A stretch of 64,000 nucleotides of DNA from Arenibacter sp. F26102 (lineage in GTDB: Bacteria > Bacteroidota > Bacteroidia > Flavobacteriales > Flavobacteriaceae). A model generated the notes under the pieces. That model made no database searches, had not been told where the DNA came from, and saw only the letters and a list, made by a program, of their open reading frames with translations. The stretch covers positions 1 to 64,000 of the forward strand of contig NZ_JALKBC010000009.1 of the NCBI RefSeq assembly GCF_023015865.1. The letters are read 5' to 3'. The stretch's first letter is position 1, and the number at the start of each line of letters is the position of its first letter. Position numbers and translations under genes: made by a program. Below are positions 1-64,000 of the stretch, one piece after another.

Positions 1-292
1 GCAGCATATTGGATTGCATCAGTTCGGTGAACCGGTTGTAGGAGACCGTAACGGGGAACTCGTCCCTTAAATGCTCCTTGACATAATAAAGATAAAAATG
101 TTTGAAGGTCCGGTAACCGCTCATGTGAAAAAGTACGGTAATGGTCAGGATTTCGCTCTGTGACATCCTAAAAGGCCTGTTCCTTTGCTTTTTCCCATCG
201 GAAATGAGCTTCTTTTGGAAGGCGGGCTCAAAAACTTTGCAAAATTCATCTATGGAACAGGAAATTTCAGTAATTTTATCCTTGGAAATCAT
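1..292 (-). CDS. IS982-family transposase, N-terminal part (runs off the left edge)
   Basis: Reading leftwards from the ATG at 292-290 gives an uninterrupted frame of about 97 codons that continues past base 1, so only the N-terminus is in the window. It starts MISKDKITEISCSIDEFCK and continues with a helical segment and the motifs FRMSQSEILTITVLFHMSG, YRTFKHFYLYYVKEHLRDE and SYNRFTELM. This is the characteristic N-terminal domain of IS982-family transposases, which lies ahead of the DDE catalytic domain (not visible here). The gene would catalyse transposition of its own insertion sequence. A possible IS end lies to its right, near 379-395 (minus strand reads ACCTAAATTCGACGTAA; IS982 ends usually begin ACC), but the matching end is outside the window. 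Whether the element is intact cannot be judged. Confidence 0.8.
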   Translation of the reverse strand, partial: MISKDKITEISCSIDEFCKVFEPAFQKKLISDGKKQRNRPFRMSQSEILTITVLFHMSGYRTFKHFYLYYVKEHLRDEFPVTVSYNRFTELMQSNML

Positions 293-510
293 AAGCGGAA
301 AGTTGGTTAAATATTTGAATTTCAGATACTTAAATATACCTAATTTTCCGCTATTTCTATTGTAAAAACCTTACTTTCTTACGTCGAATTTAGGTTAATA
401 GGAAATAGCCCGTTTTTGTCTTTTTTGTCTCGTCTTTTTTCAAAATAATAATTCATTGATTTTGTACATTTTTTATCTTTTAAAAAGGAGGGGGTTGAAT
501 AGTGGGTATA

Positions 511-552
511 TACCAAATTAAAGCCCATTAAAATTCATTAAACTCCATTAAA
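511..552. repeat. Four 10-bp phased units ending in (C)ATTA
   Basis: Four consecutive 10-base units, ACCAAATTA-type followed by AAGCCCATTA, AAATTCATTA and AACTCCATTA, keep ATTA in the same position every 10 bases, about one helical turn. The last three share CATTA exactly. A protein binding CATTA repeats on one face of the helix, or intrinsic curvature, would both fit; it may also be chance in AT-rich DNA. Confidence 0.4.
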
Positions 553-650
553 GAGTATTTCTAATAAATTGATTAACAGGTGTTAATGTATATTAAATTT
601 TATTAAAAAACTAGCTTAGCCCAGGTGGGACCACGAAGTGGTAAGGAAAA

Positions 651-677
651 GTCTTAGCGAAAGCTAGGACTTTTTTT
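651..677 (+). terminator. Rho-independent terminator
   Basis: An 8-bp stem (651-658 with 663-670, one G-T pair) closed by a GAAA tetraloop is followed by seven T residues on the plus strand. No complete plus-strand gene lies immediately upstream. The minus-strand side has only a short T run, so use by the DUF5009 operon is possible but weaker. Confidence 0.6.
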
Positions 678-861
678 GTAAAACAAATCCTATTAAAAAA
701 CAGGAAATAATTCAATTTGTGAAGGTTACAATTTAACTATGGCAATATGAATTAAGACCTATTGCTTTAACCACACTCTGACAAACTAATTACAACTACC
801 ATATAAATACCGTTTGAAAAACGCTAAACCATATTGTTTTTAATACAATCCTTCAGGTTAC

Positions 862-1971
862 TTAAACCTTGATGAATACCTTCTTCTTGTACATATACCA
901 AATAAGAATAAAAATCAGTAATGTATTTAATATTGAATATGCAAAAGAGGCATTATATGGGTTGAACACAGAAGTAAGAACATCATTAAACAACCATTCC
1001 TTAGGGCTAATTTTACCACCATTAAATGAAATAAATTGATTACTGGTTAATAACTTACCAAAAATACCTGCTACAAAATAAGCTGTCAAAGCATTGGTGC
1101 CAAAAGCAATAAAAGGCTTTATTCCTTTTTGATATTTTTGAACATCTAGAAACCAATAGGATGCAGCGAAACAAATAACAGCTATACCAGAAGTAAATAA
1201 CACATAGGATGATGTCCACAATCTTTTAATCATTGGAAATTCATAGCTAAATGCCCAGCCTAGCATCAAAAATGTACATCCAATTATAAACATCCAGATA
1301 AGCTTCACTTCAATTTCAATATTTTTTCTTTCAAGCAAATGACCTATGAAAACACCCATTAATCCAGAAGCTATGGCAGGAATCGTTGTGAAAATCCCTG
1401 TTGAATCATATTGTCCTTGTCCATGACTTCCAATATATCCTTCCAATATTAGTCGATCAAACCAAGCCGAAAAATTAGTAATAGGATCTAAATTTGACGG
1501 TCCAATACCAGGAACTGGAACATACATCATCATAATATAATACCCTATTAGAAGTCCTCCAAACCAAATTAATTGGCTTTTTTTACTGGCGTATAAAAAA
1601 AGAATTGAACAAAACAGGTATACTAAGGCTATTCGCTGTAGCACCCCTGGAATCCTTATTTCGTTAAAATTAAAATTAGGCAATAGGTTAAGAAACAATC
1701 CAAGTGAAAAAATAATACATGCTCGCTTTATAGTTTTCCTAAGTAAAAGTTTTTTGGTTGCTCCCTTAGTTAATGCTTTTCCGAAGGCAAGGGCAATAGA
1801 CACTCCAACAATAAACAAAAAGAAAGGAAATATTAAATCGGTAATTGTACACCCTTCCCAAGTAGCATGCGATAATTGATAATATTTTATTTGCCAACTC
1901 CCTGGATCGTTAACCATTATCATTGCCGTAACGGTTACTCCCCTAAAAAAATCTAATGATGTAAGCCTCAT
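862..1971 (-). CDS. DUF5009 / NagX-like membrane acyltransferase
   Basis: The protein (369 residues) is a polytopic inner-membrane protein of the DUF5009/COG4299 family, related to heparan-alpha-glucosaminide N-acetyltransferase. The N-terminal signature LTSLDFFRG (about residues 3-11) and the following ITDLIFPFFLFIVGVSIALA (about 43-62) are typical, and ten or so hydrophobic segments follow. Known relatives transfer acyl groups from cytoplasmic acetyl-CoA to a sugar on the other side of the membrane. Here it is the last gene of the first glycan-uptake operon, 88 bp after the GMC oxidoreductase, so an acylation step on an imported sugar or oligosaccharide is plausible. The specific substrate cannot be read from the sequence. 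Confidence 0.85.
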   Translation of the reverse strand: MRLTSLDFFRGVTVTAMIMVNDPGSWQIKYYQLSHATWEGCTITDLIFPFFLFIVGVSIALAFGKALTKGATKKLLLRKTIKRACIIFSLGLFLNLLPNFNFNEIRIPGVLQRIALVYLFCSILFLYASKKSQLIWFGGLLIGYYIMMMYVPVPGIGPSNLDPITNFSAWFDRLILEGYIGSHGQGQYDSTGIFTTIPAIASGLMGVFIGHLLERKNIEIEVKLIWMFIIGCTFLMLGWAFSYEFPMIKRLWTSSYVLFTSGIAVICFAASYWFLDVQKYQKGIKPFIAFGTNALTAYFVAGIFGKLLTSNQFISFNGGKISPKEWLFNDVLTSVFNPYNASFAYSILNTLLIFILIWYMYKKKVFIKV

Positions 1972-2059
1972 ATTATTTGTTCTGACACTTTGTTTGGTTT
2001 AACGATTAGGCCGCCATAGGCATAATTATTTATTGCAAATCAACCCAAATGGAAAAGAA

Positions 2060-3751
2060 TTAAAACATTCCTTTCTCCATTTGTTTAGATGCATAATTAC
2101 ATGCTCTTGCTGTGAGTGCCATATACGTAAACGAAGGACTCGCATACCCTGAAGAAGGCATACACGACCCATCTGTTACAAAAATGTTAGGTACATCATG
2201 GCATTGATTGTATTTATTAAGCACCGATGTTTTTGGGTCATTCCCCATTCTTGCCGTTCCCATCTCATGTGTGGCATCGCCGATTATATGTGAACCTTCA
2301 TGCACTTTTATATTCTTCACTCCCATAACCCCCAATATTTCAGCAAGTTGAGATTTCATGTCTTTTCTCATTTTCATTTCATTCTCCTTAAATTCGGCTG
2401 AAATATGCAATAATGGAAGTCCCCATTTATCTTTTCTGGTAGCATCCAGTTCTACCTTATTATCAACATAGGGCAAACACTCACCATACGCACTAAGCTT
2501 CACTTCCCAAGGGCCTGGTTTTGTTAATTTTTCTTTGAATTCGGCCCCTATACCAATTTGTGTAGGGTTTACACCCTGTCTAGCTGCTAAAACAGAAACA
2601 CCGTAACTTCTGAAATAATCCATTTCTTGCTTTTTTACATTACGAAAGGTAGGAATTACTAAATTCGATGGTCGATGCCCTTTGTATATTTTATCTTCAT
2701 ACCCCTCTAGAATTCCTTCTCCTCCAATATTTTTATGGTGTCCCATTAAGTAGCGTCCAAGTACTCCACTGGAATTTGCCAGTCCGTTTGGAAAACCAGG
2801 TGTTTTAGAGTTAAGTAAAATTCCTGTGGAACCTAAAGTCGACGCACATAGAAAAATGACCCTGGCATAGTACTCTTTAGTTTCACCGGTTAGTGCGTCA
2901 ATTACCTTTAAACCGATTGCCTTATTTTTCTCCGCATCATAAATTACAGACTCTACTATGGCATTGGATTTAAGGGTCAGATTACCGGTTTCTTTAGCTG
3001 CTGGAAGCGTAGAACTATTACTGCTAAAGTATGCCCCAAAGGGGCAGCCAGTATGACACATATCCCTTGATTGGCATTCTGACCTACCTTTAAACTGTCC
3101 GGGTTTTATTTTGGTTAAATGCGCCACTCTGGTAGGTGTCATCTTTCTGTCTGGATAATGCGCCTCTAAGCGCTCTTTGATCACCTTCTCCGCTGTATTC
3201 ATTTCAAAGGCAGGAAGAAATTCCCCATCTGGATAATGCGGAATGTTTTCTTTCGTTCCGCATATTCCTATAAATTTTTGAACATAATCATACCAAGGCT
3301 TTATATCTTTATACCGGATCGGCCAATCTACTCCATGACCATCCCTAAGATTTGCGCCAAATTCAAGATCACTCATTCGAAAGGCACCCCTGCCCCATAT
3401 TAAACTCCTACCACCTGTTTGATACCCCCTAAACCATCTAAAAGGCTTATCTGGCGGATTCAAGTATGGGTGTTCCTTATCATTTACAAAGAAATGCTTG
3501 CTCGATGCATCAAAATTGTATTTTATACTTTGTATGGGGTACTGCTCTTTATCTTTAAGCGAATCATGGCCATGATATTTATATTCCCAAGGAGCCTTAT
3601 TTGTTGTTGTATAATCTTCAATATGTTTAACTTCCCGTCCTCTCTCGAGCACCAGTGTTTTATACCCTTTCTCTGTAAACTCTTTTGCGGCCCAGCCTCC
3701 AGTCATTCCTGATCCTACAACCAAAGCATCATATGTATTTTTCTCTTCCAT
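2060..3751 (-). CDS. GMC-family FAD oxidoreductase (glucoside 3-dehydrogenase/gluconate dehydrogenase-like large subunit)
   Basis: The 563-residue protein has the dinucleotide-binding GSGMTG at residues 13-18 followed by the acidic turn VLERG, the internal SGVLGRYLMGH segment, and a C-terminal HEMGTARMG (about 495-503) with VTDGSCMPSSG. This is the GMC layout of gluconate 2-dehydrogenase and glucoside 3-dehydrogenase large subunits, which oxidise sugar hydroxyls with FAD. It has no signal peptide of its own. The gene begins 5 bp after the stop of a subunit-3-like gene, and that small subunit normally carries the export signal for the pair. No cytochrome subunit is visible. Near the C-terminus the usual N-P-S/T catalytic position appears to read S-P-S. 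The oxidised sugar is unknown. Confidence 0.88.
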   Translation of the reverse strand: MEEKNTYDALVVGSGMTGGWAAKEFTEKGYKTLVLERGREVKHIEDYTTTNKAPWEYKYHGHDSLKDKEQYPIQSIKYNFDASSKHFFVNDKEHPYLNPPDKPFRWFRGYQTGGRSLIWGRGAFRMSDLEFGANLRDGHGVDWPIRYKDIKPWYDYVQKFIGICGTKENIPHYPDGEFLPAFEMNTAEKVIKERLEAHYPDRKMTPTRVAHLTKIKPGQFKGRSECQSRDMCHTGCPFGAYFSSNSSTLPAAKETGNLTLKSNAIVESVIYDAEKNKAIGLKVIDALTGETKEYYARVIFLCASTLGSTGILLNSKTPGFPNGLANSSGVLGRYLMGHHKNIGGEGILEGYEDKIYKGHRPSNLVIPTFRNVKKQEMDYFRSYGVSVLAARQGVNPTQIGIGAEFKEKLTKPGPWEVKLSAYGECLPYVDNKVELDATRKDKWGLPLLHISAEFKENEMKMRKDMKSQLAEILGVMGVKNIKVHEGSHIIGDATHEMGTARMGNDPKTSVLNKYNQCHDVPNIFVTDGSCMPSSGYASPSFTYMALTARACNYASKQMEKGMF

Positions 3752-3756
3752 AACCG

Positions 3757-4332
3757 TTACATCCTGTTTCCTATAGTTATTTTATCCTCTTTGTTAAGTG
3801 CCACTTCCCCTTGATATGGACCTGGCACCGGATTATAATTTAGATTGCTTATGGCCCCCTCTTTTGTAGAAAAGTAAGTCTTTATGGTCAGCACCTTAAA
3901 CGAAAAATAAAAAGGGACCAAATCACCATATTCCTTACTCATAATATCTTCATCAACTTGCTTTAAATAACTAAATTGCTCCTTTTCTGTAAGTTTTAAG
4001 AAGCTTTTCCCTGTATTTGATTCACAAGATTCATCAAATTGCAGCAATCCTTTTAAGAACTTTTGTTGAACGTCTACTTCAAATACATCTTTGAGCAATA
4101 GATCTATAAAATAGTTAACCTTAACATCTGACGCACTTGGAGTTGTTGTACTAGGTATAATTGCATCCGCAATTGACTTTATTAACTCATTTTGATACTC
4201 ATCTAAAACCAATAAGGTGTTAGTTTTTGAAACTTCTTCCTGACAGCTTTGCAAGGCTGTCAATAGTGTGGGGGCTAAAAAAGCCGACTTCAGCATCCAC
4301 GATATATTAACCAGTGCTTCTCTTCGTTCCAT
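3757..4332 (-). CDS. Gluconate 2-dehydrogenase subunit 3 family lipoprotein
   Basis: This 191-residue protein matches the small helical subunit of membrane sugar dehydrogenases. It opens with a twin-arginine-like MERREAL and a hydrophobic stretch ending in the lipobox-like LQSC (Cys about 30), suggesting Tat export as a lipoprotein. The body contains family-typical segments, such as LIKSIADAIIPSTTTPSA and a C-terminal region with TYFSTKEGAISNLNYNPVPG. In known enzymes this subunit piggy-backs the folded FAD subunit through the Tat system. It lies immediately upstream of the GMC oxidoreductase in the same operon, so the two very probably form one complex in the periplasm. Confidence 0.82.
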   Translation of the reverse strand: MERREALVNISWMLKSAFLAPTLLTALQSCQEEVSKTNTLLVLDEYQNELIKSIADAIIPSTTTPSASDVKVNYFIDLLLKDVFEVDVQQKFLKGLLQFDESCESNTGKSFLKLTEKEQFSYLKQVDEDIMSKEYGDLVPFYFSFKVLTIKTYFSTKEGAISNLNYNPVPGPYQGEVALNKEDKITIGNRM

Positions 4333-4468
4333 ATCTATCTTCTATTAGTTTCCTCTTTTGCTAGTTTGGTGTTAGGGGCCTTATACATTACTATCCGATC
4401 CCTAGTGCTTTAGTGCCACATTTCTTGCAGCAGCCTAAAAAGTTTGCTACACTTTTAGGTATAGTTTT

Positions 4469-6634
4469 TTACTCTAACCATGTAAGTAATTTAGATACTA
4501 TAAGCTGGTTTTCATTCACATTATTACTTATAACCATATTATTGTCATCTCCTTTTTTCTTGTATACTTCTAAAGGAAATTTCAAGCTATATTCAATTTT
4601 TGATTTACTTGCCGGCTTTCCGTCACCAGACTTGGGATCAACTATAAGTACCTTACGCGGATACAGCGAGGCCATTAAGTCGGGCAAGTCATATTTTTCT
4701 ATCGCTCCCGAAACGGTGTGCGGAATATAAGAAGAGTTATACAGTTTTGTGGTTGCAATGTCTATGTAGCTAAGGAAAGGGTAGATCAGCGCGACCTTCT
4801 TTATGTTTTTATTAAACGCAGCCGCATGAAGTAGTTCGCTACCCAGTGCGCCATTGGAAATGGCAGCAATGTTAGTAGTGTTCAATTCGTTTTCGGCAAA
4901 ATGTAAGACTCTTAAAATATCTTCCGTTCTCAGCCCTACAAAAGAATTTCCTGTTAGATTGGCACCAAACCATTGGTTGTAAGAGACTTCATTAATATAG
5001 GAATCTCCTTTTAGATATCCAGGACCAAGCTCTCCAATTCCGGGTAAATCGGCGACCAATACGGTGTATCCTTTGTTTAGAATCCCAGATACTATGCTGT
5101 CTTGCTGAATAGCATGTTCTAAACCTTTTGTGTCAAAATATAGTACCACTTCATTTTTTGTATTTGTTAGTGGTTTTAATAAGGCTACTGGAAGCTTGTA
5201 ATCACCACTACCGGATACCAAGTACTTTTCAAGTATGCGGTTGTCTATGTTTCTTCCAGAGAAGATGGTGTTTCCGTACTTGCTAGGCGCTTCAAACCCG
5301 GAGATTTGTTTCGCATCCACTATAATTTTGTTGAGGTGTGCACTATAATCGCTCCGTTGCTTTAATAGGGATGCTTCTTGTTTATCAACCTTGGCCTTAT
5401 TCAGTGAAAATATGGTCTCTTTATTAAAAGAGGTATTTAGCTGGCCTGTTTTGGTTATTTGGAGTTCTTTGACTGTAGGAATCGTAACTTCCATATCTAC
5501 ATTAGATCCAGGGTTGTCCAATTCTTTCTGAAAAAAGGCATACATGGCTTCCCTGTTCTTTTTAGTTGATTGATGTATCGCATCATCTTCGATCATTGAA
5601 AGGTTTTGTGGTTTCCCTAAGGCGGCATAAGTAGTTTTGACTTCTTGAAAAGTTTCTCGTGTGCCTTGTATGCTGAAAAAATCGCGGGTGGTACTAATTA
5701 TAAAGGTTGGTTTCGGGGCTCTTGCTTGAATGAAATCTGCATGGTCAAGTCCTTTTCCGACCATTTGATATAGATTTTGCTCGGCACATTGCGGGCCTCT
5801 AGATCGGTATAGGTATTCGTAGCTTGTAATATAACATTCTGGCGCAGTGGCAAGGACTCTATCATCTAAGGCGCCTATATAGGCCGTTAGGTTTCCACCG
5901 CCAGACCTTCCGGTCATGCCCAGTCTATTAGGGTCCACTTCTTTTCTAGTGAGGAGGTAATCGATGCCTCTAATAACGTCCCAAATAAAATAGCATGCAG
6001 TAGAATACCCAGAAATTAAACATTGAGCTCCAGCATACGAATGCTCGTGATCTGGAATCGGTAAAATGGATTGGTTTAATTGTTCATCCCAATATTCGTA
6101 ACGTTCGCCTTGCCCCATGGGGTCGATTGTAAATACCACAAACCCTTTTTTGACCAAATTGATAATAATATGCTGGTATATTTCTACCCTGAACCCTTCT
6201 CGTGAATGGCCGCACGCATAAAATATTGTAGGTGCATTTTTTTTAACGCCATCTGGGACGTATAGGGCACCTGTAATAAAATTATTCGGAACCGATTCGT
6301 AGATGATTTTTTCAATTCTAAATCCATCTTTATTTAAAACATCGGTAATTTGGACATTCAAGGGTGTTTTTTCTGGAAATGGACCAGCGGCCTCCAACAG
6401 TTTGTTTTTTACGATGGATTGCCTTTCTAGCCAGTCTTCGGGGGATTGTAGGTTGCTAGCTTCACTTTTTGTTTGTTCCAGCTGGCCATACGCTATAGAG
6501 CTAAAGTGTTTGAATAGGGAATTTTCAATGTCTGAATACGATTTCCAGTACTCAAAAAAGCTTAAATCTTCTTGAGCACCAACCTGTTGTGTTAGAATAC
6601 AGAAAAGGAGTAAGAATTTGACAGCGTATTTCAT
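4469..6634 (-). CDS. Secreted double-domain alpha/beta-hydrolase (acetyl xylan esterase-like)
   Basis: I choose the ATG at 6634, which gives MKYAVKFLLLFCILTQQVGA, a clean signal peptide; an in-frame ATG lies 21 bp upstream. The first half (about residues 90-380) is an esterase/peptidase-type alpha/beta-hydrolase fold with ACGHSREG, DPMGQGER and the nucleophile elbow MTGRSGGGN (Ser about 244), and a plausible catalytic His in IHQST. The second half (about 470-720) looks like a second, degenerate hydrolase domain with DLPGIGELGPG and AISNGALGSE, where the elbow lacks its first glycine. Such proteins usually remove acyl or methyl esters from glycans. It lies 136 bp upstream of the subunit-3 gene. 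Ester substrate unknown. Confidence 0.75.
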   Translation of the reverse strand: MKYAVKFLLLFCILTQQVGAQEDLSFFEYWKSYSDIENSLFKHFSSIAYGQLEQTKSEASNLQSPEDWLERQSIVKNKLLEAAGPFPEKTPLNVQITDVLNKDGFRIEKIIYESVPNNFITGALYVPDGVKKNAPTIFYACGHSREGFRVEIYQHIIINLVKKGFVVFTIDPMGQGERYEYWDEQLNQSILPIPDHEHSYAGAQCLISGYSTACYFIWDVIRGIDYLLTRKEVDPNRLGMTGRSGGGNLTAYIGALDDRVLATAPECYITSYEYLYRSRGPQCAEQNLYQMVGKGLDHADFIQARAPKPTFIISTTRDFFSIQGTRETFQEVKTTYAALGKPQNLSMIEDDAIHQSTKKNREAMYAFFQKELDNPGSNVDMEVTIPTVKELQITKTGQLNTSFNKETIFSLNKAKVDKQEASLLKQRSDYSAHLNKIIVDAKQISGFEAPSKYGNTIFSGRNIDNRILEKYLVSGSGDYKLPVALLKPLTNTKNEVVLYFDTKGLEHAIQQDSIVSGILNKGYTVLVADLPGIGELGPGYLKGDSYINEVSYNQWFGANLTGNSFVGLRTEDILRVLHFAENELNTTNIAAISNGALGSELLHAAAFNKNIKKVALIYPFLSYIDIATTKLYNSSYIPHTVSGAIEKYDLPDLMASLYPRKVLIVDPKSGDGKPASKSKIEYSLKFPLEVYKKKGDDNNMVISNNVNENQLIVSKLLTWLE

Positions 6635-6746
6635 GGTACGTGACTTTAATTGCATTAAAAGATTATTTAACCGTTGTTAGAGCCAGGAGAACTACAAACA
6701 ATGGGTAAGGAGCCTATGTTGTAATCTGTTCTCATAGTATACTTGC

Positions 6747-9173
6747 TTACTTTGTTTTTGGTGATCCGTGCCAAACACTAGATCCAAATGTAGTTAGAAA
6801 TATCTTTTCTGTATTATTTTCATCAATTATTACACGGTGTCCCCAGTGAAAATCATAGTCTTTGATCTTATTCCATGTTTTTCCATAATCATCGCTCCTA
6901 TACGCACCCTGATTAAAGGTGTTGCAATAAATTCGCCCTGGATGATAAGGGTCTACGGTTACGTCATAGACATATTGATTTTCATCAAAAATTTGCTTCC
7001 AAGTATCTCCTCCGTCTTCAGATACTAAGATACCTCCGTCTAAGTCCATTAATTCATTACCGCCAGTGGCATTGGCAAGTGAACCGCCAATTAGATCACT
7101 TAAATGAATATCTGACCAAGAACCTAGATAAAGCCTATTTGGATTTTCGGGATCAAAAGTGAGTCCGTTAGGAAATTTAACCTTATCGCCAAGGTCTAGT
7201 GCTTGCCAAGAATCCCCCCCATCGATAGACTTGTATAGATTGCCCATAAATACCTCCCTACCAGCTTTTTCGTCCTTATGTTGTGGTATGGGTGAGGTAA
7301 TTAAAAATAAAGTTCCATCGTCTTGAATTGTAAGTTCAAAAGCGGCTAAACTGCCTTCAATACCGTTGTTGTGAAGCTTCCAAGTTTTTCCATCATCAAT
7401 AGATTTATAGACCCCTTTTCCATAGGCTGTTATGTAAAGTGTTCTATTGTTTACAGGAGAGTTTTTGTCCAGTACAATTGAAGTGGTTGGCGTGTCAGGG
7501 CCAAGACCTTCTATAGTGGGTGTCCAAGATTTACCCCCATCAACAGAAACTGCTACCCCTCCTTTATAGTATTTTTCCTTCCATTTGGGATTTCTCGTCA
7601 TTTTCCCTCTAGGAAAATCGTGTAATCCGGACCAAACTGACCAAACTTTATCTTTTACTTCTGGATCAAAAGCCATCCAATAACAGGTATTTTGCCATTC
7701 AATAGGGATACCCTTGGTGGATCTAAACCAGCTTTTTCCTCTATCGTACGAATGGTGGTAGCCTATATCTGTAAAGCTAATCGCAATATGATCCTGATCA
7801 AAGGGATCGAAATGGACACCATAGCTGGTGGTGACATTAACACCACGACTTTTAACGCTTCCATCTTTTTGCTTACTACTATATATCTCCGTCCATGTTT
7901 TTCCTCCGTCCATGGTTTTCATGGTGCGATACCAATCTGTAATTACTGCCACATCTGAATTGATAGGAGAAACACCCACATCTATAATAAGAATAAACTC
8001 GCCCCCAAAAGCTTCTTGCACCCATGAATCGGTTAAGTTAGGGGCATCTTTACCGTCGCGTACACCGTATTGCCCAATGCCGCCACCACCTTTCCAGACC
8101 CAATTCCATGATTTTCCTTGATCTTCAGACTTTAGGGTTCCATACCAGTGGGACAGTCCATTGTCTTGGGTTTTTTCCTTATAAGACAAGGAAACCGCAT
8201 ACACATTTTCGGCATCGTTTTCTGACGCGGATATACTTTTATACGTTGGGGCTATTGATTGTAAATTATTAAATGTGGGATCTTTGCTCAGTTGCCAAGT
8301 AAGGCCTAAGTCGTTGCTTGTCCATAACGAGGTTTTGGCTACGGCATCTGGTCTGCTGTCATTACCCGCATTGTTTTGTAAAGCATAGAAAATAAAATCT
8401 CCGGTATCTTTTATGTTGCCTCCGGTATAGGAAAAGGCCGGTTTCATTTCATTTGGGATGGGATAGGTGTTAGGTGTCCATGTGCCCTTATTTATTTTAA
8501 TGACGTTATTTGTTGTAAAAAGATATACTGCATCATTCAGATATTGGGCATTTGTGTATATGAATTTAATGTCATCCTCCAGTTCTATTCTATTCCATAC
8601 TTCGCCCTTATCGGTTGAATAAAAAAAAGCTTCTTTAACACTGAAATAAATGGTGCCCGGATCATAAGGGTCTGCTTTAATATTTTTTATTCTTATTCCT
8701 TGTCCAATACTGGCGTATAAAGAGTTTTCCTTTACTTTTATGGAATAATTGGCATGGTCCCCCATAAAAACTTCATTAATAATATCCTCTTGTTTCGGGA
8801 AAATCCTTTCCCATGTTTTGCCGCCATTTTCTGACCTATTTAGAGTCGATGCGCCAATATAAACCGTGTTTTTATCTAAGGGGTCATAGGCGAACGAAGT
8901 GGAACCATTTGGATAATTTATTTGTGCATATGATTCTCCCCCGTCGTTGGTTAAGTATGCGCCTGTCATATCGCAGCGTATTAGAAAATCATCAGTGCTT
9001 GCGTATGAAAATGTGGGTAAAAAAGTTGAGCCTCCACCACCTGGCCCCATATGAGTCCAGTTTGTCGAGGTCACATTATCTAAGGTTTTATTTTTATCAA
9101 CAGTAGAATCAACACATGATAGGAATGCTGTTTGAAATAAAATAATACTGGCTATTTTGTGAATAAATCTCAT
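6747..9173 (-). CDS. Asp-box (BNR/GH74-like) beta-propeller lipoprotein
   Basis: The 808-residue protein starts with a lipoprotein signal (lipobox FLSC, Cys about 20) and then carries about twelve Asp-box motifs of the S/N-x-D-x-G-x-T/S-W type, for example ENGGKTW, MDGGKTW, YDRGKSW, VDGGKSW, EDGGDTW and DDYGKTW, spaced across the whole chain. This is enough for two seven-bladed propellers, the architecture of GH74 xyloglucanases. The start of the mature protein (GPGGGGSTFLPTFSY and RCDMTGAY) also resembles the GH74 N-terminus, but I cannot confirm the catalytic Asp pair, so the family assignment is tentative. It is probably anchored on the cell surface or in the periplasm and acts on the glycan taken up by the upstream SusC/D. 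Confidence 0.7.
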   Translation of the reverse strand: MRFIHKIASIILFQTAFLSCVDSTVDKNKTLDNVTSTNWTHMGPGGGGSTFLPTFSYASTDDFLIRCDMTGAYLTNDGGESYAQINYPNGSTSFAYDPLDKNTVYIGASTLNRSENGGKTWERIFPKQEDIINEVFMGDHANYSIKVKENSLYASIGQGIRIKNIKADPYDPGTIYFSVKEAFFYSTDKGEVWNRIELEDDIKFIYTNAQYLNDAVYLFTTNNVIKINKGTWTPNTYPIPNEMKPAFSYTGGNIKDTGDFIFYALQNNAGNDSRPDAVAKTSLWTSNDLGLTWQLSKDPTFNNLQSIAPTYKSISASENDAENVYAVSLSYKEKTQDNGLSHWYGTLKSEDQGKSWNWVWKGGGGIGQYGVRDGKDAPNLTDSWVQEAFGGEFILIIDVGVSPINSDVAVITDWYRTMKTMDGGKTWTEIYSSKQKDGSVKSRGVNVTTSYGVHFDPFDQDHIAISFTDIGYHHSYDRGKSWFRSTKGIPIEWQNTCYWMAFDPEVKDKVWSVWSGLHDFPRGKMTRNPKWKEKYYKGGVAVSVDGGKSWTPTIEGLGPDTPTTSIVLDKNSPVNNRTLYITAYGKGVYKSIDDGKTWKLHNNGIEGSLAAFELTIQDDGTLFLITSPIPQHKDEKAGREVFMGNLYKSIDGGDSWQALDLGDKVKFPNGLTFDPENPNRLYLGSWSDIHLSDLIGGSLANATGGNELMDLDGGILVSEDGGDTWKQIFDENQYVYDVTVDPYHPGRIYCNTFNQGAYRSDDYGKTWNKIKDYDFHWGHRVIIDENNTEKIFLTTFGSSVWHGSPKTK

Positions 9174-9562
9174 ACTTCTAATTTTTATCTTATTTTAATT
9201 TGCCCCATGGGATACCAACCTTCGTCATTGATGCCCTCCATAACTAATTTAACACGAAAATCAGTCGATACAGGACCACAATAGTTATTTCAATTTAAAA
9301 TTTCGGCTAGGTTTATTGATTAAAAAGGAGATTGCTTTAGAGAATAAAGGTTGGTTATAAGAATAGCCAACCTATATTCAACTAACTACTAACTAAAACA
9401 AACTGCACTAAAACTTTTCTTAATTTTAAAGCGGATTATTGTCTGCTATTTCTTTCTGTGGAACGGAAAATTCAATAATTGGCTCCATTTGTATCCCGTA
9501 TGTATTTAATTTTAACGGTCACTTTTCATGCCTTATACTACTTGGCAGAATTTTCAGACCGT
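9174..9562 (-). other. Gap with a possible susD 3' remnant
   Basis: No complete gene is seen. On the minus strand, about 30 codons ending at the stop 9426-9428 read YGIQMEPIIEFSVPQKEIAD then NNPL, which resembles the C-terminal tail of SusD proteins (a PIPQ-E-I-NP pattern). It has no start and no upstream continuation, so it would be a relic of a rearranged or deleted gene. The rest of the gap is AT-rich leader sequence of the propeller gene. Confidence 0.3.
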
Positions 9563-10762
9563 TTAATTTTGAGGAACCTCCAATACCATAATTTGACTAA
9601 GGGATTCTCCTTCGCCCATCACAATATATTTACCATCTTCCGAAGATGTAACAGTTTCTATATTAAAGGACCTCCAACTAATTCCCTGCTCAATGCCTGG
9701 CGCTACCATTGTAAATTTGGGGTTTCCAAAATCATAAAATCCATAATCTGAATCGTACCTAAATAGGTGGGCGTAGCCCGGTGTGCCACCTGCAACTCCA
9801 TATAGTTTACCATTTCTTCCAAAACTTAGTCCCTTCAAGCGATTCAATGTAATTGGCTTACCTAGGTTTTTTACCACACCTGTAGTAGGATTCAACGTAA
9901 ACAATTGTCCATCGCCAGAATTGCCTCCATAAAGAATACCCTCTTTGTCTTTAGCCCAAGAATCAACTCTGCCAAGGATGTTTCTTTTCCATACAACAGG
10001 CAACGTATTATCAAGTATCTTAAAACTTTCGGTACTTGGATCAAAGGAGAATAGTTTATTCATGGGAGCACTGCCATAAATTTTCCCATCATTGCCTTGT
10101 GTCAAGCTTCTGGATAGATAATCTTGAGGACGTAGATCATACGTTTTATATTCTTTAAGATCATATTCAGAAGGAATAATGGCATCAAATATTTTGGTCT
10201 TGCCACTTGCATTATCATACGCAAATAAATGCCCCTTAGGATAACTTATTCCATAAATTTTTGTTCCATCCGTGTCGCCGACCAAGGTAAAAATGCCTTC
10301 ACCCTGTACTGGAACACCAAGGTCTTTTATTTTTAATGCGCCACTTTTATTAATTGAGATTTGGAAGAGATGTCCACCATCGGTATTGTTTTCCTTGGAA
10401 TTGGACATACTTCCGCAATACAGTAAACCATTCTTGCCTTTTCCAAAACCCGACTGAATACTTTCTTGTCCCAGTACCAAGCTACCGATATCCTTGAAAT
10501 CTATTGGCATTTTTTGACTTAATGAGGCAGTAAATATAAAGGGGGAAAGTCCCTCACTGGCAGTTGTACCACCTATTATATAATCACCAGATACATGTAG
10601 TGAGGTAATAGAATTTCTATAAATGGGCAGTCTTTTTAAGTCGGTATTTTCTAAAGAAAGCTCGATGGCAAAGCCATTTGGTTTTTTATTCTCTTGTGTG
10701 TGTACATTCATTGAACAAAAGAAGACCAATAACAACAATGATACTCTTATTTTATTTTTCAT
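9563..10762 (-). CDS. Secreted beta-propeller protein of unknown function
   Basis: This 399-residue protein has a signal peptide (KIRVSLLLLVFFCSMNVHTQ, cleavage after about residue 22) and repeating blade-like units such as GKIYGSAPMNKLFSFDPSTE, EGILYGGNSGDGQLFTLNP and GKLYGVAGGTPGYAHLFRYD. The pattern G-x-L/I-Y-G followed by a phase ending in F-D/N-P is typical of quinoprotein- or lyase-type propellers. It lies 12 bp after the next propeller gene and shares its blade style, so the two may be ancient duplicates. Several polysaccharide lyase families (for example PL22 and the ulvan lyase families PL24/25) are propellers, but I cannot assign it to one. Secreted, probably periplasmic. Confidence 0.72.
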   Translation of the reverse strand: MKNKIRVSLLLLVFFCSMNVHTQENKKPNGFAIELSLENTDLKRLPIYRNSITSLHVSGDYIIGGTTASEGLSPFIFTASLSQKMPIDFKDIGSLVLGQESIQSGFGKGKNGLLYCGSMSNSKENNTDGGHLFQISINKSGALKIKDLGVPVQGEGIFTLVGDTDGTKIYGISYPKGHLFAYDNASGKTKIFDAIIPSEYDLKEYKTYDLRPQDYLSRSLTQGNDGKIYGSAPMNKLFSFDPSTESFKILDNTLPVVWKRNILGRVDSWAKDKEGILYGGNSGDGQLFTLNPTTGVVKNLGKPITLNRLKGLSFGRNGKLYGVAGGTPGYAHLFRYDSDYGFYDFGNPKFTMVAPGIEQGISWRSFNIETVTSSEDGKYIVMGEGESLSQIMVLEVPQN

Positions 10763-10774
10763 TTAATAAAGTAT

Positions 10775-11992
10775 TTAGAATTTGAGATCCTTGTCAGGAT
10801 TAAATTTGATCATAAAGGGAGTAGAATTATGGTTGTCACCCTTTCTGCCGGCAAAGTAGATATTCCCGTCTTCATCGTGAACATCTGCACCAGTTGCTTC
10901 ATGTACTACCGATGTAGGATATTGGATCAATACTTTCCGTTCCCGTGTCTTGGGGTCAAATTCAATAAACAACGTAGTATTTTTAACGGCTTCGATGCCA
11001 TGTCCACCTACAAAATAATAGAGCTTTCCGTTTTTCCCCATCGCTAGATTAGGGACATAATAGTTCCATTTTTCTTTTCCTTCAGCATTGTATACCCCAC
11101 CTAAATCTTCCACTTTTCCGAACCCGTTTTCTTGGGGGTGATAAGCTATTATTTTCCCGCCATAGGTAATTAAATAAACAATGTTGTTAGCGGTATCCTT
11201 GGCATAGGCGGTAATTCCTGTTATTATTGAATAGCCTGGTGTTCCGGGAAAGGCTGGCAGGCTTTCCTTGGCAAAAATGAGCTTTTCCTCGCTCTTCTCA
11301 TATTTGACAAGTCGCTGCCTCCAATCTACATAGTAACAATTGCCCCAAGTATCTGTAAATAGTACTCTAGGGACATGTCCTGAACCCAATCTGCCTAAAT
11401 CCTTTAAATCGTTCTTTTTAGCGTCATAGATGAGAAAATGAACTTGCGGAAAGGTAGTACCGTACAAATTCCCTGTTTCTATATCAATATCCAGGTCTTT
11501 GGTACTCTCATATTGTAGTCCCATGCCTAAATTGGTTAATTTCTTATTTTCTGGATTCCATTTCATAAAATACCCACCTACATAACCCAGAGGGCCATCC
11601 ATAAAATACAAATGCCTATAATCTCCTCCATCTGTCGAGAAATAAACAATACCTTCTTTATCAAATACTATTTTTGAATGAATTTTTCCCTGCCATTGAA
11701 ACGGTCTTAAATTGGCCATATCTCCAATAAACCCATTCAATTTCATTTCGTTACTGGCAATATCAAATTCATAGAGGCCAACTTTATTCAAATGATTGGT
11801 TACGCCTATATAAACTTTGTTATATACTGGATTGTAACCAATATCTCCCCATGTGGAGTGAGCTTCTGGAAAATCAGGGTAACTGATAAACTCGGGATTG
11901 TTTCTTATTTCCATTAACTGCTCTTGTCCGTAGGTATTTATTCCAACTGTAAGCAACAGAAATATAACCATCGCTCTCTGGTGGATGTACAT
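10775..11992 (-). CDS. Secreted beta-propeller protein, paralogue-like neighbour
   Basis: The open frame extends to 12058, but starting at the ATG at 11992 gives MYIHQRAMVIFLLLTVGINT followed by YGQ, a normal signal peptide, so this start is preferred. The mature protein (about 380 residues) is built of propeller-like repeats, such as NKVYIGVTNH, EGIVYFSTDGG, GNLYGTTFPQVHFLIYD, GNCYYVDW, GKLYYFVGGHG and GNIYFAGRKGD. Charged or polar clusters (GSGHVPRV, FPEAHSTWGD) could be part of an active site. It is followed after 12 bp by the other propeller gene. No family is recognised; a lyase or hydrolase role on the glycan of this operon is inference only. Confidence 0.72.
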   Translation of the reverse strand: MYIHQRAMVIFLLLTVGINTYGQEQLMEIRNNPEFISYPDFPEAHSTWGDIGYNPVYNKVYIGVTNHLNKVGLYEFDIASNEMKLNGFIGDMANLRPFQWQGKIHSKIVFDKEGIVYFSTDGGDYRHLYFMDGPLGYVGGYFMKWNPENKKLTNLGMGLQYESTKDLDIDIETGNLYGTTFPQVHFLIYDAKKNDLKDLGRLGSGHVPRVLFTDTWGNCYYVDWRQRLVKYEKSEEKLIFAKESLPAFPGTPGYSIITGITAYAKDTANNIVYLITYGGKIIAYHPQENGFGKVEDLGGVYNAEGKEKWNYYVPNLAMGKNGKLYYFVGGHGIEAVKNTTLFIEFDPKTRERKVLIQYPTSVVHEATGADVHDEDGNIYFAGRKGDNHNSTPFMIKFNPDKDLKF

Positions 11993-12422
11993 GTATTCAT
12001 AATAAAAAAACAATAGTCCTCCTTTTCTTTTTTTCGTCATTTCCATTTTTTTAAACAAAAAACCAATTTAATTCTAGATTTCAAGTAATCCTGCCATGCT
12101 ATCATTTATCCGGCAACACTACACTCATTATTTCCTGTGACAACATTTTCAAGGCTCCCACCTTTAAACCACTGATATGCTGAAAAGCATAGTAAAAAGA
12201 TCCTTCCCAATTATTTATGGGTAAAAAAAACAAGGCTTTCTTTATATCTGCCAGATTATTTTCTAGATTAAGAATTATACCCCCTCATTTACAAATGTTC
12301 CAACCATAATATACTATAGCTACCAGTGTGACACCAGTAAGCTAACCTTGTTTTTATTCAATACCAACTTCAGGTCTATATCTTCAAATTTGATTTTTCC
12401 TATATTGAGATAGTGTCCTTTT

Positions 12423-12608
12423 TTAGTCATTACCTATAATCAAAAGGTCTTGATGGCCGTTATTGTTCCTGATAGTAACCTTTGATACATTGCAGCAATA
12501 AGGGCAATGGACAAAGTTGATTTGCCCTTCTACATATATCATGTTCCGAAAATCTGGGAGAGACTTTACTAGGGCTATTTCAATAAACAAAAACTTGCTG
12601 CAATCCAT
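12423..12608 (-). CDS. Doubtful 61-residue ORF with CPYC motif
   Basis: The frame starts ATG-GAT-TGC and encodes MDCSKFLFIEIALVKSLPDF onward, including VHCPYCCNVSKVTIRNNNGH. A CPYC pair could bind zinc, but there is only one such pair, no signal peptide and no recognisable homologue. It may be a fragment of a decayed gene. Listed only because it sits in an otherwise empty gap. Confidence 0.2.
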   Translation of the reverse strand: MDCSKFLFIEIALVKSLPDFRNMIYVEGQINFVHCPYCCNVSKVTIRNNNGHQDLLIIGND

Positions 12609-12730
12609 TAGGAAAATAAGTCGCTAAAAAAACCATCAAAAAAGTTTTAATCTTGGCATATTTCTGGGGAATAAAAATAACTTCCAACGGATTATTTTTC
12701 CTAGAAATTTATTCAATTCTAAAAGTTTAA

Positions 12731-12821
12731 AATCCAATGTACATTTTCTTATGAAAACAAAAACAATGATACCTTTCATTTGAAAAATTGCCCATGTACA
12801 AAAAGGAATGTACATTGGATT
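12731..12821. repeat. 91-bp element with 15-bp perfect terminal inverted repeats
   Basis: AATCCAATGTACATT at 12731-12745 is matched exactly by its reverse complement at 12807-12821, with 61 bases between. It starts 21 bp after the susD stop (minus strand). It could be a transcript-end structure that stabilises the susCD mRNA or separates it from the enzyme genes, or a small MITE-like insertion. No obvious target-site duplication flanks it. Confidence 0.6.
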
Positions 12822-12841
12822 CGTATATTTCTATCCTTTAT

Positions 12842-14404
12842 TTAATTCTTATCCCACCATAAGGGTGTGGTAATTAAATCGGGCCCTCCTAATAAATTTA
12901 TGGCCTCCTCAACAGCCTCACCATTGGACTGCTTTTCATATAAAAGGAAAGGTACCCTTCTAATCCATTCGGTGGTTGGATCAGTAATTTCAATATTATC
13001 GGAATTGGCTACAGGGTATAAAGGCAATCCACGACTACGTCTATATTCAGCCCAGGCCTCTACACCATCGGGAAATAAAGCAAGCCATTTCTGTAAAAAT
13101 ATTTGTTGGTACTGCACGTCCTCATCGGTCGTATCGAACTTTACTGGAATATTACCTACAGCTGGTGAATCAAGAAAATCATTGGGAGCTACAGGAGTAG
13201 CATTGCTGTTAATGTAGGTATCTATGACCGTAGCATCAGTAACTCCCCATTGCATCAATGAGTTTTCGATTCCTTTTTTATACAATTCTTCGGCAGATCC
13301 GCCCATTTCCCAGCCTAATAAAACGCCTTCAGCCCTTAGAAAGTAAGCTTCGGCAGAAGACATTACATTCAATGGGGTAGAAAAGTAGTCGTCTATGCCA
13401 CCTGAAACCGGAGCGGTCCAACGAGGGCCAACATGTGAATTTGATTTGGCAACATTCATTGCATCTGACAATTGTTCCACGCTTAATCCATTTCTTAGGC
13501 CATCATATTGACCCGTATTGACTGCTGGCAAAAAGTACTCAGGAGTTCTGGGGTCATCATATCCTACCAAAGTAGATTCCATTGCAGCACTCATTCTAAA
13601 TTCATTCCATTCAGACATTTGTGAAATAGGATTTATGTCAATGGTATTTTGTTGAATTAATGCATCATCATCCGGGCTTGTTTCAAGAACAGTGTTCGAA
13701 AATGCTTCTTCCCCCTGAACTTTAGCCAATGTTGGATTGGTTTTGGATATTCTTATGGCCAATCTCAGTCTTAAGGTATTGGCAAACTTAATCCACTTAG
13801 TAATATCCCCTTCATACATTAAGTCATAAGACCCAAAGGGTCTCTGATCACTTGGCAATGCCTTAAGCACCGCTTCAGCCCTGTCCAACCTTTCAAAAAA
13901 GTCATTATAAATGCTTTCTTGGCTGTCATATGGAATGCCGGTGCTTGCTTCACCAGCTTTTGAATACGGGATAGGCCCCCAGTAGTCTGTAACCCTGTGA
14001 AATGCAAAAACCCACCATATTTCAGCAAGTGCATGTTCAGCTGAGCCTACTTCCGCATTATCCAAAATAGTCTGTAACTGCGGCATTACTTCCACATAAA
14101 TAGGGTTAAAGGCATTTCGAAGCCAATCCATTCGTATAACCAATCTATCAGTTGGGAAATAGGAGGTTACGTTGGCAAAATATTGTGCGTATTGAGCAGC
14201 AAATAAGTTTTCCGGAGTTTGTCCTCCAATAGGAACACCCGTAAGTGCTTTTGAGAATAGAAACGGCAACTCGGAGGCGCCTACTGTGGCAATCGAGTTT
14301 GCGTCCGTATTAATTTCAGTATAATCATCAGTGCAAGCGGTATGTAGTACAAGACTAAAGGCTACCAAAAGGCACATACTTAATTTTATTGTTATCTCTT
14401 TCAT
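12842..14404 (-). CDS. SusD/RagB-like glycan-binding lipoprotein (SusD_2 type)
   Basis: The 520-residue protein carries a lipoprotein signal (lipobox HTAC, Cys about 24) and the family motif YTEINTDANS just after it, typical of the SusD-like family 2 outer-membrane lipoproteins. Internal SusD features include EIWWVFAFHRVTDYWGPIPY, KWIKFANTLRLRLAIRISK, AEAYFLRAEG and the C-terminal EAWAEYRRSRGLPLYP. It would cap the SusC pore on the cell surface and bind the oligosaccharide. It follows susC by 10 bp and is presumably cotranscribed with it. Ligand unknown. Confidence 0.93.
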   Translation of the reverse strand: MKEITIKLSMCLLVAFSLVLHTACTDDYTEINTDANSIATVGASELPFLFSKALTGVPIGGQTPENLFAAQYAQYFANVTSYFPTDRLVIRMDWLRNAFNPIYVEVMPQLQTILDNAEVGSAEHALAEIWWVFAFHRVTDYWGPIPYSKAGEASTGIPYDSQESIYNDFFERLDRAEAVLKALPSDQRPFGSYDLMYEGDITKWIKFANTLRLRLAIRISKTNPTLAKVQGEEAFSNTVLETSPDDDALIQQNTIDINPISQMSEWNEFRMSAAMESTLVGYDDPRTPEYFLPAVNTGQYDGLRNGLSVEQLSDAMNVAKSNSHVGPRWTAPVSGGIDDYFSTPLNVMSSAEAYFLRAEGVLLGWEMGGSAEELYKKGIENSLMQWGVTDATVIDTYINSNATPVAPNDFLDSPAVGNIPVKFDTTDEDVQYQQIFLQKWLALFPDGVEAWAEYRRSRGLPLYPVANSDNIEITDPTTEWIRRVPFLLYEKQSNGEAVEEAINLLGGPDLITTPLWWDKN

Positions 14405-14414
14405 GATTATTTTT

Positions 14415-17400
14415 TTAAAATATTAGATTAAGATTAAATCCAAAACTCTGTGTTGAGGGAATTGCACCATATTCGGTTCCATCTGCATACTTGCCCATAT
14501 CAGGGTCAAACCACATCTTCCGTTTCTCCAGGCCTGGAATATCCAATAGGGAACTGCCTCGATATATCCAAAATAGATTACGAGCGATAAGCGAAAAACT
14601 GGCTTTTTTAATGAATAGATTAGAGGGTAACGGAATGTCATATCCTAATGATACTTCTCTTAATCGAACGTTAGAGGCATCATAGGCGAAGAATTCTCCA
14701 ACTCCTGAGCGTTTGCCGGATACGGTTTGCCAAAATTGCTGAGCGGAAATGGTTGCAGAAACAGGATTTCCATCCAAATCAACACCTCCTAAATTCCATC
14801 CACCTTCTCGATAATCGGCAGTGGCCTCTGTAATACCGCTGAAAGACAAGTTCTGTTCGGTATTTGAAACCATGACGCCTCCAAATTTTCCATCAACCAG
14901 CATCCTCAAGGAAAAATCCTTGTATTTGAAAGTATTGGTTACCCCAAATATTTTATCTGGATTGGCATTACCTATTACTTCTGGATCTAGACCGGATTGA
15001 CTGGTAATAAATGGAAGACCGGCAGCAGTAACTATAAAGTTGCCATTTTCATCTCTTTGCCATTGGTCAGCTATCAAATCATTGTAGCTACCACCAATTT
15101 TTGCTTGGGGAACAGCCCCAAAATTACCAAAACTACCCAAGTAAATAGTATCAAGGTCATCTGTTAAACTTATAACCTTACTTCCGTTGAATGAAAAATT
15201 CAGATCAATTTCCCAACTGAAATCTTCAGTAAATATGGGAAAACCATTCAACACCATTTCCAAACCTTCGTTCTGAATATTACCGGCATTAATATATCTC
15301 TGAGAGTAGCCAGTGGCAACAGGTAGTGAAATTCTAATTAGTTGGTTGATCGCGTTGCTCTTATAATAGGCAAGTGATATCCCAGCTCTGTTATTAAAGA
15401 ACCTTGATTGTAATCCGGCTTCCCAGTTTTTTACAATCTCTGGCTTTAGATTTGGAAAAGGAAGCACATTGCTTCTGCTTAAGTATCCATTACCAGCACC
15501 TTGGCTGTAATTATAAGAAGAGGAAAGCAGTCCAAACTGTCCGCCATTACCTACCTCGGCATATGTTACATAAGCCTTTAGGAATGATATAGATTCAGGT
15601 AGTTCTATTAAATCGGACAAGACTCCTGAAAGCCCCGAAGAAAAATATTGAAATGAGTGTGGAGCAGGGAGACGTGAATCCCAATCGTTTCTAAAACTAC
15701 CATTAAGAGTTATGGCATTATCTTTAAAGGATAAATTGACATCTCCAAAAACAGATTGCGTTTGTATTTGAGTTTGCGTTGAATTAAACTGTGGATTGGT
15801 AGCAAAATTTAAACTGAATTTATTGGCTACATTTAATCCATCGGCTATATCATTTTTTACCCCAAACTGTCTGTCTTGATATATGGCGCCAACAGAATAA
15901 TCTACACTAAAATCTTTACTTATTTTATTATTCCCTTGGAGGATTAGATCAAACCATTTTTGAATGCCTGTAATGCCCGACTCACGATAATACCCGCCTT
16001 TATTCCTTGCGAATAAAACGGTACCAACATTTGTCTTTTGTTTTTCTTCTTCAAAAGACTTGGACAAATTAGCTCTTCCTGCTACACTTAACCAGTCTGT
16101 TATATCGAGTTTAGCAGATATAAATCCAGACAATTGATCCTTCTTTCCTTCAAGAATATCCTTATTTGTTATCCAATATGGGTTTTGATAGTTAGAGGCC
16201 AATGTTGATGGCCACGGAGTGGGCATATAAACACCAACATTATCCAATTCTTGATAATTTCTGGCATCAGCATCACTAACATTCCTAGGTATTTGATATA
16301 TATTCATAACAGGCGTATTATTAGCTTCACCTGCTCTGGTTTTATTTTCAATAATCTGGGTCAGATAACTCACTTTAGAATCAATTGTAATTCTATCTCC
16401 AATTTTATTTGATATCCTGAAATTGAAATTATGACTTGTCAAATTATTTGATGGAATAATACCTTGGATATCTTTTTTGGTGTAAGACAAAAACGTTTGT
16501 GCTTTTTCCAAACCACCAGAGACGCTTATGGAGTTAGTGGAGCTAATTCCATTACTAAAGAAGTCTTCTATATTATTGGGTTGAGCCGAATAGGGTCTTG
16601 ATTCACCCAAATAATTTACATATTCCTGACCTTCCATTTTAGCCCCCCAACTTTCTCCGGATGCGGCATTTAAGACACCAGCACTTCCTTGGCCATAAAT
16701 GTTTTGAACCATGGGCAATGCAAAAGGCGATTCAACAACAAGGCTCGAATTTACATTTACGGATACATCGCCACCCTTTGACCCTTTCTTTGTGGTTATT
16801 ATTATAGCTCCATTTCCTGCTTGACTCCCATACAAAACACCTGCAGAAGCCCCAGGAAGGACACTTACCGACTCAATATCATCTGGATTTATATTAGATG
16901 TTGAATTGTTGTCGATGTTTGGTACCCCATCAACTACTATCAACGCTGAGTTGCTACCTGAAAGGGAACGAGAACCCCGGAGTATAATTTCAGATTCACT
17001 ACCGACACCCCCAGCACTTTGTGTAATTTGTGCATTGGCAATCTTACCCTGAAAAGAGTTTATGAGATTATTTGGATCCCTGACACCAGTTAATTCAGAA
17101 GATTCAACACTTTGCGTGGCATAAGTTAGCGACTTTTTCTGTCTCCTTATCCCCAAAGCAGTAACGACTACCTCCTCCAAGCCTGAGGTACTTTCTACCA
17201 AATTTATGGTAATGGTGGTTTGCCCACCAAGATTAACTTCTTTAGTGGCAAAACCAAGATAGGACACCACTAAAACGGCAGTTTCACTTGCTACTGAAAT
17301 GGAAAAATTACCGTCAAAATCGGCTTGTGTACCATTAGTTGTTCCCTTTTCAATAATATTGGCACCTGGTAAAGGTTGTCCATCAACATCCAAAACCGAA

Positions 17401-17804
17401 CCAGACACAGTAAAAGTTTGCAAATCAGCGCTTGTGGGCTCCGTTGCAATTATGACTATTTTATTGTCCTTAAAATTTAATTTAAAATCCTTACCCGAAA
17501 AACATGTTTCAAGTAATTTATTGGCACGGATTGTGCCTTTTTTAAGGTGAACTTTAGGTGTATCCTTAAATAGATTTTCTTCGTATATAAACGTGTATTC
17601 TGTTTGATTTCTTAATAAGTCGAATACCACATCAATGGATACCACCTGATCCTTGTCAATATGAATTTTAGTGTTCTGTGAGAAAATATCACTAGAAGTA
17701 AATCCAAAGGCAGTGGAACAAAGCAAAAAAATGAATGTCCTCATAATGAACTTTAGTAGCTCTTTCCGCTGATGGAAAATAGCGTTAGTAAATTTAATTT
17801 TCAT
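14415..17804 (-). CDS. SusC/RagA TonB-dependent outer-membrane transporter with STN signalling domain
   Basis: The frame extends to 17849, but the ATG at 17804 gives the typical MKIKFTN start followed by a basic stretch and the signal IMRTFIFLLCSTAFGFTSS. The mature protein has an STN domain (about residues 45-115, with VVFDLLRNQTEYTFIYEENLF), a carboxypeptidase-regulatory-like domain (VSGSVLDVDGQPLPGANI), a SusC TonB-box-like region (LEEVVVTALG), a plug with ILRGSRSLSGSNSALIVVDG, and a long beta-barrel ending in FGFNLNLIF. It imports oligosaccharides with SusD using TonB energy. The STN domain indicates it also signals to the neighbouring FecR anti-sigma factor. Confidence 0.94.
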   Translation of the reverse strand: MKIKFTNAIFHQRKELLKFIMRTFIFLLCSTAFGFTSSDIFSQNTKIHIDKDQVVSIDVVFDLLRNQTEYTFIYEENLFKDTPKVHLKKGTIRANKLLETCFSGKDFKLNFKDNKIVIIATEPTSADLQTFTVSGSVLDVDGQPLPGANIIEKGTTNGTQADFDGNFSISVASETAVLVVSYLGFATKEVNLGGQTTITINLVESTSGLEEVVVTALGIRRQKKSLTYATQSVESSELTGVRDPNNLINSFQGKIANAQITQSAGGVGSESEIILRGSRSLSGSNSALIVVDGVPNIDNNSTSNINPDDIESVSVLPGASAGVLYGSQAGNGAIIITTKKGSKGGDVSVNVNSSLVVESPFALPMVQNIYGQGSAGVLNAASGESWGAKMEGQEYVNYLGESRPYSAQPNNIEDFFSNGISSTNSISVSGGLEKAQTFLSYTKKDIQGIIPSNNLTSHNFNFRISNKIGDRITIDSKVSYLTQIIENKTRAGEANNTPVMNIYQIPRNVSDADARNYQELDNVGVYMPTPWPSTLASNYQNPYWITNKDILEGKKDQLSGFISAKLDITDWLSVAGRANLSKSFEEEKQKTNVGTVLFARNKGGYYRESGITGIQKWFDLILQGNNKISKDFSVDYSVGAIYQDRQFGVKNDIADGLNVANKFSLNFATNPQFNSTQTQIQTQSVFGDVNLSFKDNAITLNGSFRNDWDSRLPAPHSFQYFSSGLSGVLSDLIELPESISFLKAYVTYAEVGNGGQFGLLSSSYNYSQGAGNGYLSRSNVLPFPNLKPEIVKNWEAGLQSRFFNNRAGISLAYYKSNAINQLIRISLPVATGYSQRYINAGNIQNEGLEMVLNGFPIFTEDFSWEIDLNFSFNGSKVISLTDDLDTIYLGSFGNFGAVPQAKIGGSYNDLIADQWQRDENGNFIVTAAGLPFITSQSGLDPEVIGNANPDKIFGVTNTFKYKDFSLRMLVDGKFGGVMVSNTEQNLSFSGITEATADYREGGWNLGGVDLDGNPVSATISAQQFWQTVSGKRSGVGEFFAYDASNVRLREVSLGYDIPLPSNLFIKKASFSLIARNLFWIYRGSSLLDIPGLEKRKMWFDPDMGKYADGTEYGAIPSTQSFGFNLNLIF

Positions 17805-17900
17805 AAATTTGAGTATTAGTTGGTTAATATTATTAATCAATTGATGCAAAGAGGGGACAAAAGCACAGTACTGTCCAGGTATAAACTTTGTTCCCTTTCT

Positions 17901-19079
17901 TTATTTTATTATAATTTTTTTGTTCTTTATTTCATAGGCCTTTATGGAATTAGTAGTTAAGATACTGTTTAATATTTCTTCGATTGCTTCTTCTTTCTTC
18001 AATACGCCATTAAATTTCACATATTTAAGATCAGGTGTTGAAAACGCTATATCCACGTCATACCAGCGTGATAATACCATGGCAATTTCCTGTAAAGATT
18101 TGCCTTTAAAACTAAAGATTCCCTTTCTCCATGCAATCTCCTGACCTACATTTGTAGGGTTGATACTGATAGTATTGTTTTTAAGGTCTAATTTGGACTG
18201 CTCATTGGGTTTTAGCACCTGAGTAGATGTAGCAGTACTTATAGTTACCATACCCTCTACCAGCGTGGTATAGATATTAGTTTCGTCTTTATAGGCTTTG
18301 ACATTAAACTCGGTTCCCAGAACCTCTATCTCCTGGGATACGTTTAAAACTCTAAACCTTGCTCCAAGATGTTCCGTACTTGGAGAAACTTCAAAATAAG
18401 CTTCTCCATAGACCAATTCTACAATTCTTGTTTTTCCCTCCACAAAGGCAACAGGATACTTTAACTGACTATCAGAGTTAAGCCAAACCAATGTTCCATC
18501 TGCCAATTTTATATGAAATTGCCCCCCTCTAGGAATCGTCAAGTAATTATATGCTATCTCAGTAGTTATTTTATTGGAGGAATCATATACCAATTCTTCC
18601 CCATTACTTTTTATATTTTTAGTTTGTATTGTTTTTCCTTTTTCCAAATCTATACTTGTACCATCTTCCAAAGTAAGGATGGCCTTGTCCGTCCCTGTTT
18701 GGATACTATTTACTATCTCTGCTGGGGTCTCTGTTTTAGGGACTAAAGTATCCGACCCATTATCAATTACCTTATTTTGGAAAAGATACCCAATACCCAG
18801 AATCATAAGAATTACTGCAGCATATCGTACAATATTTCGGACTTTGCGCATTTTATGAGCCCTTTTTTCCCGCTCGATAAATTGTAGTAACTGTTTTTTG
18901 GAACCTTCCGCGCGAAATTTTTTCACATTCAAATCGATTACATGGTTGATTTTTACAAATTTCTTGAATTCCTCTTTATTGGCAGGGTCATCAATCCATT
19001 TAGAAAGCTGATCCAACTCAGAGAGGGACGCTTGTCTAGTAAAGTATTTTGCAATTAGATTTTGAATTTTTATTGACAT
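17901..19079 (-). CDS. FecR-type anti-sigma factor
   Basis: I choose the ATG at 19079 (MSIKIQNLIAKYF), because the frame upstream of it is atypical; the longest frame starts at 19109. The cytoplasmic N-terminus (about 80 residues) would bind the sigma factor. A single membrane segment follows (IVRYAAVILMILGIGYLF), then the periplasmic FecR domain with TIPRGGQFHIKLADGTLVWL and GEAYFEVSP. A C-terminal DUF4974-like domain (about 300-392) contains SFKGKSLQEIAMVLSRWYDV. It relays the substrate signal from the STN domain of the adjacent SusC. It lies just upstream of susC on the same strand, with 96 bp between this stop-to-start pair. Confidence 0.93.
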   Translation of the reverse strand: MSIKIQNLIAKYFTRQASLSELDQLSKWIDDPANKEEFKKFVKINHVIDLNVKKFRAEGSKKQLLQFIEREKRAHKMRKVRNIVRYAAVILMILGIGYLFQNKVIDNGSDTLVPKTETPAEIVNSIQTGTDKAILTLEDGTSIDLEKGKTIQTKNIKSNGEELVYDSSNKITTEIAYNYLTIPRGGQFHIKLADGTLVWLNSDSQLKYPVAFVEGKTRIVELVYGEAYFEVSPSTEHLGARFRVLNVSQEIEVLGTEFNVKAYKDETNIYTTLVEGMVTISTATSTQVLKPNEQSKLDLKNNTISINPTNVGQEIAWRKGIFSFKGKSLQEIAMVLSRWYDVDIAFSTPDLKYVKFNGVLKKEEAIEEILNSILTTNSIKAYEIKNKKIIIK

Positions 19080-19191
19080 TCTAAATTGATCTACATTATT
19101 TAAACGCATTAATTTTAAGCAACCCTTGCTTTTTTAAGAATTAATTTTCTAATTTCATAAACTTCTACTTGAATATTTAAAATTTCCCGTA
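19080..19191. promoter_or_regulatory. Divergent promoter region between fecR-susCD and the ECF sigma gene
   Basis: This 112-bp AT-rich stretch separates divergently transcribed fecR and sigma genes and must hold at least one start of transcription for each. No clear Bacteroidetes -33/-7 pair (TTTG / TAnnTTTG) was picked out with confidence. Confidence 0.4.
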
Positions 19192-19788
19192 ATGAAAATT
19201 GATTATATCAACGAAGTTATTTTTGTTCAAGGCCTAAAAAATGGTGATTCTACAGCCTATAAATACTTAGTTGAAAATTATCATCATAGGCTATGCACCT
19301 ATGCTTACGGACTAATTGGCGATAATGATTCATCCGAGGATATAGTTCAGAACGTCTATATTAAAATCTGGAAACAACGAAAAAAGTTAAAGGACGATGT
19401 GGACCTAACAAATTATTTATATAAATCTGTATATAATGGGTTTGTTGATCAATACCGAAAAATTAGGCCTGTGTTTTCATTGGAAAAAATTCATATAGAT
19501 ACTCTTGGAGCATTCGTACAGGAGGATTCGGAACATTCCTTGGAAAGACTTATTTCTCAAGTGAAAAAAGAAATTGAGAACCTACCTCCCAAATGTAAAC
19601 AAGCTTTTTTGTTGAGCAAGCAGGACGGACTTACCAATATCGAAATTGCGGAGTATTTGAATATTTCTACAAAATCGGTCGAAGGTCATATTACTAAGGC
19701 TTTTACCATTTTACGGAAATCTCTTGATGGCAAAATGAAAGGAATTTTCCTATTGCTTTTTGGAATGGAATTAAAACAAAAGTTTTAA
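19192..19788 (+). CDS. ECF RNA polymerase sigma-70 factor
   Basis: The 198-residue protein has sigma-70 region 2 near residues 20-90 (FVQGLKNGDSTAYKYLVENY, SSEDIVQNVYIKIWKQRKKL) and region 4 near 125-180 (LPPKCKQAFLLSKQDGLTNI and a STKSVEGHITKAF recognition helix). It belongs to the ECF group paired with FecR anti-sigma factors in Bacteroidetes glycan loci. It probably directs transcription of the fecR-susC-susD operon on release by FecR. It is divergent from fecR rather than in the usual sigma-fecR order. Confidence 0.93.
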   Translation: MKIDYINEVIFVQGLKNGDSTAYKYLVENYHHRLCTYAYGLIGDNDSSEDIVQNVYIKIWKQRKKLKDDVDLTNYLYKSVYNGFVDQYRKIRPVFSLEKIHIDTLGAFVQEDSEHSLERLISQVKKEIENLPPKCKQAFLLSKQDGLTNIEIAEYLNISTKSVEGHITKAFTILRKSLDGKMKGIFLLLFGMELKQKF

Positions 19789-19830
19789 TTCTTAAACATA
19801 TTACCTTCCAGGTTGGATGGATTTTAGAAT

Positions 19831-20135
19831 TTATTGAAGTATTAATTCACTCGCCTCGTCCAAAATGGAACGATCCAACTTCTTTAACTAGGCCTGTGTA
19901 ACTGTTAAATTTTGATGACCCATAGATTCACGGATAATATCGGTAACAATTCCTTTTTGCTATAGACAATTGGCATAACCGGACGTTTTGATAGAATTTT
20001 TATGTCATTACCATAGAATTCATCTTCCTTTTATATGCTGCTACTTTATCATTTCATCAATTAGCGCTACTATTTTCATTTTCCAAAGCTTTAACAAATA
20101 GTGGTTCATAGCTTAAAATCCTTCTTTCATATAGG
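19831..20135 (-). pseudogene. Decayed tyrosine recombinase (integrase) C-terminal remnant
   Basis: Reading the minus strand, the frame ending at the stop 19831-19833 gives KGIVTDIIRESMGHQNLTVT, then QA, a stop, and LKKLDRSILDEASELILQ. This is the conserved C-terminal box of phage-type integrases (GH-x-x-L-x-x-T-x-x-Y-L), where the catalytic Tyr codon appears to have become TAG. Another stop lies just before QKGIV. Upstream, a shifted frame reads SYEPLFVKALENENSSAN before two stops. The gene is therefore inactivated by several nonsense and frameshift changes and lacks the N-terminal half. Confidence 0.65.
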
Positions 20136-20202
20136 AAAATTAAATGCTAATCTATTTCGTTTGGGAACAGCCATTTTTACGAACACATTTGTATTTGCTG
20201 GA

Positions 20203-20217
20203 ATGGGATAGTCCCAT
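20203..20217. promoter_or_regulatory. Short palindrome upstream of the DUF6268 gene
   Basis: ATGGGA-TAG-TCCCAT is a perfect 6-bp inverted repeat with a 3-base spacer, 32 bp before the start codon at 20250. It could be an operator or the base of a small leader hairpin. No regulator can be tied to it. Confidence 0.3.
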
Positions 20218-20249
20218 AGTGCAATTATCTAGTTATTGAAGAATTATTT

Positions 20250-21143
20250 ATGAAAAGATTTTCGTTTGTTTTATTGTTAACATTGGGCAGTGCGATTTAT
20301 GCCCAAGAAGCTAATACTATTTATTTTAATAATGAATTTTTTCCGAATTCAGAAGTTGGCGATGTTTCCAAGACAACAATAGGCGTAGACATTCCCGTTA
20401 TTAACAGCTATGATAAAGAGAGTTTTAGTGTTGGGGCCTCATACCAAAGCACCAACCTGAGTTATGTGGATAAGGATGTACCTTTCGAAACCGATCAGAT
20501 AGAGGGCTTTCATACATTTGCACTAAAATTGCAGTATAATCGCCTACTCAAGAACAATTGGGGAATAACGCTAATGGCTCAATCCCAAATTTCCTCAAAT
20601 TTTGATGAAATGGACTTTAGTGAAAAAGACTTGTTCTTTAACGGAGCATTAATATTTGACAAATTAAATGAAGAAAAAAGATCCATGTGGAGTTTCGGAG
20701 TCATTAATGATGCCCAGTACGGACTTTACTTTCCCATACCCACAGTTTCGTACACTAAACGAATCAATGATTTTTGGGCTTATAAATTGGGTGTGCCTGA
20801 TAGCCGAGTAAAATGGACCTGGAACAAAAACAGTAATTTTGAGGCATTTGCTGCTTTGGACGGCTTTAGTGGCAATATTAATGATGATATAGAGATATAT
20901 AAGGAGGACTATGTGGGAACCTTACGACAAACCAGTGTGGTAAGTGGATTAGCGTATAACTTCAATTTCTGGCGCAATTTTCAGTTAAATGCAAAGAGCG
21001 GATATACCCTTTACAATCATATGGAAGTTCAAAACTATGACAATGAGGAGATTTACGATTTTGACCTGGCCAATGGTTGGTATTTCAATGTTGGCATGAG
21101 CTATAAACTTGGAAAAAAGGTGAAACTAAAAAGTCCGTATTAA
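20250..21143 (+). CDS. DUF6268 family outer-membrane beta-barrel protein
   Basis: The 297-residue protein has a signal peptide (MKRFSFVLLLTLGSAIYAQ, cleavage after about 19) and alternating amphipathic strands throughout, for example NNWGITLMAQSQISSNF, WSFGVINDAQYGLYFPIPTV and WYFNVGMSYKLGKKV, ending in a strand typical of barrel proteins. The pattern fits DUF6268 proteins of Bacteroidota, whose function is unknown. It is a single gene closed by a strong terminator at 21186-21220, and lies next to the integrase remnant, so it is not evidently part of either glycan locus. Confidence 0.75.
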   Translation: MKRFSFVLLLTLGSAIYAQEANTIYFNNEFFPNSEVGDVSKTTIGVDIPVINSYDKESFSVGASYQSTNLSYVDKDVPFETDQIEGFHTFALKLQYNRLLKNNWGITLMAQSQISSNFDEMDFSEKDLFFNGALIFDKLNEEKRSMWSFGVINDAQYGLYFPIPTVSYTKRINDFWAYKLGVPDSRVKWTWNKNSNFEAFAALDGFSGNINDDIEIYKEDYVGTLRQTSVVSGLAYNFNFWRNFQLNAKSGYTLYNHMEVQNYDNEEIYDFDLANGWYFNVGMSYKLGKKVKLKSPY

Positions 21144-21185
21144 TCTTGATCAGGGTTAACCATAATTCTGTGAAAATATAATTAC

Positions 21186-21220
21186 AACGGGTTCAACTTC
21201 GGAAAGTTGAATCCGTTTTT
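21186..21220 (+). terminator. Rho-independent terminator after the DUF6268 gene
   Basis: A 14-bp stem (21186-21199 with 21204-21217, one G-T pair) with a four-base loop CGGA runs into a T tract on the plus strand. It begins 43 bp after the DUF6268 stop codon. Confidence 0.88.
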
Positions 21221-21540
21221 CATTATGACACGAACCAAGTAAATTTAACCTCCATTTTTGTACCTGCCGTTCCCGCCCAAGCCTAAATATTTCCCTATTG
21301 CCTGTACGGTCTCGGACATTTGAACACCGCGTATACATCTTTCTGGAATTTCATTAACGATGGGATTGGAAGTTCTAAGACTAACCCAATCCTTTTCCTA
21401 ATTTCCGTATATTTAAATAATATTAAGTATTTGATTTAGAGTAAATAAACTTATAAACTGCTTGGGAATGAAGGGATTTTCATTATTCAAATGGTCAACG
21501 ATTAGCATTTGAAGTTTTAACAAACAATTACTTAGTTCAA
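21221..21540. other. Intergenic stretch before the membrane esterase gene
   Basis: No supported gene is seen. A second weaker hairpin (GGATTGG at 21363-21369 with CCAATCC at 21386-21392, followed by TTTT) may be an extra terminator. The last 100 bases are AT-rich and probably contain the promoter of the gene at 21541. Confidence 0.4.
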
Positions 21541-22962
21541 ATGAAAACTAATTTAGACCACAGAAATCTTTATCACTTTGCCATCTTCATAGTTGGGCTC
21601 CAAATGCTACTCTCCATAGCCCATATAATTGTAATCTCCCTTGGGGGAAGCTCGTTTATCTATTTCAGTGGTTATTTTGTTCCTTGGTTTATTTTGATAG
21701 TTATAAGCGCTGTTGCGCTTCAACTGGTGTTAATTTGGTATTATCGAATAAAGAACTTCAGGTTTGCCTTATTGGGCATTTTGGTTTCCCTTGTTGCTAC
21801 ATTGGCCTATGGCCTATTTTTTTATCTAGCATTGACGAATAGGTTTTTGCAAAATATGGTTGCCGGGGCATATGTAATGGTGTTATTTGTAGGTTCTATA
21901 TATTCGTTATGCCTTTTTACTTCAGGGACGAGACATAGATTTTGGTTGTTTTGGGCAGGAATCAGCGGGTTTTTAGTTCAGTGTATTTTAATTGCGCTGT
22001 ATCTCTGGGGAATGAATACCCAGAACGATGCTATTCAAGGGGGCATTAAAATGGCCATACCCTGGTTATCGGTGGCTGGAAGCCTTACACTTTTTTTCTA
22101 TACCCTGAATTTCAAAGATGAGTTGAACTCCCTGGACAACAAGGACGAGCTCATTCCATCCAAATTATTGACCGCTACCATGAACTTGTTTGGGGTGATT
22201 TCGGTAATCGCAATTTTTTTGGTTTTAAATCAAGGGATAAAAAGCTATGTATGGCAAAATGGAAAAGCGGAAAGATCTATGAAGTTGGCACAACTTTTTG
22301 AGGCAAGAATTTACGTGAACGGGCAAAATGATACCCTTAGATATCGCTTATTGAAACCTAAAGATTATGATATTAACAAGGAGTACCCTTTGGTGGTAGA
22401 TCTACACCATGGGGCAGGAATGGGGAACGACAATCTAATACAATTAGACGCAGCCGAACCGTCCAAGCTATTATCGACCGATGAAAATAGGAAAAAATAT
22501 CCAGCTTTTATTATAGTGCCTCAATGTCCTAAGAACTCTAGTTTTAGGGAACTTCCCAAACATCAGGGTATTTCTGATTTAATTTATGAGGCCATGAATA
22601 CCGTGGAGGAAGAGTTTAATATAGATGAAAGGCGACGTTATGTAATGGGGTTGTCCCTTGGAGGTTATGGCACTTGGCATTTTATTGGGTCCCGACCAGA
22701 GTTGTTTGCGGCGGCCATTCCCATTTGTGGGGGAGGTGATCCAGGCATGGCCAATAATATGATCAACGTACCTATTTGGGCTTTTCACGGTGAAAATGAC
22801 AATAACGTCCCTGTGCATTTGACAAGGAACGTGATCCTAGCCATTAGGGTTGCAGGGGGAAGTCCAAAGTATACCGAATATTCGTCGGGCCATGATATTT
22901 GGAATAAGGTATACAACACTCCTGGATTGCTGGAATGGCTTTTTGCCCAAAAAAAGGAATGA
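21541..22962 (+). CDS. Membrane-anchored alpha/beta-hydrolase (esterase/peptidase-like fusion)
   Basis: The N-terminal 240 residues contain about seven hydrophobic helices (for example residues 11-33, 39-62, 73-95, 103-122) and no known domain. The C-terminal 230 residues form a COG4099/LpqC-like alpha/beta hydrolase: PLVVDLHHGAGMGND, FIIVPQCPKNSS, the nucleophile elbow GLSLGGYGTW (Ser about 372), HGENDNNVP (Asp about 420) and SSGHDIW (His about 451), giving a complete Ser-Asp-His triad. It would be an inner-membrane esterase with its catalytic domain after the last helix. It has its own terminator downstream and no obvious operon partner. Confidence 0.8.
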   Translation: MKTNLDHRNLYHFAIFIVGLQMLLSIAHIIVISLGGSSFIYFSGYFVPWFILIVISAVALQLVLIWYYRIKNFRFALLGILVSLVATLAYGLFFYLALTNRFLQNMVAGAYVMVLFVGSIYSLCLFTSGTRHRFWLFWAGISGFLVQCILIALYLWGMNTQNDAIQGGIKMAIPWLSVAGSLTLFFYTLNFKDELNSLDNKDELIPSKLLTATMNLFGVISVIAIFLVLNQGIKSYVWQNGKAERSMKLAQLFEARIYVNGQNDTLRYRLLKPKDYDINKEYPLVVDLHHGAGMGNDNLIQLDAAEPSKLLSTDENRKKYPAFIIVPQCPKNSSFRELPKHQGISDLIYEAMNTVEEEFNIDERRRYVMGLSLGGYGTWHFIGSRPELFAAAIPICGGGDPGMANNMINVPIWAFHGENDNNVPVHLTRNVILAIRVAGGSPKYTEYSSGHDIWNKVYNTPGLLEWLFAQKKE

Positions 22963-23029
22963 GGGCTTCTTGGTTGAAGAAAGAAAAGTGTACCAAAACG
23001 TCCTGGAGTTATTATTGGATAGTATTTAT

Positions 23030-23063
23030 AAGCCCCGTAAACACTAAGTTTAAGGGGCTTTTT
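23030..23063 (+). terminator. Rho-independent terminator after the membrane esterase gene
   Basis: AAGCCCC at 23030-23036 pairs with GGGGCTT at 23054-23060, and an inner TAAAC/GTTTA pair extends the stem; a T run follows. It lies 68 bp after the esterase stop and may also help close the convergent ppsA operon. Confidence 0.85.
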
Positions 23064-23197
23064 GTTAAACTTTTGTATAGATGGATAGAATAAAATTGAA
23101 CCAAGGCAAAATCATCCTAAGAATCTACAGGGAATAGCCATTTTTGACTCACCTTATATATCACCTAAATACACTGAAAGGCTGGTTATTGTAGCGT

Positions 23198-23353
23198 TTA
23201 GGACTTTATAATGCGTTCATGTGCCATTTGGTATAAATCTATTAGTTCCCTATCTGGATGTTTTTTGCGTATGGTTTCCAAATAGTTCAACAATTCCAGT
23301 CTTTTGTTCTGCTTATGGGCATCGTACAAGATGTCTTCTATGGTATTACTCAT
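23198..23353 (-). CDS. 51-residue hypothetical protein, second cistron after ppsA
   Basis: The ATG at 23353-23351 follows the ppsA stop by only 3 bp, and the frame encodes MSNTIEDILYDAHKQNKRLE and continues to HERIIKS. It is highly charged and predicted helical (about 51 residues, no signal peptide, no membrane segment). The tight spacing implies translational coupling to phosphoenolpyruvate synthase. Function is unknown; a small regulatory or stabilising partner of ppsA is possible but unproven. Confidence 0.65.
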   Translation of the reverse strand: MSNTIEDILYDAHKQNKRLELLNYLETIRKKHPDRELIDLYQMAHERIIKS

Positions 23354-23356
23354 AAT

Positions 23357-25786
23357 TTAATTTTCTATTTCCTGTATTACTTTTAAAGTCTTTAACATAG
23401 AATCTGGAGTTACCGAAATGGTATCTATACCTTCCTCTATCAAAAATTTGGAGAAATCCGGAAAATCCGAAGGTCCCTGACCACATATCCCCACTTTGGT
23501 CTTATGTATTTTGGCCGTGGCAATCAACATTTTTATCATGCTCTTTACGGCACAATTGCGTTCGTCGTACAAATGTGCTACCAAACTGGAATCACGATCT
23601 AATCCTAAAACAAGCTGGGTAAGATCGTTGGATCCAATAGAAAAACCATCGATCATAGGTGCGAATTGATCGGCCAGAATTACATTGGAGGGCAATTCTG
23701 CCATTAAATAAATTTCCAGTCCTCTTTCCCCTCTCCTAAGGCCATTTTCTTCCATGATGTCCAAGACCTTGGTCAATTCCTGTGGTGTTCTACAAAAGGG
23801 AATCATAACGGTAATATTTTCAAGGCCGAATTGATCCCGTACCATTTTTAGCGCTTTGCATTCCAGAACGAAGGCCTCTCTAAAAGTCTCGGAATAATAA
23901 CGTGAAGCTCCCCTCCATCCGATCATTGGATTTTCCTCCTTAGGCTCAAAATGATTCCCTCCCAATAAATTGAAATATTCATTTGTTTTGAAATCGGATA
24001 ATCTGGTAATCACTCGATTTGGATAAAATGCAGCCCCTATTTTGGCGATGCCCTGTGCCAATTTATTGATGAAAAATGCTTCTTCGGATTCATATCCTTT
24101 AATTAATTCTCCGATGGCCGTTGATAGGGCGGGATCCTTAAGATCCCTGTGCCTTAATAGTGCCAAGGGATGTACTTTAATGTAGTTGTTGATTATAAAT
24201 TCTTCCCGTGCCAAACCCACTCCTCCATTTGGAATTTTTCTATATTGGAACGCCAATTCTGGGGATCCAATATTCATTAGAACGGGAGTTTTGGTTTTTG
24301 GGAATTCCGTATAGGCAGTCTCGTGTAGTTTATAGTTTATTTTTCCTTGGTACACTTTTCCAATACTGCCCTCGGCGCAGGAAACGGTTATATTCTGTCC
24401 ATTTTCAAGTATGGAAGTGGCATGTGCGGCGCCCACTATTGCCGGGACACCAATTTCACGGGCCACAATAGCGGCATGACAGGTTCTTCCCCCCTTTTCG
24501 GTAATGATGGCCGAAGCTTTTTTCATTAGGGGCTCCCAGTCTGGATCGGTCATTTCAGTAACAAGTACATCGCCCGCTTTAAAGTCGGTCTCATCTGCAC
24601 TACCATCCCTTCCATCCAGGGAAAAGATACGATGTACCTTCCCAGTCCCAATTTTATCACCTACAGCAACTCCCGATAAAATAAGCTTGTCCGCCAATTG
24701 GTCCTCATCCTCAATTTCATATTCTTTGATGCTATCGGTCTGTTCCTGGGAATGTATGGTCTCAGGCCGGGCCTGTACAATATAGAGTTCATTGGAAAGG
24801 CCGTCTATGGCCCATTCAATATCCATAGGGCACCAGGACCCTCTTAGTTTAGTGTAATAGTTTTCTATTTTTTGGACCCATTGGGCCAATTGTATGATTT
24901 GAGTATCCTTAAGACAAAATGTATCCTGGATTTTTTGATCTACGGGAACTTGTTTTACGGTTTCAAATGGCTTGTTTCCATATACCATTTTATGGGTTTT
25001 TTTGCCGAGTTTTTTATCGATAATGGCATTAAAGCCTTTTTCCAAGGTAGGCTTGAAGACTATAAACTCATCTGGGGAAATTTCACCCCCAACTACCAGT
25101 TCACCTAATCCGTAGGCCCCGTTTATTAAAACTACATCCTTGAACCCACTTTCCGTATCCAAAGAGAAGGCAACGCCTGAGGAGCCTAGATCCGAGCGTA
25201 CCATTTTTTGTACACAAACCGATAATTTTATGGAAAAGTGATCAAAACCTCGGGAAGAACGGTACGAAATGGCACGGTCTGTATACAAGGATGCAAAGCA
25301 ACTTCTTATTGCCGTTAACAGCATTTCTCCTCCTTGAATGTTCAGATAAGTGGATTGCTGTCCTGCAAAGGAAGCGTCCGGTAGATCCTCTGCTGTGGCC
25401 GAGGAACGCACGGCTATATCCGTAGCTTCTTGATCATAATCCTCGGACAGGATATAATAGGATTCCAAGATCGACTTTTCGACCGAAACAGGAAATTTAC
25501 CATTGGAAATCAACTTTCTAATGTTGGAACCTGTTTTACGAAGTTGAATAATATCCGTGGTGTCCAAACCATCCAATGCCGCATTGATTTTTTCCTTCAA
25601 ATTGTTTTCGTCAATGAAAGCATCGTAGGCATCTACTGTCACTGCAAATCCGTTGGGAACTTTGATGTTTTGAGCTGTTAAATGTTGAATCATTTCACCT
25701 AGTGAAGCATTCTTACCACCAACTCTTGGTAAGTCGTCAATGCCAACTTCACTCAGTTTCTGGATATACTTTTTTTGATTTTTCAT
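23357..25786 (-). CDS. ppsA: Phosphoenolpyruvate synthase
   Basis: The 809-residue protein has the full three-part layout of PEP synthase. These are the N-terminal PEP/pyruvate-binding ATP-grasp domain (GGKNASLGEM, AVRSSATAEDLPDASFAGQQ), the mobile phosphohistidine domain with GGRTCHAAIVARE (His about 437), and the C-terminal TIM-barrel domain with IPFCRTPQE, EIYLMAELPSN, GFSIGSNDLTQLVLGLDRD and the catalytic-type Cys in ERNCAVK. It converts pyruvate, ATP and water to PEP, AMP and phosphate in the cytoplasm for gluconeogenesis. A LacI-type palindrome lies 24-47 bp upstream of its start, and a 51-residue gene follows directly. Confidence 0.97.
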   Translation of the reverse strand: MKNQKKYIQKLSEVGIDDLPRVGGKNASLGEMIQHLTAQNIKVPNGFAVTVDAYDAFIDENNLKEKINAALDGLDTTDIIQLRKTGSNIRKLISNGKFPVSVEKSILESYYILSEDYDQEATDIAVRSSATAEDLPDASFAGQQSTYLNIQGGEMLLTAIRSCFASLYTDRAISYRSSRGFDHFSIKLSVCVQKMVRSDLGSSGVAFSLDTESGFKDVVLINGAYGLGELVVGGEISPDEFIVFKPTLEKGFNAIIDKKLGKKTHKMVYGNKPFETVKQVPVDQKIQDTFCLKDTQIIQLAQWVQKIENYYTKLRGSWCPMDIEWAIDGLSNELYIVQARPETIHSQEQTDSIKEYEIEDEDQLADKLILSGVAVGDKIGTGKVHRIFSLDGRDGSADETDFKAGDVLVTEMTDPDWEPLMKKASAIITEKGGRTCHAAIVAREIGVPAIVGAAHATSILENGQNITVSCAEGSIGKVYQGKINYKLHETAYTEFPKTKTPVLMNIGSPELAFQYRKIPNGGVGLAREEFIINNYIKVHPLALLRHRDLKDPALSTAIGELIKGYESEEAFFINKLAQGIAKIGAAFYPNRVITRLSDFKTNEYFNLLGGNHFEPKEENPMIGWRGASRYYSETFREAFVLECKALKMVRDQFGLENITVMIPFCRTPQELTKVLDIMEENGLRRGERGLEIYLMAELPSNVILADQFAPMIDGFSIGSNDLTQLVLGLDRDSSLVAHLYDERNCAVKSMIKMLIATAKIHKTKVGICGQGPSDFPDFSKFLIEEGIDTISVTPDSMLKTLKVIQEIEN

Positions 25787-25809
25787 GACACCTTATGCGT
25801 TAGTAGTTT

Positions 25810-25833
25810 ATTTACGAAATCGTTTGCGTAAAT
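25810..25833 (-). promoter_or_regulatory. 24-bp LacI-type operator upstream of ppsA
   Basis: ATTTACG (25810-25816) is mirrored by CGTAAAT (25827-25833), and the core AAATCGTTT is itself centred on CG. Across the inner 22 bases 18 positions match the reverse complement. CG-centred palindromes of this kind are typical LacI-family operators. The position, 24-47 bp before the ppsA ATG, is that of a promoter-overlapping repressor site. No LacI-family gene is in the window. Confidence 0.6.
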
Positions 25834-25985
25834 CAAGAAAAAAATTATTTCGATACAAAATTTCATTAATTTAGACAGGTTTCCAACCTATAATATGACT
25901 AATTACAATACTTTTTTTGCCGATAGCTATTTTAGTATGTGGATTGTGAATTTTTAGTATTATGTTTATGGTAATTCTTTAAAAC

Positions 25986-26873
25986 ATGAAACTTCAATTA
26001 GCGGATAGAAGTAATTTTAACAACAGCTCCTTTACTACCAAGGTGAATGAGTATCCCTATTTTTTAAAAATATGGCACTATCATCCCGAATTGGAATTAG
26101 TGGTTATTTTAAAAAGTGAAGGAACTTGTTTTGTGGGCGATTGTAGTGAAAAATTCCAAGCGGGGGAAATTGTACTGCTGGGTGAAAATTTACCGCATAT
26201 GTGGCTGAGCGATGAGGACTATTTTCAGTTTAATCCCAACTTATCTGCAAAAGCCTGTGTCATGCATTTTAAAACTGATTATTTAGGAAGTCAATTTTTT
26301 GTAACTCCGGAAATGCAGCATATTTATGGACTGTTTGAAAGAGCTAGAAATGGAATAAAGTTTTTTAATATAGATAAGGAGCTGATCAAGGAGGTTACGA
26401 ACATGTTGAAATTGAAGGGTTTTGATAAGACGCTAGCTTTTTTAACCATACTTAACAAACTGTCTAGGCACAGGAGTTTCAAATTATTGGCCAGCCAGGG
26501 ATTTATAAATACCTATGAATTATCTGAAAACAAAAATTTAGACAATATTCATGCCTATATCTTTAAAAACTTTTACAAGACCATTACCCTGAAGGAAGTG
26601 GCGCGAATAGCCCATATGAATACTTCTGCCTTCAGTAGATTCTTCAAAAGAGTAAAAGGCACAACATTTACCCGATATGTAACGGAAATTAGAATTGGTT
26701 ATGCATGTAAACTATTATTGGAAGGGGAAAGTAGCATTTCAACGGTGTGCTATGAATCCGGGTTTAATAATATCTCCAACTTTAACCGACAATTCCGATT
26801 AATAATGAACTGCTCGCCCTCTACATTTTTAAGGGAGCATAAAAACTACGATAGGAATTTTGACACCCGTTAA
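25986..26873 (+). CDS. AraC-family transcriptional regulator
   Basis: The 295-residue protein has an N-terminal cupin-like sensing domain (about 20-100; IWHYHPELELVVILKSEGT, GEIVLLGENLPHMW) and a C-terminal pair of helix-turn-helix motifs (about 190-290; ITLKEVARIAHMNTSAFSRF, ISTVCYESGFNNISNFNRQF, CSPSTFLREHK). It binds a small effector, probably a sugar, and controls transcription. Placed directly before the plus-strand sulfatase/fucosidase cluster and reading the same way, it is the natural candidate regulator of that cluster. The effector is unknown. Confidence 0.9.
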   Translation: MKLQLADRSNFNNSSFTTKVNEYPYFLKIWHYHPELELVVILKSEGTCFVGDCSEKFQAGEIVLLGENLPHMWLSDEDYFQFNPNLSAKACVMHFKTDYLGSQFFVTPEMQHIYGLFERARNGIKFFNIDKELIKEVTNMLKLKGFDKTLAFLTILNKLSRHRSFKLLASQGFINTYELSENKNLDNIHAYIFKNFYKTITLKEVARIAHMNTSAFSRFFKRVKGTTFTRYVTEIRIGYACKLLLEGESSISTVCYESGFNNISNFNRQFRLIMNCSPSTFLREHKNYDRNFDTR

Positions 26874-26965
26874 TATTTTCAAAATGCCTATAATTGGCAG
26901 GGAATAAATATCAATTAGCTAAAATGAAAGTTGTAATAGGCTACTGATCAATAAAAAGGAATGCG

Positions 26966-27023
26966 ATGGCAAAACTATGCCATGGCAATTTACGGTGTGT
27001 AGCCGACCATAAAAATAATGGTC
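26966..27023 (+). promoter_or_regulatory. Two small inverted repeats upstream of the first sulfatase gene
   Basis: ATGGCA-N6-TGCCAT (26966-26983) and GACCAT-N7-ATGGTC (27005-27023) are two perfect 6-bp inverted repeats, 38 bp apart centre to centre, in the leader before the preferred start at 27096. They could be operator half-sites or leader hairpins. No T run follows either, so they are not terminators. Confidence 0.35.
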
Positions 27024-27095
27024 TGGGAAGTTAAGGTCTGTAGCTCAATCGGAACAATTTTAAATGTAATAAGTAACAAAGAGAATTTAATTAAT

Positions 27096-28934
27096 ATGGC
27101 ACAAAAACAATATTACAAAAAAGGGTCTTTTGGGAGAAAATATATCTTGTTCTTAATTACCCCATTTATTTTTACATCATGTAAGGAGAAGCAAGTGGGG
27201 ATGGATAGTCCAAAAGCCAAACCCAATGTGATTGTAGTCATAACGGACGATCAAGGTTACGGAGATCTTGGGTTAAATGGAAATGCAAGTATAAAAACCC
27301 CTGCTATTGACAATTTCGCAGCGGAGTCCGTCCGTCTTAGCAATTATCATGTAGGGACCACTTGCGCTCCCACAAGGGCCGGATTGCTAACGGGAAGGAA
27401 TTGCAATAGAAATGGTGTTTGGCATACCATAATGGGAGCTTCCTTGCTAAACAGGGAAGAAATTACCATGGCCGACGAGCTACAGAAGAATGGGTATAAT
27501 ACCGCCATGTTCGGCAAGTGGCATTTGGGGGACAACCATCCATTTGCACCTCAGGAAAGAGGGTTCGATGTGGCTTTTTATCACGGTGGTGGTGGTGTTG
27601 GGCAAACACCGGATTATTGGGATAACGACTATTTTGATGATACTTATTATAGAAATGGGACACCGGAAAAGAAGGAAGGATATTGTACCGATGTATGGTT
27701 TAATGAAGCAATGAATTTCATTGAAGCTAAAAAGGAAGAGCCTTTTTTCTGTTATCTTAGTTTAAATGCGCCCCACAGCCCTTACAATGTACCCGAAGAA
27801 TACTACAATATATATAAGGATGCAAAGGGCATATCGGAAGAGCAAAAGCGTTTTTATGGTATGATCACCAATATTGATGACAATTTCTCAAAACTATTGA
27901 AGAAGTTGGAGGCCTTGGGCATTGCCGATAATACCATCCTGATATTTACTACCGATAATGGTACTGCCCAAGGGTATACTATAGATGCCAAGACTAATGA
28001 AGTTCAAGGTTACAATGCAGGTATGAGGGGCACTAAAGGGAGTGAATATGATGGGGGCCATAGGGTTCCTTTTATTGTAAGATGGCCAAATGGAGGACTA
28101 AGCGGAGGCAAGACCCTTGAAGATTTGGTGGCCCATGTAGATGTATTGCCAACGATCATGAAACTAACAGGGCAGCCTTATACGCCCACCAAAACCATGG
28201 ATGGTATGGATGTAAGTGATTACCTCTTAGGAAAAGAAGACATTTCCAATAGGTACCTGGTAACGGATACCCAGCGTGTGCCTTGGCCTATTAAAGGGAA
28301 GAACAGCTGTGTAATGGAGGGTAAATGGCGTTTGATAAACGGTACGGAATTATACAATATAGCCCTTGATCCTGGGCAGGAAATTAATGTTGCGGACCAA
28401 CACCCGGAAAGGGTGGAGGCAATGAATGCATTTTACGAAAGTTGGTGGGATGATATAATTAAGGAAACCAAATATTCCGTGATTGATTTGGGCGTTGGGG
28501 AAACAGATGTACTTACCTGTCATGATGCCCGCACCATAGGGTACTACCCGCCATGGAACCAACAAATGATCCGTGCAGGAGAACCTATGAAACCCGCCCC
28601 CTTTTCGGTAAACTTTACTTCCGCTGGCAAGTATAGGTTCCACCTCAGGAGATGGCCGTCTGAAAGTAATTTGGCTCTTGGTGCTGAAATCAACGATGCT
28701 ATATCAGCCACTCTTAATGCAGAAGGCAAGGTGGCCGGAAAATCAATGCTATTTAAAAAAGCACACCTAAATATTGGAGAAAAAAGTATTGATGTTGCGG
28801 TAGATAACAAGGCAGGAGCCGCTACTTTGGAAATGGATGTGCAGCAGGGCGAAACAGAACTAATGGCCTATTTTGATTTGGCGGATGGAACCCAGAGCAA
28901 TGCTTTTTATATAGATGTGGAAAAGGTGGAATAG
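27096..28934 (+). CDS. Sulfatase (S1 family) lipoprotein with C-terminal extension
   Basis: The ATG at 27096 is preferred over 27018, because it gives MAQKQYYKKG, a basic region and the lipobox FTSC. The catalytic domain has VVITDDQGYGDLGLNG metal ligands, the formylglycine motif C-A-P-T-R in GTTCAPTRAGLLTGR (Cys about 90), GKWHLGDN and FTTDNGTAQGY. The fourth motif position is Thr instead of the usual Ser. After about residue 460 an extra domain (FSVNFTSAGKYRFHLRRWPS onward) is found in some glycan-locus arylsulfatases. It would hydrolyse sulfate esters of a polysaccharide in the periplasm or at the surface. It needs formylglycine maturation by an enzyme not encoded here. Confidence 0.92.
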   Translation: MAQKQYYKKGSFGRKYILFLITPFIFTSCKEKQVGMDSPKAKPNVIVVITDDQGYGDLGLNGNASIKTPAIDNFAAESVRLSNYHVGTTCAPTRAGLLTGRNCNRNGVWHTIMGASLLNREEITMADELQKNGYNTAMFGKWHLGDNHPFAPQERGFDVAFYHGGGGVGQTPDYWDNDYFDDTYYRNGTPEKKEGYCTDVWFNEAMNFIEAKKEEPFFCYLSLNAPHSPYNVPEEYYNIYKDAKGISEEQKRFYGMITNIDDNFSKLLKKLEALGIADNTILIFTTDNGTAQGYTIDAKTNEVQGYNAGMRGTKGSEYDGGHRVPFIVRWPNGGLSGGKTLEDLVAHVDVLPTIMKLTGQPYTPTKTMDGMDVSDYLLGKEDISNRYLVTDTQRVPWPIKGKNSCVMEGKWRLINGTELYNIALDPGQEINVADQHPERVEAMNAFYESWWDDIIKETKYSVIDLGVGETDVLTCHDARTIGYYPPWNQQMIRAGEPMKPAPFSVNFTSAGKYRFHLRRWPSESNLALGAEINDAISATLNAEGKVAGKSMLFKKAHLNIGEKSIDVAVDNKAGAATLEMDVQQGETELMAYFDLADGTQSNAFYIDVEKVE

Positions 28935-29093
28935 GCCAATGAGCGCTTAAAAATAAAATGTGATATACACTTTACGAATGAATTACCGCAATAATTAACT
29001 GATTTATTCATTTTAATCGAGGGGCGATTTAAGCAAATTAAAAAGGCAAATATCTGAAAATAAAGTATTTAACAATACTCATATCCATCAATA

Positions 29094-29125
29094 GAAATAA
29101 GCAATACTTTAAGCGAATAGAGAAA
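29094..29125 (+). promoter_or_regulatory. Shared upstream motif, copy 1 (before GH29 gene)
   Basis: GAAATAAGCAA, nine variable bases, then CGAATAGAGAAA. The same two blocks with the same nine-base gap recur at 34316-34347 before a sulfatase gene. This copy ends 57 bp before the fucosidase start. Possible binding site of the AraC regulator at 25986. Confidence 0.45.
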
Positions 29126-29182
29126 GATGCTAGTGACACGTTTACATAATTTCGTAAAGAATCACAATTTATATTTTAAAAT

Positions 29183-30979
29183 ATGCTAACAACTTTAAAA
29201 AAGGTAATCCCAATAATGTTTACTATTTGGGTCGGAACTTCCTATGCACAGGAAAAGAATGGGGGCGAGATGGACGAAATGTGGGGCGAACAGAACACTT
29301 TGGGAGCGGATGCCCCCGCCTCCAGGACGGCACTATTTGATGATGGCAATTATGCCATGTTTATCCATTGGGGTATTTACTCCAACATTGCCAACAAATG
29401 GAAGGATAGTACCTATTACGGCATTAGTGAGTGGATCATGAATCCTAGAAGGGCCAATATTCCGGTAGATGAATATATGGCAGAGGCAAAAAACTTCAAC
29501 CCGGTATATTTTGATGCCAAGGCTATTGCGCAACTGGCCAAGGATGCAGGAATGAAATATGTTGTTGTTACCAGCAAGCACCATGACGGTTTTGCCATGT
29601 ATAATTCCAAAAGCAATGATTTCAATATTGTAAAGGCCACTCCCTTTGCCAGGGATCCCATGAAAGAATTGTCCAAGGCCTGTAAAGAATTGGGGCTTGG
29701 ATTCGGCTTTTATTATTCGCACAATCAGGACTGGACCTTTCCGGGGGGCAATGGCGGACCCAAGGTCAATGAAAAAGGTAAAGAGGTAGATTTCGAATAT
29801 TACTTTAAGAAAAAATGTCTTCCTCAGGTAAAGGAGATCGTGACCGAATATGGGGATATTGCCATGGTCTGGTTTGATACTCCCGGGAATATGGAGAAAA
29901 AATATGTAGCTGAATTGGTAGATGTAGTCCGCAAGCACCAACCCAATGCCATGATTTCTGGTAGGGCGGGCCACGGGTTGGGAGATTATAAATCCTTGGG
30001 GGATATGAATATTCCAGTTAAAAATATAGGGGGTCTATGGGAAACGGTAGATGTTACCAACGATTCTTGGGGTTATGCCTGGTACGATCAGAATTGGAAA
30101 GGCCCTAAACGTATATTGAAGAGTATAATTTCTACAGTGGCCCGCGGGGGCACCTATATGTTGAATGTTGGGCCGGCACCTGATGGAAGTATTCCGACTG
30201 AGGCGCAGGAATCGTTAAGGGCTTCTGGAGAGTGGATCGGTAGATACCCGCAGGTAATTTATAAGTCTGGGGCTTCACCTTGGGGACGAAAGTTGCCCTG
30301 GGGAGATGCTACCATAGCCTCAGATGGCAAGTTGAACCTCTGCGTTTATGAATGGCCTTTGGATGGTAAATTGTGGCTTCCAGGCCTAAAGAATAATATA
30401 ACTTCCGCAAAGCTTTGGGTAAACGGAGAACAGCTAAAATTGGAGACCAGCAGGGATGGGGATTGGGCCGCATTAATTCTTCCGGCCAAACGTCCAGAAA
30501 GTTTGATTTCCATTATAGAGGTTGAGCTAGACGGCCGTCCGGAGGTAAGCACCAGCTCCAGTCTAGACCCCATTTTTGCTACAGTACTTCCTGTGGATTT
30601 TGCCACAGCGGAAGGTGCTGCCATCTCAGAAAAAAGGTGGATGGAAAAATTTGGGGAGTGGAAGCATATTGAACAGGCCCAAGATTGGACAGATAAGGGT
30701 AAAGTGACTTGGAAGGTAGTGGTGAAAGAACCCGGTTACTATCAAACGGAACTCAATTATGCGGGATCGGGCCGCTTGGTATGGAACATTACTTCGGACG
30801 AGGGAAATGTTGTTCAGAACCAGCAAAACTCTTCAGAGGTCTACAATTATTATGAAATGGGACTTTTGAAATTTGAAAAGCCGGGAGAGCATACCATAAC
30901 CGTGTCTTTGGTAGATGGAAATAGGCAAGGTGCAAGTCTCAAAGAAATACGATTGACTCCTGAGGGAAGTATGGAATAA
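29183..30979 (+). CDS. Alpha-L-fucosidase (GH29)
   Basis: The 598-residue protein has a signal peptide (cleavage near SYAQ, about residue 20) and the GH29 catalytic barrel: YAMFIHWGIYSN, VVVTSKHHDGFAMY, the nucleophile in YGDIAMVWFDTPG (Asp about 232), and a WETVDVTNDSWGY segment. A C-terminal beta domain follows (about 370-598). GH29 enzymes remove alpha-L-fucose by a retaining mechanism. It is 18 bp upstream of the O-acetylesterase gene and reads with the sulfatases, so it probably acts on a sulfated fucosylated glycan in the periplasm. Confidence 0.93.
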   Translation: MLTTLKKVIPIMFTIWVGTSYAQEKNGGEMDEMWGEQNTLGADAPASRTALFDDGNYAMFIHWGIYSNIANKWKDSTYYGISEWIMNPRRANIPVDEYMAEAKNFNPVYFDAKAIAQLAKDAGMKYVVVTSKHHDGFAMYNSKSNDFNIVKATPFARDPMKELSKACKELGLGFGFYYSHNQDWTFPGGNGGPKVNEKGKEVDFEYYFKKKCLPQVKEIVTEYGDIAMVWFDTPGNMEKKYVAELVDVVRKHQPNAMISGRAGHGLGDYKSLGDMNIPVKNIGGLWETVDVTNDSWGYAWYDQNWKGPKRILKSIISTVARGGTYMLNVGPAPDGSIPTEAQESLRASGEWIGRYPQVIYKSGASPWGRKLPWGDATIASDGKLNLCVYEWPLDGKLWLPGLKNNITSAKLWVNGEQLKLETSRDGDWAALILPAKRPESLISIIEVELDGRPEVSTSSSLDPIFATVLPVDFATAEGAAISEKRWMEKFGEWKHIEQAQDWTDKGKVTWKVVVKEPGYYQTELNYAGSGRLVWNITSDEGNVVQNQQNSSEVYNYYEMGLLKFEKPGEHTITVSLVDGNRQGASLKEIRLTPEGSME

Positions 30980-30997
30980 AACCTATAATTTTGAAGA

Positions 30998-32536
30998 ATG
31001 ACGAAAAAGCCATTCATTTTAGTACAGCTTGTTTTTCTATTATTTTATATATCAGTTGCACATTCCCAGGAATTAAAACCATCCAATTTATTTTGCGATA
31101 ATATGGTATTGCAACGTGGCATGCAAGTTCCTGTTTGGGGCCTTGCAGCGCCTAAGGAAAGAATAACGGTAAAATTTGCTGGCCAGACCACCTCAACAAA
31201 AGCAGGGAAAGATGGTATATGGATGGTTGAATTAGAGCCCATGCAGGCTTCGAAAATTCCTCGGGAAATGACTATCAGCGGAAAAACGGAAATAGTCTTG
31301 TCCAATGTGGTAGTGGGTGAAGTTTGGATATGCTCTGGACAGTCCAACATGCAATTTTCGGTTACCAACGTCCCTGAAACAAAAGCACTGTTGGCTTCTT
31401 CAAAGAATATTAGAAGTTTTGAGGTGAAGAGAACGGTTTCCTTTAACGAAGAAGACAATGTTAATGGAAAATGGCAAGATGCCCCCCCAAGCAGTGCCGT
31501 AGCATTTGGTTTTGCATACTTCCTTGAGAAGTCCGCCGATATTCCGATTGGAATAATACATGCCTCTTGGGGCAGTTCTTCCCTGGAAGCCTGGATGCCG
31601 CGCGATATGGCAAAAGAGTTTCCTTATTTCAAGGCTATAATGGACGACTTTGATGCCGATACATTAACTAGGAATAGAATCAACACCGCGATTACTTCCT
31701 CGGAAGGTTGGTCTAACGAAGAGGATATATTTATGCGTAGGCAACCCAATATTCTTTATAATGCTATGATGAACCCTATAACGCCTTATGCTTGTAGAGG
31801 CTTGGTTTGGTACCAAGGGGAGCGAAACACACGTTACTATTCCGGGGTACCCGAGGTAAACGAGGACAATTGGTTCCATAGGGTGATAGGGATGAAGGAA
31901 TATGGCGATGTGCTTCAATCTTGGATCAGGCGGTATAGAAAGGAATGGAAAAATGATAAGATGCACTTCTCTCTAGTAATGCTTCCCGGTTATGGAAAAG
32001 GCACGAACAATAATCCAGATATCGACCCCAAGAGTCCAACCGCCATGTCTTGGGCGTGGATGCGTGAGTCGCAAATGAAGGTATTGGACCTTCCTTATAC
32101 CAGTGTTGTCAACACCATTGATCTAGGGGATGAAAAAAATGTACATCCCAAGGATAAACTTCCTATAGGGATTAGACTGGCACTGGCTGCGGAAAAATAT
32201 ACCCTTGATAGGGATGTGGTGGCAGAAGGCCCCATTTTTAAGGAAGTAAAGCCACTAAACAATACACTTGTAGTATATTTTAAGAATGCCCATGGATTAA
32301 AAACAGTCGATGGAAAAGCACCAAAGGGATTCTGGATTTCTGATGGATCTATGCAATGGCAAAAGGCAGAAGCGAAAACTGTTGGGGAAACGGTAGTACT
32401 GTCCAATGATAAAATAAAAAAGCCGCTCTTTGTGCGATATGCCTTTGCCGGAAAACCGGATGTAAATTTGGTCAATGATGCAGATTTACCTGCCTATCCC
32501 TTTAGAACGGATAATGAGATTCCTATTGATGAATAA
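30998..32536 (+). CDS. Sialate O-acetylesterase-like SGNH esterase
   Basis: The 512-residue protein begins with a signal peptide (cleavage after about VAHSQ) and then shows NLFCDNMVLQRGMQVPVWG and GEVWICSGQSNMQF (Ser about 115), the block I signature of the SASA/SGNH family. IGIIHASWGSSSLEAWM and GLVWYQGERN are the other conserved blocks, and DLGDEKNVHPKDKLPIG contains the catalytic Asp and His. Family members remove O-acetyl groups from sugars. Beside fucosidase and sulfatase genes, it most likely deacetylates the same glycan; sialic acid itself need not be the target. Confidence 0.9.
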   Translation: MTKKPFILVQLVFLLFYISVAHSQELKPSNLFCDNMVLQRGMQVPVWGLAAPKERITVKFAGQTTSTKAGKDGIWMVELEPMQASKIPREMTISGKTEIVLSNVVVGEVWICSGQSNMQFSVTNVPETKALLASSKNIRSFEVKRTVSFNEEDNVNGKWQDAPPSSAVAFGFAYFLEKSADIPIGIIHASWGSSSLEAWMPRDMAKEFPYFKAIMDDFDADTLTRNRINTAITSSEGWSNEEDIFMRRQPNILYNAMMNPITPYACRGLVWYQGERNTRYYSGVPEVNEDNWFHRVIGMKEYGDVLQSWIRRYRKEWKNDKMHFSLVMLPGYGKGTNNNPDIDPKSPTAMSWAWMRESQMKVLDLPYTSVVNTIDLGDEKNVHPKDKLPIGIRLALAAEKYTLDRDVVAEGPIFKEVKPLNNTLVVYFKNAHGLKTVDGKAPKGFWISDGSMQWQKAEAKTVGETVVLSNDKIKKPLFVRYAFAGKPDVNLVNDADLPAYPFRTDNEIPIDE

Positions 32537-32682
32537 ATATAGAATGGAATTTTAATTTATTGGGAAAACACGATTTATAGAAAGTACGATTCTGTATCAC
32601 CGGAGTCAAGGGCATTATTGCGAAAGGTTAGTCAGGCTATCCGCGGGAAATAGATTTTATACACATTAATTTAAAAGAGACT

Positions 32683-34266
32683 ATGCATTTATTTAAACAG
32701 TTATTTAAGATTTTACTTCTGTTATTTTCAATAACTACAGCTGCACAAAGCATTCAAAAACCAAATATCATCATTATTTATACCGATGACCAGGGTTATG
32801 GGGATGTAGCAGCTCTTAACCCCGATGCTAAATTTAAGACTCCCAACATGGACATATTGGCGAATGAGGGGATTATCTTTACGGATGGGCATAGCAGTGA
32901 TGCGGTCTGTACGCCTTCTAGATACTCCTTATTAACCGGGCGATATAGTTGGAGGACCTCCTTAAAAAAAGGAGTCCTTGGAGCCGATGGACCCTGTTTG
33001 ATAGAGAAGGATAGGATGACCATTGCCTCCTTGCTGAAGGATAATGGCTACAATACCGCTATGGTGGGGAAATGGCATCTTCAAATGGAGTTTGAAGGAA
33101 GTCTGGGCAAGGATCGTGACTGGTCCAAACCCTTTACCGATGGTCCTATTGAGAAGGGGTTCGACTACTTTTTCGGGATTCCCGCATCCATGAACTACGG
33201 CATACTTACCTATTTGGAAAATGATAGGGTTTTGGATCCTCCGGTATTATGGACCAAAAAGAAGCCAGCCACCAACCCCAGAACCTATAGCGATGATATT
33301 ACCCCTAAGCCCTATAGGATGACCCCCCCTTATGAAAAAGAAGGTGGTAGGGGCTGGGTGGAGGTGGCTCCATCCTTCAATGATGAGTTTGTACTGGAAA
33401 ACCTGGCCAATAGGGCAGTGGAATATATTAATGAATCTTCCAAAGAGGCAAAAAACGGAAAGCCTTTCTTTCTATACCTTCCCTTGAACAGTCCGCATTT
33501 GCCACATAGTACCCACCCCGATTTTCAAGGCCGAAGCAACTGTGGCAATTATGGCGATTTTATGGAAGAAACCGATTATAGGGTGGGACAGGTATTGAAG
33601 GCCTTAAAAGTAAATGGTATTGATGACAACACCTTGGTTATCTTTTCTTCGGATAACGGTGCAGAAACCAACTACGTTTATCAACGCGATGTATATGGGC
33701 ACTACAGTAGTTTTAATTTTAAAGGCGGTAAACGCGACATATATGAGGGTGGACATCGCGTGCCATTCCTAATGCGTTGGCCGGCCCAAATCAAGGCCGG
33801 TTTAAAATCGGATGTACCAGTGTGCCAAACAGATTATCTGGCTACAATTGCAGCAATTATTGGTATAAAGCTTCCTGATAATGCGGGTGAAGATAGTTAT
33901 AGCTTGTTGCCGATTTTAAAAGGGGAGACACATAATGAAAAAGTTAGAGGGCCGGTAATCCATCATTCCGTAACAGGCGATTTTGCCATACGGGATGGAA
34001 AATGGAAATTGAACATGCTACGTGGATCCGGGGGTTCCTTGGAACCTAGATTTATTCAACCTAAAGAAGGAGAAGCCGTCTTTGAACTTTATAATATGGA
34101 GGAAGACCCAAGTGAGACCAACAACCTCTATTTTAAACATCCCGATGTCGTGAAAAGACTTACCAAAAAGATAAGCAATATCATAAAGGACGGAAGAACA
34201 ACGGCCGGAATGCCTCAAGCATATGTTAAGGAGAATTGGGATTTGCCCAAATGGGTTAAATCTTAG
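32683..34266 (+). CDS. Sulfatase (S1 family), signal-peptide secreted
   Basis: The 527-residue protein has a signal peptide (LFKQLFKILLLLFSITTAA) and a complete S1 sulfatase domain: IIYTDDQGYGDV (metal ligands), AVCTPSRYSLLTGRYSWR with Cys about 76 as the formylglycine precursor, MVGKWHLQM, PLNSPHLPHSTHPD and FSSDNGAE. The extended CTPSRYSLLTGRYSWRT motif resembles a sulfatase group that includes galactosamine-6-sulfatase relatives, but I cannot fix the subfamily by eye. It probably acts in the periplasm on sulfated oligosaccharide. Confidence 0.92.
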   Translation: MHLFKQLFKILLLLFSITTAAQSIQKPNIIIIYTDDQGYGDVAALNPDAKFKTPNMDILANEGIIFTDGHSSDAVCTPSRYSLLTGRYSWRTSLKKGVLGADGPCLIEKDRMTIASLLKDNGYNTAMVGKWHLQMEFEGSLGKDRDWSKPFTDGPIEKGFDYFFGIPASMNYGILTYLENDRVLDPPVLWTKKKPATNPRTYSDDITPKPYRMTPPYEKEGGRGWVEVAPSFNDEFVLENLANRAVEYINESSKEAKNGKPFFLYLPLNSPHLPHSTHPDFQGRSNCGNYGDFMEETDYRVGQVLKALKVNGIDDNTLVIFSSDNGAETNYVYQRDVYGHYSSFNFKGGKRDIYEGGHRVPFLMRWPAQIKAGLKSDVPVCQTDYLATIAAIIGIKLPDNAGEDSYSLLPILKGETHNEKVRGPVIHHSVTGDFAIRDGKWKLNMLRGSGGSLEPRFIQPKEGEAVFELYNMEEDPSETNNLYFKHPDVVKRLTKKISNIIKDGRTTAGMPQAYVKENWDLPKWVKS

Positions 34267-34315
34267 ATTCAATCAAAACGAAATACAGGGGAAATTCAAT
34301 TTTTCTTTATTGATC

Positions 34316-34347
34316 GAAATAAGCAAGAATAAGACCGAACAGAGAAA
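34316..34347 (+). promoter_or_regulatory. Shared upstream motif, copy 2 (before third sulfatase gene)
   Basis: GAAATAAGCAA, nine variable bases, then CGAACAGAGAAA; 22 of the 23 block bases equal copy 1 at 29094-29125. It ends 111 bp before the sulfatase start at 34459. Confidence 0.45.
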
Positions 34348-34458
34348 TACAATTTTATAGTTTGGCCTTAGGTTTGTTCAGGAAGCTGTTTTGGCGCCTT
34401 CAAAGTCCAATTTCTTGTTCCGATTTTAGAACATATACCTTAAAACAAAGTTTAAAAA

Positions 34459-35868
34459 ATGAAACTAAGATCTACAATGCTTTTTTTGGGCACCTTACTT
34501 ATGCTTTCGTGTGGAGGCAAGCAAGAAACAAAAAAAGAACCTATTTCCGAGGAAAAAAACCAACCGAATATCATTTTCATATTTGCCGATGATTGGGGAT
34601 ATGCAGATTTGGGAATCCATGGAAGTAGCTTTTGCAAAACCCCCAACCTGGATAAAATGGCTGCCGAAGGCATCGATTTTCAGAACTTTTCCGTGGTTAA
34701 TCCTGTTTGTTCACCCAGCAGGGTGGCGGTAATGACAGGGCAATACCCTGCAAGACACAGTGTACATGGGCATTTTGCTTCCGTAGAATCACATATTAAC
34801 AGAAATATGCCTGATTGGCTGAACCCCCAAGCCCCCTTACTTCCCAAAATGTTAAAGGAAGCAGGATATTCCACGGCCCATTTTGGTAAATGGCATTTGT
34901 CCAATACCCATGTTGAAGATGCACCTTCTCCATTGGAATACGGATACGATGAGTATGGTGCATTTAATTTGCCGAGCAACTTACATCAAATGCATGCGGA
35001 TTCTACCTTATATAAAACTATTGATTTTGTAAAGCGCCATAAGGATAAGCCATTTTTTGTAAATGCTTGGATTCATGCAACGCATACTCCGCATTACCCT
35101 AAGGATGAGTTCATGCAACAATTTGCTCATTTAGGCGAACAGCAACAGGTGTATGCAGCTGTTGTGGCCGAGTATGATGCCCGTATTGGGGAATTGTTTA
35201 CCACTCTTAAAACTTTGGGAATCGATGATAATACTCTGGTTATTTTCTCATCCGATAATGGTCCCGAAATAACCGGTAAAAATAAAATAACAGAGGATAA
35301 TTCTACCGGACCTGGTTTAGGAACCTATTATTCCGTTGGGGAGACTGGTGAACTTAAAGGACGTAAGCGTTCCCTTTTCGCAGGAGGTGTGCGTATCCCG
35401 TTTGTGGTGCGCTGGCCCAGTAAAGTGCCAGCAGGAAGGATTGATAATACTACCGACCTGGCCGCCGTAGATTTACTGCCAACATTTTTGGATCTGGCTG
35501 GGGCAAGCTATCCAGAGAATTACCAACCTGATGGTGAGAGTATTGTTTCTGCTATGACGGGCAACACTTTTAACCGACAAAAGCCAATTTATTGGGATTG
35601 GCGTTTTTCGAGCGACAGAACGGATTTTTGGCCCAGTGCAGCTGTTCAAGAGGGCAACTGGAAACTTTTGACCAACGATAAACTAGGAAGGACAGAACTA
35701 TATAATATAGGTTTGGATTGGGCGGAGCAGAAGGATGTGTCTGCTGAAAATCCTGATAAACATAAGGAATTATTGGGAAAGCTAAAGACTTTTCAAGAAA
35801 CCCTACCTAAATCGGCTCCAGAAAATAGTTTTTCAAAAGCAAGAACGACCCTTATTACTGGAGAATAG
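34459..35868 (+). CDS. Sulfatase (S1 family) lipoprotein
   Basis: This 469-residue sulfatase starts with a short lipoprotein signal (lipobox MLSC, Cys about 17). It carries IFADDWGYADLGIHG, the formylglycine motif CSPSR in NPVCSPSRVAVMTGQYPAR (Cys about 84), FGKWHLSN, HATHTPHYPKD and FSSDNGPE. It is the third of three sulfatases in the plus-strand cluster; their differing motif surroundings suggest different sulfate positions on the substrate. It ends 106 bp before the convergent DUF6250 gene, with no clear terminator between. Confidence 0.92.
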   Translation: MKLRSTMLFLGTLLMLSCGGKQETKKEPISEEKNQPNIIFIFADDWGYADLGIHGSSFCKTPNLDKMAAEGIDFQNFSVVNPVCSPSRVAVMTGQYPARHSVHGHFASVESHINRNMPDWLNPQAPLLPKMLKEAGYSTAHFGKWHLSNTHVEDAPSPLEYGYDEYGAFNLPSNLHQMHADSTLYKTIDFVKRHKDKPFFVNAWIHATHTPHYPKDEFMQQFAHLGEQQQVYAAVVAEYDARIGELFTTLKTLGIDDNTLVIFSSDNGPEITGKNKITEDNSTGPGLGTYYSVGETGELKGRKRSLFAGGVRIPFVVRWPSKVPAGRIDNTTDLAAVDLLPTFLDLAGASYPENYQPDGESIVSAMTGNTFNRQKPIYWDWRFSSDRTDFWPSAAVQEGNWKLLTNDKLGRTELYNIGLDWAEQKDVSAENPDKHKELLGKLKTFQETLPKSAPENSFSKARTTLITGE

Positions 35869-35974
35869 ATGAGGATTACCAAGCACTGAAGAAGACAATG
35901 CATTTTTTTTATAGAGTGATAGACTGAATTTACACAAAGGATTTTTCGTTGCAATGTTTTTCGGGGAATAGGTC

Positions 35975-36709
35975 CTATTTTGCAGCCGCCAAGCTGAATA
36001 CCTGAAAATTATCTATGGTCATATGGTTATTTACCGTTCTAAAGCCAAAGTGCCCGCTGGTGTATGGTGAGGGGTCCTGAAAGTCGATGATCAGATTCCC
36101 ATCCCTATAATACTGTATGATGCCTTTATAAGCGATGATTTTTATTTTAGTAAGTTGATTGGGCTGGATAAGAAATTTAGGGTGTACCAAATCATGCTCT
36201 GGCAGAAGGGGCCTATCCCCGGTTCCCGTATAGCGTCTGAATCGGGTTTTGGTATTATCGTGTCCGCCAACCCCCATATAATAAAGCCTCAGACTGTCAT
36301 AATTGCTGAATTTACCTCCACGTTTTTTTGAATTTGCAAAAAGATCATTGGGATTTTCAAGGTCTTTGGCCATCCAAAAACAATTAAGATCTGAAACACG
36401 GTCCTGGGGTCCGCCCTGGTCTATTACATAGGCATCATATTGGATCATAATAGGGCCTTCCAGTTGTTTTTTGAACCAAATGGTACAACCGGACACATCG
36501 GTAATTTCCAGTTTTCCATCAGTGTTGGTAACGATACCTCCGGGCATCTGCTCCACATTCCAATTATCCAGGCCGTATTTGAAATTATCTTTATAGAGCA
36601 ATGTTGCTTTCACGATAAGGGTATCGTTAATCACCATATCCTTTACTTTTTGGGGATAGGCTTCCGAGAGCAACATAATCAGCAAAATTGATAGTATGGT
36701 TTGTTTCAT
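35975..36709 (-). CDS. DUF6250 family secreted protein (concanavalin-like fold)
   Basis: The 244-residue protein has a signal peptide (MKQTILSILLIMLLSEAYPQ) and strands typical of a jelly-roll: LLYKDNFKYGLDNWNVEQMP, IMIQYDAYVIDQGGPQDRVS, LNCFWMAK and HFGFRTVNNHMTIDNFQVF. I recognise it as DUF6250-like; the family occurs in polysaccharide loci and has no firmly known activity to my knowledge. It is the last gene of the minus-strand operon, 162 bp after the putative glycosidase. A carbohydrate-binding or enzymatic role is inferred from fold and context. Confidence 0.7.
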   Translation of the reverse strand: MKQTILSILLIMLLSEAYPQKVKDMVINDTLIVKATLLYKDNFKYGLDNWNVEQMPGGIVTNTDGKLEITDVSGCTIWFKKQLEGPIMIQYDAYVIDQGGPQDRVSDLNCFWMAKDLENPNDLFANSKKRGGKFSNYDSLRLYYMGVGGHDNTKTRFRRYTGTGDRPLLPEHDLVHPKFLIQPNQLTKIKIIAYKGIIQYYRDGNLIIDFQDPSPYTSGHFGFRTVNNHMTIDNFQVFSLAAAK

Positions 36710-36871
36710 AAAATTTTATAGTTATCGGTTTTATGCTCTAAATATTTTGGAATTATTTGTGCGTCAACATTCCAAGGAAGCCTATTGTTCAACTAGGATT
36801 TTAGATATTACAAACTAAAAGGAACATCATGGGATACAATTTGTTCTAATAATAGTGCCCACAGAGGTTTC

Positions 36872-38095
36872 TTAATGCCACGTAATTTTAGCTTTCTTCG
36901 TCTCAGTGTTGACCCAAACACTTGCATGCTCAAATTCACGTGTAAAAATCCATCCATCAGGTTTTTCACGTTTAAAGGCTCCTTTTGGGCTTCCAAGTGG
37001 TTTTTTTAAGGCCGGATAATCCACTAGATTGCCATCCTTTAAATTCCAACCCCAATTCCATTGAAAATACGAATAAGGTTGTGCCCCAATAAGGAAACAA
37101 GCATGGTAATATTCCAATTGATCTTTAGATCTTTTTTCAATTCCATCTGTTTTTGTGGCTCCAATTGTTATATCGTTTCGACCCTTTCCTTTAGCACCGA
37201 AACGATAAATTGATATTTTTCCCGCCTTGGCAATTCTAATCATATCGTCCCATTCTTTAAGTAGATTTTCCTTATTGGTAACTGTTGCATTATAATGCTC
37301 AAACATAAAAGCATCACAGTAGGGAAAAACATCTTTTGTGGTGGCCGCATTGTTACCGACCAATATTTTATCGGGACCCATTTGTTCTTTCAATGCGGCC
37401 ATCATTTCTCCTTTGGCTTTGGCTAATTCGGTTAAGTCGTCCATAGGGTAATCTGCATTTTCGTCAACATTCATACGATCAATAAATATACCATCTGCAC
37501 CTGAAATTTTAACCCCTTCAACAGCCGATGCTACCCACCATTTACGAAATTCAGGATTTAAAGCATCAAAATAGTACGAAAATGCAGGCCCATTGGTTTT
37601 TTCCAAGAGTTTCCCGGTCTTTGGATCAACGGCCAAAAACTTGGCCATTTCTTTGTTTTTGGCGATGCCTTCAGGGGTAATATCCTTATTGAATTGCGTA
37701 AAGGGCCATGCAACGTAGGAATTGTAATAGAATAATATTTTAGACTCAGGTTTTAATTTATGAAACGCTTCCACTTCGTGCTTTGTTCCAAGGACAGCGT
37801 CACCAAGCATGTTGAATGCATGTGATTTTTCTATGCATATAAAATCTGTTCTTTCTGCAATAAATTTAACCTCTTCCGGTAACAAAACCCGGTCAATATC
37901 ACCAAAATGATAGTACATAGGTGTTGTTTCCCAACTGAATTTTGGAAAATAGGCCTTTGTTTTAAAATTGGAACCATCACTTATAGTCAATGATGATTTT
38001 TGTTGCCCATAAGAAAACAAGCTGAGTGCAAGGAAGCAACACGCTACGCTTAGGGTTTTAATTAATTGAATCCGAAATAGCTCTTCTTTTTTCAT
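36872..38095 (-). CDS. Putative GHL15-like glycoside hydrolase
   Basis: The start at 38095 (MKKEELFRIQLIKTLSVACC onward, a signal peptide) is chosen over 38140, because it avoids overlap with the upstream lyase stop (38106) by a 10-bp gap. The 407-residue protein reads as a TIM barrel: WETTPMYYHFGD, FICIEKSHAF, SKILFYYNSYVAWPF, ADGIFIDRMNVDENADYP and DAFMFEHYNAT. An Asp in IFIDRMN and a Glu in FMFEHYN lie at strand ends where catalytic acids would be expected. It resembles the hypothetical hydrolase family GHL15; no activity is established. It probably cleaves the oligosaccharides left by the adjacent lyase. Confidence 0.62.
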   Translation of the reverse strand: MKKEELFRIQLIKTLSVACCFLALSLFSYGQQKSSLTISDGSNFKTKAYFPKFSWETTPMYYHFGDIDRVLLPEEVKFIAERTDFICIEKSHAFNMLGDAVLGTKHEVEAFHKLKPESKILFYYNSYVAWPFTQFNKDITPEGIAKNKEMAKFLAVDPKTGKLLEKTNGPAFSYYFDALNPEFRKWWVASAVEGVKISGADGIFIDRMNVDENADYPMDDLTELAKAKGEMMAALKEQMGPDKILVGNNAATTKDVFPYCDAFMFEHYNATVTNKENLLKEWDDMIRIAKAGKISIYRFGAKGKGRNDITIGATKTDGIEKRSKDQLEYYHACFLIGAQPYSYFQWNWGWNLKDGNLVDYPALKKPLGSPKGAFKREKPDGWIFTREFEHASVWVNTETKKAKITWH

Positions 38096-38105
38096 CTTAG
38101 TTAAA

Positions 38106-40880
38106 TTATTCCAATACAATTTTACGCAATGCCCCGGCATTGAATTTGTTTACTGAATTTTTGTGGGTGATAGTCACAGCTACCTCGTTATGTAATTGAA
38201 GTTGGCCTTCTTTAAACTCCAGTACCACATTAGTTACTTCAGGAGCTGAAATAGTATATCCTTTGGCAGTAACTTCTTTTCCATTACCTATAAAAATTAT
38301 CCAATCCCCGTTCTTTTCGCTAGCTATCAATGAATAGGTGGCATCGGTTGTTACCTCTTTGTATTTTACATTTTGATGGTTGGCTGAAGAAAAAACCAAA
38401 TCTTCACGGCCCGATTTATGGGTAATGTTAAGACCCACAAATTCCGTATTTCCATTTTCGTCTTCAAAACTTGAAATCTTTTCAATACTTTTTCCTTCGG
38501 TCGAGGTAAAAGGTTCGTAAACAGAAACGAATGGATATTCCCAAGCCGGCCCATGTTGTCTTGCTGCAAAGGTTAAATAGGGTGCCTTGTCAACGTCATA
38601 GGGCAAGCCATGGTCTCCCTTAAAAGCTTTGTTGGGAGGTGATTTGATGGAGAACACTTCACGGCCTTCGGTTCCTTTCATCCATAAATTCATATAAATA
38701 TCCTCATCCCCTTCCGGCATATCTATCTTCCATTCCGCCTGATAATCATCTTCAAGCTTTACCGATTTTTTATCCCACATATAATCCAAAGAATACAGGT
38801 GGCCACCGGCAAAAGCCATTTCTTCACTTGGAGCAAGTTCTAAAGAACTCCCATCGGCATCCATGATTTTCATGCTCTGCCCCAGATTGTGGTAATAATA
38901 ATCGTGGAATTTATCGCCCTTGCGTTGTTTTTTTGAACGGAAAATATCGATATAATAGCCCGTTTCTTCTCCAGTTTTTACAATACTCACCAATCGTGAT
39001 TGGTCACTACGGGTTTCAGGCTCCAAAAAATAAACATCAGAATAGGTAATGTCCGGATAATAACCTTCTTTTTGTCCGGATTTAGGGTATTGACCCATGA
39101 GATCAAAAGCATGGTAACTCAACATTTCGGTATAGGAAGATACGCCATCGACCATCACCGTATTATGAGCTGGAAACTGCGAGTAGTACTCTAAATAAAT
39201 CGGTTGTAGATATCCTGCGCCTTTTCCGGGGTCGGCACCTTGTACAAAACCCTTTCCGTACAGTTCCAAGTTTATTCCGTTGGCATGCATATGGTTGCCC
39301 AAAGAGGCGTTCAAAGAAGCCATCATACCATTTTTACCGGTCCCCATGCGCTGTACATGCCAACTTACATTGGGGGCGTAAAATGTTTGGGTGATATAAT
39401 CCTCTAAATCGCCTTTTTTATACTTCGGATTGATCTCTAAGGGTTTGCTCGCAAAAAACGAACTTATATCTACCCTAGGTCGTCTGTTTTGTTCGGTCCG
39501 TTCACTATCCGACAACACGCTATACAAAGCGGTAAAGTCTTCTTCGAGTTCTTTATTCTTGTTTTTCTGGGCAATACGTATCATATCGCTTATGGGCTCT
39601 GTGCTTAATGGGCCATAGTAGCTATCCCCAAAAGCTACCGTCTGCCCGTTGGGAAATAAATATTGTGGTAACATTTTAACCGCCTTTTCCATTACCGGCA
39701 AATAAGGCAATATGTTGTGGTTAAAGGTGTTGTTAAAGTCCTCAATAAAATTCGTAAGGTCTTTGGTGACCCCTATGGAATATCCTGGACATTCTGCCCA
39801 GACCCCGTTATCTTTATCATAACCATAATCCATAAATTTAGTTAGTGACCATTGTCGAGCTGAGGTAACATTTAGTATATAATCGATGTAATATTCACGG
39901 CCTTTTTTGTCGTCATAAAACTTGTTATCCTGCAACACCATAGCTGCTTTTAAAATAACCTTGGCCTGATGAAGGTTCCAATTGTTTTGAGGTACACCAT
40001 TTTTAATGATTTGATCCGTCCATCGCTTGATGGTGGTATCGTACATGTTTATGTGCTGTGGATAATTTTCTTCTATATACGGATGTAAAAAATCATAAAG
40101 TTCGGCTATATCGATGAGCACATTTTCATGGATTACCTGAAAATTGGTAAAGCCCACCAACGTTTGAATGTGGCCATTTAGCTGGTCAATGGGTTCGCTT
40201 CTATACGACATGCCCTCCATATAGGTATGAAAAACATCGAACGAAAATTTAGCATATTCCTTCTCATTTACCAGCCAATGGACGAAGGCTGCATCTCGGG
40301 CAAGGCCAATTATTTCTTCATTAATGGAATAAACAATACGGCCGGTTTTGGACTGTTGAGCCCATTCAAAAGGACTGCCCTCTTTGGACCGGTTAGGCAA
40401 ATACAACCCTCTAGGGTCATCCATATACGGCAAAATATCTTCCAGTTTTGGCTTTCCATAGGGTGTGGTATAATCCCTTGATCCCACAAAACGCACCGTC
40501 GGAACCGGGGCCTCTCCATCGGCGTGTGAATAGTTAATACCCTCAACATAAATGTTCTTCGCCTTGGTTTTCCAGTGCATTTGTAGTCGGGAAACCATCC
40601 ACTCCGGATCTGTAACATGGCGTTTTACATGCTTGTCTATGCGCTTTTTTATACCCTGTAAAACCTCTTTTGCCCACAGCTCTTTTTGAATGGTTTTCTG
40701 CAAATCCTTTTTCCCCGATTCCGTGATATATAGCCGTGGATACCCTTGTACTAAATTGGATGGCAAGGGAATTTCAGAACTATCTTGCGCCCTGGCCAAA
40801 GAAGATAGCAGACATAAACCAAAGGCAAGAACACATGTTTTTGCTGTATTTGTAATAGCGCTATAAGTTTTTTTAAACAT
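38106..40880 (-). CDS. Heparinase II/III-like polysaccharide lyase, copy 1
   Basis: The 924-residue protein has a signal peptide (cleavage near LARAQ, about 32), an alpha/alpha-toroid N-terminal half and a beta-sandwich C-terminal half, the layout of heparinase II/III and alginate-lyase-type enzymes. Candidate active-site blocks are NNWNLHQAK (His about 304) and ASLGNHMHANGINLELYGKG (about 525-545). Such lyases cut uronic-acid-containing chains by beta-elimination and leave an unsaturated sugar, the substrate of the GH88 encoded in the same operon. The PL family number cannot be set by eye. A clear paralogue lies at 48589-51408. Confidence 0.78.
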   Translation of the reverse strand: MFKKTYSAITNTAKTCVLAFGLCLLSSLARAQDSSEIPLPSNLVQGYPRLYITESGKKDLQKTIQKELWAKEVLQGIKKRIDKHVKRHVTDPEWMVSRLQMHWKTKAKNIYVEGINYSHADGEAPVPTVRFVGSRDYTTPYGKPKLEDILPYMDDPRGLYLPNRSKEGSPFEWAQQSKTGRIVYSINEEIIGLARDAAFVHWLVNEKEYAKFSFDVFHTYMEGMSYRSEPIDQLNGHIQTLVGFTNFQVIHENVLIDIAELYDFLHPYIEENYPQHINMYDTTIKRWTDQIIKNGVPQNNWNLHQAKVILKAAMVLQDNKFYDDKKGREYYIDYILNVTSARQWSLTKFMDYGYDKDNGVWAECPGYSIGVTKDLTNFIEDFNNTFNHNILPYLPVMEKAVKMLPQYLFPNGQTVAFGDSYYGPLSTEPISDMIRIAQKNKNKELEEDFTALYSVLSDSERTEQNRRPRVDISSFFASKPLEINPKYKKGDLEDYITQTFYAPNVSWHVQRMGTGKNGMMASLNASLGNHMHANGINLELYGKGFVQGADPGKGAGYLQPIYLEYYSQFPAHNTVMVDGVSSYTEMLSYHAFDLMGQYPKSGQKEGYYPDITYSDVYFLEPETRSDQSRLVSIVKTGEETGYYIDIFRSKKQRKGDKFHDYYYHNLGQSMKIMDADGSSLELAPSEEMAFAGGHLYSLDYMWDKKSVKLEDDYQAEWKIDMPEGDEDIYMNLWMKGTEGREVFSIKSPPNKAFKGDHGLPYDVDKAPYLTFAARQHGPAWEYPFVSVYEPFTSTEGKSIEKISSFEDENGNTEFVGLNITHKSGREDLVFSSANHQNVKYKEVTTDATYSLIASEKNGDWIIFIGNGKEVTAKGYTISAPEVTNVVLEFKEGQLQLHNEVAVTITHKNSVNKFNAGALRKIVLE

Positions 40881-40938
40881 GCTAGTTCTAGTGTTTATAA
40901 TAAGATCTAATTAATAATGGCACATAGATAATAGTGGT

Positions 40939-42306
40939 TTATCGCAATTCCAATCTAATTACACTTACCGATTGGTCCGGTGCTTCTTTTGGCAGTTTTA
41001 GCACAGTACCATTAGCTATTTTGTTGGTGCTGATTTCGGTTTCGGATGCCACCAATAAAGTAGCCTTTTTTAATTTAATGTTTTTATGGATAACCAATTG
41101 GCCATCCTCAGGCCAATCAAAAACATGGGCATAGACTATTCCATCTTTTTTAGTATACCTGCCCCATTCGGGCATATCGTATGGACTGGCCGTGGCGCCA
41201 TAAATTGCTTCCCCGTTGGCATCGGTCCATTCTCCCATGGCCTTTAACCTCCTAATACTTTGGGCAGGAAACCTCCCATATCCATCAGGACCTATGTTTA
41301 ACAAGAAATTGCCGCCCTTGGAAACAATATCGACCAATTTTTGAATAAGGTCTTCACTGGTTTTCCACTTGGTATCATCCGGTTTATAACCCCATGTACC
41401 ATTCATGGTCATACAGGATTCCCAATCTTCGTCGATTCCGGTAGCCGGAATTTCCTGTTCAGGAGTACCAAAATCCCCAGCAAAATTGCCTTCCATATCC
41501 ATACCTTCCATTCCCTTGCGGCCTTTGTCGACCCTATTATTGATTATGGTGTTAGGTTGTAACTCCCTAATGAAACTATACATCTCTTTGCCCATTTCTG
41601 TGGTATAATCGGCAATCCAATCCCCATCAAACCAAACCACGTCAATATCCCCATAATTGGTCAACAACTCTTTTACCTGTGGTTTTAGATAGTTTTTATA
41701 ATACTCCGGAAATTCAGGATTAATTACGGTCTGGTCTTTTTGCCCGGCATTGTAGTTGGGGAATAGATTTCCCTGTGCCTGCGGATGGTGCCAATCTACA
41801 ATAGAGTGATATACTCCAAATTTAATTCCTTGTTTTCTTGATGCTTCTGCCAATTCCTTAATAATATCACGTTTGAATGGAGCGGTATCCATAATATCGT
41901 AATCCGACACTTTTGAATCCCACAAAGAAAAACCATCATGGTGTTTCGTGGTAATTACAATATACTTCATTCCGGCATCCTTGGCCATTTTTACCCAATC
42001 ATCCGCGTTGAATAATTGGGGATCGAACATTCTGGGAAATTTTTCATATTCCTCAATAGTATAATCCAATTTGTCCATTGCCCATTCGGCACCGCCCCCG
42101 GCAATTTGGTCTCCGCGTTCGCCGCCGATTATGGAGTATGCTCCCCAGTGAAGGAACATGCCAAATTTGGCATCACGCCACCATTCCATACGTTCGTCAT
42201 CGGACAATTTTTTTATGTCGGATGTATTCTGGGAATAACCAGTATTAATTGTTGCCATTAATGCTATGATGGCGACTATAGATTTTTTAAAAGTTTTCAT
42301 TTTCAA
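40939..42306 (-). CDS. Alpha-L-fucosidase (GH29), second copy
   Basis: The 455-residue protein has a signal peptide (cleavage near TGYSQ, about 26) and all main GH29 blocks: KFGMFLHWGAYS, YIVITTKHHDGFSLW, the nucleophile in YGDIDVVWFDGDW (Asp 227), and FGTPEQEIP, where a Glu could be the acid/base. It is about 140 residues shorter than the plus-strand fucosidase because it has a shorter C-terminal domain. It lies between the MFS porter and the lyase in the operon, so it removes fucose from oligosaccharides in the periplasm. The two fucosidases may differ in linkage. Confidence 0.95.
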   Translation of the reverse strand: MKMKTFKKSIVAIIALMATINTGYSQNTSDIKKLSDDERMEWWRDAKFGMFLHWGAYSIIGGERGDQIAGGGAEWAMDKLDYTIEEYEKFPRMFDPQLFNADDWVKMAKDAGMKYIVITTKHHDGFSLWDSKVSDYDIMDTAPFKRDIIKELAEASRKQGIKFGVYHSIVDWHHPQAQGNLFPNYNAGQKDQTVINPEFPEYYKNYLKPQVKELLTNYGDIDVVWFDGDWIADYTTEMGKEMYSFIRELQPNTIINNRVDKGRKGMEGMDMEGNFAGDFGTPEQEIPATGIDEDWESCMTMNGTWGYKPDDTKWKTSEDLIQKLVDIVSKGGNFLLNIGPDGYGRFPAQSIRRLKAMGEWTDANGEAIYGATASPYDMPEWGRYTKKDGIVYAHVFDWPEDGQLVIHKNIKLKKATLLVASETEISTNKIANGTVLKLPKEAPDQSVSVIRLELR

Positions 42307-42323
42307 TGGTTTAATTTTATGTA

Positions 42324-43637
42324 TTATTTCAATATAGTTTCTTGTAGTTCCTCCAAGGTTTTTCCTTTGGTTTCAGGCATCATAAAAATTACGAACAATA
42401 ATTGTAGGACCATCATGGCTGCAAAAAACAAAAACACATATCCGGGACTGGAAAGACCGGCCATGGCCAAAGGCATAAAAAGGGTTATTAAGGCGGCTAG
42501 GACCCAATGGGTAGAACTACCAAAAGATTGCCCCTGAGCCCTTACCTCTGTTGGAAATATCTCTGATATGAACACCCAAATTACGGAACCCTGTCCAATA
42601 GCGTGGGCGGCTATAAACAGGAATAAAAAGATAGGCACCATTATTCCCTCCCAATCCAATATAAAGGCCATAGCTACTAAGGACAAGGAAATAATATATC
42701 CAAAGGAACCAATGTACATCAATGTTTTTCTTCCAAGCTTGTCAATTAGGTAAAGGCCTAAAAGGGTAAACAACAGATTGGTCACACCAATTCCAATACT
42801 GCTCAATAAGGAAGCACTTGCTTCCAAACCTGCAGATTCAAATATTCTAGGGGCATAGTATAGAAATGCATTTATGCCCGAGAGTTGGTTGAATAAAGCG
42901 ATTAAAAAGGCCAGGATTAACGGAAATCGGTATTTTTTGTCGAAAAGATGTTTCTTGGGCTTTTGGGTAGGCTCGGGAGTTGACCATAAGGTCAGGTCCA
43001 TTTCAGTACCGGTAAGTTCCAGGTATATTTCTTTAGCCTTTACTACATCCCCTTTTCTATCCAATAACCAGCGGGGACTTTTTGGGACACGGGCAATAGC
43101 TATGACATAAATTAATGCGGGAAGGGCTTCTATACCAACCATCCATCGCCATGGTTGTATACCTACATCTTTCAATAAATAATTGGAAATAAAGGCGATT
43201 AAGATGCCCAATACAATGTTTAACTGGTAAAGCACTACCAATTTTCCCCGATTTTTAGCGGGAGCTATTTCCGAAACATAGGTGGGTGCGGCCACTGTGG
43301 AAGCCCCAACCCCAAGTCCGCCCAAAAAGCGGAAGAATGAGAACGTATAGGGGTCGGATGCAAGGCCGGAACCCAAGGCCGATATAAAATACAGTACCCC
43401 GATCCAAAATAGAGTATTTTTTCTCCCTATCCCATTACAGGGTATGTGTGCAAATATGGCGCCGATCACAGTTCCCCATAATGCCATGGACATCACAAAG
43501 GTACCATGGAACAAATCGGAGGTTTTCCATAAATTCTGTAATTGTTGGTCGGCTCCTGAAATAACCACGGTGTCAAAACCAAAAAGGAATCCGGCCATGG
43601 CCACCACAAAAGCGGTATATAATAGTTTAGTGTTCAT
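42324..43637 (-). CDS. MFS sugar porter (sugar:H+ symporter-like)
   Basis: The 437-residue protein has about twelve membrane helices and sugar-porter signatures: GFLFGFDTVVISGAD in helix 1, GRKNTLFWIG between helices 2 and 3, VPKSPRWLLDRKGD at the middle loop, NQLSGINAFLYYAP in helix 7, DKLGRKTLM and the C-terminal PETKGKTLEEL. It carries a monosaccharide or small oligosaccharide across the inner membrane, probably fucose or the GH88 product. It is 17 bp from each neighbour in the operon, which suggests cotranscription. Confidence 0.94.
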   Translation of the reverse strand: MNTKLLYTAFVVAMAGFLFGFDTVVISGADQQLQNLWKTSDLFHGTFVMSMALWGTVIGAIFAHIPCNGIGRKNTLFWIGVLYFISALGSGLASDPYTFSFFRFLGGLGVGASTVAAPTYVSEIAPAKNRGKLVVLYQLNIVLGILIAFISNYLLKDVGIQPWRWMVGIEALPALIYVIAIARVPKSPRWLLDRKGDVVKAKEIYLELTGTEMDLTLWSTPEPTQKPKKHLFDKKYRFPLILAFLIALFNQLSGINAFLYYAPRIFESAGLEASASLLSSIGIGVTNLLFTLLGLYLIDKLGRKTLMYIGSFGYIISLSLVAMAFILDWEGIMVPIFLFLFIAAHAIGQGSVIWVFISEIFPTEVRAQGQSFGSSTHWVLAALITLFMPLAMAGLSSPGYVFLFFAAMMVLQLLFVIFMMPETKGKTLEELQETILK

Positions 43638-43654
43638 AAGTTTGGTTTTGTACC

Positions 43655-44914
43655 TTAATCTTTTGGTTTGATATCGGTTGATAGGGGTTTGGTTAAAGAA
43701 TTACCAGCCTTTAGTTTTTTTAACCTTAGCAATGCTTCCACGTAATAGTAATCTGCGTAGTTGATGGAATAATCAATTTCGCTGCCATTAGGCTTATGGC
43801 CTGTGGAATGCAGTAAAAATGCCGAATTTTTATCTTTGCTTTGGTAGTTATCGGATAGTTCTACAAGCATTTTTTCGGCTTTATCCGCATAATTTTTTGC
43901 CAGAATTGAATCTTTGGTGAAGGTAGAAAGTTCCAAAAGCGCTGATGAAACCAAGGCCGCTGCGGAGGCATCCCTTGGTTCGTTGGGGATGTTTGGCGCA
44001 TTAAAATCCCAATAGGGAATAAGATCATTCGGTAGGTGTTCCAGATATACTTTGGCAGTTTTTTGTGCTTGATCCAGATACTTGGCATCACCCGTTTCCC
44101 TATATACCATGGTGTAACCATAAATGGCCCATCCCTGTCCGCGGGCCCACATACTATCGTCGGCATATCCTTGATGTGTAACCCCTTTTATTTTTTCCCC
44201 TGTTTCCCGGTCGTATACTACTACATGATACGAGGTGTAATCTGGTCTAAAATGATTTTTCATTGTTACATCGGCATGGCTTACCGCAATATCATATAAG
44301 GATTTATCACCTCCATTTTTTGACGCCCAGAACAAAAGTTCCAAGTTGATCATGTTGTCCATAATGGTATTGTGCTGAGGCCATTCCATATTGGGTACTT
44401 CGCGGGGCCAAGAAAGGATTGTTCCCACTTTTGGATTGAACAATGTAGCCAAGGTGTCTGCGGTTTTAAGTATAATTTCCTTGTATTCAGGATTGCCAGT
44501 TAGCCTATATCCATTTCCAAAACTGTTGAAAACCTGAAAGCCAAGATCATGATCTAGGGCAGGAGTAACCGAAAGAGGGGTAAGATACCTGCTGAAGGAG
44601 TCGGCTTGTTCTTTCCATTTTGCACTATTGGTATTTTCATATAGATACCACAGGGTTCCTGGCCAAAATCCGCTTGTCCAATCCTTGTAGTTTATAAAAC
44701 GCCATTCCTGACTTTCCGGAGCAATATTTCTAGGAATACTCTTATTATCGTTCGGTATGAGGGTTAAAGTCTTGGTAGCCTGCTGTTCACAATATGCCAG
44801 TTGCTTATCTATATCAAAGGTAGGGTTATTGCTTTTTTGAGGTTTCTTATTGCCGCAACCAATGGCAAGGGATATCAAAACTAAGGAAGTTAAAACTTGT
44901 AATTTATTTGTCAT
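43655..44914 (-). CDS. Unsaturated glucuronyl hydrolase (GH88) lipoprotein
   Basis: The 419-residue lipoprotein (lipobox AIGC, Cys 20) is an alpha/alpha-barrel GH88 protein. The two catalytic-type Asp residues are visible as DHDLGF (Asp 123) and IMDNMINLELL (Asp 186), and GFWPGTLWYLYE and DDSMWARGQGWAIYG are conserved. GH88 hydrates the double bond of 4,5-unsaturated uronic acids at the non-reducing end of lyase products. Its presence implies that lyases of this locus cut at uronic acid, the main biochemical clue to the substrate. Confidence 0.93.
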   Translation of the reverse strand: MTNKLQVLTSLVLISLAIGCGNKKPQKSNNPTFDIDKQLAYCEQQATKTLTLIPNDNKSIPRNIAPESQEWRFINYKDWTSGFWPGTLWYLYENTNSAKWKEQADSFSRYLTPLSVTPALDHDLGFQVFNSFGNGYRLTGNPEYKEIILKTADTLATLFNPKVGTILSWPREVPNMEWPQHNTIMDNMINLELLFWASKNGGDKSLYDIAVSHADVTMKNHFRPDYTSYHVVVYDRETGEKIKGVTHQGYADDSMWARGQGWAIYGYTMVYRETGDAKYLDQAQKTAKVYLEHLPNDLIPYWDFNAPNIPNEPRDASAAALVSSALLELSTFTKDSILAKNYADKAEKMLVELSDNYQSKDKNSAFLLHSTGHKPNGSEIDYSINYADYYYVEALLRLKKLKAGNSLTKPLSTDIKPKD

Positions 44915-45051
44915 TATTTAATGGTTAGTCATTTGTGATGTTCAGTTAATATGTGTTTCCCATTCGGTCACGACCTTGGGATATTTATACACCTATTGTA
45001 ATTATTGTTTTAATTTTTTGGCCATTGGTAAATCGGGAGTTTTTTGTTTAA

Positions 45052-46263
45052 TTATTCTTTTATTGATAGATCTAAAGGGTTGGCAATAATTTTGGCTTGT
45101 TGTGATAGAATGTTATCCCAGTCTTCAACCTTTGAAATCTGTCCGCTTTTTGCCCAGGAAAACCCGGCATAATAAGTCAAACTACCTTTGGGTTTGGCGA
45201 TGACCAACAAATTGCTTTGATCTGTTATTTTGCTTTCGCGCACAAAGGCTGTATCTACGACCGAAGTGTCAATTACAATGCCTTCGCCCAAATAGGTGCC
45301 GTCCATGGTCTCCCAATAACGGAACCAACCCTCGTTCTCGTTGAGTTTGGCTTCCCCTTCGTTTTCATGAAGCGTAATGCCTATTGCGATATTGGGGACT
45401 TCTTTTTCAGGTGACAAAACAATTTCAAATTTTGAAAAGTTGCTTCCTAGGTCCAAACTTATTCTTTTGGTTTCCCTCAGGCCATATTCGCTCCAAGGGG
45501 CATAATCCAGTTCAAATACTGTACGAAGAGGTCCGTCTGCTATGGTCCTGGCTTCGGTAAAATTTTGGGAAACATATATGCTGTCGTTTTTATAGATGCC
45601 AATTCCCCCGGTACCCCTACTTCCGCCTACATGGTAGGGGTCGTATCCTTCTCCGTGATCTATGTGGTAGTAACCGGGTGTTTTTAAGTGTTCGGAATAC
45701 CACTTATTAATTACTGACTGTTTTGTTCGTTTTAGCCAAAGATCAATTCCACTGGAAAGCGTACTGCCCGGTACACCTTCCAAAGCCTCTTTCTGACCAG
45801 TTGGTCCGTAAGTGCGGAAGGCTACTTTGTCGTTTTCCCAAGTATAATCGTCCGTCCGCTCAGGTACCAATCGGGAATATGCAACAACATCAGATTCTTG
45901 GGCCATTTTGGTACTATCCAAGGTAATAATGTATTTGGATACTGAATTGGCAGCCACTTCGGCCTCAAACAACAATTCATCGTCAGTGCCATCTTGATCG
46001 TAATCGATCCATTGGGTTCTCTGATAGTCATTGGAATCTTCTTTACGGATTCTAAGGTGTTCCTTTTTTTCGTTTTCCAGAAAATTTTTCAATTTTTGGG
46101 TGGATAATGAAACCACTTCTGCACGGGGAATATTAAGCCCATTTTTGACCTGTAAAGTCAATTTTTCTTTTTCAGTTGGATTACTACAGGAAACGGCAAC
46201 CATAGCTACCAACAAATAGCCCTTTATCAATAATGTTCCAATGCTTATTTTCATATATCTCAT
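45052..46263 (-). CDS. DUF4861 family lipoprotein
   Basis: The 403-residue protein has a lipobox (VSCS, Cys about 26; an alternative start lies at 46254) and matches the DUF4861 family: LQVKNGLNIPRAEVVSL, WIDYDQDGTDDELLFEAEV, GYYHIDHGEGYDPYHVGGSR, RGTGGIGIY and SLTYYAGFSWAKSG. Conserved His, Asp and Arg residues around HIDHGEGYD look like an enzyme active site. DUF4861 proteins recur in loci for sulfated, uronic-acid glycans, and I have no firm activity to assign. It is the first gene of the seven-gene operon, 135 bp downstream of a shared operator-like site. Confidence 0.8.
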   Translation of the reverse strand: MRYMKISIGTLLIKGYLLVAMVAVSCSNPTEKEKLTLQVKNGLNIPRAEVVSLSTQKLKNFLENEKKEHLRIRKEDSNDYQRTQWIDYDQDGTDDELLFEAEVAANSVSKYIITLDSTKMAQESDVVAYSRLVPERTDDYTWENDKVAFRTYGPTGQKEALEGVPGSTLSSGIDLWLKRTKQSVINKWYSEHLKTPGYYHIDHGEGYDPYHVGGSRGTGGIGIYKNDSIYVSQNFTEARTIADGPLRTVFELDYAPWSEYGLRETKRISLDLGSNFSKFEIVLSPEKEVPNIAIGITLHENEGEAKLNENEGWFRYWETMDGTYLGEGIVIDTSVVDTAFVRESKITDQSNLLVIAKPKGSLTYYAGFSWAKSGQISKVEDWDNILSQQAKIIANPLDLSIKE

Positions 46264-46603
46264 TGTCTTTGTTCTATTTATAGAACCTTGGTTCCATGGA
46301 GTGCCATCATCCGAGGTTCTCGTTTATTACATTATTAGCTGTTGGGGACATGCACATAAATATCAAGTACAAGTTTAGCCAGAATGTGAATTGGATAACA
46401 TAAAATATAGTTCAAAGGGTATAAATTATGATTCTTTATGGCTATTTCCCCCCTACTTACAAAACAGTGGCTCTTTTTGGTAAACTATCAGCTTTTTTTT
46501 GTGCTTACTCCGCTTTTTTTTGACTTTAAAGAAACCATTCCTATTACTTGTAAAAGGGACAGTAATTTCAATTGGGATATTTTACTCATCGGGTTAATAT
46601 TGA
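46264..46603. other. Intergenic control region between GH97 and DUF4861 genes
   Basis: No gene is seen. It contains the operator-like site 46399-46440 and presumably the promoter of the DUF4861 operon. T-rich runs at 46492-46500 and 46511-46521 may help end GH97 operon transcripts, but no clear stem precedes them. Confidence 0.45.
46399..46440 (-). promoter_or_regulatory. Candidate HTCS operator 1 (DUF4861-GH88 operon)
   Basis: The minus strand contains ATAATTTATACCCTTTGA, identical to the other two sites. The surrounding 42 bases differ from site 2 (53069-53110) at only two positions. The outer bases form an imperfect inverted repeat (CATAAAG / TTTTATG). It lies 135 bp upstream of the DUF4861 start. 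Confidence 0.75.
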
Positions 46604-48589
46604 TTATTTTTTAGTGATATGAATAACAAAACCATTGTTGCTTTTCAGGTCTATATTTAATTTTGAATTGTAGGTGACATCAATTTCTTCAATTTTAACT
46701 TGAGTTCTGGTTTTAACCGTTTCATCATCTGTATACACTTTGGCTTTATATGTAGTAGCAGACTCTAAAAATGAAAAATTCAGTTCTACTTGCCGTGCAG
46801 TTTTGCCATTAATACCTCCCACGAACCAATCATTCCCTTTTCTACGGGCTATCACACCAATTTCTCCAATTTCAGCTTGCAATACCTTTGTTTCGTCCCA
46901 AGTTGTTGGCACATTATTGAAGAACTCCAACTCCGGCTCATTTCCAATGGTCTTGGTATCGCCCCAAAGCCCATCGTCTTTAACCGGGGCTGCCGGAGCT
47001 TTATCGTACCAGTATAAAAACTGCAGCGGACTAAAAATGCATACCGTTTTCGCTAATTGAGATGCCTGCGAGCCCATTTTATCCACACGTGTGTTATAAT
47101 AGCACACCGTATTATCGGCAGCTCCTGCCAACATTCTGGTAAACATAGTAATTAACGTATGTTCATTGGGTACGGTTTCCTCGTCGCCACGAATACCTTC
47201 TTGGGTCAGCAGATTGGGATAGGTTCTAGAAAAGCCCGTGGGTCTATATTCATCGTGCACATCTACAACCATTTCAAACTCGGCCGCTTTTTTTATGGCT
47301 TCGTGCATCCAGGTAGTTGCATCTTGGTCTCCCACCCGCACAAAGCCAAATTTAATCCCAGAAACACCCCATTTTTTAAACAATGGTAATATCTCGTCCA
47401 ATTGTTTTTCCAAAGATCTACGGTTTACATATAGCATAACCTTAACGCCATTTTCTTTGGCATACTTACAGATTGCCTCAATGTCAAACGGACCTTTAGA
47501 GCGTTTGGGGTCTAAAGTAACCGTTGTGGCATCGGAAGCATTGTCCATCTCGTTGCCATACCATCCGGCATCAAAATGCACATATTGCATATTATGGCTG
47601 GCTACAAAATCGATGGCAGCGAAACCGCCTTGAGTGGTTAAGGTGCTTTCACGAAGTACCTTTCCAGGAGTAATCCATGATTCGTCTTCAATTTCCGTAG
47701 GAGGATTTAAATTTTGAATTATGTAATTATTTTCAAGTAATTGTCCATAACTACTTCCAATCATGACTACACGCCATGGTGATTGAAAAGGTAGTTTTTT
47801 ATGCACCTTGGCGCCTTCAATTTTACTTTCGCCAATCACAGCTCCCGTTATGGTGTCTTGTTTTTGCTCCCCTGCTTTACCATCAAGCGAAGAAACTATA
47901 CTGTATTTGGATGAGTTGCCTTTATTAAAACTCAATCGGCCATAATCTACCAATCCTGCTTCCGCTAAGGCAATTTTTATACTATCACCAATTTCAATCA
48001 ACAATGGACGGTCTGCCCCTTCTTGTAACTCCGTTATGGGAATTTTTCTGTATTCCCCTTGCGCCGTAAGTACTCCTTTTTCACGTTTTGGGGTGGACCA
48101 AACCGGAAAATCTTCAGAAAAATTGTAGTGTACATTTTCACTTAAACCTATTTCTTCCAATCCCTTTTGCTCAGGAATTTCATAAGCGAAAGCAATCCCC
48201 TCATCGTAAGCTCTTGCTATTATATTGACTTTCGCCTCACCCTGTCTTAAATGTATTTTTGTTTGATTGTAATGATTTGGAATGGTACTCAATTCACTAA
48301 ACCTTGAATTCCAATGAGCGTTTTCCGAAGTATTTTCTATTTTTTCTACAGAGATTTTTCCTGAAAAATGCAATTCTTCTGAAAGTAATTCCAAAACTGA
48401 GGTTTGAATAACTTCCTTGTTATCATAGTAGACCGAAAAAGTAAGGTCGTTTTGATTTTCATCGTCCAAAAACACTATTTTTTTTGATCCGTCCGGTGAG
48501 GTCAATGCAATGACTTCTGTTTGTTTACAACTACTGAAACTTAATAATAGTAAGAGTGCTACCCTACACTTTTTTAAAAATGGGTTCAT
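46604..48589 (-). CDS. GH97 glycoside hydrolase lipoprotein (SusB-like active site)
   Basis: The 661-residue lipoprotein (lipobox FSSC, Cys about 21) has the GH97 three-part layout: beta-sandwich (SPDGSKKIVFLDD), TIM barrel (about 280-560), and C-terminal sandwich. The barrel motif SGIKFGFVRVGDQD has Gly where retaining GH97 enzymes have their Asp nucleophile, and HDEYRPTGFSRTYPNL plus TQEGIRGDEE resemble the calcium-binding and base region of inverting members such as SusB. It probably removes an alpha-linked sugar. The start codon overlaps the lyase stop (TAATG), indicating translational coupling. Confidence 0.9.
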   Translation of the reverse strand: MNPFLKKCRVALLLLLSFSSCKQTEVIALTSPDGSKKIVFLDDENQNDLTFSVYYDNKEVIQTSVLELLSEELHFSGKISVEKIENTSENAHWNSRFSELSTIPNHYNQTKIHLRQGEAKVNIIARAYDEGIAFAYEIPEQKGLEEIGLSENVHYNFSEDFPVWSTPKREKGVLTAQGEYRKIPITELQEGADRPLLIEIGDSIKIALAEAGLVDYGRLSFNKGNSSKYSIVSSLDGKAGEQKQDTITGAVIGESKIEGAKVHKKLPFQSPWRVVMIGSSYGQLLENNYIIQNLNPPTEIEDESWITPGKVLRESTLTTQGGFAAIDFVASHNMQYVHFDAGWYGNEMDNASDATTVTLDPKRSKGPFDIEAICKYAKENGVKVMLYVNRRSLEKQLDEILPLFKKWGVSGIKFGFVRVGDQDATTWMHEAIKKAAEFEMVVDVHDEYRPTGFSRTYPNLLTQEGIRGDEETVPNEHTLITMFTRMLAGAADNTVCYYNTRVDKMGSQASQLAKTVCIFSPLQFLYWYDKAPAAPVKDDGLWGDTKTIGNEPELEFFNNVPTTWDETKVLQAEIGEIGVIARRKGNDWFVGGINGKTARQVELNFSFLESATTYKAKVYTDDETVKTRTQVKIEEIDVTYNSKLNIDLKSNNGFVIHITKK

Positions 48590-51408
48590 TAATTTATTGT
48601 TTTTAGTTCAATTGAAATATTTTGAAAATTTGTTGGGGGTACTTTAAACTGTACTACTTTTTTACCGTTTATATTTTTTCTTGCGCCTTGCAACTCTTTA
48701 AATCCGATATTTAATACCACCTTGCCTTCTTTATAGTTGTCAGGTACGGTCAATAAAATTGCGTCGTTACAAGTTAACTTTAATTGCTGCCCTGTAACCA
48801 AGGTGGCCGAGCTCGATTTTTTTCCTAGTATTTCAATAGTATAACCATCAAAACCCATTTCTTTTCCAGCCCCAATAAAAAGTGTTGCAGAATTGCCATC
48901 TTTGGTCAACACCCCAAAGGTTCCTGTAAATTCAATTGATTTATGTTGATACGAATCATAGACCTCGGAAGAAAACACATAATCCGTTCTATCTGTTTTA
49001 CTATCAATTTGTAGTCCCACAAAACTTGGCTTATCATTAGCGACCGCAAATGGTTTTACCGCTGTAATGGTTGCTGGTTCTTTGGTAGTAGAAGGCTCGT
49101 AAACGGTAACAAAAGGTCTTTTCCAAGCTTCGCCATATTGCCTAACCACGGTGGTCAGTAATGGTGCTTTCTCTATTTTTTCTGGAAGTATGTTTCTGAA
49201 GGCCTCGGAATGGGGCGATTTTGCTTTAAAAAGTTCTCGGTTTTCGTTCCCGTTCATCCACATATTCATCTTTATGTTCTCTTCGTTAATAGAAAGATTG
49301 TATGTTGCCTTAAACGGACTATCTATTCTTGCGGATGACTCATCAAACATATAATCATATGCTTTTATGTTGCCCAATTTTGAGTTTAATTTTGATGAAG
49401 GCTTTAATATTAATGGTTGATTATCCTCAGTTGTGAAGTGTAATTCTTGCCCCAAATTATGGTAGAAATAGTCATGATAATCAGCATTATTGGCTTTTGT
49501 TCTAGATCTAAAAATATCAATATAGTAGCCTGTCTTCTCTCCTGTCCTAACAATAGCCATTACCCGGTTTTGATCAGATTTGGTGCTGGGTTCGTTGAAA
49601 TAAAGATCGGAAAACCCAATATAAGGGTAGTACCCGGTCTTCCTCTCGCTCTGCGGGTATAGGTTATTCACCTGAAAAGGGTAATAGCTCCGCATTTTTT
49701 CGTATTCCGATTTTCCATTTACGGAAACCGTGTTGTGGGCAGGAAATTGGGAATAGTATTCGCGATAATCGGGCTGAAAATAACTGGAGCCCCTACCGCC
49801 TTCAGGTCCCAGGATATAGCCTTTGCCATATAGTTCCATGGCCATACCGTTGGAATGCGCATGGTTTCCCAAGGATGCTACCTGTGATATCATTAGGCCG
49901 TGTTCGGGGTCGTGGCCGTTTCGCATGGTCAGCCAACTAACGTTAGGTGCATAAAAGGTTTGGGTCATAAAATGATCTTGCTTTGCAGCTGAGATGCCCG
50001 TATCCAACACTACTTCCGTATTAAATAGAAAATCTAAAAACGGATCTTTTCTCCTTTTTTCCTTAAGCATGTCCTGCTTGCCGTTGAGCATATACAACAT
50101 GGAAGTAAATTTCTCCTCTTGCTGGGATTTACCAAACATTTGGGCATTGGCCACTAGATCCATAAAGGGTTCTGATTCCAAGGTTCCATAGTGCGAGTCG
50201 CCAAAGGCCACTATATGTTTGTTGGGGAACAAATACTGCGGCATGACCTCCACTGCTTTTGGAATTATGGGCATGGCCGGCATAATATCTACCCCAACGG
50301 CTTCTTGGATTATCCTTGCCATATGGGTATACCCCTTGGCAACACTTAGGGCATAGCCGGCACTTTCATTCCAAACTCCATTATCCTGATCGTAACCATA
50401 GGCCAAAACATCGGCAACCGACCATTGTCTGGCTTCTGTCTCGTTAAATACGCGATGCAGGTAGTATTGACAGCCCTTGCCGCCTTCATAGTCCTTATCA
50501 TCATCCAAAGCCAGAGCCAGTTGTATTACAAAATTAGCCTGATGGAGGTTCCAGTTATTATCGGGGACCCCATTTTTTATGATTATTTCAGCCAATTTTT
50601 TTAGAGACCCTGTATATATGGAAACCATAGGCTTTTTCTTCTCCTGAATATAATCGTAGAGAAATCCATAGGTTTCCGCCAGTTCGTCCACAATGTTTTC
50701 TTTGATGACCTGGAAAGATGTGAGACCAATGATTCGCTGTACATTCCCATGCTGAAGATCTACAACCTCTTTCCTGTAATACAACCCCTGCATGTACACA
50801 TCAAAAAGATGGGCCGCTAATTGGGCATAATCTTCATCGCGCTCAATAAAGTACACGATGGCCGCATTGCGGGCTATTTTCATGATGTTCTCATTGGTGT
50901 TTTCTATAATCCTTCCTGTTTTGGATGGGGGCACCCATTCCCAATCATTTGTATTTTTGTTTTGTAAATACAAGCCTCTTTTGTCCTCCAAATAGGGTTT
51001 TATATCCTGTAGCTGGGGAGTTTTATAGGCCGTAACATAATCTCTCTGCCCTGTAAACCTTACAGTAGGTACCGGGGCACGACCTGTGGCGTGGGAATAA
51101 AATTCCCCCTCCACGAACACATCGGTGGCATGCGATTTCCAATACATTTGAAAACGGGAAGACAACCACTCCGGATTCTTCTTATATTGGTCCACATACT
51201 TTATTAGTCCACTTTTAAATGCCGTATAGGCCGACTTAATTTCTTCTGAATTTTCAATTTTCTGTAGGATGTTGTCCTTGTTTAAATGAGGGACCAACAT
51301 TCGAGGATGCGCCCTTTCTATGGAATCAGGAAAAAGGAATTGTGCAAATGCCCATTCACAATTACATAGGAAGACGATCGTAGCAAAAACAAAAATTTTA
51401 TTTCTCAT
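48589..51408 (-). CDS. Heparinase II/III-like polysaccharide lyase, copy 2
   Basis: The 939-residue protein is a paralogue of the lyase at 38106-40880, with the same order of blocks: PTVRFTGQRDYVTAY, SKTGRIIENTNENI, NNWNLHQAN (His about 289), YGYDQDNGVWNES, and ASLGNHAHSNGMAMELYGKG (about 510-530). It has a signal peptide (CNCEWAFAQ) and both the alpha-toroid and beta-sandwich parts. It should cut the same class of uronic-acid polymer by elimination, with a different preference for sulfation or chain position. It starts 7 bp after the sulfatase stop and overlaps the GH97 start by one base. Confidence 0.78.
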   Translation of the reverse strand: MRNKIFVFATIVFLCNCEWAFAQFLFPDSIERAHPRMLVPHLNKDNILQKIENSEEIKSAYTAFKSGLIKYVDQYKKNPEWLSSRFQMYWKSHATDVFVEGEFYSHATGRAPVPTVRFTGQRDYVTAYKTPQLQDIKPYLEDKRGLYLQNKNTNDWEWVPPSKTGRIIENTNENIMKIARNAAIVYFIERDEDYAQLAAHLFDVYMQGLYYRKEVVDLQHGNVQRIIGLTSFQVIKENIVDELAETYGFLYDYIQEKKKPMVSIYTGSLKKLAEIIIKNGVPDNNWNLHQANFVIQLALALDDDKDYEGGKGCQYYLHRVFNETEARQWSVADVLAYGYDQDNGVWNESAGYALSVAKGYTHMARIIQEAVGVDIMPAMPIIPKAVEVMPQYLFPNKHIVAFGDSHYGTLESEPFMDLVANAQMFGKSQQEEKFTSMLYMLNGKQDMLKEKRRKDPFLDFLFNTEVVLDTGISAAKQDHFMTQTFYAPNVSWLTMRNGHDPEHGLMISQVASLGNHAHSNGMAMELYGKGYILGPEGGRGSSYFQPDYREYYSQFPAHNTVSVNGKSEYEKMRSYYPFQVNNLYPQSERKTGYYPYIGFSDLYFNEPSTKSDQNRVMAIVRTGEKTGYYIDIFRSRTKANNADYHDYFYHNLGQELHFTTEDNQPLILKPSSKLNSKLGNIKAYDYMFDESSARIDSPFKATYNLSINEENIKMNMWMNGNENRELFKAKSPHSEAFRNILPEKIEKAPLLTTVVRQYGEAWKRPFVTVYEPSTTKEPATITAVKPFAVANDKPSFVGLQIDSKTDRTDYVFSSEVYDSYQHKSIEFTGTFGVLTKDGNSATLFIGAGKEMGFDGYTIEILGKKSSSATLVTGQQLKLTCNDAILLTVPDNYKEGKVVLNIGFKELQGARKNINGKKVVQFKVPPTNFQNISIELKTIN

Positions 51409-51415
51409 ATATATT

Positions 51416-52912
51416 TTATTTGCTGTCCTGCTTCCTTTCCCAAATGTGACTATCGTTTAAAAGGGCTTTATATTCCTGGCGAAGCTCTTTTTTCAGCTGT
51501 TCAAGAATCACAGGATGTTTTGTTGAAAGGTCCTGTGTTTCCGCTATATCCTGTTTTAGGTTATACAGGACAAAATCGGTAAGCGTTGCATTTTTCACCA
51601 AAGCCTCGTTGCCGCGATGTACATTTAGGATTTTAGGGAGATACCCATCTTCGTTCTTCAGTCGGGCCATTATTTTCCAATCACCACTGCGCATGGCGAT
51701 TACATGTTGGTTAAGTGCATTGTAAAAACCCCATAGCAAGGGTTTGCTTCGTGCAACAGATCCCGTGTTTAATAATGACGTGATCGTTTGACCATCCAAT
51801 TCCTTCTTTGGTAAACTAGCCCCGGCCAATTCCGAAAAAGTGGGTAAAAAATCCAAAGCCGAAACTACTGCATCCGAAGTTCCGATATAGGTCTCCTTGC
51901 CCAACCAATTTATAATACAGGGCACTCTAAAGCCCGCTTCGTTGGTCCATAATTTCATTCCTTTTAAATTGCCGGGGGAACCATAGGAACGTTTTGCCCG
52001 GTTATACCTCAACAGCGTTTCAGGGCCGTTGTCCGAGGTAAATACTACAAGGGTGTTTTTATCCAAGCCGTTATTTTTTAAATAGGCCATTAATCTGCCA
52101 ACAGCAATATCTACGTTTTCTACATTTGCGAAATATTCCGCTTCTTCAAGCGTATCAGTAAATTGAAGGTATTTTTCTACCAAGTCTTCCGGTGATGCGA
52201 TAGGTTCGTGGGGCTCATGAAAGGCAACCTCCAGAAAGAAAGGATTGTCCCCCTTTTTTTTGTCGAGCCAATGTATAGCCTCATCAACGATAAGCTGACT
52301 GCTAAATCCTTCCAATTTGCCCACCTCGGCTCCATTACGGACAAAGTTTTTTGGATCTTTATGACTGGGAGACGCATTGTTATGGGTAGCAAACCAGTGT
52401 TGGAAACCAAAGTGGTCCGGTTGTGGCTGTTCTTCGGAATTGAACAAAGAACTGCCGTGCCACTTACCTACCAAACAAGTGCTATATCCAGCAGAATTAA
52501 GTAGCTGAGGAATGGTTTCTTCATCGGCTTGCAAATGAACCAGATCCTTTAGATCGTCCCTTTCCTTATGACCGCCAACAATAAAATCGTACAAGCCTGC
52601 CCTATTCGGGCTTCTACCCGTTAATAACCCTACCCTTGAAGGGGAACATACGGGAGCGGCGGAATAAAAATTAGTAAGCTTTATTCCAGTCTCGGCCAAA
52701 TTATCAAGGTTGGGTGTTTTAATAATAGGGTGGCCATAGGAGGAAAGGTCCCCATAACCTAGATCGTCGCAAAGCAGCACAATAATGTTGGGCCGGGACT
52801 TGTCAACTACCTTCACGGAATTGGGGGTAGATTTGCACGATGTTACTATCAGGGAACATAACCCCAAAACAAATACAAAAATTCTCATATAATAAAGTTT
52901 AAATTTCTCCAT
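51416..52912 (-). CDS. Sulfatase (S1 family) lipoprotein, fourth copy
   Basis: The 498-residue sulfatase has a lipobox (VTSC, Cys about 26); the in-frame ATG at 52888 would give a more usual short signal. It shows VLLCDDLGYGDLSSYG, the formylglycine motif CSPSR in PVCSPSRVGLLTGRSPNRAG (Cys about 89), VGKWHGSSL, HEPHEPIASP and FTSDNGPE. It is the first gene of the sulfatase-lyase-GH97 operon and has an operator-like site 156-180 bp upstream. It probably removes sulfate so that the lyase can cut. Confidence 0.93.
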   Translation of the reverse strand: MEKFKLYYMRIFVFVLGLCSLIVTSCKSTPNSVKVVDKSRPNIIVLLCDDLGYGDLSSYGHPIIKTPNLDNLAETGIKLTNFYSAAPVCSPSRVGLLTGRSPNRAGLYDFIVGGHKERDDLKDLVHLQADEETIPQLLNSAGYSTCLVGKWHGSSLFNSEEQPQPDHFGFQHWFATHNNASPSHKDPKNFVRNGAEVGKLEGFSSQLIVDEAIHWLDKKKGDNPFFLEVAFHEPHEPIASPEDLVEKYLQFTDTLEEAEYFANVENVDIAVGRLMAYLKNNGLDKNTLVVFTSDNGPETLLRYNRAKRSYGSPGNLKGMKLWTNEAGFRVPCIINWLGKETYIGTSDAVVSALDFLPTFSELAGASLPKKELDGQTITSLLNTGSVARSKPLLWGFYNALNQHVIAMRSGDWKIMARLKNEDGYLPKILNVHRGNEALVKNATLTDFVLYNLKQDIAETQDLSTKHPVILEQLKKELRQEYKALLNDSHIWERKQDSK

Positions 52913-53068
52913 AGTTGGAAGCCTCGTATTTCATTTTTCTTTGGCAATAACTAATGGTGCAAAAAGCAAAATTCCGTTGTTTAAGGCCTATTATTTCTAC
53001 AGTGTTGTGTTCATAATAGAACTGGACTTTCTTGTATTACAATTTTAGTTAGAGTTTTATTAAGTAAT

Positions 53069-53110
53069 CATAAAGTATGGTTCAAAGGGTATAAATTATG
53101 ATTCTTTATG
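53069..53110 (-). promoter_or_regulatory. Candidate HTCS operator 2 (sulfatase-lyase-GH97 operon)
   Basis: The minus strand contains the shared 18-mer ATAATTTATACCCTTTGA. A perfect 7-bp inverted repeat, CATAAAG (53069-53075) and CTTTATG (53104-53110), brackets the site. It is 156-180 bp upstream of the sulfatase start, depending on the ATG chosen. Confidence 0.75.
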
Positions 53111-53413
53111 CACTTATTTGCCCTATTGGCAGGCCTTTTTACAGGGTCAAAAAATTATTCTTCCATTTACTTGCCAATATTCAGCATCCTTAAATACGGT
53201 TTAGAATAAAACCTTTACAACCTCATAGATTCCTCGAGAACACTAATAAAATATACACTATTGATGCATCGGTACAATCCGTGATGAGTTAAGTGCATTT
53301 TTATAAGCTGATCAAGGGTTGATTTTGGGGGCACTTTTAAATTATAAAAATGGGGATGATTTTACACTAATGAACATTTCAGGGTAATGATTTTGCCTAT
53401 TTAGACGGTAAAG

Positions 53414-53447
53414 GAGTGATAATTTATACCCTTTGAGCCATAATTTA
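53414..53447 (+). promoter_or_regulatory. Candidate HTCS operator 3 (susC-susD operon)
   Basis: The plus strand contains ATAATTTATACCCTTTGA; over 34 aligned bases it differs from site 2 at only four positions. It is 124 bp upstream of the susC start, with the same orientation relative to transcription as sites 1 and 2. Confidence 0.75.
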
Positions 53448-53571
53448 AACCTTGGTCCTAGAATTATTTTTAACATTGCCTTAACAAATATTAACGCCAA
53501 GAACGTGGTATTAATTTGTTGGCAAATTCATTCACAATTAACCAATAAACAACCATTTAAATGAAACTTTT

Positions 53572-56500
53572 ATGATTACTGAAAAAAACAAACAATTTAG
53601 TTTAAAGTATGTTACCGGATTTATGGTAATAGTAGGGTTATTGCTCAGTGGATCAACTGGGTTAATGGCAGCCGGCACAAATAGTGTTTTGGGGGTACCA
53701 ATTTTAGAATTGGACAAGGATCAGGAGTTGACCATCACCGGTACGGTGACCAGCTCCGAAGACGGGATGCCAATTCCGGCGGTCAATGTAATAGTAAAGG
53801 GTACCAATAGTGGTACCACCTCAGATTTTGATGGAAATTATGCCATTACCGTTCCCTCGAGTAATAGTGTACTTGTGTTTTCCTCCATGGGTTATACTAC
53901 CAAAGAAATGGTGGTAGGATCCAATAAGGTAATAAACATATCATTGGATACCGATGTAAGTGCTCTTGATGAGGTAGTAGTAGTAGGTTATGGTTCGGCA
54001 AAAAAGGAAACGCTAACAGGTTCTATTGAGCAGGTTAAAGCTGAAGCCTTTGAAGATTTGGCAGTAGGAAGTCCAGCTTTGGCACTACAGGGTAGAACAC
54101 CCGGTCTGGTTGTTACTCGAACATCGTCAAGACCAGGCGACGAAGGGGTTAATTTTCTTATTAGAGGAGCCTCTTCTATAAATGGCATAGACCCCCTTAT
54201 TGTTATAGACGGTATTCCTGCTATAAATTCATCCTCTTTTAATGATATGAACCCTAATGATATTGAAAGTATCAGTGTATTAAAAGGTGGTTCTGCATCT
54301 GTATACGGTTCTCGTGCCGCTGGTGGTGTAATTTTAGTAACCACTAAAAAAGGAAAAGGAGATGTTAAGGTAGATATAAGTACAATTACTCGAATGGGTA
54401 CTATAGGGATTCGCCCACCATCACCAACTATGTCTCAATATGGACAACTTTATGCAGCGGCAGCTCGCGAAGATTTAGCTTCTGGAAAACCTCCTCGTTA
54501 TTTCTTTTGGAGCGACCTTGAAACTGTAGATAGAATAGCAGCTGGAGAAGAAGGGTATTACGATTTACCCATAAATGGTAGAATATGGTTGGGTAATGCG
54601 CCCCGATTTGATGAAATGTTCGGGAACTCATATTCTAGCCAACATAATATAAGTGTATCTGGAGGTACTGAAAAAAGTAATTTCCGTATCTCTGCGGGTT
54701 ATGATGAAAATGTTGGTGGTTTGAAAGTAGCAGATGATAGTGCTGATAGATATAATTTCTCTATAAATTATGGTGTTGATATAAGTAATAAACTAAGTCT
54801 AAATACCAATATAAGCTATTTACATAATAAATTTTCTGGACCAACATCGGGTTTGGCAAGGGAGGCAGCTACATGGGATGCACCTTTATTCCCGACTTAT
54901 AACCCCGATGGACAATATTACGCAAATTTTGGGGGTGTTAATATTACAGGTGATAGAAATGCCATAGCACAGGTTAAAGATGGAGGCCGGGAAAATAAGG
55001 CCGTTGAGCAGTTAAAAATAGCTGCACAGGCTACCTATAAATTTACTGACAATTTAAATTTTATAGGATCATATGCCATTAGTAGACAAAACAGCGAATA
55101 TCAAGCATATGCGGTTTCAGTACCTCTTTATAGTTGGGACGGAGGTTTCTCCAATAATATAAATAATACAAGTTATATTCAAGAAGGAACTGGACCAGAT
55201 GGAAAGGATGGCAACATTACCTATAAGAACTATAAAGGTGCTTTGAATTATACGAATAGCTTTGGAGATCATAATATTTCTGGTTTATTGGCAATAGAAG
55301 CAGAGAAAAATGAACTAAATGAGTATAACATTAGGAGAAATGGCTTTGTTGATTATGGTGTATACGATATTGACTTAGGCGCTACAGATCAACTTGTTAC
55401 AACTTCAGGAGGTGGTAATACATGGGGCTTTTTCGGATATATCGGACGTGTAAATTATGATTATAAAGGAAAATATCTATTGGAATTCCAAGGTAGACGA
55501 GATGGATCTTCAAGATTTGCAAAAGGTGCCAAATGGTCTAACTACGGTAGTGTATCCGGTGGTTGGGTTTTAAGTGCGGAAGAATTTCTTAATGATAGCG
55601 ACATCGTATCATTCTTAAAAATAAGAGGTGGTTATGGCGAATTAGGTAGTACTTCCGGTATTGGTAATTTTGGGTATTTATCAACTGTTGGCTTTGGTAC
55701 TACTGTTTTTGGTGAAACAAACGCAAATCAACAAGCAACTTCAAGAGCCAGTAGTTTATTTAGTAGTACTACAACATGGGAACGTATTGTTTCAAAAGAG
55801 ATTGGTTTGGACTTTAGATTATTTAATAACAAAGTATTCGGTTCATTAGACCTTTATCAGAAAGACAATGTAGGGATGCTTGTTAGAGGTATTACCCCAG
55901 ATGTGCTAGGAACAGCGACTCCGTTTACCAATATAGGTACCTTGGAAACTAAAGGTTGGGAAGCTATGTTGGGTTGGCAAGGTAAAGTGGGTGATTTGGA
56001 CTTCACTATAAGTGCTAATATGAGTGATTCCAGAAATGAAATTACTGAATATGATGGGGCTCAAACAATTTTTGAAAACCTAAATGATACTGATAGATCT
56101 AGAAACATCTTAGGAAAACCAATCAACTCGTTTTATTTATGGGAAACTGATGGTTATTTTGATTCTCAAGCTCAAGTTGACGCTTATTATGCCAGTCTTA
56201 ACCCAGGAGGCATATTGCCATCACAAAGCTCAAATGATGCCTTGCGACCAGGAGATATGATTGTTGTAGATTCCAACGGGGATGGTAACCTTGATAATGA
56301 TGATTTAACGTACAAAGGGGATGCTGCTCCACATTATGTCTACGGATTGAATTTTGATTTTAAATACAAGAATTTTGATGTAAGCGCATTTTTCCAGGGG
56401 GCTCTTGATCATCAAATATATAGGGAAGGTTATTTTGCACAACCTTTTCAAGCAGAATGGCAGAACCAATCCAATACGTGGTTAGGCAGAACATGGACGG

Positions 56501-56817
56501 AAGATAACCGTAATGCTGAGTTTCCTAGGTTAACTACCCAACGTGGACTATCTAGATGGAACTATAGAAGTAAGGACCACATTTTACAAAATAATAGATA
56601 TGTGAGATTAAAATCGCTTATTGTGGGATATAACTTTAAAGGATTACAAATCGGAAATACACCTATTAATACAGTGCGTATTTATTTCTCAGGAAATGAC
56701 TTGTTTGAGTCTACCAGTGTAAAAGATGGATATGACCCCGAATTTCAGCGTAGTTCTAATAACAGCGCCTATCCATTCATGCGTACATGGGCCTTAGGTT
56801 TAAAAGTATCCCTTTAA
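53572..56817 (+). CDS. SusC/RagA TonB-dependent outer-membrane transporter
   Basis: The 1081-residue protein has a signal region (MVIVGLLLSGSTGLMAAG), a carboxypeptidase-regulatory-like domain (about 55-135; ITGTVTSSEDGMPIPAVNVI), the SusC TonB-box-like ALDEVVVVGYG, a plug (about 150-265; FLIRGASSINGIDPLIVIDG, LKGGSASVYGSRAAGGVILV), and a barrel to the C-terminal LGLKVSL. Unlike the first SusC it has no STN domain, in keeping with control by the hybrid two-component system rather than a sigma/anti-sigma pair. It imports oligosaccharides with the SusD encoded 39 bp downstream. Confidence 0.96.
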   Translation: MITEKNKQFSLKYVTGFMVIVGLLLSGSTGLMAAGTNSVLGVPILELDKDQELTITGTVTSSEDGMPIPAVNVIVKGTNSGTTSDFDGNYAITVPSSNSVLVFSSMGYTTKEMVVGSNKVINISLDTDVSALDEVVVVGYGSAKKETLTGSIEQVKAEAFEDLAVGSPALALQGRTPGLVVTRTSSRPGDEGVNFLIRGASSINGIDPLIVIDGIPAINSSSFNDMNPNDIESISVLKGGSASVYGSRAAGGVILVTTKKGKGDVKVDISTITRMGTIGIRPPSPTMSQYGQLYAAAAREDLASGKPPRYFFWSDLETVDRIAAGEEGYYDLPINGRIWLGNAPRFDEMFGNSYSSQHNISVSGGTEKSNFRISAGYDENVGGLKVADDSADRYNFSINYGVDISNKLSLNTNISYLHNKFSGPTSGLAREAATWDAPLFPTYNPDGQYYANFGGVNITGDRNAIAQVKDGGRENKAVEQLKIAAQATYKFTDNLNFIGSYAISRQNSEYQAYAVSVPLYSWDGGFSNNINNTSYIQEGTGPDGKDGNITYKNYKGALNYTNSFGDHNISGLLAIEAEKNELNEYNIRRNGFVDYGVYDIDLGATDQLVTTSGGGNTWGFFGYIGRVNYDYKGKYLLEFQGRRDGSSRFAKGAKWSNYGSVSGGWVLSAEEFLNDSDIVSFLKIRGGYGELGSTSGIGNFGYLSTVGFGTTVFGETNANQQATSRASSLFSSTTTWERIVSKEIGLDFRLFNNKVFGSLDLYQKDNVGMLVRGITPDVLGTATPFTNIGTLETKGWEAMLGWQGKVGDLDFTISANMSDSRNEITEYDGAQTIFENLNDTDRSRNILGKPINSFYLWETDGYFDSQAQVDAYYASLNPGGILPSQSSNDALRPGDMIVVDSNGDGNLDNDDLTYKGDAAPHYVYGLNFDFKYKNFDVSAFFQGALDHQIYREGYFAQPFQAEWQNQSNTWLGRTWTEDNRNAEFPRLTTQRGLSRWNYRSKDHILQNNRYVRLKSLIVGYNFKGLQIGNTPINTVRIYFSGNDLFESTSVKDGYDPEFQRSSNNSAYPFMRTWALGLKVSL

Positions 56818-56856
56818 GGTTTAGCTATTTAATATTTTAAATTAAAAAACATTCAA

Positions 56857-58641
56857 ATGAAAAAATTAATATATAAAGTACTACCATGTGTTATGGTACT
56901 CTTTGCATCATGTGCAGACGAATTTATAGATTTAGCACCGCCAGCATCCATCACGGATGAAGTTTATTATACCGAAGCGGAGCATTTTTTAACAGGCTCC
57001 AACAGGTTTTATACAAACTTAATAGGATGGAGGGACCAAGGAGTATATGCAGATCACGGTTCCGATTTGGTCGGGTATACCGAAGACAGTGAGATGCAGG
57101 AATATAGTAGGGGAGACACTCAGGCGCCAGAAGCTGATGATTATTATTCAGACGCTTATTCGGCTATTAGAGATATGAACCTTTTACTTGCACGAGCTGA
57201 GACTTATGATGGAGAAGGAACTATTGGAGAATATGTGGCAGCAACTAAATTTCATAGAGCTTGGCAGTATTTCTTTTTAGTACAGCGTTTTGGAGGAGTT
57301 ACTTTGGTTACTCAACCTCTAGATGTTGATTCTGAAGAATTATATGGGACACGCAATAGTAGATATGAAGTTGTTGCTCAAATAATAGCCGACTTGGATG
57401 ATGCTATAGCCGGGTTACCTTCAGAACAGGAAATTAGCTCTTCTGATAAAGGAAAGATTAGTAAATGGGCTGCCATGGCTTTTAAAGCAGAAGTTCTATT
57501 ACATGAAGCAACTTGGATGAAATATGTAGGTGATAGTACGGATGGTGATGGTATTAGCACGGGAGCTGGCAGCGCTGGGTTCGATACTGGTAAAATAAAC
57601 GCCTATTTACAGGAAGTTGCAACCTTAACGAAAACAGTTATGGATCAAGGCGGTTATGAGCTTTGGGATAATAACGATGTTCTTGATAATTTGAGTTCAA
57701 ATTTCTTATTCAATCTGGAAGACGGTGGGTCTAACCCTGCTGGATTGGACAAGGCATCCAATAAGGAATTTATTTTTTACGGGAAATACGATTTTACTTT
57801 TAGACAGGCTGGCACACTAGTAAGTCATGTTTTTGAAGGAAGGGTAAAGCCCAGTAGAAAAATGATGGATATGTTTTTATCCAGTGATGGATTACCTATT
57901 GATCAGTCTCCATTGTTTCAGGGATATGCAAATACAGAAGATGAATTCCAAAACAGGGATTTAAGAATGAGAGCTTATTTTACCTATCATAAAAATCTTG
58001 GTGAGATACCTGAAACTGGCGACGTGCTTTTAAATGGAACAAATAATTTCGGTTACTTCAATTCTAAGTTTATGAGTTGGAATTGGGGAACGGATATTGC
58101 CTATAGGGCAACAACTACCGAAGCCTATGACATACCCTTTTTACGCCTTGCCGAAGTATATTTAATGTATGCCGAGGCTTTGTACGAGTTGAATGGAAGT
58201 CTAACTGATGCTGAAATGAACGAATCTATAAATTTAGTTAAAGCTAGGGCTGGATTGCCACCTATTAGCAATACTTTTTTAACGGCTAACGGCATGGATA
58301 TAGGTACAGAAATTCGTAGAGAACGTACCATTGAGCTTTATGCGGAGAGTGCAACAAGGTTTAATGACTTAAAACGATGGGGTATTGCTGAGGAAGAATT
58401 AGGTGAAACCATTTATGGCGCTGTTATAGAAGGTACTGCTTATGAAGGAAACACAGCTTTATATAATCCGGCTGCATATGGTTTCGGAGAAGCAACCACC
58501 ACAACGGGAGTTGGCAATAGAAGATGTCTCATAGTACAGCCGGCATCAATTCGCAACTTTACCAGAAAAAATTACTTATTCCCTATACCTACATCCCAGA
58601 CGGGTTTAAATGATAAGTTACTTCAAAACCCCGGGTATTAA
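56857..58641 (+). CDS. SusD/RagB glycan-binding outer-membrane lipoprotein
   Basis: The 594-residue protein has a lipoprotein signal (lipobox FASC, Cys about 20) and the SusD layout: DLAPPASITDEVYYTEAEHF, TPR-like helices (KFHRAWQYFFLVQRFGGVTL), PFLRLAEVYLMYAEALYELN, NLVKARAGLPPI, RRERTIELYAESATRFNDLK, and the C-terminal YLFPIPTSQTGLNDKLLQNP. It caps the SusC pore and binds glycan at the cell surface. A strong terminator closes the operon 30 bp downstream. Confidence 0.96.
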   Translation: MKKLIYKVLPCVMVLFASCADEFIDLAPPASITDEVYYTEAEHFLTGSNRFYTNLIGWRDQGVYADHGSDLVGYTEDSEMQEYSRGDTQAPEADDYYSDAYSAIRDMNLLLARAETYDGEGTIGEYVAATKFHRAWQYFFLVQRFGGVTLVTQPLDVDSEELYGTRNSRYEVVAQIIADLDDAIAGLPSEQEISSSDKGKISKWAAMAFKAEVLLHEATWMKYVGDSTDGDGISTGAGSAGFDTGKINAYLQEVATLTKTVMDQGGYELWDNNDVLDNLSSNFLFNLEDGGSNPAGLDKASNKEFIFYGKYDFTFRQAGTLVSHVFEGRVKPSRKMMDMFLSSDGLPIDQSPLFQGYANTEDEFQNRDLRMRAYFTYHKNLGEIPETGDVLLNGTNNFGYFNSKFMSWNWGTDIAYRATTTEAYDIPFLRLAEVYLMYAEALYELNGSLTDAEMNESINLVKARAGLPPISNTFLTANGMDIGTEIRRERTIELYAESATRFNDLKRWGIAEEELGETIYGAVIEGTAYEGNTALYNPAAYGFGEATTTTGVGNRRCLIVQPASIRNFTRKNYLFPIPTSQTGLNDKLLQNPGY

Positions 58642-58671
58642 AATAATTAGTTGAGTTAGTTAGTTGAAAGG

Positions 58672-58703
58672 GCGGTCATGATTAAAATCATGGCCGCTTT
58701 TTT
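58672..58703 (+). terminator. Rho-independent terminator after susD
   Basis: A 12-bp stem (58672-58683 with 58686-58697, one T-G pair), very GC-rich at its base (GCGG/CCGC), is followed by a run of six T. It closes the susC-susD operon. Confidence 0.92.
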
Positions 58704-58724
58704 ATTTATGGAAATGGAGGGGAA

Positions 58725-58743
58725 AATATCCTTTGAGTTATAT
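58725..58743 (+). promoter_or_regulatory. Weak half-match to the HTCS operator
   Basis: ATATCCTTTGAGTTATA shares CCTTTGAG and flanking ATA with site 3, but the upstream half does not match. It lies between the susD terminator and the stop codon of the regulator gene, with no plus-strand gene downstream. Probably chance or a relic. Confidence 0.2.
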
Positions 58744-58752
58744 TTAGGCGGA

Positions 58753-61700
58753 TCACTTCCCTTTTTGTTCTATAAATTCTGTTGGGGTCATATTAAATAA
58801 TTCCCGAAAGGTTTTACTAAAATAGGCAGTAGAGTTAAAACCACTCATATAGGTTATCTCCTTTATAGTATATTGGTTACTTTGAAGCAATTCCGAAGCG
58901 TACCTTAACCTTATGGTGCGTATAAAGTGGCTAGGATTATTGCCTGTGAGCGAATTTATTTTTCGGTAAAGTTGAGATCTCCCTATCCCCAATTCTTTTG
59001 AGAGGTCCTCTTGCTTGAAGTCTACATTGCTTATGTTTTCAATGATATTCTTGGTAGCTTTATCCAAAAACACCTCGTCCATATTATTTGTTGTGACCTC
59101 ACTGGACGAAAAAATACCTCCAATTTCAGAAAACCGCTCCCGGAGTCTATTTTTTGTTGCAAGCAAATTACTTATTCGGGCTTTAAGGACACTGGTTACA
59201 AAAGGTTTGGCTAGGTAGCCATCGGCACCACTTTCATATCCTTCTATCCGATCGTTGTCCAAGCTTCTTGCCGTTAGTAGAAGCACTGGAATATGACAGG
59301 TATCAAAATCCATTTTTATTTCCTTGCACAGTTCAAAGCCATCCATTTTAGGCATCATTACATCGCTAATAATTAGATCCGGAAAGATTTTTTTTGCAAT
59401 TTTCAACCCTTTGCTGCCATTGGCCGCTTCCTTAATGATGTAGTCATTTTGCAAATCGGATGCAAGGTGTCTTCGTAATTCATTATTGTCTTCTACGATC
59501 AATACGGTAGGTAATTTCTTATTGGTGTCGCTTTCATTTATAACGGACGTGTTGGGTTCCTCACTCGCTATACTCATTTCATAGTCGACCGCATTCATAG
59601 AGTTGATCAGGAATTCATTTTTTATATTCTCAACGTTTTCCGGTTCCAAATCATAGTTTATAGGCAGTTTTACGGTGAATTTGCTTCCCTTTTTACGTTG
59701 GCTTTCAACCATTATTTCGCCCTTGTGGATTCCTACTAGCGCCTTCGTAAAATTTAATCCTATTCCGGTACCCGATGTTGTGCTATCCGGGTGATAAAAC
59801 CTTCTAAAGATATTCTTTAGTTGCTCTTTGTCCAATCCCACACCACTGTCGGTAATCACTATCTCGACATATTCGTTGAAGCTCTCCTTCTTTGACCAAA
59901 AACCGGGTTTTCCATTGCCCTTGGATGACCTTTTATTGACCGAAACGCTAATGGAGCCCCCCCTATCTGTAAATTTAATAGCATTGGAAATTAGGTTGGT
60001 AATTATTTTTTCAACTTTGTCAAAATCAAAAAGGGTGGTAATATTTTTAGTATCAGATTCAAAGGTATATTTTAATTCTTTTTTAGTAGCTAGTGGCTCG
60101 AAAAGGGAAAAAATATCATTACAGAATTTGACGATGTTTCCTTTCTCCAGTTGTAGGGGAGACATGCCCACATCCATTTTTCTATAATCCAGTAATTGGT
60201 TTACCAGGTGCAACAGTCTTCTTGCGCTTCTTTGAATTGTAATAGCCGAAGATTTAATTTGATCGGAATCCGTGATACTTGATAAAATTTTGTCAACTGG
60301 GTTGAGTATTAGTGTTAATGGAGTTCTGAATTCATGGGAGACATTCACAAAGAATTCCAGTTTCATTTGGTCAAGTTCTCGACGTTGTGAGGCTTTTACC
60401 TTTAGTGTGTAAAAATTAATTAATGCCCATAATATTAGACCGCCTACGATCAAGTAAATAATCTTCATCCACCAAGTCTGCCAAAAAGGAGGTAAGATTT
60501 TGATATCAATTCTCGAGGATTCGGCATCTTCCCATTGGCCGTCCAATGAAGCCTTTACCTCGAAGGAATAATCCCCAGGTTTTAGATTGGAGAGGTTCAC
60601 TACCCTGTTGTTCCCTGTATCTATAAAATTATCATCCAAACCATCCATTTTATAGGCATATTGTACCAATTCCGGATTTTCATAATGGAGTGCAACAAAC
60701 TCGAAGGAGATATAATTTTCATCGTACTTTAAAGTTATATCCCGAACTTCGTTGATCGCTTTGTTAAGGAGCACCCTTCCGTTTACGGAATCGCCTGGAT
60801 AGATTTTTGTGTTATTGAGCTTAAAGCTGGTAATGTACGGTCTTAATTTTGGTACAGAATCCAACTGAAAATTATTGGGATCGAATACGTTGAAGCCGTT
60901 GATGCCACCAATAATAATACGTCCATCTTTGGTCTTTTCAATGGACTTGCTCTGATATTCCGGCCCTTGCAGACCATCATGTTCGTTGAAATTTCTAAAT
61001 TGATGTGTATTAGGGTTCAATTGGGAAAGACCGCTTTTTGTTGTTATCCATAGATTGTGGTTGTTGTCTTCTTTTATTCCTACCACCAGATTATTGGGAA
61101 GTTCGTTTTTGGTGGTGTACGACCTAATAACTTTCAGGTCGCTATCAAGTTTAAAAATTCCATTGTCCGTTCCCAACCAAATATTCCCAAGATGATCCTC
61201 TTTAATGTAGTTTATGCCATTGCCTTCTATACCATTTTCTTTTATTTGCTGGAATTGGATTTGTTCAGGTGCAAATTCTTCCAGTTTACTTAATTCTATA
61301 AAATTTAAACCCAGTGATGTACCGATTAGTAAACGATTTTTGGAATCTATATAGAGAAAGAACACAAAATTACTGGCCAGGCCATTATCATTTTGAATGG
61401 TATTTTTGTAGTTCTTAAATCGTCCGGTACTCTGGTCCAACAAACTTAAGCCCTCTGTTCTGAGTCCAAACCAAAGTCTATGTCTGTTGTCCTCGACCCC
61501 TGTCCATACAGAGCTTTCACCAATGGAATTGGAATCTGATGAATTATGGAGGTACCGGTTAAACGTCTTTAGTTCAGGGTCAAATTTATTTACCCCACCG
61601 TCCAAGGTACAAACCCAAATATGGCCGCTGGAAGATTCAAAGGTATATAGGATTTTGTTGGAGCTTAGGGAATTGGGATTTCTTGGGTCATGGCTAAAAT

Positions 61701-62919
61701 GTTTATAGGAAATGTTCTCCTCATCAAAAAGATTGAGTCCGCCATTGTAGGCACTGATCCAAATTCTTTCCTTGGAATCCTCCAAAACCGACTGCACTAT
61801 TTTTTCATTAAGACCATTTGGATTATTGGGTTGGTAATAATAATGGCCGAAGAAATATTTTGAAGGGTCTAACTTGCTAACTCCTTTATCATAACTTCCG
61901 ATCCATAAAATACCATTATCGTCCTCGTAAATGACCGAGGGTTTATCATTAGGTATCGAAAACGGATCAAAAGGATCATTTAAAATATTTTGGACCGCTT
62001 TTTTTTCTTCACCATTGAAAAGGAAAAGGCCATGCCCATCTGTTGACAGCCAAACTGTCCCATTTTTATCAAGGTGGAAATCCCTGATGGGAATGTCGCC
62101 ATCGACCAAAGAAATAGGTGTAAATTTGTTGTCATTTTTGGTCCACAAAATAATATTGGACAAATTATTTCCTATCCAGAAATCGTCATTGGAGTCTATG
62201 TATACTGTTTTTGGTATATGGTTAAGTTCATAGGGAACGGAGACATTAATGTGTACTCTTTCAAAATTATCATTAGGCGGATCGTATCTATTAAGATATT
62301 GGCCATTGGTCACAAACCAAAGTGCATTTTTGCTGTCCTTAATTATAAAATTTACACTGTTGTTGTCCAAAGAATTGGTATTGACAGCTTTATTATAATA
62401 ATAGGATAAATTCAACTTTTCACTATTGCTTGGATTGTCCTGAAGATCAATTTTAATTACCCCGTTATTGGTTGCTATCCAAAGTATGTTGGTCACCGAA
62501 TCATACAATAGATCGTTTATTATTTTTCTGGGGCTCCTGGAAAGGGATTGTTCCCCATATAAATTAATGCGATGAAACTTATTGGTCTTTTTATCCAAAA
62601 AATTTAGCCCATTGCTCGTTCCTACCCAAAGATTGCCATATTTGTCCTCGGCTATCGTATTAATTCTATTGTTGCTTATAGAGGTGGAATCGTTAAGGAT
62701 GGATCGGTATATCTCAAACCCATAGCCGTCATATTTATTTAGACCGTCTATAGTGCCAAACCACATAAAACCATCACTATCCTGAAAAATCGCCATACAA
62801 GTACTGCTGGACAGACCGTCTATGGTATTTAAATTTTCAAATTTGAGATTGTTGAATTGCCCCAATACTGAATGGGATAAAAAACAAGCCATAATGATTG
62901 CACATATGCGGAGGAACAT
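58753..62919 (-). CDS. Hybrid two-component system (HTCS) sensor-regulator
   Basis: The 1388-residue protein joins all parts of a two-component system. It has a signal sequence, a periplasmic sensor with two propellers of Reg_prop repeats (starting LNTIDGLSSSTCMAIFQDSD), a Y_Y_Y domain (about 700-800; YAYKMDGLDDNFIDTGNN) and one membrane helix (about 815-835). A histidine kinase follows (NVSHEFRTPLTLI, His about 862; an ATPase with GTGIGLNFTKALV), then a receiver domain (ISDVMMPKMDGFE, phospho-Asp about 1186) and an AraC-type DNA-binding domain (about 1285-1385; LGIGRSQLYRKINSLTGN). HTCS proteins bind a glycan product in the periplasm and activate the nearby glycan locus. It is convergent with susD and probably binds the three shared sites. 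Confidence 0.96.
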   Translation of the reverse strand: MFLRICAIIMACFLSHSVLGQFNNLKFENLNTIDGLSSSTCMAIFQDSDGFMWFGTIDGLNKYDGYGFEIYRSILNDSTSISNNRINTIAEDKYGNLWVGTSNGLNFLDKKTNKFHRINLYGEQSLSRSPRKIINDLLYDSVTNILWIATNNGVIKIDLQDNPSNSEKLNLSYYYNKAVNTNSLDNNSVNFIIKDSKNALWFVTNGQYLNRYDPPNDNFERVHINVSVPYELNHIPKTVYIDSNDDFWIGNNLSNIILWTKNDNKFTPISLVDGDIPIRDFHLDKNGTVWLSTDGHGLFLFNGEEKKAVQNILNDPFDPFSIPNDKPSVIYEDDNGILWIGSYDKGVSKLDPSKYFFGHYYYQPNNPNGLNEKIVQSVLEDSKERIWISAYNGGLNLFDEENISYKHFSHDPRNPNSLSSNKILYTFESSSGHIWVCTLDGGVNKFDPELKTFNRYLHNSSDSNSIGESSVWTGVEDNRHRLWFGLRTEGLSLLDQSTGRFKNYKNTIQNDNGLASNFVFFLYIDSKNRLLIGTSLGLNFIELSKLEEFAPEQIQFQQIKENGIEGNGINYIKEDHLGNIWLGTDNGIFKLDSDLKVIRSYTTKNELPNNLVVGIKEDNNHNLWITTKSGLSQLNPNTHQFRNFNEHDGLQGPEYQSKSIEKTKDGRIIIGGINGFNVFDPNNFQLDSVPKLRPYITSFKLNNTKIYPGDSVNGRVLLNKAINEVRDITLKYDENYISFEFVALHYENPELVQYAYKMDGLDDNFIDTGNNRVVNLSNLKPGDYSFEVKASLDGQWEDAESSRIDIKILPPFWQTWWMKIIYLIVGGLILWALINFYTLKVKASQRRELDQMKLEFFVNVSHEFRTPLTLILNPVDKILSSITDSDQIKSSAITIQRSARRLLHLVNQLLDYRKMDVGMSPLQLEKGNIVKFCNDIFSLFEPLATKKELKYTFESDTKNITTLFDFDKVEKIITNLISNAIKFTDRGGSISVSVNKRSSKGNGKPGFWSKKESFNEYVEIVITDSGVGLDKEQLKNIFRRFYHPDSTTSGTGIGLNFTKALVGIHKGEIMVESQRKKGSKFTVKLPINYDLEPENVENIKNEFLINSMNAVDYEMSIASEEPNTSVINESDTNKKLPTVLIVEDNNELRRHLASDLQNDYIIKEAANGSKGLKIAKKIFPDLIISDVMMPKMDGFELCKEIKMDFDTCHIPVLLLTARSLDNDRIEGYESGADGYLAKPFVTSVLKARISNLLATKNRLRERFSEIGGIFSSSEVTTNNMDEVFLDKATKNIIENISNVDFKQEDLSKELGIGRSQLYRKINSLTGNNPSHFIRTIRLRYASELLQSNQYTIKEITYMSGFNSTAYFSKTFRELFNMTPTEFIEQKGK

Positions 62920-63012
62920 TGCTTACAATTTGGGTTTTAAATTACTATTGGTTAAACCTATAATAAATTCGTGAAATTTGTATTGTAATAACTATGAAGT
63001 TGCTATAAGCCC

Positions 63013-63037
63013 TTTTGTGCACAAGATAAGCACAAAA
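63013..63037. promoter_or_regulatory. 8-bp perfect inverted repeat upstream of the HTCS gene
   Basis: TTTTGTGC (63013-63020) and GCACAAAA (63030-63037) are separated by nine bases, about 95 bp before the regulator start. Arrangement and position fit an operator for a dimeric regulator, though it could also be a leader hairpin. Confidence 0.4.
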
Positions 63038-63246
63038 AAGTAAACTTAAAATTAATTAACTCCCCTGCTATTAAGGTGTACGTGGATTGTTTAAGCTTAT
63101 AGGTTAAAATGCTCGACTCAATTTCGGTAGTTGCCATATTAAAAAACCGTGGTATGGAAACCAAAATGCGTTATGTAAGAAAACAATTTTCCATAAAATT
63201 TACTGTGACTCACATCAAGACAGTATTATTACTTATTGACAATTGA

Positions 63247-63292
63247 GGAAAAACCTGTACTCCATCGTAGTGAGTTTTTAGTCGGTTTTTCC
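63247..63292. other. Inverted repeat GGAAAAACC / GGTTTTTCC
   Basis: A perfect 9-bp pair (63247-63255 with 63284-63292) encloses a smaller ACTC/GAGT pair. It may be a transcription end signal in either direction or a folded leader. Confidence 0.4.
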
Positions 63293-63365
63293 CAAGGTAA
63301 AATTCTGTTATGGCTGTGTTACTTTAATATGTATATTTAAAAGTGAATTTTCTCCTGATCTTCGC

Positions 63366-63446
63366 TGGCCTAGCAATCATGTAAATGATTGGCCAGTACT
63401 TGGGTCATTTTAGGCACTTTATCCTCTAAAAAGAGGATCTAAAGTG
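63366..63446 (+). promoter_or_regulatory. Two adjacent hairpins upstream of the SMP-30-like gene
   Basis: The first has a 7-bp stem CAATCAT-GTAA-ATGATTG extended by TGGC/GCCA across a small bulge (63366-63395). The second has ATCCTCT-AAAA-AGAGGAT extended by CACTTT/AAAGTG (63415-63446). Neither is followed by a T run. They end 33 bp before the first possible ATG and may act in the mRNA leader or as operators. Confidence 0.45.
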
Positions 63447-63479
63447 AGCGTGAATAATTAATTGGTAACAGTCTACTTT

Positions 63480-64000
63480 ATGCAAATGAAAATGAATTAC
63501 AAGTCAAGTTATTTTTTTAAATGCAAATTAGCCGCTATAGGTTTATTACTGTTAATTGTAGGATGTAAAGAAAAAATGGAAAATACCAAGAAAAAAGGAT
63601 TTCAGGATATTGTTGTTGAAGAAAATCGGAGCTTTTACCAAAGTAGCGAATTTACCAAACCTTCCCTATTTCCGTCAGGCATTGAAGGACCTGCAGTGGA
63701 TGCCAATGGAGTTTTATATGCCGTTAATTTTGAAAGTACGGGAACCATTGGACAGGTGGATTCCAATGGTGAAGCCTCCTTATTTGTTGACCTCCCTGAA
63801 GGCAGTATTGGCAATGGGATTCGTTTTAATAGCAAGGGCGATATGTTCATTGCAGATTATACAAAACATAACATATTGAAGGTGGACATGGATACCAAAG
63901 AGATCAGTGTGTTTGCCCATAATGATGCCATGAACCAGCCGAATGATATTGCAATAATGGACAACGATATACTTTTCGCCAGTGATCCCGACTGGAAAAA
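63480..64000 (+). CDS. SMP-30/gluconolactonase/LRE-like lipoprotein, N-terminal part (runs off the right edge)
   Basis: Three in-frame ATGs (63480, 63486, 63492) precede a lipoprotein signal with lipobox IVGC, and the frame stays open to the window end (about 173 codons). The visible part has propeller blades typical of SMP-30/gluconolactonase proteins: SGIEGPAVDANGVLYAVNFE, GNGIRFNSKGDMFIADYTKH and NQPNDIAIMDNDILFASDPD. Such proteins hydrolyse sugar lactones with a bound divalent metal; the C-terminal half with further ligands is outside the window. A sugar-acid pathway role next to the glycan locus is plausible. Confidence 0.8.
   Translation, partial: MQMKMNYKSSYFFKCKLAAIGLLLLIVGCKEKMENTKKKGFQDIVVEENRSFYQSSEFTKPSLFPSGIEGPAVDANGVLYAVNFESTGTIGQVDSNGEASLFVDLPEGSIGNGIRFNSKGDMFIADYTKHNILKVDMDTKEISVFAHNDAMNQPNDIAIMDNDILFASDPDWK

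Follow-up and report, generated by a model that had tools for sequence, protein, structure and literature searches.

Three operons of one glycan locus of algal-sugar type in Arenibacter sp. F26102 share a short sequence upstream of their first genes, and the locus raises the question of what this sequence is part of and which protein reads it. To our knowledge, HTCSs are major regulators of glycan use in the Bacteroidota and few of their operators have been defined. In the window, by which the whole 64-kb stretch analysed here is meant, exact copies of ATAATTTATACCCTTTGA were found at 46412-46429 (minus strand), 53082-53099 (minus strand) and 53419-53436 (plus strand). All three lie outside the listed ORFs, between genes, are oriented with transcription and face the three operons, and the first ATG follows 135-169 bp after the 18-mer ends. 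A fourth exact copy was not found in the whole 5.44 Mb genome, where the second-best match had two mismatches and was located inside an apparent coding sequence. By allowing up to three mismatches the number of hits in the whole genome rose to 24, about the same rate as the 22 hits of a reversed-pattern control, and the search of the genome for additional operator copies revealed nothing above noise. In no shuffle of the window were there three matches, even when up to three mismatches were tolerated. A first-pass annotation of the window had described the three exact copies, their placement outside ORFs and along transcription upstream of first genes, and a conserved length beyond chance, all of which held. 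The agreement that it reported between sites 1 and 2 (42 bases, two differences) was recovered on realignment, as was that between sites 2 and 3 (34 bases, four differences).

The 18-mer is real in its sequence and copies, but it is not the natural unit, since it straddles the end of one unit, a CCC linker and the start of a second unit of a larger direct repeat; the direct-repeat structure, the true recognition unit and a -7 box at constant distance were missing from the first reading. Each site consists of two units of approximately 18 bp at a pitch of 21 bp with the core ATAATTTATA, and 21 bp was the one repeat distance common to all sites when each was compared with itself. Based on an alignment of 18 sites from eight strains, taken from the window and from loci of HTCS orthologs, the repeated unit reads roughly WWTGAAYCATAATTTATA, and 3 bp of linker separate it from the second unit. 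When pairs of cores with no more than three mismatches were counted across the window and related loci, spacing 21 gave 23 pairs, and the other spacings between 14 and 29 gave 0-6 each. In the orthologous loci of other genera the repeat, its pitch and the position of the -7 box were kept, the invariant bases recurred with a 21-bp period, and linker and flanks had diverged; the CCC linker is conserved in close relatives only. The core is AT-rich and nearly its own reverse complement and therefore reads weakly on the opposite strand too. Palindromic ends, CATAAAG...CTTTATG, seen at sites 1 and 2 were rejected as a feature of the element, having no conservation in other species.

All three window sites have a Bacteroidota -7 box of the form TAnnNTTG whose start lies at position 53 relative to the first base of core 1 (Table 1). 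The published -7 consensus, TAnnTTTG, is of the housekeeping type (PMC7366714), and each of the three boxes is one base off it. Among the sense sites with at most three mismatches in the window and the ortholog loci, counted by hand, the box was found exactly at position 53 in 20 of 21, the one without it being L060:18804. The 18 sites of the alignment were partly picked with the box in view, so that their 18/18 is not independent; the six sense sites in five loci that were retrieved through the HTCS protein alone also have the box at 53. In the 18 aligned sites, the stretch from the proximal unit to the box contained no conserved -33 element. The proximal unit ends 21 bp from the -7 box, roughly at the place expected for a -33 element, and the layout of these predicted promoters fits that of a class II AraC-type activator with the proximal unit at the -33 region.

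Table 1. Predicted operators, -7 boxes, target units and proposed binder in the window. Operators are given as unit 1 / linker / unit 2.
Feature	Coordinates	Strand	Description
Operator 1	46399..46437	-	AAAGAATCATAATTTATA / CCC / TTTGAACTATATTTTATG, 21-bp pitch; R2 E 2.3e-9
Predicted -7 box, DUF4861 operon	46370..46377	-	TAAACTTG, position 53
Operator 2	53069..53107	-	AAAGAATCATAATTTATA / CCC / TTTGAACCATACTTTATG; R2 E 1.4e-10
Predicted -7 box, sulfatase-lyase-GH97 operon	53040..53047	-	TAAAATTG, position 53
Operator 3	53411..53449	+	AAGGAGTGATAATTTATA / CCC / TTTGAGCCATAATTTAAA; R2 E 3.7e-10
Predicted -7 box, susCD	53471..53478	+	TAACATTG, position 53
Target unit 1	35975..46263	-	DUF4861 (BT3233 family), GH88, MFS, GH29, 924-aa protein, GHL15, DUF6250
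Target unit 2	46604..52912	-	sulfatase, heparinase II/III-like lyase, GH97
Target unit 3	53572..58641	+	susC (53572-56817), susD (56857-58641)
HTCS, proposed binder	58753..62919	-	periplasmic propeller, Y_Y_Y, HisKA, HATPase, receiver, AraC-type DNA-binding domain

The operators thus stand upstream of susCD and of enzyme operons in the locus of the HTCS itself, the presumed extent of target unit 1 following from gene spacing. In other genomes the genes downstream of 19 sites were mostly glycan genes and include GH88, GH29, GH3, sulfatase, SASA esterase, lyase, SusC and DUF4861. Sulfatases, GH29, GH88 and lyase-like proteins together suggest that the target glycan is sulfated and contains fucose and uronic acid. 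The 924-aa protein (38106-40880, minus strand) has no Pfam match and is probably a diverged lyase-like paralog, since it and the heparinase II/III-like gene align to a common set of proteins, that gene being 42-44% identical to relatives of the 924-aa protein. Elsewhere in the window, 12842-19788 holds a separate uptake unit with SusD-like, SusC-like, FecR anti-sigma and ECF sigma factor genes. An AraC-type gene at 25986-26873 (plus strand) is located just 5′ of a plus-strand run of sulfatase, fucosidase, SASA esterase and sulfatase genes (27018-35868). No operator copy was found in this run, and this half of the region may for that reason be under its own control.

The HTCS is a single chain with the full domain set recognised by Pfam (Reg_prop, Y_Y_Y, HisKA, HATPase_c, Response_reg and HTH_18). 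The nearest solved structures are 4a2l and 3v9f, both HTCS sensor domains, and 12aw, a receiver plus DNA-binding domain. A CHIP motif is found at residue 1208 and is present in 13 of 13 orthologs; the S/CHIP motif of the receiver, with a D and a K in the DNA-binding domain, has been linked to an inhibitory contact that holds back DNA binding until phosphorylation (PMC11253607). Identity in the DNA-binding domain is 77% among the orthologs and 37% to other HTCSs. Seven orthologs were identified in 60 relatives at 55-90% identity, the next matches being at 36%, and their loci carry the repeat.

The distribution of the sites was followed with a sequence-only profile, R2, which was trained on sites of other genera only and recovered all three sites of the window blind (E values in Table 1); no further sites were detected in this genome at E<=0.01. 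An HTCS ortholog was called at E<=1e-250 in 20 of 400 family genomes. All of these 20 contained R2 matches at E<=7.5e-6, including 16/16 outside the four training genomes, whereas 1 of the 380 genomes without the ortholog reached E<=1e-5 (G420, E 4.8e-6). The match in G420 (contig C4:12033-12102) has no evident glycan genes around it. Within the same genus, three or more sites were present in each of the 4/4 genomes with the ortholog versus 0/14 without it, and no R2 match below 9e-5 was found in these 14. Six genera (g1, g2, g15, g175, g225 and g249) contain genomes both with and without the ortholog, so that common descent by itself is not enough to account for the link between HTCS and sites; G195 (E 2.8e-5) was here the sole ortholog-lacking genome near the threshold. 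In a separate collection the sites were found in 5/5 ortholog loci (two Maribacter and three Flavobacterium) and in 0/67 loci of unrelated HTCSs.

Sites, repeat, box position, conservation and co-occurrence with the HTCS are all seen in the sequence. The three sites are very probably operators of the HTCS at 58753-62919, which is predicted to activate a regulon of three promoters. This HTCS had been proposed as the binder in the first-pass annotation by its position, and that guess is now supported by the genome comparison (20/20 against 1/380 in the family, 4/4 against 0/14 in the genus); it also fits the 21-bp direct repeat of known HTCS motifs (PMC3878776) and the absence of co-occurrence with the rival AraC gene.

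Relatives with the ortholog displayed up to 11 R2 matches, which extend across more than 100 kb or fall in loci far apart (G364, contig C23, 157-272 kb; G436, contig C5; G362, contig C4; G031, approximately 2.27-2.31 Mb), pointing to putative large multi-locus regulons. G364 and G436 have two ortholog HTCSs each. In another ortholog locus, perfect ATAATTTATA repeats are found at both L060:19174 and L060:18804, approximately 370 bp apart and upstream of one sulfatase gene.

Another regulator could be the binder, the obvious one being the stand-alone AraC-family protein encoded at 25986-26873, which has a two-helix DNA-binding domain and whose gene neighbours those for sulfatase and fucosidase within the same glycan region. 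The sites, however, track the HTCS rather than this gene. In G005 and G014 all three operators are kept and the best AraC match is 54% identical, which is paralog level and is also reached elsewhere in the window's own genome; G031, G362 and G436 have the sites and AraC matches of 37-38% only, and the 83% match in G015 is on a different contig from the sites. The gene was rejected as the source of the binder, being absent from site-bearing genomes, and binding by any regulator other than the HTCS is considered very improbable. A promoter for an alternative sigma factor, acting with no activator, would also account for the constant spacing of the box, and the window does contain a gene for an ECF sigma factor (19192-19788). 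The box is nevertheless of the housekeeping type TAnnTTTG (PMC7366714), the 39-bp direct repeat 5′ of it is no sigma element, and the distribution follows the HTCS ortholog, with only G195 nearing the threshold in the six mixed genera; such a promoter is equally hard to credit.

The similarity of sites 1 and 2 over 42 bases might, taken within the window, reflect a promoter stretch copied by a recent duplication of upstream sequence, with no bound protein. Across genera, however, only the two units with their 21-bp period and the -7 box persist, while linker and flanks diverge, and non-homologous genes also stand behind the sites, making simple copying exceedingly improbable.

For the HTCS as activator we infer DNA binding, control by phosphorylation, activation, the transcription starts and the ligand as follows. 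The periplasmic propeller would sense an oligosaccharide, upon which the kinase would phosphorylate the receiver and the AraC-type domain would be freed. Two DNA-binding domains could then occupy the two 18-bp units next to each other, two helical turns apart and on the same face of the DNA. The bound HTCS would recruit RNA polymerase to an otherwise weak promoter, since the proximal unit is near the -33 position and a conserved -33 element is lacking. Class II AraC-type activators recruit RNA polymerase in like manner. The susCD, sulfatase-lyase-GH97 and DUF4861-GH88-MFS-GH29 units would in this way be switched on jointly.

The same layout was looked for near unrelated HTCSs by taking TAnnTTTG boxes and matching the sequence upstream of each with itself at pitches 15-28 and distances 8-35, giving 392 cells. 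The predicted cell (pitch 21, distance 21) ranked first of 392 in the first set, with 8 of 129 boxes having at least 11/18 matches versus approximately one in other cells, a moderate effect. In a second, independent set (60 loci) the predicted cell came third, or second with a looser box, and the top six cells all had pitch 21 with distances from 20 to 26. The threshold-based search was only suggestive, and the threshold-free version and the replication set were clearer. Near unrelated HTCSs the distance is less sharply fixed than the pitch. On balance, HTCS promoters across the Bacteroidota would seem to have a common layout, in which a repeat of 21-bp pitch is found approximately 21 bp before the -7 box and the half-site is specific to each HTCS; this general layout is a lead rather than proof.

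One HTCS hereby gains a testable predicted operator and a predicted regulon of three promoters, and its relatives gain up to 11 R2 matches per genome. If the layout is general, the sequence could reveal the operators and regulons of many uncharacterised HTCSs and link sensors to scattered targets. In the open-licence literature neither an operator study of marine HTCSs nor a report of a fixed distance from HTCS site to -7 box was found, and as far as that literature shows the operator sequence and its regulon in this family are undescribed. Direct repeats of 21 bp are already known for Bacteroides HTCSs (PMC3878776); what may be new is the constant distance to the -7 box, seen more loosely near unrelated HTCSs.

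The predicted HTCS motifs of Bacteroides thetaiotaomicron are direct repeats with a mean distance of 21 bp, located like those of the window 5′ of susCD and enzyme operons and assigned to the HTCS of the same locus; the main text of that study makes no mention of transcription start sites for the motifs (PMC3878776). The operators described here differ from them in the core sequence and in belonging to marine relatives of the Flavobacteriaceae type, and their distance to the -7 box has here been measured. For bt4114 and bt4662, HTCS binding to the promoters was demonstrated by EMSA (PMC11253607), the receiver plus AraC-type domain binding susCD promoters, and the HTCS of the window likewise has CHIP, at residue 1208. 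Those HTCSs act on other glycans and sites and their binding was seen biochemically, whereas that of the present one is predicted. The arrangement of AraC at araI resembles that of XylS at Pm. At Pm, XylS binds two 15-bp direct repeats with a box A and a box B; the repeats are separated by 6 bp and thus have the same 21-bp pitch as the window operators, and the sites of XylS and RNA polymerase overlap (PMC5481539). Both XylS and AraC are sensors of the one-component kind, whereas the HTCS is a fused two-component system bound to the membrane, and its predicted promoters have the -7 box of the Bacteroidota.
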